The notes under the pieces are model-generated. The model saw only the letters and a list, made by a program, of their open reading frames with translations, did no database searches and was not told the DNA's origin. 40,888 nucleotides of DNA, from contig CAJCIO010000068.1 in assembly GCA_903970465.1 (NCBI GenBank), positions 1 to 40,888 on the forward strand, read 5' to 3'. The DNA comes from Gammaproteobacteria bacterium. Its GTDB lineage: Bacteria > Pseudomonadota > Gammaproteobacteria > Pseudomonadales > Pseudomonadaceae. Positions 1 to 40,888 of the stretch are shown here, piece after piece (position 1 is the stretch's first letter; every line of letters begins with the position of its first letter). Position numbers and translations under genes: made by a program.

Positions 1-230
1 TGAACGTTCAGCGTGATCCACGCCGCCACGTAATCGAATGCCAGCCCAGCCTGTTGCGCCGCCCCGCGTTCGACGATGACCGTCAGCCCCTCGGCTTCGC
101 GGAAACTGCCCAGGACTTCGATGCCTCGCGCTGCATCAGGATGGTCCAGTGTGCAGAACACGTAGTCGCCCTCGTTGAGGTGCGGGCGCATGCTGCTGAT
201 CAAGAGTGCTAATGAAGTTTCCCCGGCCAT
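1..230 (-). CDS. ACT domain-containing protein (COG3602 type), 3' end cut by window edge
   Basis: The first 76 codons are visible. The protein begins MAGETSLALLISSMRP, followed by NEGDYVFCTL and, further on, FREAEGLTVIVERG and YVAAWITLNV. These segments match my memory of the small ACT-domain proteins of the COG3602/DUF2241 type, about 130 residues, which resemble the ligand-binding domains of aspartate kinases. Their substrate or ligand is not established, so I assign only the fold. The gene lies 90 bp downstream of the DUF1737 gene on the same strand and could be cotranscribed with it. The C-terminal half is missing only because the window ends. Confidence 0.8.
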   Translation of the reverse strand, partial: MAGETSLALLISSMRPHLNEGDYVFCTLDHPDAARGIEVLGSFREAEGLTVIVERGAAQQAGLAFDYVAAWITLNV

Positions 231-320
231 GGCCTGCGTTCCTGTGTGAATGAAGGGGCCGACGATGCAGCATCGAGGCGCCGCAGGGAAACCCATTGTG
301 TTAATGGGGCATCAGGCCGA

Positions 321-515
321 TCAATACGCCTTGACCTGGCCCGCCCAGATGACCGCCTGGGCAACGATCACTTGTTGCCCATTGAAGGTCAGTGCCGGCG
401 AACCATGCAGTGCGTAGCCCAGGTTCAGGGCCGCACTGACACGAAGGCAAAAGGCGGCATCGTCGGGGCCGGTCAGTACTCGGTAGATGGGCAAATTGTC
501 GGGGGGCTGGCTCAT
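321..515 (-). CDS. DUF1737 family small protein
   Basis: A 64-residue soluble protein. It starts MSQPPDNLPIYRVLTGPDD and contains AALNLGYALHGSPALTFNG and QVIVAQAVIWAG, the pattern of DUF1737 proteins: a short domain with a GYxLHGxPALTFNG core. No biochemical function is known for the family. It lies 19 bp downstream of the solute-binding protein gene on the same strand, so the two may share a transcript. No signal peptide or membrane segment is visible. The family call is firm; the role is unknown. Confidence 0.8.
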   Translation of the reverse strand: MSQPPDNLPIYRVLTGPDDAAFCLRVSAALNLGYALHGSPALTFNGQQVIVAQAVIWAGQVKAY

Positions 516-534
516 GACAGGGTTCCTTCAGAGG

Positions 535-1365
535 CTATTGTTGGGGGGTGGCGTGCACTGACTCTGATGCGTGGGCCGCGATCCTGGCAAGGTAGGTGTC
601 AATGATCCGCTGGACAGTACCGTCGCTGCGCAGCGTTTGGATGGCCTTTCTGAAGTCATCGACCATTCTCGGGTCGCAGATTTTCGAACAGGCCAGATAC
701 AGGTCCGATTTCATCAGCGCGGGGCTCGTCAGCAACGGGCGATCAGAGACTTGTGGCCAGAAATAGCGGGTTTCCGGAACGCCGTTGAACCACGCGTCGA
801 CGCGGCCCAGGAGCAACATCTGGGCCGGGTTTTCACCGATTTTCAGCGAGTAGATCTGCTCGGCGCTGAACCCTTGATCGCGCAGCATCTGCTCTTGGGC
901 GCTGCCCATGCCGACGGCGACTCGCCCGTAGGTCAAGCGTGCCTGCTCGAAGGTGTCTACCCGTTTGTCGAGGCTGAAAAACGCCCGGTCCATGGTCATC
1001 ACTGGCGCTATCCAGGTGTATTGGTCTTCTCGGTCCGACGTTCGGGACAACGGGATGATCAGCTGATTCTTGCCCGACCGGACGATGCGTTGCGACCGCG
1101 CCCAGGGCAATGCCTGCGGGTGCAAGTCGTAGCCGGCCAGCGTCGCCGCTTTGGCAGTCACCTCGCCGACGATGCCTGTGATGCGGTTGTTGCCCTCCTG
1201 GTCGGTCGGCTCGAGCACCGTCAGGGGCGGTGACTGGGAGACATACAGATCGACGGCGGGAGGCCCGCCGGCGCAGGCCGGCCCTGCCAGCGTAATGACC
1301 CATGCTGTGCAGTACAGGCGCAATCCTTTGCGGGTAGAGCGAAATGGCTTGGTCAAATGACCCAT
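535..1365 (-). CDS. Periplasmic substrate-binding protein, transporter family 3 (amino-acid type)
   Basis: A 276-residue protein with an N-terminal export signal (basic RSTRKGLRLY, hydrophobic TAWVITLAG, likely cleavage after PACA near residue 32). It has the two-lobed pattern of family-3 solute-binding proteins: TVLEPTDQ near the start, GEVTAKAATLAGYDLHPQ, PWARSQRIVRSGK, RLTYGRVAVGMGS and a C-terminal segment resembling AIQTLRSDGTVQRIIDTYL. Proteins of this type bind small polar solutes, often amino acids. No ABC permease or ATPase gene is nearby, so it may be an orphan receptor or serve a distant transporter. I chose the ATG at 1365 rather than the one at 1410 because the upstream residues would precede the signal peptide. 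Confidence 0.8.
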   Translation of the reverse strand: MGHLTKPFRSTRKGLRLYCTAWVITLAGPACAGGPPAVDLYVSQSPPLTVLEPTDQEGNNRITGIVGEVTAKAATLAGYDLHPQALPWARSQRIVRSGKNQLIIPLSRTSDREDQYTWIAPVMTMDRAFFSLDKRVDTFEQARLTYGRVAVGMGSAQEQMLRDQGFSAEQIYSLKIGENPAQMLLLGRVDAWFNGVPETRYFWPQVSDRPLLTSPALMKSDLYLACSKICDPRMVDDFRKAIQTLRSDGTVQRIIDTYLARIAAHASESVHATPQQ

Positions 1366-1507
1366 AAAAAAGCACTCAACAAATCGAGTGGTTGCCCACT
1401 TCTGGATCACGCAAGGATAGGCGCAAAAGTTATGGCGTGCGTGCTGAATCTGCCGACCGCGCGCTTAATGAGCACCGGGGAATCGCTGATCCCGTCGATG
1501 ACCCTCG

Positions 1508-2479
1508 TTACACTCGGACACTTTCCACCGGCTGCAGATCACCGTCCCGGCCAAGGTGATAACGCTGCAGATCCGCCGCCAATATCAAGCGACCGTTGTA
1601 GTGCGCTGCCGCTTCTGCGCGGACGTCGTCGATCGAGGGGCTTCGCTGGGGGTTGTTCTGATAGCGGGCGCTGAAGTGAGTCAGCACCAGATTCGGCACC
1701 CCGGCGGCTTCAGCGAACCGTGCCACGGCGGCGGCGGTGCTGTGGCCATAGTGAGTCGCGGCGCGCTCAAGCACCGGCTCGGTGAAGGTGGCCTCATGCA
1801 CCAGTACATCGGCGCCTTGTGCCACGGCGGCCAACAACTCCGGCCGATCATTGTCGCCGCAGACGATCACGCGTCGGCCCGGACGCGAGGGGCGAAGGTA
1901 GTCCTTCGCGTTGATCAGGCGGCCGTCGTGCTCCACGTTGCGCCCCTGTGCCAGCTCGCCCCATAGCGGTCCGCGCGCGATACCCTCGGCCTGAAGACGC
2001 TCCAGATCCAGCCGTGGATCGGGGTTGATTTCGGCGAACACGTAACCGTAGCTGGGCACCCGGTGTGACAACTCGACAGTGCTGACTTCAACGGTGCCGC
2101 CGTGCCAGGTGTCGAGAGTTTCCAGCGCGTGCAGACGCAGCTCGAAGGGCAGGTAGCTTTCGCTCACGGCAAGGCTCTGCTGCACCCAGGCCTGCAGGGC
2201 GACCGGCAGGATCAGGTCCAGTGGTTCGCTGCGCCCGGACATGCCCGCGCTGGCCAGCAGGCCGGGCAGCCCGAAGCAATGGTCGCCGTGCACATGGGTG
2301 ATGAAAATCGCGCGCAGGTCGCGGACCGAGAGTGAGGTGCGCAGCAGTTGATGTTGCGTGCCTTCGCCGCAATCCACCAGGTACCAGGCCTTGCCGGACG
2401 CTTCGATCACTGCGGTGGCGCTGACGTTGCGCGCCTTGGTGGGCACCCCGGATGAGGTACCTAGAAACTGCAGGTCCAT
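1508..2479 (-). CDS. rnz: Ribonuclease Z (tRNA 3' endonuclease, short form)
   Basis: A 323-residue metallo-beta-lactamase-fold nuclease. The zinc motif THVHGDH supplies His62, His64, Asp66 and His67. Other family marks are [17 protein letters not shown] at the N-terminus, [10 protein letters not shown], a central [16 protein letters not shown] segment and LTHFSARYQ. Short RNase Z enzymes cut tRNA precursors just after the discriminator base; in bacteria whose tRNA genes encode CCA they may instead act as general or exo-nucleases. The start at 2479 gives the canonical [11 protein letters not shown]. The longer frame to 2599 adds 40 residues unlike the family. The gene is monocistronic, with 183 bp between it and the next gene upstream on the same strand. 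Confidence 0.93.
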
Positions 2480-2662
2480 GGGGGAGGGGCCTCGCTGGCA
2501 AAAACGCCAGTGTACTTTGAAAGGTGGTTTTGTTGCCGAAGTGTAGGGGCTTTGGCACCCTCGACAGTGAGCATTACCGCTAGCCAACTCCGCTCCCACG
2601 CGGGCACTGGAAAACGTACTCCACGGGCAGATTCAGGTGCTCAGGCATGCATGGGGAAGTAA

Positions 2663-3619
2663 TCAAGCCCCTTGGCCCTCGTGAGCCGCGGGGATCTCGT
2701 TTAGGTCGCGATAGACCGCCAGCCCCCGCTGCCGGGCCAGTTCGACCATCAGATCGGCGTTTTCGCACGCACCCCCCATACGCAATACGCCGTCGCAACG
2801 CTGCAAAAGCATTTTTGCGTACTCGTTGAAATGCGTCTGGTAGACCTCATCGCCCACCTCACGGGACCCCGCCAATTGCACCAAGGGCAGTGCCACCCAT
2901 TCGGCAAGCACCGGTAAATGGCCCGCTCGCAAAAGCGCCCCGGTGCAGACTTGCAGGGCCTGCAGATTGGCGGCCAAGGCGGCGCATGCCTCATCGGTAC
3001 CGGAGCGGCAGGGACCGGCCACCAGGATCATCAGGGCGCGCGAGGGCGGCATGAGCTGTTTGAGGTATTGCAGGAGGATGATCGTTTTGCCGTCCATGAT
3101 CCGCCCGTCATCGATCATCGCCAGCGCCTGGTCAAAGGGCAACTCCAGCACTTCGATGTCCTCGCCTTCTTCGGCCAGGCCGCCGCCCGCGCTGATACGG
3201 TCCTCGGGATGGTATTCACCAACAAAAAAATGCAGGCGTTCGGTGACCGAGCCGGGGCTCATGAACGCCTCATACACCTTGCGCACGGATTTGACTCGGT
3301 AGCCGGTTTCTTCTTCGGCCTCTAGCCGAATGCGTTCTTCGGGACTGGCGTTGTCGAGCAGTCCGGCCGCGGCTTCGATCAAGTAACCGTCGTGCTCGTT
3401 GACGAAGGCCGGGAGGCGAAACTGGCGGGTAAGAATGACAGTGCGCTTCGCCAGGTTGTAGAGCCCGATCGTGGCGCCATTGCCCCGGTCATACACTTCG
3501 CGAGTTTGCATCTGCCAACTGCCGTCCTTGCGCTGCTGCTCGAATTGGATCTTTTTCAGCACGTACCAGTTATCCGAGAGCAGATGTTGCTCGACGATTC
3601 GAACACTGTGTTTGGTCAT
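2663..3619 (-). CDS. nudK: NudK-like Nudix hydrolase fused to a C-terminal nucleoside-deoxyribosyltransferase-like domain
   Basis: A 318-residue two-domain protein. Residues 1 to about 190 follow E. coli NudK, a GDP-mannose hydrolase: a Nudix box with AAGLLDN, then [10 protein letters not shown], then [29 protein letters not shown] and [11 protein letters not shown]. From about residue 195 a second domain begins with [16 protein letters not shown], followed by [11 protein letters not shown] and [26 protein letters not shown]. This resembles the DUF4406 / nucleoside 2-deoxyribosyltransferase-like group that binds nucleotides or nucleosides. NudK proteins are normally about 190 residues, so the tail is an extra module. 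Of two ATGs two codons apart, the one at 3619 has the better spacing (9 nt) from the AAGGAA ribosome site. Confidence 0.85.
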
Positions 3620-3760
3620 GTGCATCGGTTCCTTGATTTGTTTTCGCGCACTGGCTTGGTGGTCGTCGCAGTGACCAACCGGCAGGCCAGGGTCAATATC
3701 GGAGAGTATCAAACAATGAAAGGCTGCCTGATGTTGAGTGCAAAATGGTCATGCTCGTGC

Positions 3761-4033
3761 CTACTTCTTGCGCTTTCGGCTCAAAAGCGCGAGCAAACCG
3801 GCCAGTTGTATGCCCACTATCGCGATTGCCACCCAACGGCCTGTGGTGCCCAGCCCGCCAACCCAATAGAGCAACGCCAAAAAGGCCATCAGGCACACCG
3901 CGAACAGAGCAACGTCGTACAAGATCCGGATAGGCGTGCGATAACGCCGCACCCAGGTCGGCGGTCCGTCTTTTTGAGCGGCGGAGTCCAGAAGGCCTAG
4001 AAATTCGAGGAGAGCACCTAGTAGATCGATCAT
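3761..4033 (-). CDS. Small two-helix membrane protein, function unknown
   Basis: A 90-residue protein I do not recognise. After a short amphipathic start (MIDLLGALLEFLGLLDS) and a polar linker with TWVRRYRTP, it has two hydrophobic spans, roughly residues 37-58 (ILYDVALFAVCLMAFLALLY) and 65-84 (RWVAIAIVGIQLAGLLALL). It ends with the basic tail SRKRKK, which would anchor the C-terminus in the cytoplasm. It is divergent from the GNAT gene at 4232, with a 198-bp shared upstream region. Codon use looks normal for the window. Gene reality is likely from the clean topology; no function can be given. Confidence 0.6.
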   Translation of the reverse strand: MIDLLGALLEFLGLLDSAAQKDGPPTWVRRYRTPIRILYDVALFAVCLMAFLALLYWVGGLGTTGRWVAIAIVGIQLAGLLALLSRKRKK

Positions 4034-4231
4034 GGTCTGGTATAGCGTGGTGGATTCAAATAGGGGAATGCAGCGTTGTTGAGACGCTTCTCTGTAACGG
4101 CTGCATCAGCGTTTTCTGAATCCCATGTGGGGTGTGGCTGGGATTGACCGTCACATAGGGAGCACGGCAGTTGGGCTTTAGCGGATATCCTGTCGTCTAT
4201 TGTAATTGGACCACCAGGTTGAGGACGCTCA

Positions 4232-4687
4232 ATGCAGTGCCAGATTCGCCTCGCAACAGACGAGGACGCCGTAGCTATCAATCGTGTCATTATCGCTGCT
4301 TTGCGTGAATCCAACTCAAAGGATTACCCCGCCGATGTGATCGCCGCAGTCGAGCGCGGTTTTACTGTGCAAGCCATTCGTTCGTTGATGACCCAACGCC
4401 AAGTCTATGTAGGCACTGTGGGCCTCAGCGTTATCGCAACGGCCAGTTTAGATGACGATGTTGTACGTAGCGTCTTCGTGGAACCAAAGCATCAGCGAAT
4501 CGGTATTGGCCGCCAGCTCATGGCGGTTATTCGATCGCGCGCTGCAAGTGCAGGCGTGGACGTCTTGCGTGTACCGTCATCGATCACCGCGCAAGACTTT
4601 TATGCCTCGTTAGGCTTCGTGGCGATACGCGATGAATTTCATGGCGCCGAGCGCACGGTCATCATGCAGCTTCAACTCCGGAAGTAG
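4232..4687 (+). CDS. GNAT family N-acetyltransferase
   Basis: A 151-residue single-domain acetyltransferase. The acetyl-CoA binding motif A is visible as VRSVFVEPKHQRIGIGRQLM (about residues 81-100), with the QRxGxG pyrophosphate loop. It is followed by a helix and ITAQDFYASLGFVAIRDEFH, the usual motif B. The N-terminus MQCQIRLATDEDA is the standard first strand. A GAGGA ribosome site sits 6 nt before the ATG. The acceptor substrate cannot be told from sequence: members acetylate proteins, antibiotics or small amines. It is convergent with the second GNAT gene at 4818, and the two are not close copies. Confidence 0.85.
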   Translation: MQCQIRLATDEDAVAINRVIIAALRESNSKDYPADVIAAVERGFTVQAIRSLMTQRQVYVGTVGLSVIATASLDDDVVRSVFVEPKHQRIGIGRQLMAVIRSRAASAGVDVLRVPSSITAQDFYASLGFVAIRDEFHGAERTVIMQLQLRK

Positions 4688-4817
4688 CGGCGCGTGAACT
4701 GGATCAAACAATGATATGACTGTTAGCTGACCAGATACGGGACAGGATTGAACTGGCCCGCCGGGCGGGTATCAGCGTCACAAATACAGCCAAAACCAAA
4801 GCACGCCGCCAAGTGAT

Positions 4818-5315
4818 CTATAGGGGCGATTGCATATGCGTCGTCTGCCACACCGGATCTGCATCGACACCGATCACTTCGAATCCTTGCCGCTGCCAGA
4901 ATTCAACGGCACCCGGCAGGAAGGGGTGGGTATGCAGGTACATCACCTCGACCCCGGCTTGTTGCGCGATGCCCTGCAACGCCAAATACAGAGCGCTCGC
5001 CAATCCTGCCCGGCGATACTCCGGTGCCACGAACAAACGCACGACCTCCACGACTTTCAACCCCGGATAGGCGAAGTTGGCAAACCGTCGGTCATAGTGC
5101 AGATAGCCAATGCTGCCAATGATCTGCCCCTGTTGGCGCGCCAGCAAAAAACAGCCAGCGCCTTGCAGGTAGTGCTGCTCGAATTCCCGCAGATCGGCAG
5201 GCAAGGCAGTGCCATGAAGTTTGGGAAACATGCTTTGCCGAGCGTTGCACACGAAGTCGAGCAGCTCGGGGATGTCGGTGTTTTGCGCTATTTCTATATC
5301 AAATGAGCGGGTCAT
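4818..5315 (-). CDS. GNAT family N-acetyltransferase
   Basis: A 165-residue acetyltransferase. Motif A appears as VVRLFVAPEYRRAGLASALY (about residues 90-109), with the RRAGLA acetyl-CoA loop. Before it is the core strand IIGSIGYLHYD, and after it AVEFWQRQGFEVI. The shape resembles YjgM/putative N-acetyltransferase members, but the acceptor is unknown. It lies 65 bp downstream of the hybrid histidine kinase on the same strand, so occasional read-through is possible. Sequence and length differ from the neighbouring GNAT at 4232, which argues against a recent duplication. Confidence 0.85.
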   Translation of the reverse strand: MTRSFDIEIAQNTDIPELLDFVCNARQSMFPKLHGTALPADLREFEQHYLQGAGCFLLARQQGQIIGSIGYLHYDRRFANFAYPGLKVVEVVRLFVAPEYRRAGLASALYLALQGIAQQAGVEVMYLHTHPFLPGAVEFWQRQGFEVIGVDADPVWQTTHMQSPL

Positions 5316-5380
5316 GGGAACTCAGGGAGGCGTTGTGAAAAGAGCAGCACACGATGTGATGCCCTGACACGCGAGCGCGA

Positions 5381-7837
5381 TCACTTCATGTTTCGGGTGG
5401 CGACTTTCTGCAGCAATCTTGAAAGCGCATCGATGGAGTAGGGTTTCTGCAACAGGTCGAATTGTCCGGCAGTTGTCTGCGACAGGTCGGCAAATTCCTG
5501 GCTGTAGCCGGTGGTCAGCACCACGGGCAACCACGGATAGAGCTTTTCGATTGCTTCATACAAGGCGATCCCGCTCATGCCTGGCATCGAGATGTCCGAA
5601 AACACCACCTGGAAGCTGGCAGGGTTGGTTGCGAGCACGCTGAGCGCCTCCTCGGCATTTGATACCCACAGCACCTCATAACCAAAGTCTTTAAGGGTCT
5701 GTTCCGTGAAGCCCCCGATCTGCTCATGATCTTCCACCACCAGGACGCAAAGGCCATGGCCCAACGTGCGCGCCGCCTCGTCATCATGCTCCGCGACCTG
5801 ATCGTGACGTTGGGTTTCAGGGAGATAGATACTGAAGGTCGACCCGCTCCCCAGCGTGCTTTGGACCAATACCTCGCCCCCCGATTGCTTGGCAAAGCCG
5901 AAAACCTGGGACAGGCCCAGTCCCGTGCCCTTGCCAATGCCTTTGGTGGTGTAGAACGGTTCAAAGATTCGGCCCAGATCCTCCTGACTGATGCCGCTGC
6001 CGGAATCGGTGATGGAGACGACCACGAAGTCGCCCTCACGCTGAGCATGGGCGCGCACAGAGGGTATCGATGAGGTGCGACCCACTCGTATCGCCAATTC
6101 GCCAACGCCGTTCATTGCATCGCGTGCATTGACCACCAGGTTCACAATCGCGGTGTCGAACTGGCTTTCGTCGGCGTTGATGAAGCACGCATCGACCGGC
6201 GCATCAATGTCCACCTGGATACGGGAACCGGTCAAGGCATCCAGCATTTCCCCAACCCTGGCGACACTTTTGCCCACGTCGAACACTTCAGGCTTCAGGG
6301 ATTGGCGGCGAGCGAATGCCAGCAACTGATTGGTGAGCTTGGCAGCGCGATCCACAGTGTCCGAAATGGCCGCTACATATTTGGCGCGCCGAGCGTCAGG
6401 CAAGGCAGAGGTCTTGAGCAGGTCAGCGCACGACTTGATGACGGTCAGCAGGTTGTTGAAGTCGTGGGCAACCCCGCCGGTGAGCTGTCCGATGGCTTCG
6501 AGTTTCTGAGACTGGCGCAAGGCTTCCTCCGAGGCTCTAAGCGCTTCGTTGGCTTGCTCTTCAGATTGCATGTCTCGACCGACCGCATGGATGAACTCTT
6601 CATCCGGCACGGCGGTCCAGGAAATCGTCTTGTAGCTACCGTCGATATGCCGCAAGCGATTCTTGAACGACGGAAAACTATGGCCCCTGCTGAGGTCAGC
6701 CATAGCGCAGGCTGTCTGTGCAACATCATCCGGGTGTACCAACGAGAGTAACGCTTGCCCTAGAAGCTGTTCAGCGGACAGCCCCAACGCTGGCCCCCAG
6801 GCGGGGTTCACCGCCGAGATGGTGCCGTCGAATCTGGCGACCAGCATGAGATCTGCTGAAAGCCGCCAGATCCGGTCCCTGTCTTTGGTGCGCTCGATCA
6901 CTTCACGTTCGAGCGCCTCGTTGATTTCATGCAGTGCATTTTGTGCGTCGCGCAGCTGGGTCATGTCTCTGGAGACGCTCAGCAATTTCTCAGGCTTGCC
7001 GTCGCGGCCCAGAATAGGGCTGACCTGCACATGCCACCATTTGAGGTTGCCGGCCAGGGTGCGTGCACTGCCCATGAAGCTGGCGTGACGTCCCGCCAGG
7101 GCTTGCTGGATTGCCGCCTTGGCCTCGTGATGGCCTTCGTCCTGCCAAAAGTCCGGCCATGGGCAGCCTTTTATCGCGTTGAAGTCACTGACTTCCATGA
7201 TCTGCTGGCCGCCCTCGCTCATGAAGGTCAGGCGACCGTCGAGGTCCAGCACCTTGATGCAGTCATTGATGCTGGCCAGGACGCGGTCGGTGAACGCCTC
7301 GTTGTCATCCAGGCGTTTGAGGGTCAGCATTTCCTGAGTGGTTTCTTTGACCTGACAAACAATTCCGTCCACTTGGCCGCTCTCGCCGTGTATCGGCGAG
7401 AGGGAGAAGGTCCAGAAAGTGGGGGTCATCACGCCTTCGCGAAGCAGGAGGAAAGGATGTCGCTCGACGCGACTCCCTTCGCCCTGAAGGGCTTTATCGA
7501 CCCAGCCGGAAATATCGCTCCAGGCCGATCCCCACACCGAGGCGATCGGTTGGCCCAGGTCTGAATCGGCGATGGCCGGAAACAAGGCACGGTAGGCGTC
7601 ATTGAAGAAAAACAGCTGATCCGGACCCCACACCAGGTACAGAGGGTCTGGCGAGTTGACAAGGAAGCCGAGCGTCGTTTTGAGCGCCGATGACCAGGCC
7701 TCGCGTGGGCCCAGTGAGGTCTCGGACCAAGCGGCCTGGCGGATTCTCTGCCCCATCACGCCGCCGCCCATGGGCAGATCTACGGTTGTACTCGACAGAA
7801 CCATCACCAGCATCCGACCTATTGCGAAAAAATACAT
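5381..7837 (-). CDS. Three-PAS hybrid sensor histidine kinase / response regulator
   Basis: An 818-residue soluble signalling protein with no membrane segments. In order: PAS 1 (about 52-165, with a NDAYRALFP segment), PAS 2 (about 182-305, ending in SVSRDMTQLRDAQ), a short coiled coil, PAS 3 (about 325-435), a HisKA domain with phospho-acceptor His458 in GGVAHDFNNLL, a HATPase domain with NLVVNARDAM and FEPFYTTKGIGKGTGLGL, and a receiver domain (about 695-810) with phospho-acceptor Asp748 in FSDISMPGM and Lys in LLQKPYS. The kinase and receiver halves resemble soluble PAS-type hybrid kinases with an attached receiver. No DNA-binding partner lies beside it. The start is uncertain: several ATGs occur in the first 28 codons and none has a strong ribosome site. 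Confidence 0.9.
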   Translation of the reverse strand: MYFFAIGRMLVMVLSSTTVDLPMGGGVMGQRIRQAAWSETSLGPREAWSSALKTTLGFLVNSPDPLYLVWGPDQLFFFNDAYRALFPAIADSDLGQPIASVWGSAWSDISGWVDKALQGEGSRVERHPFLLLREGVMTPTFWTFSLSPIHGESGQVDGIVCQVKETTQEMLTLKRLDDNEAFTDRVLASINDCIKVLDLDGRLTFMSEGGQQIMEVSDFNAIKGCPWPDFWQDEGHHEAKAAIQQALAGRHASFMGSARTLAGNLKWWHVQVSPILGRDGKPEKLLSVSRDMTQLRDAQNALHEINEALEREVIERTKDRDRIWRLSADLMLVARFDGTISAVNPAWGPALGLSAEQLLGQALLSLVHPDDVAQTACAMADLSRGHSFPSFKNRLRHIDGSYKTISWTAVPDEEFIHAVGRDMQSEEQANEALRASEEALRQSQKLEAIGQLTGGVAHDFNNLLTVIKSCADLLKTSALPDARRAKYVAAISDTVDRAAKLTNQLLAFARRQSLKPEVFDVGKSVARVGEMLDALTGSRIQVDIDAPVDACFINADESQFDTAIVNLVVNARDAMNGVGELAIRVGRTSSIPSVRAHAQREGDFVVVSITDSGSGISQEDLGRIFEPFYTTKGIGKGTGLGLSQVFGFAKQSGGEVLVQSTLGSGSTFSIYLPETQRHDQVAEHDDEAARTLGHGLCVLVVEDHEQIGGFTEQTLKDFGYEVLWVSNAEEALSVLATNPASFQVVFSDISMPGMSGIALYEAIEKLYPWLPVVLTTGYSQEFADLSQTTAGQFDLLQKPYSIDALSRLLQKVATRNMK

Positions 7838-7966
7838 CGCATCATGTCAGGTAGACAGAGACATCTCTATCGAAACAATTCTTGGCGATCAGCCATTGAT
7901 CAGATAGAGAACCCTGCTCAGGCCTTGCCGAACAGGGCACCTGGTGTGCTGACTGACTGTGGTCGA

Positions 7967-9130
7967 TCAGCTCGCCGGCTGTACCGCTTCACTCGACGCC
8001 GAAGGTGTCGACATCAGCACCAGCGCCAAGGCCAGCAGTGCCAGTACGCCGCCGACCGGGGCGATCGCGGTGTAACCCAGGCCCAGGCTGAGTGCCGCAC
8101 CGCCCGCCGCAGCGCCCAGGGCATTGCCGAGGTTGAACGCGCCGATATTGACCGACGAAGCCAGTGCCGGTGCGTCGTGGGCTTCCTGCATGACGCGGGT
8201 CTGCACGGGTGCCGAGACGCCGAAGGTGGCAGCCCCCCACAGCAACAGGGCGATGGTCGCGCCTGGGCCGGTAGTGGCGACCAGCGGAAAGACGAAGCTG
8301 ATCACCGCAAGCATGCTGAGGAAACCGATCAGCGTGCCTTTGAGCGAGCGGTCGGCAAGCTTGCCACTGACTGCATTGCCAAGGGTGAAACCGACGCCGA
8401 TGGTGACTAGCATCGCGGTCACGAACGCCGGTGTAGCCTGGGTGAGGTTTTGCAGCACCGCGGCGATGTAGGTGTACAGGGTGAACATGGAGCCAGCGGC
8501 AAATGCCGTCGTCAGCAGTGCGTTGAGCACCGGCGGCTTGACCAGCACTCGTAGTTCATTGCCGACGTGGGGCCGCGGGTGGGGCTCGCCACGGGGCAGG
8601 GTCAGGAAGCACGCCAGCGCGGCGACCAGGCCCAGCACCGAAATAGCCGCGAAGGCCATGCGCCAGCCGATGGCATGACCCAGCCAGGTCGCTGCCGGTA
8701 CGCCGCCGATATTGGCAACGGTGAGCCCCATGAACATGATTGACACGGCCGAGGCGCGTTTTTCCTTGGGTACCAGACTCGCGGCGACGATGGCGCCCAG
8801 GCCGAAGAAGGCGCCGTGGGACAGGCTGGTGACCACCCGGGCGGCGAGCAAGGTGTAATAGCCCGGCGCGATGGCCGACAGCAGGTTGCCTAGGGTAAAC
8901 AACACCATCAGGCCGACCAGTGCCGAGCGCCGGCGTGCCGAACTCAGCAGCAGGGTAATCAAGGGGGCGCCAATCATGACGCCGAGCGCGTAGGCACTGA
9001 TCAACATGCCAGTGGCCGGGATGGACGCGTTCACGCCCTGGGCGATGGAGGGCAGCAGGCCCATGGGCGCGAACTCGGTGACGCCGATGGCGAAGGCTCC
9101 CGCCGACAGGGCGAGCAGTTGGGATTTCAT
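7967..9130 (-). CDS. MFS efflux transporter (DHA1, AraJ/sugar-efflux-like)
   Basis: A 387-residue carrier with about 12 membrane spans. It shows the DHA1 signature near spans 1-3: AIGVTEFAPMGLLPSIAQ, SAYALGVMIGAP and LLSSARRRSALV. The TEF motif in span 1 is typical of the AraJ/PbuE/YdhP group, which exports purines, sugars or drugs. The start at 9130 (MKSQLLALSAGAFAIG) places span 1 correctly; the longer frame to 9274 would run into the tetR gene. The gene follows a TetR regulator on the same strand, with 70 bp between them carrying a candidate operator, so it is likely repressed by that regulator. Confidence 0.88.
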   Translation of the reverse strand: MKSQLLALSAGAFAIGVTEFAPMGLLPSIAQGVNASIPATGMLISAYALGVMIGAPLITLLLSSARRRSALVGLMVLFTLGNLLSAIAPGYYTLLAARVVTSLSHGAFFGLGAIVAASLVPKEKRASAVSIMFMGLTVANIGGVPAATWLGHAIGWRMAFAAISVLGLVAALACFLTLPRGEPHPRPHVGNELRVLVKPPVLNALLTTAFAAGSMFTLYTYIAAVLQNLTQATPAFVTAMLVTIGVGFTLGNAVSGKLADRSLKGTLIGFLSMLAVISFVFPLVATTGPGATIALLLWGAATFGVSAPVQTRVMQEAHDAPALASSVNIGAFNLGNALGAAAGGAALSLGLGYTAIAPVGGVLALLALALVLMSTPSASSEAVQPAS

Positions 9131-9142
9131 CAGGAAACCTAT

Positions 9143-9181
9143 TGACGAGTAAGTTATTACCGTCAGGGTACTCGTCAGTAA
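9143..9181. promoter_or_regulatory. Candidate TetR operator upstream of the MFS gene
   Basis: Two overlapping symmetry elements. TGACGAGTA (9143-9151) and TACTCGTCA (9169-9177) form a perfect 9-bp inverted repeat with a 17-nt spacer. In addition GTACTCGTCAGTAA (9168-9181) has the pattern GTACT-N4-AGTAA, which occurs again upstream of tetR at 9873. The site lies 13-51 bp upstream of the MFS start codon, between tetR and its probable target. The sequence match is seen directly; binding by this TetR protein is inference. Confidence 0.5.
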
Positions 9182-9200
9182 CCTTGTTTTCAAACAGCTT

Positions 9201-9821
9201 TTAAATCCCTTCTTGAATCCGCGAACCACGCTGCCACAGGCCATCGCAGAGCAGCAGGGCGCAGCCGCGAGCAATGGCCGCGCGCTCTGGCGGGGTCATT
9301 GGATCCCTGGCCATCTGGTCGATCATGCCGACGAAGCATTTGCCGATCTGAGTGGAGGAGATATCCGAGCGGAACAGACCGATGGCTTGCTCCTTGGCGA
9401 TGTTGCGAGCGATCCAGGACGCCAGCCCGGCCTTGGTCGCGGTGCAGCCCGGCGGCTGGAAGAAGCCGATCTGGGTCAGGTCGGCGTCCTCGGCGAGGAA
9501 GTCCAGAAACTTCAGAAAGCTGGCACCGACGCTTTCCAGCAGGTCCTGCTGGCTCATGGAGGTTTCGATCAGCAGGGTCTTGGTCAGCGCTTCGAGGCGC
9601 TTGCGAAACTCCCCCACCAACTCTTCGTAGGCCGCTTCCTTGCTCTCGAAGTAGTTGTAGAAAGTCGGCTGGCTGAGCCCGCTGGCGAGCACGATGTCGC
9701 TGACCTTGGTGTTGTGAAACCCCCGCTGGGCGAACTCCGACGCGGCGATGGCCCGCAGACGCAGGTGGGTCTTTTCACCCTTGGTCAGCGGCTGGATGGA
9801 TTCTTGTTGTTGTGTTTGCAT
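9201..9821 (-). CDS. TetR family transcriptional repressor
   Basis: A 206-residue regulator. Residues about 22-68 form the TetR DNA-binding domain: IAASEFAQRGFHNTKVSDIV, then ASGLSQPTFYNYFESKEAAYEE, with the recognition helix in SQPTFYNYF. The remaining 140 residues are the ligand-binding and dimerisation domain, which is variable and does not identify the ligand. The gene precedes the MFS carrier on the same strand, the usual arrangement for a regulator of an efflux pump. The repeated motif GTACT-N4-AGTAA in front of both genes suggests autorepression plus control of the carrier. Confidence 0.88.
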   Translation of the reverse strand: MQTQQQESIQPLTKGEKTHLRLRAIAASEFAQRGFHNTKVSDIVLASGLSQPTFYNYFESKEAAYEELVGEFRKRLEALTKTLLIETSMSQQDLLESVGASFLKFLDFLAEDADLTQIGFFQPPGCTATKAGLASWIARNIAKEQAIGLFRSDISSTQIGKCFVGMIDQMARDPMTPPERAAIARGCALLLCDGLWQRGSRIQEGI

Positions 9822-9872
9822 GGGGTTACCTGAGCCTTGGCGCCGTTGCGGGTGACACGGGTTAAGCGGAAA

Positions 9873-9886
9873 GTACTGGCAAGTAA
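9873..9886. promoter_or_regulatory. Candidate TetR operator upstream of tetR
   Basis: GTACTGGCAAGTAA matches the GTACT-N4-AGTAA element at 9168-9181 at all ten defined positions and is close to the symmetric form TTACT-N4-AGTAA. It lies 52 bp upstream of the tetR start codon, where an autoregulatory operator would be expected. Function is inferred from the repetition and position only. Confidence 0.45.
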
Positions 9887-9927
9887 TGTTGCCTGCTTAG
9901 GCAGTGGGTGGCAAATGCCGGGGGTGG

Positions 9928-10041
9928 ATGAGCGGGGTTCTGGATGCCTATGACCCGGATGGGTACAGCCTGGAGTTCGTGTCTCGGGTTGCCGGCGCGA
10001 TTGGCCTGAGGGTTTTGGATCTATATCTACTCAATAGATAA
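9928..10041 (+). pseudogene. Remnant of a VOC/glyoxalase-family protein (C-terminal piece)
   Basis: A 37-codon reading frame (MSGVLDAYDP, then DGYSLEFVSR, ending LDLYLLNR). The segment YDPDGYSLEFV matches the metal-site-bearing last strand of glyoxalase/bleomycin-resistance/dioxygenase (VOC) proteins, where a DPDGxxLEFV motif is typical. An intact VOC protein has about 120 residues or more; here nothing upstream in this frame continues the fold. I therefore read it as the 3' end of a gene whose 5' part has been deleted. The match is short, so chance resemblance is possible. Confidence 0.45.
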
Positions 10042-10127
10042 GCGATAGTAAAATTACCCGTTTTACCTATTAAATGCCCGTGCCTATTCTGTGAAGACCG
10101 AACCATCGGACCTATCCAAGAGACACT

Positions 10128-11300
10128 ATGCGCGACCTCAGCCTGGCCAAGATCATGCACGGCGGCCAACCACTGGCGGCACTTTCCAATCCGAAAGAGG
10201 CCATCAGGCAATTCACGCCCAACTGGTTCGCGGCCACCATGGGCACGGGCATTCTGGCGCTGGCACTGGGTCAGCTACCCGGGCAACTCTGGGCCCTGAC
10301 TCAGTTCGGCAAAGCCCTTTGGCTGTTCAATATCGTGCTGTTCATGGTTTTTGCCGCGCTGTACACCGCCCGGTGGATCATGTTTTTCAACGAGGCCAAG
10401 CAGATATTCGGGCATTCCACGGTCTCGATGTTTTTCGGCACCATCCCGATGGGTCTGGCAACCATCATCAACGGGTTGATGCAGTACGGCTTGCCAGAGT
10501 GGGGCTCGTCGGTCATCGCCTGGGCGCACACGCTTTGGTGGCTGGATGTGGCCATGGCGCTGGCGTGCGGGGTGTTGATTCCGTTCATGATGTTCACGCG
10601 CCAGGAACACAGCATCGACCAGATGACCGCGGTGTGGTTGTTGCCTGTCGTGGCGGCCGAAGTGGCCGCTGCAAGCGGTGGTGTCATTGCCCCGCATCTG
10701 AGCGACGCCAGTGCGCAATTCAATATGCTGATCACCAGCTACGTGTTGTGGGCGTATTCGGTGCCGGTCGCGCTGAGCATTCTGGTGATCCTTGTGCTGC
10801 GTCTGGCGCTGCACAAGCTGCCTCACGCAAACATGGCGGCATCGAGCTGGTTGTCGCTGGGGCCGATCGGCACCGGCGCCTTGGGCATGCTGCTCCTGGG
10901 TAACGATGCACCGGCGATTTTCGCCGCGCACGGCATGGCCGGTATCGGTGAGGTCGCGGCCGGCATCGGGGTGATCGCCGGCATTCTGTTCTGGGGCCTG
11001 GGCCTGTGGTGGATGCTCTTGGCCGCGCTGATCACTGCGCGATACGTCAAAGCAGGCATTCCGTTCAACCTCGGGTGGTGGGGCTTTACCTTCCCGCTGG
11101 GTGTGTACGCAGTAACAACGCTCAAGCTGGGAGCTGTCCTGCACCTGGGGTTCTTTGACGTCCTCGGTGTGCTTTTGGTTGTGATGTTGGCAGCGATGTG
11201 GGCAGTGGTAGCGGCTAAAACGGCGGTGGGTGCATACCGTGGCAACTTGTTTGTATCGCCTTGCATTGCGTCCATGAATGCGAAACAGGCCTGCCGCTGA
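10128..11300 (+). CDS. TDT family carrier (TehA/SLAC1-like; C4-dicarboxylate or sulfite/anion transporter)
   Basis: A 390-residue protein with about 10 membrane spans. The opening of the membrane domain, FTPNWFAATMGTGILALAL, is characteristic of the tellurite-resistance/dicarboxylate transporter (TDT) family, which includes TehA, Mae1 malate carriers and Ssu1 sulfite pumps, all sharing the SLAC1 anion-channel fold. Further typical parts are FFGTIPMGLATIINGL, WWLDVAMALACGVLIPF, VVAAEVAAASGG and FNLGWWGFTFPLGVYA. The substrate cannot be fixed from sequence; an anion such as malate or sulfite is most likely. The upstream AT-rich region is its probable promoter. The extreme N-terminus is not conserved, so an internal start is possible. 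Confidence 0.85.
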   Translation: MRDLSLAKIMHGGQPLAALSNPKEAIRQFTPNWFAATMGTGILALALGQLPGQLWALTQFGKALWLFNIVLFMVFAALYTARWIMFFNEAKQIFGHSTVSMFFGTIPMGLATIINGLMQYGLPEWGSSVIAWAHTLWWLDVAMALACGVLIPFMMFTRQEHSIDQMTAVWLLPVVAAEVAAASGGVIAPHLSDASAQFNMLITSYVLWAYSVPVALSILVILVLRLALHKLPHANMAASSWLSLGPIGTGALGMLLLGNDAPAIFAAHGMAGIGEVAAGIGVIAGILFWGLGLWWMLLAALITARYVKAGIPFNLGWWGFTFPLGVYAVTTLKLGAVLHLGFFDVLGVLLVVMLAAMWAVVAAKTAVGAYRGNLFVSPCIASMNAKQACR

Positions 11301-11371
11301 TGCAGATCGGCGAAGACCAGGCAGTTTTTCAGGCCGGGCCGCAGGCGCAGCAAATCGTCGATCCGGACTGG

Positions 11372-11533
11372 TCAGCTCTCGGTGGAAGCGACGGGCGCCT
11401 GCTCAGCCTCGGCGGCCAGCTTCAGCCGGTCCGCCTTGCTGATGTAGGTGTTCTTGCTCGCCGGTGCCAGTTTGGCGCTGGCCTTTTTGGCCTTGGCCTT
11501 GAACAACTGCTTTAACTTTTTTTGGCGATTCAT
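11372..11533 (-). CDS. DUF2986 small lysine-rich protein
   Basis: A 53-residue frame read directly from the sequence: it starts MNRQKKLKQLFKAKAKKA, continues with NTYISKADRLKLAAEAE and ends VASTES. The strongly basic, lysine/alanine-rich start followed by YISKADRxKLA is the DUF2986 pattern, a small family common in pseudomonads and relatives with no known function. The basic N-terminus would suit contact with nucleic acid or ribosomes, but that is a guess. It is convergent with the TDT carrier and stands alone. Confidence 0.75.
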   Translation of the reverse strand: MNRQKKLKQLFKAKAKKASAKLAPASKNTYISKADRLKLAAEAEQAPVASTES

Positions 11534-11740
11534 GGCTTTAGTGCTCGGATGGTGATTTGTCGAGACGACAGGTCATTCAGAAGGTGGATGTTGATGGCAG
11601 GAGCAGGCATCGCGCAAGCGAAAAGCAGAAGCGTGCCGGTATGGCGCAGGCACGGCTGCGTTTGCGCGCAGGATGGCGAGCACTGTGGGGACTTGTTTCA
11701 ACTACCACGGAGCACGACATCCCGCGAGCACATTGTTGAT

Positions 11741-12802
11741 TTACGGCGCCTTGCCACGCGGCAAAGACTGAATGAATTCATGCAACGGCGCGGCATAGAA
11801 CTTCGCATAGGAGGTCGTCCCATGCCCCCGCGTATCCTTGCTCTCCTGTATCAACAACAAGCGCGCCTTGGGCAACTGTTTCAGCGCGACTTCGAGGGTT
11901 CTGGTTTCCGGCGGGTTGCGTTCGTCATCAGCGCTGTTGATCAAGAGTAATGGCGCTCGGATTTTGTCCAGGTGCGGCGCTGGGTTGTAGTCGGCAGAGG
12001 ATTGCCATTGATAGATGAAGTCGTTGGCATCACCCGGCAGGGGCAGCGCGAGTTTTTCTTCCACTTGTTTGTCCGCCAGGGCATGGGTCGGCGCCACTGA
12101 ATACCAGCCGAGGTTTCCGCCACTGGTGCCAACACTGAACAGCGCGTTGGCCAGGCGCAGGGACGGCGGCTGTGTGGTGTAGTTGCCGTTGTCCCATGCC
12201 GGGTCCTGCTTGATGGATTCAACCAGCAGTCGGCGCATGATCCAGTTGCGCGAGGCCATTTCCGTGGGCTGTGAAGCCATGGGCACCAAGCCGTCCATCA
12301 TCGTCGGGTAATCGGTGCCCCACAGCCAGGTCTGCATGCCGCCCATGGAATTGCCGATGACCAGGCGCAAGTGCTTGATCCCCAGGCCCTCGGTGATCAA
12401 GCGATACTGCGCGTTGACCATGTCGGTGTAGTTATAGGCCGGGAATTTCATGCGCAAACCGTCGGATGGTTTGCTCGACTGGCCAATGCCGATGCCGTCG
12501 GGCGCAATGATGTAGTACTTGCTGGCATCGAGTGCCTGGCCTGGGCCGAACAACGCACCGGCAAAATCCTTGTTCAGCACGTCACTGCCTGGCCTGTTTG
12601 TGCCGTGCAGGTACAACACGGCCGGGTTCTTCGGGTCCCCGACAGTGACGTAGTGCATTTTAAGATCAGGCAGTTTTTCGCCAGTGTGAAAGGTAAAGCT
12701 CGGGGCGATCCAGTCGCCCTGGGCGCTCGGAAAGTCGGCGGCGCTGGCCATGGAACAGGCGATTGCGAGGGGGAGCAGAGCGAAGAAGCGATGAACCGAC
12801 AT
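11741..12802 (-). CDS. Exported alpha/beta hydrolase
   Basis: A 353-residue hydrolase with a signal peptide (MSVHRFFALLPLAIACSMASA, cleavage near residue 21). The fold resembles homoserine O-acetyltransferase-like hydrolases: LYLHGTNRPGSD carries the oxyanion loop, the nucleophile elbow GNSMGGMQ gives Ser152, the acid is Asp292 or Asp293 in NSADDERNPPE, and the base is His327 in TRGHGTT. Being exported, it is unlikely to make methionine precursors and more likely hydrolyses an ester or amide in the periplasm; the substrate is unknown. It lies 106 bp downstream of the PEBP gene on the same strand and could share a promoter with it. Confidence 0.85.
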   Translation of the reverse strand: MSVHRFFALLPLAIACSMASAADFPSAQGDWIAPSFTFHTGEKLPDLKMHYVTVGDPKNPAVLYLHGTNRPGSDVLNKDFAGALFGPGQALDASKYYIIAPDGIGIGQSSKPSDGLRMKFPAYNYTDMVNAQYRLITEGLGIKHLRLVIGNSMGGMQTWLWGTDYPTMMDGLVPMASQPTEMASRNWIMRRLLVESIKQDPAWDNGNYTTQPPSLRLANALFSVGTSGGNLGWYSVAPTHALADKQVEEKLALPLPGDANDFIYQWQSSADYNPAPHLDKIRAPLLLINSADDERNPPETRTLEVALKQLPKARLLLIQESKDTRGHGTTSYAKFYAAPLHEFIQSLPRGKAP

Positions 12803-12908
12803 TTCGATGACCCTTGTATTTATTTGAAGGGCATTCTAGTACGGACGCTTCGACTCTGCACCGGGCCAGCTCATCGCTTATCGCTGGTCAGCGCCGCGCG
12901 TTGATTAA

Positions 12909-13463
12909 TCAGTGCCCGTAAGTGCCGACGATGCTCTGGCCCGCCAGGCCATGCCCCTTGAGCCGCAGCAGCAATTCTTCGCGGCTGAGCCCGGCGGGCA
13001 GGGCGCCCGGCGCGAGATCGGTGGCGATAACCGTCAGTACGTAGTGATGAGGGTTGTCACCGGCCGGTGGGCAGAGGCCCCTGTAGACCGGAGCACCGGC
13101 GACGTTGTTGCCCACGGTAATGCCGTCGAGGCTGCTGGAGGCTTCGCCTTGGCGAATCTGCCCCCGCGCCGGGTCGACGTTGTAGACCACCCAGTGGGCA
13201 ACGCCCAGGCCCTTGGCGCCGTCCGGATCGAACAGCAGCACCGCGATAGAGCGAGTGCCCGTGGGTACATTGGCCCAGCTGACTTGCGGGGTGCTGGCCT
13301 TGCCGCTGCCGCAGTTGGCATCGGCACCAATATAGGTCAGCGGTATCGGCTTGCCATCGGTGAAGGACGTCGAGCCGATCGACAGCGAGGCGGCCTGAGC
13401 GCTCGTGGCCGCAGCCATTGATAACAACGCGGTGGCCGCGCATAGACGCAGGTTGATTTTCAT
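12909..13463 (-). CDS. Exported YbhB/YbcL-type PEBP (Raf-kinase-inhibitor-like) protein
   Basis: A 184-residue protein with a signal peptide ending at about residue 24 (TSAQA). The phosphatidylethanolamine-binding-protein fold is shown by IPLTYIGADANCGSGKASTP, VLLFDPDGAKG, VAHWVVYNV, the GxPVYRGLCPPAGDNPHHY ligand-site loop and a C-terminal ELLLRLKGHGLAGQSIVGTY. The pocket residues of the family (DPD and the HHYV segment) are present. Bacterial members bind phosphorylated or anionic small ligands, and their role is not settled. No kinase partner is nearby. Divergently placed against xthA. Confidence 0.9.
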   Translation of the reverse strand: MKINLRLCAATALLSMAAATSAQAASLSIGSTSFTDGKPIPLTYIGADANCGSGKASTPQVSWANVPTGTRSIAVLLFDPDGAKGLGVAHWVVYNVDPARGQIRQGEASSSLDGITVGNNVAGAPVYRGLCPPAGDNPHHYVLTVIATDLAPGALPAGLSREELLLRLKGHGLAGQSIVGTYGH

Positions 13464-13637
13464 GTCGGCAGGTCTCCGGGGACGGGATCGTCACCTGCTA
13501 GGACCGGTCGCTTGCCGTTTGGTGCGATGCGCTGGCCTGAGTTGCCCTGGAAGCAATGAAACCCTGCCGATATCCCCCAGTCCCATGGCTAACCCCCGCG
13601 GAGTGTTCGCACCGTTAAATCCAGGCAGGATCGCCCC

Positions 13638-14432
13638 ATGAAACGCCTCAAGATCGCCACCTTCAACATCAACGGCATTCGTGCCCGGCTCCCCAACCTG
13701 CTGGTGTGGCTGGAACGTGAACGCCCGGACGTGGTGTGCCTGCAGGAGCTCAAGGCGCCGGACAGTGCTTTCCCGGCTGCAGAGCTGGAGGCCGCCGGAT
13801 ATGGCTGCCTGCACCTGGGCCAGGCGTCATGGAACGGTGTGGCGATATTGGCCCGCGACAGCGAGCCGCTGGCCATTCGCAAGGGCCTGCCGGGCATGGA
13901 GGCAGACCCCCAGGCGCGCTACCTGGAGGCGGCGGTGCAGGGTACCGTGGTCGCTTGCCTCTATCTGCCCAATGGCAATCCGCAACCCGGCCCTAAGTTC
14001 GACTACAAACTGGCCTGGTTCGAGGCGCTGATCAGGCACGCGCACACGCTGCAGGGCAGTGAGCATCCGGTCGTGCTGGCGGGGGACTTCAATGTGGTGC
14101 CCACGGATTTCGATATCTACAACCCGCGCTCGTGGCAAAAGGATGCCTTGCTGCAGCCCGAGAGCCGCGAGTGTTTCGCTCGCTTGCTGACCCAAGGCTG
14201 GACCGATGCCCTGCGCCATTTATATCCGGATGAGCAGGTGTTCACCTTCTGGGATTACTTTCGTCAGCACTGGCAAAAGAATTCTGGCTTGCGCATCGAT
14301 CACCTGCTGCTCAATCCCGCTGCGTCGCGGTTCCTCCAGAACGCCGGTGTCGATGCCTGGGTACGCAATGAGGACCACGCCAGCGACCATGCGCCGACGT
14401 GGATACAGTTGGGGGGACGGAGTAAGGCGTAG
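13638..14432 (+). CDS. xthA: Exodeoxyribonuclease III (AP endonuclease)
   Basis: A 264-residue enzyme of the exonuclease-endonuclease-phosphatase superfamily. Visible active-site parts are FNINGIRAR (Asn10), CLQELKAP (metal-binding Glu37), GDFNVVPTDFDIYNP, RIDHLLL and the C-terminal catalytic His in HASDHAPTW. XthA repairs abasic sites and 3'-blocked ends in oxidatively damaged DNA. An AGGA ribosome site lies 7 nt before the ATG. Pseudomonads usually carry more than one xthA-type gene, so this may be a paralogue rather than the main AP endonuclease. It converges with the GntP-type permease gene. Confidence 0.92.
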   Translation: MKRLKIATFNINGIRARLPNLLVWLERERPDVVCLQELKAPDSAFPAAELEAAGYGCLHLGQASWNGVAILARDSEPLAIRKGLPGMEADPQARYLEAAVQGTVVACLYLPNGNPQPGPKFDYKLAWFEALIRHAHTLQGSEHPVVLAGDFNVVPTDFDIYNPRSWQKDALLQPESRECFARLLTQGWTDALRHLYPDEQVFTFWDYFRQHWQKNSGLRIDHLLLNPAASRFLQNAGVDAWVRNEDHASDHAPTWIQLGGRSKA

Positions 14433-14450
14433 GCGCTCTCGACACTATGG

Positions 14451-15821
14451 TCAGGTCAAAAAGTGCCACAACAGCAAAGTGCCGACCAGGCCCACCACCG
14501 AGACGATCGTCTGCAGCACCGACCACACCCAGATCGTTTCCTTGAGTTGCAGGCCGAAATATTCGCGCACCATCCAGAAGCCCGCATCGTTGACGTGGCA
14601 GAAAAACACCGAGCCGGCACCGATGGCCAGCGCCACGAGCGAACTCTGCGTGGCGGCCAGGCCAGCCATCATCGGCGCCAGAATACCCGCTGTGGTTGTG
14701 GTCGCCACGGTGGCTGAACCGGTGGCCTGGCGCAACGCCACGGCAATCAGCCAGGCCAGCAGAATGTAAGGCAGATGCGCGCCTTCTGCAGCCTTGCTGA
14801 TGGTATGGCTGACGCCCGCGTCGAGCAGTGTCTGCTTTAGGCCGCCGCCGGCGCCGATGGTCAGCAGCAGTACCGCGACCGGCGCGATGGCCTTGCGCAA
14901 CACGCCGCCGACCTGATCGCGGGCCATGCCGTTGCCCCAGCCCAGAAACACCACAGCGGCGATGACCGCCAGGCCCAGCGCAATCAACGGTTCGCCAAGA
15001 AATTTCAGGGTTTGCGCCACGCCGCTCTCGGGCGCCATGCTGACCTTCGCCAGGGTGCTGCCGAGCATCAATATCACCGGCAGCAGAATGATCAGCAACG
15101 AGATGCCGAAGCCGGGTTGCCGGGCGTGTTCGTCACGTTGATTGAACAGGGCGTCCATCTCTGCCGGTGGGTCGATGTGCAGGCGTTTCGACAGCCAGTT
15201 ACCGTACAAGGGACCGGCGAGGATCACCGCCGGTACCGCGATGCAGAAGCCCAGCAGCATGGTCAGGCCCAGGTCCGCGTGCAGCGCGCTGACCGCGATC
15301 AGCGGCCCTGGGTGCGGTGGCATCAGGGCGTGCAGGGTGGTCATGCCAGCCAGCGCGGGTATGGCGATCTTGAGCAGCGGCAGATTGGAGCGCCGCGCCA
15401 TGACGAAAATGATCGGCACCATCATCACCAGCCCGACCTCGAAGAACAGCGGCAGGCCGATGACCATCGCCACCAACGCCATCACCCAGGGCAGGGACTT
15501 GCCCTTGCCCAACCCCAGCAATGTCGAGGCAATACGGTCAGCGGCGCCGGACTCGGCCATCAAGGCGCCAAGCATCGAGCCCAGGGCAATGATGATCCCG
15601 GCTTCACCGAGGATCGCCCCCGCACCCTTGCCGAACGCCTTCGCCACATCCTCAGGGGGCAGGCCTGCGCCGACACCTGCGATGAAGGTGCCGATCAGAA
15701 TGGACAGGAAAGGTGGCAGCTTGGTCGCGCTGATCAGCACGATGATCGCCGCGATGGCAGCCAGGCAACAGACAATCAAGCGGGTGTCATGGGACACCCA
15801 GGCGACAGCGGATACATCCAC
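14451..15821 (-). CDS. GntP family permease (gluconate/hydroxy-acid:H+ symporter)
   Basis: A 456-residue membrane protein with about 12-14 spans. Family marks are LPPFLSILIGTFIAGVGAG, GIIIALGSMLGALM, PLFFEVGLVMMVP, the loop LMPPHPGPLI and ALRQATGSATVATTTTAGI. GntP carriers take up gluconate, glycerate, idonate or similar sugar acids. No sugar-acid kinase or dehydratase lies beside it, so the substrate is unresolved. I place the start at GTG 15821: the AAGGAG ribosome site ends 8 nt before it, whereas the GTG at 15830 would sit directly on that site. Confidence 0.9.
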   Translation of the reverse strand: MDVSAVAWVSHDTRLIVCCLAAIAAIIVLISATKLPPFLSILIGTFIAGVGAGLPPEDVAKAFGKGAGAILGEAGIIIALGSMLGALMAESGAADRIASTLLGLGKGKSLPWVMALVAMVIGLPLFFEVGLVMMVPIIFVMARRSNLPLLKIAIPALAGMTTLHALMPPHPGPLIAVSALHADLGLTMLLGFCIAVPAVILAGPLYGNWLSKRLHIDPPAEMDALFNQRDEHARQPGFGISLLIILLPVILMLGSTLAKVSMAPESGVAQTLKFLGEPLIALGLAVIAAVVFLGWGNGMARDQVGGVLRKAIAPVAVLLLTIGAGGGLKQTLLDAGVSHTISKAAEGAHLPYILLAWLIAVALRQATGSATVATTTTAGILAPMMAGLAATQSSLVALAIGAGSVFFCHVNDAGFWMVREYFGLQLKETIWVWSVLQTIVSVVGLVGTLLLWHFLT

Positions 15822-15975
15822 CGGGAGCACTCCTTATCTTTATCGGGATCTGTAACAGAATATTGCAAATCCCCGCCAGCATACCGTAAAGGCTCTGGGG
15901 TGAGCGGTTGCTCGTCCAATGGAGCGGGTTGTAGAGGGAATAGGCAGCGTTTCGAGGGCGGCCCAGGGCAGGTCG

Positions 15976-16302
15976 CTATGGTGCGAGGTAAGCACCCACG
16001 GAGTCTTCGAGCATGGCCACCAGTTCCGGGTCCATGTAGCGGAAATCATCTGGTATTTCCAGGCAGTGAACCAGCGTGTGTTCAAGCAGACGGTCGTAGT
16101 CTGCCTTCAGACGCTGCAGGTGTTTACGCTCCATGACGAAGATGACATCGGCCCAGCGAATATCCTCTGGGCCGACGGTCTTGCGCGCATTCGGGCTGGT
16201 GCCTGCCGAGCGAACATTGAAGCCAGGTCGGCGGCGCCACATGGCTTCGGCAGTCGGGCTGCGCCATTGGTTACGACTGCAGATGAACAGCAGATTGGTC
16301 AT
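15976..16302 (-). CDS. Small protein tyrosine phosphatase (COG4551 type)
   Basis: A 108-residue protein with the phosphatase P-loop at the N-terminus: LLFICSRNQWRSPTAE gives the CX5R(S) motif with Cys8 and Arg14. It continues with VRSAGTSPNARKTV and IRWADVIFVMERKH, as in low-molecular-weight phosphatases, but it is shorter than the usual 150 residues. This is the compact group sometimes called predicted protein tyrosine phosphatase. The C-terminal part with CLEIPDDFRYMDPEL carries the candidate general-acid Asp. The gene lies 36 bp downstream of the methyltransferase on the same strand. Confidence 0.82.
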   Translation of the reverse strand: MTNLLFICSRNQWRSPTAEAMWRRRPGFNVRSAGTSPNARKTVGPEDIRWADVIFVMERKHLQRLKADYDRLLEHTLVHCLEIPDDFRYMDPELVAMLEDSVGAYLAP

Positions 16303-16338
16303 GTTTCTCTGGCAGCCGTCGAGAGTGAAGAGGGGGTA

Positions 16339-17139
16339 TCAAGTTTTTACCGCCAGGAGCGTATAGCACATAGGAACTTGCATCTCGGCATCCTCATACA
16401 CATCGTAGACACTCTCCCTGTTGGAGTGCGGGTACTCGGTAAATTCTCGAAGTTGTAACCCGGCACCGATGATTCCCCCGAGGATGTCGCTCAAACGGTG
16501 GATGTGCCAGTAAGAAGTCACCCCGTTCGTTTCGCCCTCGCCTTCATAGACGATGGCTTTCTCTTCGATAAACGGTTCGGTTTGGAAGTAGGAGCTGCTG
16601 ATGCGCCACGGGTCCGAGGATTGCGGCTTCAACATTTCCAGGAACGGATGGGTTTCGTAGATTACCAGCACCCCGCCGGACTTGAGTGTTTTGGCGACAT
16701 GGCTGAAAAATGCCTTGATGTCCGGCATCCAGTTCAGTACGCCTATGGTGATCAAGGCAACATCGAAGCGTTCATCGAGCGAAGCCGGCAATGCATGTAT
16801 GTCGGCTTCGACGAACTCGGGGCTATGGGGTGACTGCGAGGCAAGTTCGCGGGCCTGCTCTAGAAATGCCGAAGACTGATCGACTCCTACTACGCTCCGA
16901 GCGCCCATTGAACACAGTGAAAGCGTCTCGCGACCATTATTGCAGCCTAGTTGCACTATATCCTTGCCGACGAGGTCGAGCTGCTTGAGCAATCCCGTCA
17001 GTGTTGGATCCAGGCACGAAAAGTCCGGGCGATGAACAGATTCAATCAGTCTGCACCACGCTGTACTGTTTCGATGCTGGGACGCGGATGCGTTCCATGC
17101 CTCGCGGTTACTGGCTATGGCATCTTTTGTAGAAGACAT
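16339..17139 (-). CDS. Class I SAM-dependent methyltransferase
   Basis: A 266-residue methyltransferase. Motif I is IVQLGCNNGRETLSL (the AdoMet-binding Gly loop), motif II VVGVDQSSAFLEQA, motif III VEADIHALP and motif IV FDVALITIGVLNWMPD. The C-terminal half (SYWHIHRLSDILGGIIGAGL and TEYPHSNRE) resembles small-molecule methyltransferases of the Methyltransf_11/25 type, but the acceptor is unknown. Two in-frame ATGs exist: the one at 17151 directly abuts AAGGA, so I prefer 17139. It is followed on the same strand by the small tyrosine phosphatase, probably in one transcript. Confidence 0.85.
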   Translation of the reverse strand: MSSTKDAIASNREAWNASASQHRNSTAWCRLIESVHRPDFSCLDPTLTGLLKQLDLVGKDIVQLGCNNGRETLSLCSMGARSVVGVDQSSAFLEQARELASQSPHSPEFVEADIHALPASLDERFDVALITIGVLNWMPDIKAFFSHVAKTLKSGGVLVIYETHPFLEMLKPQSSDPWRISSSYFQTEPFIEEKAIVYEGEGETNGVTSYWHIHRLSDILGGIIGAGLQLREFTEYPHSNRESVYDVYEDAEMQVPMCYTLLAVKT

Positions 17140-17247
17140 ATGCGGGTTCATTCCTTGAAGTTTTAGCAGTGAGCAGTCTGAGCGGGTTGCTCGATTGGGG
17201 CAAGTTAATGCGGGTCGCGAACAATGGCCCTCGCTTAATGGCAGGGT

Positions 17248-17502
17248 CTATTTACACTTCGCCACAACGACTTTGCACGTTTCAGGCGAGCCCCCGGAGC
17301 GGGCGGCATACCGCCTGCAGTCCACCACCGATTTTGCGCGCGCGGTGGACAAATCGTTGTCCCAGGCCAGGCTGCCTTCGCCGCTGGTGGGGAGCGCCTT
17401 CGCATAGCATTTCGAGCCCGAGACGCTGGAGCAGCCTGCCAGCAGTAAAAAGGGCAGGGCGATGAGGATGGGCAGGGCCCTTCGAGGTGCAATTCTGAAC
17501 AT
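17248..17502 (-). CDS. Small lipoprotein, function unknown
   Basis: An 84-residue predicted lipoprotein. It has a basic start (MFRIAPRRA), a hydrophobic stretch PILIALPFLLLAGC with the lipobox LLAGC, then a short soluble part with four further cysteines (GSKCYAK, VDCRRY, ETCKVV, AKCK) that could form two disulfides. I do not recognise the family. The ATG at 17502 has AGGA 6 nt upstream, better than the ATG at 17520. It stands alone between the methyltransferase and msrA. Confidence 0.65.
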   Translation of the reverse strand: MFRIAPRRALPILIALPFLLLAGCSSVSGSKCYAKALPTSGEGSLAWDNDLSTARAKSVVDCRRYAARSGGSPETCKVVVAKCK

Positions 17503-17723
17503 TCCGATTCCTGTGTGCAAATCACGGTGGCACTCGGCACATGGCCAAGCGCGGGGCGCGGATTATGCGGCAGGTGGAAGGCTCGCGCGTAGTGACATTG
17601 GATGAATTCGGCAGGGAAAAATCGACGGGATGTTGCGAGCATGTTGCGAGGATTTTGTGAGAGCCCAGCCATGCGCAACGCGGCCAAAGCCGCGTCACGC
17701 AAGGATGCAGAGACTGCCACGAG

Positions 17724-18230
17724 TTACGCGCGCTTGGGCAGCTTCCAGTTCGGACGGATGAAGTGGCAGGTGTAGCCGTTGGGGAGGCGCTCCAGGTAAT
17801 CCTGGTGCTCAGGTTCTGCTTCCCAGAACGGCCCGGCCGGTGCGATTTCGGTGACTACAGGGCCTGGCCACAGTTTCGAGGCGTCGACGTCGGCAGCAGT
17901 GTCTTCAGCGGTGTTTCGCTGGGCTTCGCTGAGGTAATAGATCGCTGAGCGATAGCTGGGGCCCAGGTCGTTACCCTGACGGTTGGGCGTGCTCGGATCG
18001 TGGATCTGGAAGAAGAACTCGAGGATCTGCCGGTAGGTGATGACGGCAGGGTCGAAGACGATTTCGATGGCTTCAGCGTGGTTGCCGTGATTGCGATACG
18101 TGGCATTCGGCACTTCGCCGCCGGTATAGCCGACCCGCGTGGTCAGCACGCCGGGATAGCGCCGTATCAGGTCCTGCATGCCCCAGAAGCAACCCCCTGC
18201 AAGGATGGCGGTTTCGGTTTGGCTGGTCAT
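17724..18230 (-). CDS. msrA: Peptide-methionine (S)-S-oxide reductase MsrA
   Basis: A 168-residue reductase of oxidised methionine. The catalytic motif GGCFWG gives Cys14, followed by [47 protein letters not shown] and [16 protein letters not shown], all typical. The second Cys in the C-terminal part (YTCHF) could act in resolving, though many MsrA proteins carry other recycling cysteines. It has no MsrB fusion. AAGGA lies 6 nt before the start. Divergent from the ABC exporter, with 214 bp between. Confidence 0.93.
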
Positions 18231-18444
18231 GGTCTGTCCTTCCCCTCAGGGACGTTGAATATAGCCACAGTTATGAGGGCACGTTGCCTGATTCCAAGGT
18301 CGAGCGGGGTAAATTTGCTAATTTGCGGGTACTCGCCTGAAAGGCTCGGGCTGATCCACTGTTGGCAATGCGCGTGTGGGTGAATCCCCTCAAAGCCACC
18401 GTTAAGTGGCAGAATCTCCCGACTTGATCGTTTTGGAGACCCTC

Positions 18445-20304
18445 ATGCTTCGCGCATTTGAACGAAGGCTCGACCCTTTTCCGCCTGACGAGGTACCCCC
18501 GCCACCCGAAGGTCTGGCACGCTTCCTGTGGGCCTGCTCGCGGGGTGCCCGCGGCTATATCCTCGCGCTGGCGCTGCTCAGTGCAGCGGTGTCGATTTAC
18601 GAAGCCTGGTTGTTTTCCTTCCTGGGGCAGGTCGTCGACCTGCTCACGACCTGGCAGGCTGGCGGCGATGGGGCAGGCCGCGAGAGTCATGTGCTGTGGG
18701 GCATGGGCATCGTCATGGTCGCCAGCGTCGGGCTGGTAGCGTTGCGCACCATGGTCCAGCATCAGATATTGGCGATCAACCTGCCGTTGCGGCTGCGCTG
18801 GGACTTCCACCGGCTGATGCTGCGGCAAAGCCTGTCGTTCTTTTCCGATGAATTTTCCGGTCGGGTCACCACCAAGGTGATGCAGACGGCGCTGGCCGTG
18901 CGCGACATCCTGTTCACTCTGATCGAGATCATCCCCGGCATCGGCGTGTATTTCGTCGCGATCATCGCCCTGGCCGGCGGTTTCGCGCTCAAGCTGATGC
19001 TGCCGTTCATTGCCTGGATCGTCCTGTTCGGGCTCGCCATGCGCTACTTCGTGCCCCGCTTGGGCGAGGTCGGGCAGGAACAAGCGAACGCGCGGTCGTC
19101 GATGACCGGGCGTATCTCGGATGCCTATACCAATATCACCACGGTAAAGCTGTTCTCCCACTCCAACCGCGAGGCGCATTTTGCGCGCGCGGCGATGGAG
19201 GATTTCAAGCAGACGGGCTTGCGTCAGATGCGCCTGGTGAGTCAGTTCGAGATCGTCAATCAGGCATTGGTCGTCGCATTGCTCATGGCCGCCGGGGGCT
19301 ACGCTCTATGGCTATGGCACCTGGGCGAGATCGGCACCGGTGCCGTGGCGGCGATCACTGCGATGGCGCTGCGTATCAATGGCATGTCGCACTGGATCAT
19401 GTGGCAGATGACCTCGCTGTTCGAGAACGTCGGCACCGTGCAGGACGGCATGGAAACCCTGACCCGTGGCGCCAAAGTGCAGGATTCGCCAGACGCCCGC
19501 GAGCTGGTCACCGCTGGCGGCGCGGTCAGGTTCGACAACGTGGGCTTCAACTACAACGGCGAACGCCAGGTACTCGATGGCCTGAGCCTGAGCATCCGTG
19601 CGGGTGAAAAAATCGGCCTGGTCGGCCGCTCCGGCGCGGGCAAATCAACGCTGATCAACCTGCTGCTGCGCTTCTACGACGTCGACAGCGGGAAGATTCA
19701 TATCGACGGGCAAGACATTTCGCACGTGACCCAGGACAGCCTGCGCAGCGCCATCGGCATGGTTACCCAGGACACCTCCCTGCTGCACCGCTCGATCCGC
19801 GACAACATCGCCTACGGCCGCCCCGACGCGACCGACGCGCAAATTCGCGCCGCTGCAATCAACGCCCAGGCCGATGGCTTCATCAGCCAACTCAGCGACC
19901 GGCAGGGCCATACCGGCTACGACACCCTGGTGGGCGAGCGCGGCATCAAGCTGTCGGGCGGCCAGCGTCAACGCGTCGCGATCGCCCGGGTGATGCTCAA
20001 AAACGCCCCGATCCTGCTCCTCGACGAGGCCACCAGCGCACTGGATTCGGAAGTCGAAGTGGCTATTCAGGAAAGCCTCGATGAAATGATGCAGGGCAAG
20101 ACCGTGATCGCCATCGCGCATCGGCTGTCCACGATCGCGGCCATGGACCGGCTCGTCGTGATGGATGACGGGCGGATTGTCGAGCAGGGCACTCATGCCG
20201 AATTGCTGGGGAAGAACGGCATTTATGCGCGGCTGTGGCAGCATCAGAGCGGCGGGTTTCTGGGTGAGGATCAGGGGGTGGCCGAGGATCGGGAGCAGGC
20301 GTGA
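18445..20304 (+). CDS. ABC exporter, fused membrane and ATPase domains (MsbA/multidrug type)
   Basis: A 619-residue half-transporter that should work as a homodimer. Residues about 40-320 hold six membrane helices (for example GYILALALLSAAVSIYEAW and IIPGIGVYFVAIIALAGG). The ATPase domain follows from about 360: Walker A GRSGAGKS starts at 394, Q-loop in GMVTQDTSLLH, signature LSGGQRQR at 503, Walker B ILLLDEATSALD at 523 with Asp527, and IAHRLSTI as the switch. The family moves lipids, peptides or drugs outward. The ATG at 18445 has GGAG 7 nt upstream, better than the frame start at 18406. Confidence 0.9.
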   Translation: MLRAFERRLDPFPPDEVPPPPEGLARFLWACSRGARGYILALALLSAAVSIYEAWLFSFLGQVVDLLTTWQAGGDGAGRESHVLWGMGIVMVASVGLVALRTMVQHQILAINLPLRLRWDFHRLMLRQSLSFFSDEFSGRVTTKVMQTALAVRDILFTLIEIIPGIGVYFVAIIALAGGFALKLMLPFIAWIVLFGLAMRYFVPRLGEVGQEQANARSSMTGRISDAYTNITTVKLFSHSNREAHFARAAMEDFKQTGLRQMRLVSQFEIVNQALVVALLMAAGGYALWLWHLGEIGTGAVAAITAMALRINGMSHWIMWQMTSLFENVGTVQDGMETLTRGAKVQDSPDARELVTAGGAVRFDNVGFNYNGERQVLDGLSLSIRAGEKIGLVGRSGAGKSTLINLLLRFYDVDSGKIHIDGQDISHVTQDSLRSAIGMVTQDTSLLHRSIRDNIAYGRPDATDAQIRAAAINAQADGFISQLSDRQGHTGYDTLVGERGIKLSGGQRQRVAIARVMLKNAPILLLDEATSALDSEVEVAIQESLDEMMQGKTVIAIAHRLSTIAAMDRLVVMDDGRIVEQGTHAELLGKNGIYARLWQHQSGGFLGEDQGVAEDREQA

Positions 20305-20463
20305 GGCGGAAAATCTGATCCTGACGCTGCTGCGCGCAAAGCAACCGGGGCGTCTTTTGACCCGATCGTCCCTGGTTATTTGCCGGTAGTGCCACTTTTT
20401 ATGCTTGCTGAAACGTTTCTTCGAGTCTATAAAAAGGGCACAACTCCAAGAAAGGCTGCTGTC

Positions 20464-21678
20464 ATGACCCCGCTCAAACTCGTTGTTGCCCTCAGCGCAC
20501 TGTCCGCTGCCTCCCACGCCATGGCCTGGGATTACGTTCTGCTCGACACCGACAAAGCCGCCCAGAACTGGCAGGTCACCAGCCAGTCACTCGGCGTAAA
20601 AACCGACAAACCCTTCAGCGTCACCCTGCGCACCTTGCACGGAGGTCGGCAGGAGGGTGTCAGCATCGTCGACATCGATAACGGCACGATGAAACTCTCG
20701 GTTGTGCCGACCCGCGGCATGAACGTCTTGCATGCCTCTGTCGGTAATGTGCGCATGGGCTGGGATTCGCCCGTCAAGGAAGTGGTCAACCCGTCCTTCA
20801 TCGAACTCAATGGCCGCGGCGGTCTGGGCTGGCTCGAAGGTTTCAATGAGATGGTCGTTCGCTGCGGGTACGAATGGGTCGGCCACCCCGGCATCGACAA
20901 TGGCGAACTGCTGACCCTGCACGGTCGGGCCGCCAACATTCCTGCGAGCAAAGTGACCCTGCACATCGATGAAAAACCCCCGTACGCCATCACCCTGCGC
21001 GGCGAGCTGAAAGAGCAGGCGTTCAAGAAGGTCGACTTCTCCGTCGCGACCGAACTGGTCACCGAACCCGGCAGCGTAGCGTTCGCCCTCAACGACACTC
21101 TGACCAACAACGGCGACTATCCGAAGGAATATCAGGCGCTGTATCACAGCAACTTCAGCACCCCGTTCCTTGAACAGGGCGCTCGTTTTGCCGCGCCGGT
21201 GAAACAGGTGTCGCCGTTCAACGACAAGGCCAAGGGTGATCTGGCCGACTGGCAAACCTACCGCGCACCCACCAAGGACTACGACGAAACGGTTTACAAC
21301 GTGGTGCCGTATGCCGACGCCAAGGGCGATACGTTGACCGTATTGCACAACAAGGCCGGCAGCCTGGGTGTTTCGGTGGGTTTCAACACTCAGACGCTGC
21401 CGGTGTTTTCCCTGTGGAAAAACACCGACACCCAAGGCCAGGGCTATGTCACCGGGCTGGAGCCGGGGACGAGTTTTTCCTACAACCGCCGTTATCAGCG
21501 GCCTCTGAACCTGGTACCGACCATTGGGCCGAAGGAGCACAAGCTGTTTCATGTCAGCTACAGCTTGTTGGCGGATAAAGCGGCGGTGGATAAGGCCTTG
21601 AAGCAGGTGAGCGAGATTCAGGGTGGGCGGGAAACCGAGGTGCGGCAGACGCCGTTGGTTGATTTGACCAAGGAGTAA
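20464..21678 (+). CDS. Periplasmic DUF4432 (aldose 1-epimerase-like) protein
   Basis: A 404-residue protein with a signal peptide (MTPLKLVVALSALSAASHAMA). The body fits DUF4432 in the galactose-mutarotase-like superfamily: VVPTRGMNVLHAS, GWDSPVKEVVNPSFIEL, GGLGWLEGFNEMVVRCGYEW, LTLHGRAANIP, EYQALYHSNFSTPF and VTGLEPGTSFSYNR. Members are thought to bind or interconvert sugar anomers; biochemical proof is sparse. It is a distant paralogue of the cytosolic DUF4432 protein DeoX at 32477. I start at 20464, which gives a clean export signal; the frame upstream to 20380 would place extra residues before it. No transporter adjoins it. Confidence 0.8.
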   Translation: MTPLKLVVALSALSAASHAMAWDYVLLDTDKAAQNWQVTSQSLGVKTDKPFSVTLRTLHGGRQEGVSIVDIDNGTMKLSVVPTRGMNVLHASVGNVRMGWDSPVKEVVNPSFIELNGRGGLGWLEGFNEMVVRCGYEWVGHPGIDNGELLTLHGRAANIPASKVTLHIDEKPPYAITLRGELKEQAFKKVDFSVATELVTEPGSVAFALNDTLTNNGDYPKEYQALYHSNFSTPFLEQGARFAAPVKQVSPFNDKAKGDLADWQTYRAPTKDYDETVYNVVPYADAKGDTLTVLHNKAGSLGVSVGFNTQTLPVFSLWKNTDTQGQGYVTGLEPGTSFSYNRRYQRPLNLVPTIGPKEHKLFHVSYSLLADKAAVDKALKQVSEIQGGRETEVRQTPLVDLTKE

Positions 21679-21695
21679 CAACGGCTGGAGCAGTG

Positions 21696-21723
21696 TCGGC
21701 CGAGGTTGCACAGCCTCGGCCGA
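21696..21723. terminator. Stem-loop after the DUF4432 gene
   Basis: TCGGCCGAGG and CCTCGGCCGA form a perfect 10-bp stem with an 8-nt loop, starting 17 bp after the stop codon at 21678. No T tract follows, so it is not a textbook intrinsic terminator; it could protect the 3' end or assist termination. Confidence 0.5.
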
Positions 21724-21958
21724 ATGTTCGCGTGTCAATTTGTTCAGGGGGCGCCAGCGTGCGCACGATCTTCAGGCCTCAGCGAAGGGCGGCCTTTTGA
21801 GGGAGCGGCATGACGCCTTTTGACGATTTTTTTCTCGGATTGATTACCAGCAGAGGCAATTGGGGGGCCTCTGGTCGAAAGCGGACACTCGTGAATAGCG
21901 CTACGCCCACAGGAGCGGACGGTGGTCCAGTAGTGCGTGACATCGGGGGCTTGAAATA

Positions 21959-21972
21959 CTCAGTATACTGAG
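21959..21972. promoter_or_regulatory. Palindromic candidate operator for the MarR regulator (mobA promoter)
   Basis: CTCAGTATACTGAG is a perfect 14-bp palindrome ending 51 bp before the mobA start codon, in the AT-rich promoter region. MarR-family regulators bind short palindromes of this kind, and a MarR gene is the next gene in the same unit. The symmetry is seen directly; binding is inference. Confidence 0.55.
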
Positions 21973-22023
21973 CATATTGTAATGGAGCTTTGCATTCCTC
22001 AAAAAACAACAAGGACAATGCCC

Positions 22024-23904
22024 ATGCAATTTCATCTCAATGGTTTTCAGGTTGGCGATCCAGAAGTACATCCCGCCGAGCTATCGCCCCCGGGCTTGCC
22101 CGACTTGGTTGACGTGCTTATCGTCGGTAGCGGCCCTGCCGGTCTGGTCCTGGGGGCGCAGTTGGCGCGATTCCCGAACATTGTGACCCGCGTGGTCGAA
22201 CGCCGCTGCGGCCGTCTGCAATTGGGGCAGGCGGATGGTATTGCCTGCCGCACCGTCGAGATGTTCAATGCGTTCGGCCTGGCGGAAAAACTGGTCCGCG
22301 AAGCCTACTGGGTCAATGAGACAGCGTTCTGGCGACCCCAGGCAGATAATCGTCAAAGCATCGAGCGCACAGGCCGGGTGCAAGACACCGAGGATGGCCT
22401 CTCGGAGTTTCCCCATGTCATCGTCAACCAAGCGCGCATTCAGGATTACCTGCTCGACAGCATGCTCAAGTCGCCCCAGCGTCTTGAGCCCGACTACAAC
22501 CTGGAACTGGTCGACGTTACCCGTGACGATCACGCTACTCATCCGGTGCTCGCAACCCTCAACACCGCTGACACCGAGCAGACCGTGCAAGTGCGTGCTC
22601 GCTATCTGGTGGGCTGCGACGGGGCGCGCAGCAAGGTTCGTGCTGCCATTGGCCAGCAACTGCGTGGTGATGCTGCCAATCATGCCTGGGGTGTGATGGA
22701 CGTACTGGCGGTGACCGACTTTCCGGATATCCGGCTCAAAGTCGCGGTGCAATCCGCCATGGCGGGGAACATGATCATGATCCCCCGTGAAGGCGGGCAT
22801 CTGGTGCGCATGTATGCGGACCTGGGCGAGGTTACCGAGCAAAACCGCGCGGCCATTCGAGCGACCAGTGCCGAGCAATTGATCGCGACTGCGCAACGTA
22901 TCCTGAGCCCTTACACGCTGGAGGTGAAAAGTGTCGCCTGGTTCTCGGTTTACGAGGTCGGCCAGCGCCTGACCGATCGTTTTGATGATGCGATCGACGG
23001 TTCGGGCCAGCTCCGCGAACCGCGAATCTTTATCGCGGGTGATGCCTGTCACACCCACAGCGCCAAGGCCGGGCAGGGGATGAATGTTTCGATGCAGGAC
23101 GCGTTCAATCTGGGCTGGAAGCTCGCGGCCGTGCTCGAAGGTCGCAGCCCGCCGGACCTGCTGGTCAGCTATTCACAAGAGCGCCAACCGGTAGCGCAAG
23201 AGTTGATCGGCTTCGACAAGGAGTGGTCAGCCATGATCGGCGCGCGGCCCAAGGACCCATTGAATCCGTCGGCTGGCGGGATCGATCCGACTGAACTGCA
23301 GGCGTATTTCGTCAAGGCGGGTCGCTACACTGCCGGTGTTGCGACGCACTATCCCGCGGGCCCGCTGACCGGCCGGAATACCTGGCAAGGTCTTGCCCAG
23401 GGGCTGGCGATCGGTACGCGGTTTCACTCTGCGCCCGTCATTCGCGTGGCCGATGCGCGGCCGGTGCACCTGGGGCATGCCGCGACCGCCGATGGTCGCT
23501 GGAGGCTGTACGCGTTTGCCGATGCTTCGGGCAGGGCACTGGCGAATCTGTGCGAGTACCTGCTTAACGATCCGGCTTCGCCAGTGCGGCAGTTCACCCC
23601 ACCTAGTGCAGACCTGGACAGCGTGCTGGACGTTCGTGCGGTATTCCAGCAACCTCATCGCGAGATCAGGGTCGAGCAATTGTCGGGCATCCTGCTACCG
23701 CACAAGGGCCGCTACGGGCTGATCGATTACGAGAAAGCTTTTACCGTAGACCCGGCATCGAACATCTTCACGGTCCGAGGCATCAATGCTCAACAGGGAG
23801 CGATGGTGCTGGTGCGGCCGGATCAGTACATCGCCCATGTTCTGCCACTGGACGGCTACCTCGAGCTGGAGGCATTCTTGAAGCCGATTTTTATCCCGCA
23901 ATAG
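22024..23904 (+). CDS. mobA: FAD-dependent 3-hydroxybenzoate 4-monooxygenase (MobA-like)
   Basis: A 626-residue flavoprotein hydroxylase. FAD motifs: GSGPAG at 35-40, YLVGCDGARSKVR with Asp199, and the GD motif FIAGDACHTHSAKAGQGMN with Asp340. The C-terminal thioredoxin-like domain (about 450-626) with RPVHLGH, DGRWRLYAFAD and RPDQYIAHVLPL marks the phenol-hydroxylase-like group. Sequence details, including the start MQFHLNGF, GQADGIACRT and GRVQDTEDGLSEFPHVI, match my memory of Comamonas MobA, which converts 3-hydroxybenzoate to protocatechuate. The ATG at 22024 has AAGGA 8 nt upstream; ATGs at 21982 and 22018 are less well placed. The MarR gene follows after 13 bp. Hydroxylation of related 3-hydroxylated benzoates cannot be excluded. 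Confidence 0.85.
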   Translation: MQFHLNGFQVGDPEVHPAELSPPGLPDLVDVLIVGSGPAGLVLGAQLARFPNIVTRVVERRCGRLQLGQADGIACRTVEMFNAFGLAEKLVREAYWVNETAFWRPQADNRQSIERTGRVQDTEDGLSEFPHVIVNQARIQDYLLDSMLKSPQRLEPDYNLELVDVTRDDHATHPVLATLNTADTEQTVQVRARYLVGCDGARSKVRAAIGQQLRGDAANHAWGVMDVLAVTDFPDIRLKVAVQSAMAGNMIMIPREGGHLVRMYADLGEVTEQNRAAIRATSAEQLIATAQRILSPYTLEVKSVAWFSVYEVGQRLTDRFDDAIDGSGQLREPRIFIAGDACHTHSAKAGQGMNVSMQDAFNLGWKLAAVLEGRSPPDLLVSYSQERQPVAQELIGFDKEWSAMIGARPKDPLNPSAGGIDPTELQAYFVKAGRYTAGVATHYPAGPLTGRNTWQGLAQGLAIGTRFHSAPVIRVADARPVHLGHAATADGRWRLYAFADASGRALANLCEYLLNDPASPVRQFTPPSADLDSVLDVRAVFQQPHREIRVEQLSGILLPHKGRYGLIDYEKAFTVDPASNIFTVRGINAQQGAMVLVRPDQYIAHVLPLDGYLELEAFLKPIFIPQ

Positions 23905-23917
23905 AAGGCGCTCAATT

Positions 23918-24355
23918 TTGCCGGTCGACACCCCCAGCAGGATCATCGTGCATACCGGCAACTTGATACGCCGGGCACAGCAACGTCACGTGGCCATCTG
24001 GTTGCGTGAAGTGTCTGCCGAAGTCACCAGTGTGCAGTTCGCTGTGCTGCTGGTGCTGGAACAACGGCCCGGTGTCAGCCAGCGTGAACTGGGCGACGAA
24101 TTGGACCTGGACCGCTCCACGGTCGGCGAACTGGCTACGCGGATGATGCGTAACGGTGCGGTCCAGCGGGTCAGCGATCCGCAGGACAAGCGACGCATGA
24201 CCTTGTACCTGACTGCGCAGGGGCAGGCGCAGTTGAACGCGTTGCGGCCGAGCGTCGAGCGCGTCGAGCAACTGTTGACTGAGCCACTGAGCGCTGAAGA
24301 GCGCGACATCTTGCGTGGTCTCGTCGAGCGCTTGCTCAGCGCAGAGGATCAGTAG
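23918..24355 (+). CDS. mobR: MarR family regulator of the mobA unit (MobR-like)
   Basis: A 145-residue regulator with the MarR winged helix: TSVQFAVLLVLEQRPGVSQ, then RELGDELDLDRSTVGELATR (recognition helix around DRSTVGELATRM), and the wing VSDPQDKRRMTLYLT. MarR proteins repress catabolic genes until an aromatic ligand binds; Comamonas mobA is controlled by such a protein. Here the gene lies downstream of mobA in the same unit, with 13 bp between them, so it would autoregulate through the palindrome at 21959. It appears to use a TTG start, preceded by AAGG about 10 nt upstream; I see no better ATG or GTG without losing the first helix. Confidence 0.8.
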   Translation: MPVDTPSRIIVHTGNLIRRAQQRHVAIWLREVSAEVTSVQFAVLLVLEQRPGVSQRELGDELDLDRSTVGELATRMMRNGAVQRVSDPQDKRRMTLYLTAQGQAQLNALRPSVERVEQLLTEPLSAEERDILRGLVERLLSAEDQ

Positions 24356-24530
24356 CCGTCTCGCCCTGTCCCGCACGCTCGCTGCGGGTCATTCGCCACC
24401 ACCAAACCTTATCCACCGACCCGCCGCCTCCAGCAGTGGACGCGGCATGTTGCCGATGAAAAAAACTCGATTCAGACGTAATGAATTGTCGCGTTCAGGC
24501 AAGGCTGTCTCGCTGGTGAAAGATCTGGCT

Positions 24531-24542
24531 GGCATTAATGCC
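24531..24542. promoter_or_regulatory. Palindrome upstream of the aromatic transport/cleavage operon
   Basis: GGCATTAATGCC is a perfect 12-bp palindrome ending 62 bp before the first gene of the operon at 24605. The surrounding region has no gene. It is a candidate regulator site, but the operon's own AraC protein would more usually bind direct repeats, so the partner is unclear. Confidence 0.35.
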
Positions 24543-24604
24543 TAGAGTGCAGTGGCAGAGGAGCCAAGGCTCCATCGCTCATAATTCAAACAATAGAGCT
24601 CACC

Positions 24605-25591
24605 ATGAAAAGACCCTTTGCCTATCCGTGCATGGCGCTGGCGTTGACCGTCGCCCTGCCTCCCGCGGTATACGCGGTAACGCCGTCGGTCAGTGAACCG
24701 GCGGGTATAAACCTCGGGGGAACCAGTTTTTACGATGGCTTTGCCGGACCACCCGGATTGAGCCATCTGATGTACCTCAAATACGATTCGGCTCAGTCGT
24801 TCCTGGGCGCTAAGGGTCATCAAAACCCGGCCCTCGACGACCCAAAGCTGACTGTGACGACGTTGCTCAACCAGTTCAGCTATTACTCGCCGAACAGTAT
24901 CGGTCTGGGGGCTCATCCGGGTTGGAGCCTGATCGTGCCCATCGTCTCTCTCGATGCCGATTTTGGACCTGCCGGTGCGCAGCTCAAGGACAACGGTACG
25001 GGGCTGGGCGATGTCGTGACCGGTCCGCAACTTCAATTCGACCCCATCGTCGATCAGTTCGGCCGTCCGGTGTACGTCCAAAGGTTTGCCATGGACATGA
25101 TCTTGCCCACCGGCAAGTACGACGAGCACAAGGACTTCAATCCGGGCTCGCATTTCTATTCCATCAATCCCTATTGGGCTGCCACGGTGATGCCCGCTCC
25201 CCGTTGGGAAGTGAGCTGGCGTCTGCATTACCTCTACAACTTTCGCAACGACAAGCCGGCCAGCAGCGCACCTCTGGATTATCAGGGCCAGTCCGTGGAT
25301 GACACGCAGGCGGGGCAAGCAGCGTGGGCAAACTTCACCGCGTCCTATGAGGTACTGCCCAAGGTGTCAGTGGGACTCAACGGTTACTACTTCAAACAGA
25401 TCAGCGATGACCGCATCAACGGCCACCGCCAGCAGGATTCCCGTGAGCGGGTGTTGGGCCTGGGCCCTGGAGCCTTCTGGAAAATCAGCGAGAGCGAGGG
25501 GATGTGGTTCAACGTGTATCACGAATCCGCCGTGGAAAATCGCGCCAAAAACGAGTTCTCCGTACAGGTGCGCTTCGCACATGCCCTCTGA
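24605..25591 (+). CDS. Outer-membrane MetA/SphA-type protein for hydrophobic aromatic uptake
   Basis: A 328-residue exported protein with a signal peptide (MKRPFAYPCMALALTVALPPAVYA). The rest is rich in alternating aromatic and polar strands with a C-terminal Phe-rich strand (FSVQVRFAHAL), the beta-barrel pattern of the phenol-degradation MetA family (PF13557). Recognisable parts are GINLGGTSFYDGFAGPPG, DMILPTGKYD and YSINPYWAATVMP. Such proteins are found in many hydrocarbon and aromatic degradation clusters and are thought to bring hydrophobic substrates across the outer membrane. It is the first gene of a five-gene unit, with 21 bp to the MFS gene. Confidence 0.82.
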   Translation: MKRPFAYPCMALALTVALPPAVYAVTPSVSEPAGINLGGTSFYDGFAGPPGLSHLMYLKYDSAQSFLGAKGHQNPALDDPKLTVTTLLNQFSYYSPNSIGLGAHPGWSLIVPIVSLDADFGPAGAQLKDNGTGLGDVVTGPQLQFDPIVDQFGRPVYVQRFAMDMILPTGKYDEHKDFNPGSHFYSINPYWAATVMPAPRWEVSWRLHYLYNFRNDKPASSAPLDYQGQSVDDTQAGQAAWANFTASYEVLPKVSVGLNGYYFKQISDDRINGHRQQDSRERVLGLGPGAFWKISESEGMWFNVYHESAVENRAKNEFSVQVRFAHAL

Positions 25592-25612
25592 GGAACATGA
25601 GGTATTGCCGTT

Positions 25613-26836
25613 ATGCAAGCAATCGAACGAGTGAACAGCAAAGGCACCTTGTTCTCACTGTGCCTGATCATGGTGGTGTCATTGGGCACCCTGCAGATTC
25701 AGCCAATGCTGGGCGGCGCTTTCGTTGACCAACTTGGCTTTTCCCTCAGTGAGATCGGTCCAATTTTCGCCGCCGAGCTGATCGCCATGGCGGTCGCTTG
25801 TGGGGCGAGCGCCTTGTTGATGCCGCGCATCAATCGTCAGCGTTACGCCTTGATCGCACTAGGGTTGCTGGTGATCAGCAATATTGCCAGTGGCTACGTC
25901 AGTGGCTTTGCCGAACTGGTGATATTGCGGCTGTGCGCAGGATTGGGCGGCGGCGCAGCCATGGCAGTGGTCTACGCCAGCGCCGCGCTCCGGTCCTCGA
26001 AAGACGCCACCTTTGCCGTCATCAACATTGGCAATCTGGTCTGGGGCGTAATGCTCGTGTCGAGCATGCCGCTGATTCTGGGGCGAGGAGGGGTATCGGC
26101 CTGTTTTCTGTTATTGGGCGTGGCCGGGGTGATTGCAGCCTTGTGCGTACGGCGATTGCCGGCGCGCTACGTGGAGGCGGGTAAAGGTCAGGCACAACCA
26201 GTGGGCCGCCTGGGGCTAGCCGCCATACTGCTGATCGCCCTGTTCGCCTTGCTGTTTTTCGGGCATTCGGCGCTGTGGGTCTATCAGGAGCGCATTGGCA
26301 AGAGCCTGGGACTGGCACCCGAGCAGAACGGCATGATCCTGGGCGCCAGTGTGCTGGCCGGCGCGGTGGGCGCAGGCCTGGCCGGCCTGATCAAGCGACA
26401 GCTGGGTCTGTTGGTACCTCAATTGATCGGCTTTGGTACTGCGCTAGTTGCCACCTTGATGATGGTCTACGGCACCAGCACATTGGCGTTCGCCTTGACG
26501 GCGGGCTTGATTCACATGGTGTGGTTTTTCTGCCTGCCCTACCTGTTGTCCATGGCCGCTGAGCTGGACCCCAGCGGTCGTCTGGCCGGTCTGGGCAACT
26601 CGGCCATTTTCGTCGGCCAAGGGCTAGGGCCTTTCGCGGCGGCGCTGGTAGTCGGCGATGGCAATTTTCGCGCTGTCGGCTGGTTGGCGGCCGCCGCGTA
26701 TGTGCTTGCGCTCCTGGCTTCGGTGTTGTTGGTGTGGGCTTTCAAAGGGGGCGGCCAGCGCAGTAAAACTCGGTCCATCAGCAGCGCTCACCCGGCCCTT
26801 GCATCCGTCGAACTGAACCGTCCTGTACAACCCTAG
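25613..26836 (+). CDS. MFS transporter, probable aromatic-substrate importer
   Basis: A 407-residue carrier with about 12 membrane spans. Examples are GTLFSLCLIMVVSLGTLQ, LIALGLLVISNIASGY, GLAAILLIALFALLFFG and WLAAAAYVLALLASVLLVW. The N-terminal half includes the loop MPRINRQRYALIALG between spans 2 and 3 and a Gly/Ala-rich AGLGGGAAMAVVY segment typical of MFS helix packing. It does not clearly fall in the AAHS aromatic-acid symporter group. Its place between an outer-membrane aromatic protein and a ring-side-chain cleaving oxygenase suggests uptake of the same substrate across the inner membrane. A GAGGT site lies 9 nt before the start. Confidence 0.82.
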   Translation: MQAIERVNSKGTLFSLCLIMVVSLGTLQIQPMLGGAFVDQLGFSLSEIGPIFAAELIAMAVACGASALLMPRINRQRYALIALGLLVISNIASGYVSGFAELVILRLCAGLGGGAAMAVVYASAALRSSKDATFAVINIGNLVWGVMLVSSMPLILGRGGVSACFLLLGVAGVIAALCVRRLPARYVEAGKGQAQPVGRLGLAAILLIALFALLFFGHSALWVYQERIGKSLGLAPEQNGMILGASVLAGAVGAGLAGLIKRQLGLLVPQLIGFGTALVATLMMVYGTSTLAFALTAGLIHMVWFFCLPYLLSMAAELDPSGRLAGLGNSAIFVGQGLGPFAAALVVGDGNFRAVGWLAAAAYVLALLASVLLVWAFKGGGQRSKTRSISSAHPALASVELNRPVQP

Positions 26837-26845
26837 AGGTGCCTG

Positions 26846-28324
26846 ATGACTACTTCCTTCCCGCAGACCCCGGAATTCTCCGGGGCCCTTTACACGCCAA
26901 GTCGCGCTGAGGTCGATGTGTTCGATCTGGAAGTCGAGGGCACGCTGCCCACCGGGATCAACGGCACGTTCTATCAGGTGTCTCCCGACCCGCAATATCC
27001 ACCGATGTTGGGGCATGACATCTTCTTTAATGGCGACGGTCTGGTTAGCGCATTTTTTTTCGACAAGGGCACTGTTTCGTTACGCCGCCGCTATGTGCAG
27101 ACCGACCGTCTGCTGGCCCAGCGCCGCGAAGGCCGCTCGCTAAACGGCATCTATCGCAATATCTATACCAATGATCCGAAGGCGGCCGGCAGCAATACCA
27201 CCGCCAACACCACGGTGCAGGCGTACAACGGCGTGTTGCTGGCAATGAAGGAAGACGCGCTGCCCTATGCTCTGGATCTGCGCACCCTGGAAACGCTGGG
27301 GGTGCATGATTTCGGAGGGCAGATCCTGTCGCAGACCTTTACCGCTCACCCCAAGGTCGACCCGCTTACCGGCAACCTCCTGGCGTTCAGCTACGAAGCC
27401 AAAGGCGATGGCTCACCTGACCTGGCCTACTTCGAGCTGGCACCAGATGGCACCTTGTTGCACGAAATCTGGTTCCAGGCGCCTTACGCAGCCATGGTCC
27501 ACGACTTTGCCGTGACCGCACATCATGTGGTTTTCCCGCTCATTCCACTGACGGTCGATGTTGCACGGATGAAGGATGGCGGCCAGCATTTTCAATGGCA
27601 ACCGGATCTGCCCCAGTTGTTCGCGGTGGTCCCCCGGCAAGGTTCCAGCCGCGATGTACGCTGGTTCAAAGGGCCTGCCAACGGCTTTCAGGGGCACACG
27701 CTTAACGCCTTTGAGGAGGACGGACTGATCCACGTCGACATGCCGGTCACCGGTGGCAATATCTTCTACTTCTTCCCCCAGGCCGACGGGTTCGTGCCAT
27801 CGCCCGAAACACTGAGTTCCCAGCTGATGCGCTGGACTTTCGATCTATGTGCCGATTCGGACAGGGTCGAACCCGTAGCACTCAATGATTTTCCGTGCGA
27901 GTTTCCGCGTTGCGATGACCGTTATATCGGGCGCCCGTATGAACACGGCTTCGTCCTCGCCTTTGACCCCCAGCGGCCCTATAATCCGGCTAACGGCCCG
28001 ATGCCCTTTCAGTTCTTCAATCTGCTGACGCACATCAACGTGCGTACCGGCAAGAGTGAAAGCTGGTTTGCAGGCGACAGCGAGTGCTTCCAGGAGCCCA
28101 TCTTCGTACCTCGCTCCACTGACGCTGGCGAGGGCGATGGTTACGTGATCGCTTTGCTCAACCATCTAGGCAACCACACCACAGAGCTGCTAGTGCTCGA
28201 CAGCTTTCAAATGGAGGCCGGCCCCATTGCGCGCATCAAATTGCCGCTACGGATGCGCATGTCCCTGCATGGCTGCTGGTCGCAGGCTTTTCCCCCACAG
28301 ACACGCCACTTGGCGGAGGAATAA
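26846..28324 (+). CDS. Carotenoid-cleavage-type oxygenase (lignostilbene/isoeugenol dioxygenase-like)
   Basis: A 492-residue non-haem iron oxygenase of the carotenoid cleavage family. The four Fe-binding histidines are visible: His168 (TAHPK), His219 (MVHDF), His284 (QGHTLNAF) and His475 (LHGCW). The start FPQTPEFSGALY and the segments FFNGDGLVSAFFF, GIYRNIYTND and LAMKEDALPY closely follow bacterial lignostilbene dioxygenase. Tyr103 and Lys135 correspond to the Tyr and Lys that hold the substrate's 4-hydroxyl group in that enzyme and in isoeugenol monooxygenase. It should cleave the C=C bond of a 4-hydroxyphenyl-substituted alkene or stilbene, giving aromatic aldehydes. GAGGT lies 5 nt before the ATG; the aldehyde dehydrogenase follows after 4 bp. 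Confidence 0.9.
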   Translation: MTTSFPQTPEFSGALYTPSRAEVDVFDLEVEGTLPTGINGTFYQVSPDPQYPPMLGHDIFFNGDGLVSAFFFDKGTVSLRRRYVQTDRLLAQRREGRSLNGIYRNIYTNDPKAAGSNTTANTTVQAYNGVLLAMKEDALPYALDLRTLETLGVHDFGGQILSQTFTAHPKVDPLTGNLLAFSYEAKGDGSPDLAYFELAPDGTLLHEIWFQAPYAAMVHDFAVTAHHVVFPLIPLTVDVARMKDGGQHFQWQPDLPQLFAVVPRQGSSRDVRWFKGPANGFQGHTLNAFEEDGLIHVDMPVTGGNIFYFFPQADGFVPSPETLSSQLMRWTFDLCADSDRVEPVALNDFPCEFPRCDDRYIGRPYEHGFVLAFDPQRPYNPANGPMPFQFFNLLTHINVRTGKSESWFAGDSECFQEPIFVPRSTDAGEGDGYVIALLNHLGNHTTELLVLDSFQMEAGPIARIKLPLRMRMSLHGCWSQAFPPQTRHLAEE

Positions 28325-28328
28325 AGAA

Positions 28329-29807
28329 ATGAGTACAGCACAGGTATCGGCCTACCACGTGAAGGGTCACCAATACATCAATGGCCGATGGCAGACCGGA
28401 CGTTCGCAACGCCGGCTGGACGATCGCGATCCCTTCACAGGGCAAGCGCTACTGGAAATGTCCATGGCTTCAGTGGCCGACGTCGACCAGGCCTACCGGG
28501 CTGCAGAGCATGCCCAAGTCGCTTGGGCCGCCTGCCCGCCCGTGCAGAAACGCGCATTGCTCAACCGTTTGGCCGTGTTGATCGAAAGCCGCAGCGAAGA
28601 AATCACTGCCTGGTTGATCCGCGAATCAGGGAGCACTCGCCTCAAGGCCGGTTTTGAATGCGCCAGCGCGGCGAATCTTGCCCGTGAGTGCGCCAGCATG
28701 CCCTTCGAGGTGGAGGGCAGGATTCTCACCAGCCACAAGCCCGGGGAACAGAGTTTCGTATTTCGCGAACCTTTGGGCGTTGTCGGGGTGATCAGCCCGT
28801 GGAATTTTCCACTTTATCTGAGCATGCGCTCGGTGGTCCCGGCCATTGCCCTGGGTAATACCGTGGTGCTCAAGCCGGCCAGCGACACGGCAGTCACCGG
28901 TGGCCTGCTGATTGCGCATTTGTTCGAAGAGGCCGGATTCCCGCCCGGCGTGCTGAACGTGGTAGTGGGTGCGGGTTCCGAAATAGGTGATGCATTCGTC
29001 GAGCACCCAGTGCCCAGCTTCATATCGTTCACCGGATCCACCGATGTCGGACGCAATGTCGGACGTATCGCCAACGGTGGTCAGTTCATCAAGCGTGTGG
29101 CGCTTGAACTGGGCGGCAACAGTCCGTTGGTGGTCCTCGATGATGCCGATATCGAGCACGCTGCTCATGCGGCAGTAGTAGGGCGCTTCCTTCATCAGGG
29201 GCAGATCTGCATGAGCGTCAACCGCATCATCGTCGATCAAGCGCTGTATCCAGAGTTCGCCGAGCAAGTGGTTGCGCGGGTCAGGCAACTGAAAGTCGGT
29301 GACCCCAATGAGCCCGACACGGTTATTGGCCCGGTGATCAACCAACAGCAACTGCAAGGTTTGCTGCGCAAGATCGACAATGCCAGCTCTGCAGGGCTAA
29401 GACTGCTGGCCGGCGGGTCGGCCTCGGGACTGCTGCTGCCGCCCCATGTGTTCGGCGACGTGCCGGGCTCCCAGGAACTGGCGGTGGAGGAGACCTTCGG
29501 CCCGATACTGCCATTGATCGTCGCCCGCGACGCTGACCATGCACTGGCACTGGCCAATGCGGGAGAATATGGACTGTCCAGCGCGGTGTTCACCCAAGAC
29601 ATGGCGCGAGGGCTGGATTTTGCCAGGAAGATCGTCGCAGGTATGACCCACATCAACGACATCACGGTTGATGATCAGCCCAACGCGCCGTTTGGTGGCG
29701 AGAAGAACTCGGGTCTTGGCCGCTTCAATGGTCACTACGCGCTGGACGAGTTCACCCGCGCCCATTGGGTCACCTGGCGTGCAGGAAAGCCGCAATACCC
29801 GTTTTGA
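28329..29807 (+). CDS. NAD(P)-dependent aromatic aldehyde dehydrogenase (vanillin dehydrogenase-like)
   Basis: A 492-residue aldehyde dehydrogenase. The catalytic Cys294 lies in FLHQGQICMSVNR and the general base Glu260 in VALELGGNS. Cofactor parts are GVISPWNFPLYLSM, LKPASDTAVTGG and FTGSTDVGRNVG. The C-terminal motif FGPILPLIV and the ending FGGEKNSGLGRFNGHYALDEFT are typical of benzaldehyde/vanillin dehydrogenases. It would oxidise the aldehyde made by the oxygenase just upstream to a benzoate. The ATG at 28329 comes 4 bp after the oxygenase stop; an earlier frame start at 28227 would overlap the oxygenase and has no family likeness. The exact aldehyde is unknown. Confidence 0.9.
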   Translation: MSTAQVSAYHVKGHQYINGRWQTGRSQRRLDDRDPFTGQALLEMSMASVADVDQAYRAAEHAQVAWAACPPVQKRALLNRLAVLIESRSEEITAWLIRESGSTRLKAGFECASAANLARECASMPFEVEGRILTSHKPGEQSFVFREPLGVVGVISPWNFPLYLSMRSVVPAIALGNTVVLKPASDTAVTGGLLIAHLFEEAGFPPGVLNVVVGAGSEIGDAFVEHPVPSFISFTGSTDVGRNVGRIANGGQFIKRVALELGGNSPLVVLDDADIEHAAHAAVVGRFLHQGQICMSVNRIIVDQALYPEFAEQVVARVRQLKVGDPNEPDTVIGPVINQQQLQGLLRKIDNASSAGLRLLAGGSASGLLLPPHVFGDVPGSQELAVEETFGPILPLIVARDADHALALANAGEYGLSSAVFTQDMARGLDFARKIVAGMTHINDITVDDQPNAPFGGEKNSGLGRFNGHYALDEFTRAHWVTWRAGKPQYPF

Positions 29808-29865
29808 CAGTGCTAGGATGAGGGCAGGAGGCCATCAGCTTCCCTACAACAAGAGAAGGTGTGTG

Positions 29866-30834
29866 ATGAGTGCATTGTCCTGCGTGAGTACAGAGCAGTT
29901 TGGAATGTCCGATCGGTTGACGAAATGGCAGGAATTTCTGAGTGTTCACGTGGGGCGAACGCCCGAGGCCGTGCGCCGTCATGAACTGACCCATTTCCAA
30001 CCTCTGGACGGCACCTCGTTCACCGGGCGGCTGGAGTATGGCGACCTCGGCAATCTGCACTTCTGTCGAATGGTCAGCTCACCCCACCGCTTTTCTCGTC
30101 AACTCAGTGTCGGCGTCGCGCCCACTGACGCGCCCTGGTTACTGATTCTGCAGATGCGCGGCATCAGTCACTACCACCAGGGCGCACGTTCTCATAGCGT
30201 GTCCGCCGACGAGATCATGCTCATCGACAGTGGCAAACCGTTTGAGGTAACCAGTCCCAATGGCTGCGAGTACCTGATGCTGTTATGCGATGGCATCTCC
30301 GGCAACGTCGCCGCACCGTCCGATCTTCACCTGAACAATCGGGCGGGTCTGGGCAAAATGTTGCACCACCTGATTACAGATGCCTATAGCCAGTACACCT
30401 TGCTCAACGCGCGCGCTGCTCAGGCGATCGGGCACAGCATCGGCGCTGTAGTGGGTAACCTGATTGAAAACAGTGTCACCGCCCCCAAGCTTGTGCATGA
30501 TTTCCGGCACTTCAAAAAACACCGAATCAAAAATTTCATCGAGGAGCGTCTGGCTGAACCGGAGTTGACGATCGAGATGATCGCGCTGGCGCAAGGTTGC
30601 TCGACGCGCACTCTTCATCGTCTGTTCGAGGACGAACTGGGCTGCAGTCTCAGCGAGTACATCTGGCATCGTCGGCTAATGCGCTGTGCTGAAGATTTGC
30701 GTAACCCTGTGTTGGCAGACCAGTCCATCACCGATGTCGCGCTATCGTGGGGCTTTGTGAGCAGCTCGCACTTCAGCCGGGCTTTCAAGATTGCGTTCGG
30801 TCTGACGCCGCGGTTGTTTCGTGACGCGAGATGA
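29866..30834 (+). CDS. AraC family activator of the aromatic cleavage operon
   Basis: A 322-residue regulator. Residues about 1-200 form an AraC-binding-like-domain-2 sensor (DRLTKWQEFLSVHVG, HRFSRQLSVGVAP, LLILQMRGISHY). The C-terminal 100 residues carry two helix-turn-helix motifs: LTIEMIALAQGCSTRTLHRLF and SITDVALSWGFVSSSHFSRAF, followed by GLTPRLFRD. This layout is shared with the AraC-type regulators of isoeugenol and vanillin-type gene clusters. It lies 58 bp downstream of the dehydrogenase on the same strand, with AGAAGG before the ATG at 29866, so it may be transcribed partly with the operon it controls. The effector is unknown. Confidence 0.88.
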   Translation: MSALSCVSTEQFGMSDRLTKWQEFLSVHVGRTPEAVRRHELTHFQPLDGTSFTGRLEYGDLGNLHFCRMVSSPHRFSRQLSVGVAPTDAPWLLILQMRGISHYHQGARSHSVSADEIMLIDSGKPFEVTSPNGCEYLMLLCDGISGNVAAPSDLHLNNRAGLGKMLHHLITDAYSQYTLLNARAAQAIGHSIGAVVGNLIENSVTAPKLVHDFRHFKKHRIKNFIEERLAEPELTIEMIALAQGCSTRTLHRLFEDELGCSLSEYIWHRRLMRCAEDLRNPVLADQSITDVALSWGFVSSSHFSRAFKIAFGLTPRLFRDAR

Positions 30835-30917
30835 GCGGCTCCTTGGGCCTGGCTGGCGTAATGCTTCGCTGTGCACGGGGTCGACCCGAATGTGCGATTG
30901 CGCCAAAGCCCTGAGCG

Positions 30918-31598
30918 TCAATAACCCGCGCCCACACCCGCCCCCGTCACGATCGCAATCCCGGAACTGGTCCCCAGCCGAGTCGCACCCGCTTCGATCA
31001 TCGCTCTAGCCGTAGCCACATCCCGAACGCCGCCGGACGCCTTCACACCGATGTCCGGCCCCACCACCCGGCGCATCAGCGCCACATCTTCAAGCGTTGC
31101 GCCGCTGCGGCTGAAGCCGGTGGAGGTTTTGACGAACGCTACTCCCAAGTCGCGACAGATCTCGCAGGCGCGCACCTTCTGCGCCTCGTCGAGCAGGCAG
31201 GTCTCCAGAATCACTTTCAGCGGCACCTTGCCACAGGCGTGCAGCACGGCGGCGATGTCGTCGCGGACTTCATCGAACAGGCCGTCCTTGAGCCAGCCGA
31301 TGTTCAGCACCATGTCGATTTCCTGCGCCCCGGCGGCGATCGTCAGGGCGGCTTCCGACGCCTTGCTCGCACTCAGCCCGGCGCCCAGCGGAAAGCCCAC
31401 CACGGCGCAGACCTTGACGGCAGAACCGGCCAGGCGTTGCGCGGCAAACGGCACCTGGCTCGAGTTCACGCACACCGAGTAGAAGCCATGCTCTCGGGCT
31501 TCAGCGCAAAGTGTGGCAATCTGCTCTCGGCTGGCGTCTGCGGCCAGCAAGGTGTGATCGATGGCCTGGGCCATTGCAGCGGGTTCGAGCGAATTCAT
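30918..31598 (-). CDS. deoC: Deoxyribose-phosphate aldolase
   Basis: A 226-residue class I aldolase that splits 2-deoxyribose 5-phosphate into acetaldehyde and glyceraldehyde 3-phosphate. The Schiff-base Lys157 lies in [14 protein letters not shown], the relay Lys186 in [10 protein letters not shown] and Asp95 in [11 protein letters not shown]. Other marks are [10 protein letters not shown] at the start and VVGFPLGAG. The start at 31598 gives the standard length; 31643 would add residues unlike the family. Divergent from the deoR-type gene, with a shared 102-bp control region that holds a candidate operator at 31645. Confidence 0.94.
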
Positions 31599-31644
31599 CG
31601 AGCGATTCCTGTCATCAGTAAAAGCACATGGGTTGATACCCATA

Positions 31645-31670
31645 AGTTATAAAATTAACACTTGGTGTTA
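31645..31670. promoter_or_regulatory. Candidate DeoR operator between deoC and deoR
   Basis: AGTTATAAAATTAACA (31645-31660) matches the 16-bp core of the palindrome upstream of deoK (35881-35896) at 12 of 16 positions, including the outer GTTAT and TAACA half-sites. It overlaps a second symmetry, TAACAC-TTG-GTGTTA (31656-31670). Its place in the divergent deoC/deoR control region suggests one regulator for all three units. Binding is inferred. Confidence 0.6.
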
Positions 31671-31700
31671 CTGTAGCGACACCACCAACGGATTGCCGGA

Positions 31701-32471
31701 ATGCCCGTGGACGTCAAGAAAACCGACCGAATCAAACAGATCCAACAGGCCCTGCAAGATCAAAAAGCTATCCATCTGCGCGAGATGGCGGCGTTGCTTG
31801 AAGTGTCCGAAATGACCTTGCGCCGCGACCTGAGCCGCCACCCCGAGCAATTTCGCCTGCTGGGCGGCTACATCACCCGCGCCCACGACGATCCGGAACC
31901 GGGGGACTACCGCGTCAGTGAGCAGGACGCCCGGCACGTCGAGGAGAAACGCCGTATCGGCAAGCTGGCCGCTGCCTTTATCCAGCCGGGGGACACGGTG
32001 TTCTTCGACTGCGGCACGACGATCCCCTTCGTGGTCGACTTCATCCCCGACGATCTGGAATTCACCGCGGTGTGCAACTCGCTCAACGTGCTGCTCAAGC
32101 TGCAGCAGAAACCGCATTGCAGCATCGTCCTCTGTGGCGGCACTTTCCACCGCAAGAACCAGGTGTTCGAGAGCCATGCCGAAGCCAGCATCCTGGATGG
32201 CGTGCGCCTGAGCTGGGCGTTTGTCTCGGCGGCCGGGGTCAGCCTGGAGTGCGGTGTCACCTGCTTCAATTTCCACGAAGTGGAGGTCAAGCAGAAGGTC
32301 ATGCGCCAGGCCCGGCAATGCCTGCTGCTGGCCGACCACTCCAAGTTCGACGCGGTGCGTACGGCGCACTTCGGGGCCCTGAGCGACTTCCATTGCGTGG
32401 TCAGCGACAAGAAGATCCCACGCAGCTACCGCGAGGCCATCGAGGCCAGCGGGGCGCAGTTGGTGTTGTAA
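31701..32471 (+). CDS. deoR: DeoR family repressor of deoxyribose genes
   Basis: A 256-residue regulator. The N-terminal DeoR helix-turn-helix (about 7-60) reads DRIKQIQQALQDQKAIHLRE, then MAALLEVSEMTLRRDL. The C-terminal sugar-phosphate-sensing domain has FFDCGTTIPFVVDF, LNVLLKL, LCGGTFHRKNQVF and LLLADHSKFDA, as in E. coli DeoR, which senses deoxyribose 5-phosphate. It sits between deoC and deoXPK, and its probable operators lie in both control regions. The gene ends 5 bp from the convergent deoX stop codon, so the two transcripts must overlap. Confidence 0.88.
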   Translation: MPVDVKKTDRIKQIQQALQDQKAIHLREMAALLEVSEMTLRRDLSRHPEQFRLLGGYITRAHDDPEPGDYRVSEQDARHVEEKRRIGKLAAAFIQPGDTVFFDCGTTIPFVVDFIPDDLEFTAVCNSLNVLLKLQQKPHCSIVLCGGTFHRKNQVFESHAEASILDGVRLSWAFVSAAGVSLECGVTCFNFHEVEVKQKVMRQARQCLLLADHSKFDAVRTAHFGALSDFHCVVSDKKIPRSYREAIEASGAQLVL

Positions 32472-32476
32472 CGGCA

Positions 32477-33544
32477 TCATGGTTGCAGCGCCCTGCGTTC
32501 AGGCGCGCTGAGGTAGCCGGTGGTCAGGCTGAAGTGGGCGCTGGCACCAGGTGCGAGGCTGCGCACGTTGCCCTTGGCGAGTTCGGCGCGGTAGCCCTCC
32601 GGCTCGCAGGTGGCCGGCAAGACGAACGCCGCCACTTGCTGGTCAGGGTTGTGCAGGATCCAGCGCGCGGCGTGCTCAAATTGCTCTGGACGGTAGCGGG
32701 TGTAGAACGCCGCGCCCTCAGGGTGTTCAAGGAAGAAGTGCGCCTGCCCATGGGCATCGCTGCGCACGTCATCGAAGAAACAGACGATCTCCGGATCATA
32801 CAGCGCAGGCGAGTCGAGCACCTTGAGGCTGGCCGGGTCCTGGCTGAGTTCGGCGATGTAGGCGGTCCAGGCCGGCGTGGGGCGGACGTGGGCCGGCACG
32901 CTGGCACGTACTCGGGTGCGTTCGCACCCCAGCGGCTGGGTCAGGCGGCCGCCATCGACGTAGGCGTAGTTCATGTGCGCCATGTACATCAGGTCCATGG
33001 CCTTGCCGGCCAGGTTGACCACCTGCATGCCGATCTCGAACAACCCGCTGGCCGGACGCAGGGTCACACTCGGACTGGCTCGGTAGTGGTCGCCAAAGCC
33101 TTGCACGTATTCGTAGGTGCCGCCGAGGCGCAAGTAAGCGCCGCACGCGTCTTCGCCCACCTCAAGCCAGGCATCGTCCATCGGCGCGCAGGGCATCTCG
33201 CCGTGCAGCGCATGATCATCCTCGGGCCCCGGGCAACCGTTGCGCAGCAGGCCGCTGTGGAACATGAAACAGCCGTAGGTGCCGATCACGCTGGCACTGG
33301 GCCGGGGCTGGGTGAACATGTTGTGCATGGTCAAATCCACGCCATCGAACTCGGCCGACCAGATCATTTGCCCCTGCCAGGGCAGGATCACCAGCTTGCC
33401 GCGGCTGTTTTCCAGTGACAGCGCCTTGACCCCGCTGGGGTACGTCCAGGCGCGCACGCTGAAATCCTCTGACTCGAGCAGCAGCCGACTGGCCTGGTCG
33501 CATAGCTGCGGGTACAGCGGCAGGCGTAACGGTCGGGCACTCAT
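32477..33544 (-). CDS. deoX: DeoX-type DUF4432 aldose epimerase-like protein
   Basis: A 355-residue cytosolic protein of the DUF4432 / galactose-mutarotase-like group. Marks: VRAWTYPSGVKALSL, GKLVILPWQGQMIWSAEFDG, GTYGCFMFHSGLLRNGCPGPEDDH, LHGEMPCAPMDD and LMYMAHMNYAYVDGG. Salmonella deoQKPX contains a protein of this type (DeoX) with a presumed mutarotase role on deoxyribose. The start at 33544 overlaps the deoP stop in an ATGA, which indicates translational coupling; the long open frame reaching 34060 is only an unused extension into deoP. It is the last gene of the deoK-deoP-deoX unit. Confidence 0.87.
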   Translation of the reverse strand: MSARPLRLPLYPQLCDQASRLLLESEDFSVRAWTYPSGVKALSLENSRGKLVILPWQGQMIWSAEFDGVDLTMHNMFTQPRPSASVIGTYGCFMFHSGLLRNGCPGPEDDHALHGEMPCAPMDDAWLEVGEDACGAYLRLGGTYEYVQGFGDHYRASPSVTLRPASGLFEIGMQVVNLAGKAMDLMYMAHMNYAYVDGGRLTQPLGCERTRVRASVPAHVRPTPAWTAYIAELSQDPASLKVLDSPALYDPEIVCFFDDVRSDAHGQAHFFLEHPEGAAFYTRYRPEQFEHAARWILHNPDQQVAAFVLPATCEPEGYRAELAKGNVRSLAPGASAHFSLTTGYLSAPERRALQP

Positions 33545-34872
33545 TGCGCGACCGCCGCGGCTGAGCTCGCCAGGACCGGTTGCGGCTGCCGCATGCAGCG
33601 CACCGCGTACAGCACGATCGCCACGAAGCACAGCAACGGCACGCTGTAGGCGATCTGCATGTTGCCGCCGTTGGCATCGCTGAGCAGGCCCTGGAAGATC
33701 GGCATCACGCCGCCGCCGACGATGCTCATCACCAACAACGAGCCACCGACGCCGGTGTCTTCGCCGAGGCCGTCGATGGTCAGGCCATAGATGGTCGGCC
33801 AGCAAGGCCCCAGGAACACACTGACCCCCACGGCTGCGTACACTGCCGTGATGTTCGGCACCAGGATGGTGTAGGCCAGCAGTACGATGCACAGCACGCC
33901 ATACAGGGCGAGCACTTTGGCGGGGTGCATCTTGCGCATCAGCAGGTTGGCGATCATCTTGCCGATAAAGTAGGCGGCAAAGGTGGTCAGCAGGAACCAC
34001 GAGGCACTGCGCTCGTTCATGCCGCCCATTTGCATGGCCAGGCGAATAGTGAAGCTCCACACCCCGACCTGCGCGCCCACGTACAGGAACTGCGCCAGCA
34101 CGCCGAAGCAGAAGCGCGGATTGCGTCGCAGGCGGCCGAGGCTCTGGCCGATGCTGGCCCGCGGTTCACTGACGGTGCGGTTGCCCTTGCAGGCAGGGAA
34201 GCGGGTGATGGCGATCAGGATGAACATCAGGATGAGTACCGCGATCATCCACTTGTACGGCAGCAGGGTCGATTGGATCATCTGCAATTGCTGCACCGCC
34301 GCATCGCTGGCGCTCATGTGGGTCAACTGCTCGCGGGTGGCGTCGGTGTCCTTGAACATCACAAAGCTGCCGACGTACACCCCGGTCATGGCGCCGAAGG
34401 GGTGGAAGGTCTGCGAGATGTTCAAGCGCCGCGTGCCGGTCTCCCGTGGCCCCATCAGGGTCGAATAGGTGTTGCACGCCGTCTCGAGAAACGACAGGCC
34501 AGCGGCGATGACGAACAGCGCCATCAGGAACATGCCGTATTTGGCGGTTGACGCCGCCGGGAAGAACAGCGCACAGCCGAACAGGTAGAGCATCAGGCCG
34601 ATGAGGATGGTGGTCTTGTAGCTGAAGCGGCGCACCACAAGGGCCGCGGGAATAGCGACGAAAAAATACCCCAGATAGAACGCCGACTGGACGAAGGCGG
34701 TCTGGAAGTCGCTGAGCAGGAAGGCCTTCTTGAAGTGGGCGATCAGCACGTCGTTCATGCTTGCCGCCGCCGCCCACAGGGCGAAGATGCTGCAGAGCAG
34801 GAGGAAGGCGAACCACGGCGTGCGGTTCAGATAGAAGCCGTCCGGGGTTTGTTGCAGCGCAGGCTTGTTCAT
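33541..34872 (-). CDS. deoP: 2-Deoxyribose:H+ symporter, FucP-type MFS
   Basis: A 443-residue carrier with about 12 membrane spans, of the fucose permease (FHS) subfamily. Marks: FALWAAAASMNDVLIAHFKKAFLLS, FQTAFVQSAFYLGYFFVAIP, FLETACNTYSTLMGP and the ISQTFHPFGAMTGVYVG loop, then FFLGPCWPTIYGL-like sequence near the end. This matches the gene called deoP in Salmonella, whose product imports 2-deoxyribose. It lies 30 bp after deoK and overlaps deoX by 4 bp, so all three are one operon. The substrate is inferred from DeoK and DeoC beside it. Confidence 0.87.
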   Translation of the reverse strand: MNKPALQQTPDGFYLNRTPWFAFLLLCSIFALWAAAASMNDVLIAHFKKAFLLSDFQTAFVQSAFYLGYFFVAIPAALVVRRFSYKTTILIGLMLYLFGCALFFPAASTAKYGMFLMALFVIAAGLSFLETACNTYSTLMGPRETGTRRLNISQTFHPFGAMTGVYVGSFVMFKDTDATREQLTHMSASDAAVQQLQMIQSTLLPYKWMIAVLILMFILIAITRFPACKGNRTVSEPRASIGQSLGRLRRNPRFCFGVLAQFLYVGAQVGVWSFTIRLAMQMGGMNERSASWFLLTTFAAYFIGKMIANLLMRKMHPAKVLALYGVLCIVLLAYTILVPNITAVYAAVGVSVFLGPCWPTIYGLTIDGLGEDTGVGGSLLVMSIVGGGVMPIFQGLLSDANGGNMQIAYSVPLLCFVAIVLYAVRCMRQPQPVLASSAAAVAQ

Positions 34873-34902
34873 TATTGTTCTCCGCGAAAATGCAGGTGGG
34901 TA

Positions 34903-35829
34903 TCAGCTCGCCGAGGCGTCGAGGAATCGCGCGAACGTGGGAGCATCGGGATAGGAAGATTGCGTGCCCAGGCCGGTGACCGAGCAGGCCGAATAGGCGA
35001 CCGCCCGGTGCATGGCCTGGCGGATATCGCCGTCCTGGCTCCAATGCCGAGCGAAGCAGCCAATGAACGCGTCACCAGCACCGGTGGTGTCGCGCGCCTC
35101 GACCTTGACCCCCGGCACTTGCCACTCGCCTTCGGCGCCGACGTACAGCGCGCCTTGTTCGCCCAGCGTGACGATGACGTGGCGTACGCCCTCCGTCACC
35201 AACTGACGCGCGGCCTGCGCGGCCTCTTCGGCAGAGGTCACAGGCTGGCCGCTGATGAGGGCCAGCTCGCTCTCGTTGGGGATCAGAAAGTCCAGCTGCG
35301 CCAGGTGCTCGCGGCTCAATCCGGCCAAGGCCGGGGCAGGGTTGAGCAACACCGCGATGCCATGCCGATGAGCGAACTCGATGGCGTGATAGACGGTCGC
35401 CAGTTCGATCTCCAGTTGCAGCACGATCAAGGTGCAATCGCGTAGCGGCGCCTGCGCACGGTCGATATCGGCCGGGCACAGGTGGGCGTTGGCGCCTTTG
35501 ACGATGAGGATGCTGTTGTGGGAATTCGCCTGGACGAAGATCGGCGCCACGCCGCTGGACACGCCCGGCACCCGGTCGACGAAACGCGTGTCGATGCCCA
35601 GCCTCTGGAAATTGGCCAGGGTGGTGTCGGCGAAGGCGTCGTCGCCCACCTTGCTGAGCATCAACACGTCGGCGCCCAGTAGCGCTGCGGCGGCCGCCTG
35701 GTTGGCGCCCTTGCCGCCGCAGCCCATGGCAAAACGCGGCGCTTCGAGGGTTTCGCCCTGGGCGGGCATGCGTTCGATGTAAGTGATCAGGTCGACCATG
35801 TTGCTGCCGATGACTGCAATCTTGCTCAT
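34903..35829 (-). CDS. deoK: Deoxyribokinase (PfkB/ribokinase family)
   Basis: A 308-residue sugar kinase. PfkB motif 1 is MGCGGKGANQAAAAALLGA and motif 2 DTTGAGDAFIGCFARHW, with the catalytic Asp in GAGDAF. The start NMVDLITYIERMPAQGETLE, the segment VSSGVAPIFVQANSHNSILI and the end GLGTQSSYPDAPTF follow Salmonella DeoK more closely than RbsK. It phosphorylates 2-deoxyribose at C5 to feed DeoC. It is the first gene of the deoK-deoP-deoX operon. The start codon is preceded by GAGGT 10 nt upstream, and a perfect palindrome lies about 50 bp upstream. Confidence 0.9.
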   Translation of the reverse strand: MSKIAVIGSNMVDLITYIERMPAQGETLEAPRFAMGCGGKGANQAAAAALLGADVLMLSKVGDDAFADTTLANFQRLGIDTRFVDRVPGVSSGVAPIFVQANSHNSILIVKGANAHLCPADIDRAQAPLRDCTLIVLQLEIELATVYHAIEFAHRHGIAVLLNPAPALAGLSREHLAQLDFLIPNESELALISGQPVTSAEEAAQAARQLVTEGVRHVIVTLGEQGALYVGAEGEWQVPGVKVEARDTTGAGDAFIGCFARHWSQDGDIRQAMHRAVAYSACSVTGLGTQSSYPDAPTFARFLDASAS

Positions 35830-35879
35830 TGTTATTTTGACCTCACCCGCGCCGACGGAGGCATCGACGCCGTTTATTT

Positions 35880-35914
35880 ATGTTATTTAAATAACATTTC
35901 GTGTGAGGATTCAA
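35880..35914 (-). promoter_or_regulatory. deoK promoter with palindromic candidate DeoR operator
   Basis: ATGTTATTTAAATAACAT (35880-35897) is a perfect 18-bp palindrome. On the deoK strand a TTGAAT -35 box (35909-35914) and a TTTAAA -10 box (35886-35891) are 17 bp apart, so the palindrome covers the -10 element, a good position for repression. A matching site lies at 31645. The symmetry and spacing are seen; the regulator is inferred. Confidence 0.6.
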
Positions 35915-36047
35915 TCTTTATTTTGCGAGTGTGCATTTGCCGGACCGACGGCGGACGGCCATCGGCTTCGTCTCGATAAAGACGAATCGATCTCTGCGAC
36001 GGGGGGTGGCTACGCGGGTGAGGCGGCCCGAAGTCAGGCCGCCGCAA

Positions 36048-36068
36048 TCAGGCCTGTTGCAGGCCTGA
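36048..36068. terminator. Stem-loop downstream of the MFS gene at 36093
   Basis: TCAGGCCTG and CAGGCCTGA form a perfect 9-bp stem with a TTG loop, 25 bp beyond the MFS stop codon. There is no T tract on either side, so termination by this element alone is uncertain. Confidence 0.45.
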
Positions 36069-36092
36069 GGTCAGCGGGTTACATCATTATGC

Positions 36093-37319
36093 TTAGTTGG
36101 GCTGGGCCACCTGGTGATTACTGACCTTGCGCCCCAGCAACAGCACCGTGACAAAACCGCAGCCCACCAGCGCGGTGGCCAGGCTCATCAGCACAGAAGT
36201 GCCCAGTCGATCGACGATCTGCCCGCCGAAGAACGAGCCCAACGCAATGATCACCTGAAACAGGCCGACGAACATCGGCATGCCACGTTCAACATCCTTG
36301 GGCGCCACGACGAACATCCAGATACTGGCGCAGGCCGGGAACGCACCGAAAGCGAAGCCCCAGAGCGCGATCAGCATCGCCGCGCCGGTCATGCCGGTGG
36401 CGAAGTAGGGGAACAGCAGGGTGCTGGCGCCGATCATCAACGCCACCAGCAACAAGGTGTGACGCACGCTGCGGTTGGCGGCGAACCCGGCGAAAATATT
36501 GCCCGCCACCCCGGCTGCGCCATAGAGCAGCAGCAATGAACTGATAGTCGGCCCATCGAAACCGGCACTCTGTTTGAAGAACGGTGCGACATAGGTGTAT
36601 GCGGCAAAGTGCGCCAGGCCAATCAGCAGTACCGCAATCAAGCCCACCCGAGCTTGCGGATTGATAAACAGCGCCGGCAGGTCACTGATGCGAATGGCCT
36701 TGTCCGGGTTGAGGCGCGGCAGCAGGAAGACCTGCGCCACGAGTACCGGTATGCCCACTAAAGCGGTGACCAGAAACGTCATGCGCCAGCCCATCAAGCC
36801 GCTCAGCCAGGTGCCGACGGGCACGCCCAGCACGGTGGCAAGTGTCACACCGACCATGATGATCGAGGTGGCCTGAGCCACGCCTACGCCCCTCGGGGCC
36901 AGACGGCTGCTGAGGGCAATCGCCGTCGCCCAGAAACCGCCGATGCTGATGCCCAGCAGCACGCGACCGAACAGCAGGAGGCTGAAGTCGCTGGCGTAGG
37001 CCACGACCGTGTTGGCGATGATCATGATCAGCGTCAGGCCGATCAGCAGATAACGGCGGTCCATGGCGCCGATGCCCACAGACAGCAACGGAGCGGCGAG
37101 GGCGGCCATGATGCCGGGCAGGGTCACCATCAAGCCGGCGTGACCGGCACTGATGCCCAGGTCGCTGGCCACATCGTTGAGTACGCCCACTGGGAGAAAC
37201 TCGCTGGTCACCAGGGCGAAGGCCCCCACGGCGACCGAGAGAATCGCCAGCCACTGCTGTTTGACGCTCTGTTGATTATGTTCGGGAAGGCCGCTAGGGG
37301 CCTGGCTTGCGCTTGGCAT
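36093..37319 (-). CDS. MFS transporter, DHA1 sugar/drug efflux type
   Basis: A 408-residue carrier with about 12 spans. It shows FALVTSEFLPVGVLNDVASDLG (the TSEF motif in span 1), GLMVTLPGIMAALAAPLL, MDRRYLLIGLTLIM and FGRVLLGISIGGFWATAIALS. This is the SotB/YdeA-like exporter group for sugars, sugar acids or drugs. The start at 37319 (MPSASQAPSG) has GGAA 10 nt upstream; the extra 30 codons to 37409 are unlike the family. No regulator adjoins it. It is a different subgroup from the carrier at 7967, though both carry the T-E-F motif. Confidence 0.87.
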   Translation of the reverse strand: MPSASQAPSGLPEHNQQSVKQQWLAILSVAVGAFALVTSEFLPVGVLNDVASDLGISAGHAGLMVTLPGIMAALAAPLLSVGIGAMDRRYLLIGLTLIMIIANTVVAYASDFSLLLFGRVLLGISIGGFWATAIALSSRLAPRGVGVAQATSIIMVGVTLATVLGVPVGTWLSGLMGWRMTFLVTALVGIPVLVAQVFLLPRLNPDKAIRISDLPALFINPQARVGLIAVLLIGLAHFAAYTYVAPFFKQSAGFDGPTISSLLLLYGAAGVAGNIFAGFAANRSVRHTLLLVALMIGASTLLFPYFATGMTGAAMLIALWGFAFGAFPACASIWMFVVAPKDVERGMPMFVGLFQVIIALGSFFGGQIVDRLGTSVLMSLATALVGCGFVTVLLLGRKVSNHQVAQPN

Positions 37320-37610
37320 GGTGTTAGGTTCCAAGAGGGACTGTCGCCTTGAGGCAGGCGAGGAGAGCGGGGATAAATCGCAGATAATTATAGGAGGCAG
37401 CTGTGACAACCAGAGAGACGGGCGTTTCGATAGTAATCATCAGTGCAATCGATAAGACGCCCTCAGCATAACGCGAGGAGTGGCTGAGCACGCAGTGACG
37501 TAGTCGCATTGTAGGCCAACTGCCGGATACCAACGTTTCCATCGCCCAGGCCGATAGAACCCCTTCCAGTCAGACGAGTCTGTTCGTGTATTACTTATGG
37601 AAAAGCCGCT

Positions 37611-38423
37611 ATGTCACCGCACCACAGCCTTATCATCCTTGCACGCGGAGGGTATGCCGCGCGAGGCGTGCTTTACCTGATCATCGGTATCTTCGCATTG
37701 CTCGCGGCAACGGATTCGACAAAACCAAAAGACAGCCACAATAGCCTGGAAGCCTTATTGAGCCAGCCGTTTGGCTATTTTTTAGTGGGGCTCATGGTGG
37801 CGGGTCTGCTCGTATTTGCAGCTTGGCGTGTGCTGCAAGCTACGCGTGATGTCGACCATCACGGCAAAAATCTCAAGGGTCTGATAATTCGCACCGGTCT
37901 GCTTGCGGGAGGGTTGGTCAATGGCGCTCTCGCATTTTTTGCGCTAGGCCTGCTCATTAGCGGAATAGGTAGCTCGGGCAATTCAGGCGGGCAAACCAAA
38001 GATTGGCTGGCGCGTCTGTTGTCTTGGGAGCATTCCAACGTGTTGGTATACGTGATTGCTCTCATTCCGCTGGGTGTTGGAATTGCTCACATCATCAAGG
38101 GATGGAAGGCAACCTTCGAGAAATATTTCGAGGCCGATGAAGACGTGATGCGCTACGTCCGCCCGGTGTCTCGGTTTGGTCTGATTGCCCGTGGCGTGGT
38201 TTTTATAGAGATTGCAGTGCTGTTGGCCGTCAGCGGCTCTGCCTATCAAGCCATGGACCCGCCCGGTATGAAGGAAGCCCTCGACGCGCTTCAGAATTTT
38301 CCGGCGGGATGGTTGGTGTTGATGCTGATGGCCTTCGGGTTGATTGCTTTCTCGGTTTACAGTTTTTCTGAAGCCTTCTGGCGCAAGATAAATATGGAAG
38401 TACCCGGAGTGTCGAGAGCCTAG
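37611..38423 (+). CDS. DUF1206 membrane protein
   Basis: A 270-residue integral membrane protein built of three similar two-helix repeats, the DUF1206 design. Each repeat opens with a basic, small-residue motif: LARGGYAARGVLYLIIGIFA, IRTGLLAGGLVNGALAFFAL and SRFGLIARGVVFIEIAVLLA. Conserved extras are WRVLQATRDVDHHGKNLKG and GWKATFEKYF. The function of the family is unknown. The gene stands alone with its own upstream region (about 290 bp from the divergent MFS gene). Confidence 0.87.
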   Translation: MSPHHSLIILARGGYAARGVLYLIIGIFALLAATDSTKPKDSHNSLEALLSQPFGYFLVGLMVAGLLVFAAWRVLQATRDVDHHGKNLKGLIIRTGLLAGGLVNGALAFFALGLLISGIGSSGNSGGQTKDWLARLLSWEHSNVLVYVIALIPLGVGIAHIIKGWKATFEKYFEADEDVMRYVRPVSRFGLIARGVVFIEIAVLLAVSGSAYQAMDPPGMKEALDALQNFPAGWLVLMLMAFGLIAFSVYSFSEAFWRKINMEVPGVSRA

Positions 38424-38592
38424 TGCAGATGGCCTTTTGTCGCGGGGCGATATTCGTCAGGTCAAACATAAGTGGCCAGTTGACCTACCGGATCAAAACC
38501 GCGCTCGCGGAACTGCCAAGCCCCAATCGCGCTCTGATCCCTGAGCAATCCGGCCTCGGCCCTTAAGCGCACCCACTCACCGAGGCACCCGA

Positions 38593-39675
38593 TTGACCGA
38601 ACTGAAACGCATCGCGCTATTAATGGCCCTGCTGACACTCGCCGCCTGTAGCCACCCACTGCAGCCTTCCGGCCCCAGCCCGGAGCAGGTGCGCGCCAAC
38701 GTTGCGAAGTTGCTGCCGCCCTCGGCCACCAACCGTCAAGGCTGGGCCGCCGACATTCAGACGGCATTCGAAACCCAGGCGCTGGCACCCACCACCGAAA
38801 ACCTTTGCTCGGTCATTGCGATCATCGAACAGGAATCCAACTTCCAGGCCGACCCGCAAGTGCCGGGCCTGGGCCGTATCGCCCGCGAGGAAATCGACCG
38901 TCGCGCCGGGCGCCTGCACGTGCCGGGCTTTGTAGTCGACGCCGCTCTGGGCCTCAAGTCGCGCACCGGCAAGACCTACGCACAACGCATCGACAGCGTG
39001 CGTTCGGAGCGCGAGTTGAGTGATGTTTTCGATGACTTCATCGGCATGGCACCGCTGGGCCAGCAGCTGTTCGGCAACTTCAACCCGGTGCACACCGGTG
39101 GTCCGATGCAAGTAGCGATCGCTTTCGCCGAACAAAACGCCAGCGGCTATCCGTACCCCCATGACGGCTCGATTCGCCAGGAAGTGTTCAGCCGCCGCGG
39201 AGGGGTCTATTACGGCAGCATGCACCTGCTCGGCTATCCGACCCATTACCCGCAATCCCTGTACCGTTTCGCCGACTTCAATGCCGGTCACTACGCCAGT
39301 CGCAATGCCGCTTTCCAGGCTGCCCTTAACCGGCTGGTCAAGGCGCGGCTGGCGCTGGATGGCGATCTGGTCGACTACAGCTCCACCACCCCGGGCCAGA
39401 CAGAACTGGCGGTGCGCTCGCTGGGCTCGCGGCTGGCCATGAGCAATAACCAGATCTATCTGGAGCTGAAGAAGGGCGAGCAACTGGATTTCGAAGACAC
39501 TGACCTGTATCGCCGCGTGTTCGAGCTGGCGGATCAGGTGGCCGGTCAACAGCTGCCACGGGCGATCCTGCCAGGCATCACCCTGGAGAGCCCGAAAATC
39601 ACCCGGCACCTTACCACCGCCTGGTTTGCCCAGCGCGTGGACGAGCGGCGGGCGCGATGCGTTGCCCGGAATTGA
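38593..39675 (+). CDS. DUF1615 lipoprotein
   Basis: A 360-residue predicted lipoprotein. The signal segment LKRIALLMALLTLAAC ends in a lipobox with Cys19. The body has NLCSVIAIIEQESNFQADP, a segment like the lysozyme-type glutamate region (IEQESNF), RTYAQRI-like repeats, FNPVHTGGPMQVAIAFAE and RRGGVYYGSMHLLGYP. DUF1615 proteins are widespread in proteobacteria; the ExES and GGPMQV parts recall lytic transglycosylase folds, so a cell-wall role is possible. The start is a TTG, the only codon that keeps the basic part of the signal; an ATG at 38623 would leave a signal with no positive charge. Confidence 0.85.
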   Translation: MTELKRIALLMALLTLAACSHPLQPSGPSPEQVRANVAKLLPPSATNRQGWAADIQTAFETQALAPTTENLCSVIAIIEQESNFQADPQVPGLGRIAREEIDRRAGRLHVPGFVVDAALGLKSRTGKTYAQRIDSVRSERELSDVFDDFIGMAPLGQQLFGNFNPVHTGGPMQVAIAFAEQNASGYPYPHDGSIRQEVFSRRGGVYYGSMHLLGYPTHYPQSLYRFADFNAGHYASRNAAFQAALNRLVKARLALDGDLVDYSSTTPGQTELAVRSLGSRLAMSNNQIYLELKKGEQLDFEDTDLYRRVFELADQVAGQQLPRAILPGITLESPKITRHLTTAWFAQRVDERRARCVARN

Positions 39676-39831
39676 CCGGCATGGCCAGGTGGCCAGTACC
39701 CACTCATCGGTTGCCATCATGCGCGGCCCGCGCGGGGCTCTAGACTGGGCTCAGCTGAGTTTGCCTCGACGCCACGTATTCCCGGTCAGGAACCTGTCGA
39801 GGCTGTATTTGTATCCACGAGGGATTCATAG

Positions 39832-40888
39832 ATGTCCAGCCTGCTCGCCACCGCCACAGATCTGTCCGCACCCAGCGACGCCTATACCCGCCTTGACGCC
39901 TTCCGCCATCAATACGATCGCGGCGATGGCACGGTTGACGGTCATCCGTCCTACACCGTCGATCAGGCGGCCGCGCAGATCGATCGCTACGATCTGACCT
40001 TCCTTGACACCAACCACGACGGCAAAGTCTCGCTGACCTACAGCTTCCTCCAGGCCGCCCCGGCGAATTTCGACCCTAGCTGGGGCGACTTCATTGCCTT
40101 CAACGCGCAACAGCAAGCCCAGACCCGCCTGGCGCTGCAATCCTGGTCCGACGTCGCCAACCTGACCTTCACCGAGTCCAGCAAGGCCGCTGAAGGGCAC
40201 CTGTCGATGGCCAGCTATTCGGTCTCTCGCGGCGAGGCGGCCTTCGCCTATTACCCCTACGGCGGGCAGTCCTGGTATTGGGTGAGCGACGCCTATCGCG
40301 AAAACGCCGACCCGTCCCTCAACAGCTACGGCCGTCAGACCCTGGTCCACGAGATCGGCCACAACCTGGGCCTCGCGCACCCCAGCGACTACAGCGCCTG
40401 GAACGGCGTGCCCAGTTATCAGGACAACGCCGTGTACGCCGAGGATTCGCGCGGCTACAGCGTGATGAGCTACTGGAGCGAACTCAACACCGATCAATAC
40501 GACGGCGGCAACTACGCGTCGGCGCCCTTGATGGACGACATCGCCGCCATCCAGCTGCTCTACGGCGCCAACGAATCGACCCGCAGCGGCGGCACTATCT
40601 ACGGCTTCAACTCCAACAGCCACCGCGAAGAAATGACCGCCGTGGACTCGCACACACCGTTGATCTTCAGCATCTGGGATGCCGGCGGGACCGATACGCT
40701 GGACTTCTCGGGTTACAGCGCGGAGCAACACATCAACCTCAACCAGGGCAGCTTCTCCGATGTCGGCGGCCTGGTGGGCAACGTCTCCATCGCCCAAGGC
40801 GTGGATATCGAAAAAGCCATCGGCGGCGCAGGCTCCGACCTGATCGTCGGCAACGCGCTGATCAATGATCTGCGTGGCAATGCCGGCG
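39832..40888 (+). CDS. aprA: Serralysin-type alkaline metalloprotease, 5' part (right end cut by window)
   Basis: The first 352 codons are open to the window edge, starting MSSLLATATDLSAPSDAYTR, with no signal peptide as expected for a type I secreted protease. The zinc motif HEIGHNLGLAH gives His173, Glu174, His177 and His183, and the Met-turn SVMSYW gives Met212 with Tyr214 as zinc-near residue. At the end GGAGSDLIVGN begins the RTX glycine-rich calcium-binding repeats. AprA/PrtA proteases have about 475-480 residues, so about a quarter is missing. GAGGGA lies 8 nt before the ATG. In pseudomonads the inhibitor and the aprDEF exporter usually follow. Confidence 0.93.
   Translation, partial: MSSLLATATDLSAPSDAYTRLDAFRHQYDRGDGTVDGHPSYTVDQAAAQIDRYDLTFLDTNHDGKVSLTYSFLQAAPANFDPSWGDFIAFNAQQQAQTRLALQSWSDVANLTFTESSKAAEGHLSMASYSVSRGEAAFAYYPYGGQSWYWVSDAYRENADPSLNSYGRQTLVHEIGHNLGLAHPSDYSAWNGVPSYQDNAVYAEDSRGYSVMSYWSELNTDQYDGGNYASAPLMDDIAAIQLLYGANESTRSGGTIYGFNSNSHREEMTAVDSHTPLIFSIWDAGGTDTLDFSGYSAEQHINLNQGSFSDVGGLVGNVSIAQGVDIEKAIGGAGSDLIVGNALINDLRGNAG

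Follow-up and report, generated by a model that had tools for sequence, protein, structure and literature searches.

Seven genes on the plus strand (mobA, marR, metA, MFS, LSD, ALDH and araC), lying in a DNA stretch of 40,888 nucleotides that is called the window throughout, raise the question of whether a putative stilbene-cleavage operon and the hydroxybenzoate hydroxylase gene beside it serve one pathway or are mere neighbours. The reading preferred here, with a probability of roughly 55%, is that of a stilbenoid locus in which the cleavage oxygenase (LSD) and the aldehyde dehydrogenase (ALDH) would split a hydroxystilbene to hydroxybenzoates, with MobA standing in for an absent ring-cleavage cassette.

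Layout of the locus and its cleavage oxygenase

The genes and distances given in the initial annotation were found again, with gaps of 21 bp (metA-MFS), 9 bp (MFS-LSD), 4 bp (LSD-ALDH) and 58 bp (ALDH-araC); mobA and marR are 13 bp apart, and 249 bp separate marR from metA. The locus had been said to begin at 21959, where no gene starts; this base opens a palindrome of 14 bp that lies within the predicted promoter of mobA. The start of mobA is, judging from the sequence, most likely the ATG at 22024 (MQFHLNGF, as in the 3-hydroxybenzoate hydroxylase 2dkh) and not the first ATG of the open reading frame at 21982. The features are as follows.

21951..21980, + strand: predicted mobA promoter (TTGAAA, 18-nt spacer, TATTGT), from the sequence
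22024..23904, + strand: mobA, FAD 3-hydroxybenzoate 4-hydroxylase-like (626 aa; PF01494 and PF07976)
23918..24355, + strand: marR, MarR-family regulator with a TTG start (145 aa; PF01047)
24487..24511, + strand: metA-promoter element TGKCGC..TCAGKCAA..CTGKCC, a conserved pattern
24605..25591, + strand: metA, Phenol_MetA_deg family protein (328 aa; PF13557, 183.9 bits)
25613..26836, + strand: MFS transporter (407 aa; PF07690, 61.7 bits)
26846..28324, + strand: LSD, stilbene-cleaving oxygenase of the RPE65/CCO family (492 aa; PF03055, 435 bits)
28329..29807, + strand: ALDH, aldehyde dehydrogenase (492 aa; PF00171, 516 bits)
29866..30834, + strand: araC, AraC-family regulator (322 aa; PF12833 and PF14525)

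The best model for each protein scores between 50.8 bits (MarR, Pfam) and 987.3 bits (MobA, NCBIfam), far above chance. AraC reaches 151.6 bits against the FeaR model of NCBIfam, under the cut-off of 199. The label metA denotes here PF13557 (Phenol_MetA_deg) and not homoserine transsuccinylase; the product is probably an outer-membrane entry channel, and the MFS carrier is a probable importer of stilbenoids or other aromatics. The active-site motifs claimed earlier for the enzymes are in place in LSD, MobA and ALDH, those of ALDH being LELGGNSP and GQICMS. ALDH lies inside or beside the LSD operon in most loci fetched.

LSD has the RPE65 domain with four iron-binding histidines (His168, His219, His284 and His475). 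It aligns with PbLSD (PDB 5V2D) at 877 bits over 479 residues, with about 75-76% identity, and is 76% identical to Pseudomonas orthologues (75% for the P. brassicacearum locus L015). Phe61, Tyr103, Lys135 and Thr122 are common to LSD and PbLSD under the same numbering, and the first three provide the Phe/Tyr/Lys set of the LSD/SCO branch, which the abstract of PMC8191317 describes as the key catalytic residues (Phe-59, Tyr-101 and Lys-134 there). PbLSD cleaves resveratrol in vitro to 3,5-dihydroxybenzaldehyde and 4-hydroxybenzaldehyde (passages of PMC6097328), and with an identity of about 76% to this characterised relative the proposed cleavage of stilbenes by the window LSD is well supported. 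Against the NCBIfam equivalog NF053778 (lignostilbene-alpha,beta-dioxygenase) it scores 562 bits with a curated cut-off of 800, and it is therefore not assigned to that equivalog. The parts of PMC6097328 considered here treat PbLSD as an enzyme and leave its operon undiscussed.

A different substrate would be offered by a phenylpropene route, in which the oxygenase turns propenylphenols of the isoeugenol type to vanillin and ALDH forms vanillate, MobA being unrelated. For the LSDs from TMY1009 and from P. putida IE27, a passage of PMC8191317 does cite vanillin formation from eugenol, where the title of the IE27 reference says isoeugenol and not eugenol. However, the nearest characterised relative cleaves resveratrol in preference to carotenoids (PMC6097328, in the parts considered, which make no mention of isoeugenol) and the usual cassette partner is a ring-hydroxylation and extradiol set; this route is considered improbable.

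The ring-cleavage cassette in related Pseudomonas

A search of 398 Pseudomonas genomes found LSD at 73-84% identity in 22 other genomes, and in all 22 a four-gene cassette (FAA-type hydrolase, IclR, MhpA-like hydroxylase and extradiol dioxygenase) is complete in or beside the LSD operon. This count is based on 19 genomes in the fetched regions L066-L085 (L082 excepted) and three named loci (L007, L010 and L013, matched by contig coordinates to G083, G282 and G395). Two loci without the cassette stand outside it, namely L026, where the contig of 3.9 kb breaks off within LSD, and L082 (G245), with an LSD of 37-40% identity; the raw counts with both put back are 15/16 and 19/20. Named and unnamed loci overlap, several of them representing the same genome, and L095 was left out of the analysed loci.

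The window locus has none of the four genes and does not show the cassette-operon arrangement, its LSD and ALDH being 4 bp apart, whereas at L015 of P. brassicacearum the cassette is present. Relocation of the cassette hydroxylase to another part of the genome was rejected, as the best match in the assembly of 201 contigs is MobA itself (E 1.9e-28); of the four cassette genes, this search covered the hydroxylase. Trees were built from 18-29 chosen loci. Those of LSD, AraC, MFS and MetA place the window and G394 together as sister lineages at support 1.00; the ALDH tree does not group them, with weak support at that point. Since G394 retains the cassette, the most parsimonious course is that the window lost it.

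With a GC content of 61.5% (mobA unit) and 59.2% (metA unit) against 60.3% and 62.2% in the left and right flanks, neither unit is marked as foreign. Counting the window's own genome, 18 of the 57 relatives have the left neighbour, a DUF4432 gene. An empty insertion site could not be defined from it, because none of the window's neighbours lies alongside in the 17 other DUF4432 loci fetched, apart from 47% matches to ORF p18406 in L139 and L141.

The absence of the cassette could also mean that LSD and ALDH merely disarm stilbene phytoalexins or their aldehydes without growth, the cassette having been lost with carbon use unselected. LSD-ALDH pairs without a ring cassette occur in other taxa (e.g. 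L020, L021, L022, L028 and a Pantoea plasmid). Nevertheless the MFS and MetA-type genes are retained and the genome contains pobA, pcaH and galA, and detoxification alone is held to be unlikely.

MobA and the fate of the second ring

MobA combines an FAD_binding_3 domain with a phenol hydroxylase C-terminal domain and scores 770 bits against 2dkh, to which it is 60.8% identical over its N-terminal 411 residues. It has equivalents of Asp75, His135, Lys247 and Tyr271 of 2dkh, which we take to be the key active-site residues and which are present in 11/11 aligned sequences (2dkh and the window among them). The best NCBIfam model is the subfamily NF006144, 'phenol 2-monooxygenase' (987.3 bits, cut-off 560), which is not a MobA equivalog. 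MobA is predicted to be a 3-hydroxybenzoate C4 hydroxylase. The mobA gene of C. testosteroni is presumably paired with a MobR regulator, and here too a MarR gene, the product of which is probably the repressor of mobA, adjoins mobA. The C. testosteroni enzyme (PDB 2DKH) is called 3-HBA 4-hydroxylase in a passage of PMC3572157 and shares the active-site residues of the window MobA. Unlike it, the latter adjoins a stilbene operon and has Met-Ile in place of Val-Leu at positions 257-258.

In the preferred stilbenoid reading, the substrate would enter through the MetA-type protein and the MFS carrier, and LSD would cut the central double bond of a 4-hydroxyphenyl stilbene to give two benzaldehydes, a step with an in vitro basis in the closely related PbLSD acting on resveratrol (PMC6097328, in part). 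Both aldehydes would be oxidised to acids by ALDH. The 4-hydroxybenzoate half may then flow through PobA to protocatechuate 3,4-dioxygenase, the genes for which are in the genome, and MobA would hydroxylate the meta-hydroxybenzoate half at C4, yielding protocatechuate from a 3-hydroxyphenyl ring and gallate from a 3,5-dihydroxyphenyl ring.

In the window's genome pobA, pcaH and galA all score above curated cut-offs, so that exits from protocatechuate and gallate both exist there. The gallate dioxygenase gene galA (818.9 bits against a cut-off of 412, contig C92) was found in 6/62 genomes tested, and the sister lineage G394 lacks it. It is also absent from G128, hence gallate is not a general exit. 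The route from resveratrol to gallate proposed in the initial annotation is thus possible in this genome but cannot be generalised. For activity of MobA on 3,5-dihydroxybenzoate no source was found, the passages of PMC3915288, PMC3572157 and PMC9649394 included.

Acinetobacter reportedly grows on resveratrol (Kurt, Minoia and Spain, 2018), using a stilbene as carbon source as is proposed for the window locus. In lignin-dimer pathways, mainly of sphingomonads, LSD-type cleavage likewise leads to aromatic aldehydes, although the stilbene is there formed in the cell from lignin dimers (passages of PMC12997858 and PMC8191317). PMC12997858 nowhere uses the term mobA, and our literature search found neither a description of an LSD and MobA pathway nor a report on the use of the second, meta-hydroxylated stilbene ring by Pseudomonas. 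One genus would hold two rival solutions for this ring, the conserved cassette with its extradiol enzyme and MobA in its place, each open to test by single-gene deletion, and the PbLSD-type enzyme gains a full genomic pathway context.

Regulation and linkage of the two units

A perfect palindrome, CTCAGTATACTGAG, occupies 21959-21972 within the spacer of the predicted mobA promoter, with one copy in the window, and is probably a MarR operator. Its promoter position speaks for this, as does the right arm, which recurs with the -10 region upstream of mobA in G116 and G292; the left arm differs there and speaks against it. Perfect 14-bp palindromes are not rare, with about 2.5 expected per 40.9 kb by simple arithmetic.

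The metA-promoter element is a probable AraC-type activator site. It is the single site in the window with one mismatch to the pattern, which was drawn from the window itself and relatives, where 0.01 is expected. The core CAG[GT]CAA lies upstream of metA in 35/37 loci and is absent in L019 and L043, the latter ending inside metA; in L094, which spans the stretch cut off in L043, the exact core is absent and a similar TGGCGCTCTTGAGCAACT is seen by eye. A weight matrix built from 25 distinct relatives' sites ranks the window element second (-2.2 against 0.05 at an unrelated place, 16977), which indicates a divergent copy. From this promoter anatomy, AraC would drive metA to ALDH from the conserved element and MarR would repress mobA until a hydroxybenzoate appears. 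No site common to the mobA and metA promoters was seen in the window, and with different promoter elements co-induction of the two units is not evident from the sequence.

These observations bear on a reading that is possible though doubtful, in which a self-contained mobA-marR pair (3-hydroxybenzoate to protocatechuate) lies by chance next to a stilbene operon that is independent of it and has lost the cassette. It agrees with mobA having its own promoter with a MarR-type palindrome, from which the metA element is absent, and with the occurrence of mobA-marR without a nearby LSD in G116, G292 and a Paraburkholderia plasmid. In the fetched surroundings of mobA, LSD is absent in 7/8 other genomes (G063, with 12.2 kb only, G116, G292, G457, G587, G621 and G692). 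Plasmid records contain LSD in 34 and MobA in 40 cases, and among the matches listed (30 each) only Novosphingobium sp. RL4 has both, at least 0.7 Mb apart. Of the 398 Pseudomonas genomes surveyed, 25 have LSD, five MobA and two both. With the window set aside one genome has both against about 0.24 expected (simple arithmetic), which is near chance; the proposed co-occurrence is not clearly above independence, yet the genes are close neighbours in both genomes.

Against chance stand the lack of the cassette hydroxylase in this genome, MobA being the nearest substitute, and a consecutive run of LSD (41-42%), ALDH (73%) and MobA (69-70%) on one strand in G128, with gaps of 171 and 92 bp. The suggested link between stilbene cleavage and MobA is weakened by the mostly LSD-free mobA loci, the near-chance co-occurrence and the separate promoter elements; on the absence of the cassette and the G128 run it is, though unproven, probably more than neighbourhood. 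The MobA of G128 (about 69-70% identity) is more distant from that of the window than those of G116 and G292 (81%), and so its run was probably assembled independently. Given the low identity of its LSD and a Val in place of Phe61, the substrate may differ as well. A broader and more tentative view is that stilbenoid operons are modular, with an LSD and ALDH core and exchangeable ring cassettes: in the window MobA, in place of the lost extradiol cassette, might para-hydroxylate the resorcinol-type half of resveratrol to gallate for the GalA pathway, and in G128 a 3-hydroxyphenyl substrate (possibly a dihydrostilbene) might yield protocatechuate.

Gene content of the locus and the usual stilbene operon

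The seven genes of the initial annotation, mobA and marR followed by metA, MFS, a predicted stilbene-cleaving oxygenase (LSD), an aldehyde dehydrogenase (ALDH) and araC, are all present on the + strand, with the short gaps that it described. The start of mobA is most likely at 22024, since the protein then begins with MQFHLNGF as the C. testosteroni enzyme does. MobA scored 770 bits against the structure of that enzyme (2dkh, named 3-hydroxybenzoate hydroxylase) and LSD 877 bits against that of P. brassicacearum (PbLSD, 5v2d). The LSD of the locus keeps four histidines, Phe61, Tyr103, Lys135 and Thr122, and most Pseudomonas orthologues are 74-77% identical to it. Both enzymes and their chemistry are of already known kinds. 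According to PMC6097328, PbLSD cleaves resveratrol in vitro to 3,5-dihydroxybenzaldehyde and 4-hydroxybenzaldehyde and had no detected activity on lutein in vitro; in E. coli, its putative activity towards lycopene and delta-carotene was weak.

LSD was present in 25 of 398 Pseudomonas genomes (E below 1e-90), the window among them; 22 of the others have it at 73-84% identity. Pseudomonas is the inferred genus here, as same-genus genomes have contig coordinates in common with named Pseudomonas records (G083 with Pseudomonas sp. GM50, for instance). In all 22 genomes, LSD is accompanied by genes for an FAA hydrolase, IclR, an FAD hydroxylase resembling MhpA and a glyoxalase-fold extradiol dioxygenase:

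L007:11783-15998 and equivalents: four-gene cassette inside the PbLSD-type operon, conserved in the LSD-carrying Pseudomonas examined

At L007, the hydroxylase scored 746.7 bits (cut-off 546) and the dioxygenase had HpaD as best model, under its cut-off. The order metA, MFS, LSD, hydrolase, IclR, hydroxylase, dioxygenase, ALDH, araC is found in 21 of the 22 (for G083, G282 and G395 it was taken from the named loci with the same coordinates, L007, L010 and L013); in the remaining genome, G394, metA-MFS-LSD-araC lie on one strand and the cassette and ALDH on the opposite one. In those Pseudomonas, the cassette is apparently how the second ring is normally processed. In the other two LSD genomes, G128 and G245, LSD identity is 40-42%, and the mapped regions (L043 and L082) showed no cassette. 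Outside Pseudomonas, a Herbaspirillum locus (L027) has LSD with a similar cassette, and ALDH-LSD pairs with no cassette match occur at two Rhizobiaceae loci, in Xanthomonas, in Klebsiella and on a Pantoea plasmid.

Missing cassette and proposed exits for the two rings

The locus departs from this usual operon in that the four cassette genes are missing and mobA lies next door instead. The LSD-ALDH gap is 4 bp versus about 4.4-5.3 kb in relatives with the usual order. Moreover, with the cassette hydroxylase as query, the whole genome (5.5 Mb, 201 contigs, completeness 99.96) gave no match better than MobA (E 1.9e-28). In LSD, AraC, MFS and MetA trees built from chosen loci, the window is sister to G394, which retains the cassette, with support 1.00; the ALDH tree did not recover this pairing. 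The simplest reading is loss of the cassette in the window lineage. A literature search, with most subscription papers outside its reach, found no description of the LSD-MobA combination, nor of the cassette with LSD.

Resveratrol has reportedly served as a growth substrate (in work by Kurt, 2018). The window's genome contains pobA (690 bits, cut-off 538.7), pcaH (359 bits, cut-off 296.4) and, on contig C92, both galA (818.9 bits, cut-off 412) and a gene for an aldolase of the GalC type (393 bits, cut-off 179). A 3-hydroxyphenyl ring would leave through protocatechuate and a 3,5-dihydroxyphenyl ring through gallate. In an author-chosen sample of 62 Pseudomonas genomes (28 LSD or MobA carriers and 34 others) galA is uncommon, being found in six (G000, G022, G023, G245, G292 and G304) and neither in G394 nor in G128. 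Its presence in the window's genome but not in the cassette-bearing sister fits the gallate exit that had been proposed, whereas its absence from G128 does not; both exits are therefore kept.

Possible chance neighbourhood, the G128 locus and regulation

The main alternative to MobA standing in for the cassette is that the two units are neighbours by chance. High-scoring MobA occurs in 5 of the 398 Pseudomonas genomes and, across the class, in 5 of 369 genomes, the window counted in both. The suggested check of co-occurrence gave a divided answer: only two of the 398 genomes have both LSD and MobA (window set aside, 1 observed against about 0.24 expected), which favours chance, but in the second, G128, the two genes lie near each other. 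LSD was absent from the other seven of eight mobA surroundings examined and from a Paraburkholderia plasmid mobA locus, which also speaks against the link.

L043 and L094 (G128:C1:1160000-1192000): LSD-ALDH-MobA run, candidate locus

Here LSD (41%), ALDH (73%) and MobA (~69-70%) are consecutive on one strand, separated by 171 and 92 bp. Around them are genes for AraC, a MetA-type protein, a flavoprotein resembling p-cresol methylhydroxylase (477.6 bits to 1dii), chemotaxis receptors, PobA and a second ALDH. In this LSD, Val replaces Phe61; the four histidines, the Tyr and the Lys are retained. The locus is a candidate for bibenzyl or stilbene catabolism; the flavoprotein hints, speculatively, at prior desaturation of a 4-hydroxybibenzyl to a stilbene. 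Because the window's MobA is more similar to those of G116 and G292 (81%) than to that of G128, the two neighbourhoods look as if they arose independently.

The promoters also differ, which is a further point for chance. That of mobA has the palindrome CTCAGTATACTGAG between -35-like and -10-like sites, an assignment that is weak since the three sites found equal the shuffled mean of 3.0. The metA promoter carries another element, whose core is present at 35 of the 37 loci that have a metA match (25 distinct non-window sequences) and whose window copy is divergent. The two units thus appear to be transcribed separately, each under its own regulator, any coordination passing via metabolites. 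The window MarR (23918-24355) has the Saro_0803 family as best NCBIfam model (68 bits, under the cut-off of 200); as NOV1, a stilbene-cleaving oxygenase, is Saro_0802 (PMC8191317), a MarR gene may flank NOV1 too.

Flanking genes and plasmid-borne LSDs

20461-21678: DUF4432 protein, apparent signal peptide (by eye)
30918-35829, - strand: DeoC, DUF4432, MFS and PfkB-family kinase genes

The first protein is 84-96% identical in 17 relatives, where its gene neighbourhood is different; the second group is probably a deoxyribose-type sugar operon. On a conjugative plasmid of P. putida YC-AE1 (L096, NZ_CP047312.1), IS91 elements enclose LSD (41%), ALDH, a P450 and a ferredoxin-type protein, and the matches listed also include LSDs of equal identity (41%) on plasmids of Sphingobium yanoikuyae and Sphingomonas bisphenolicum. 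These plasmid LSDs suggest bisphenol A catabolism.
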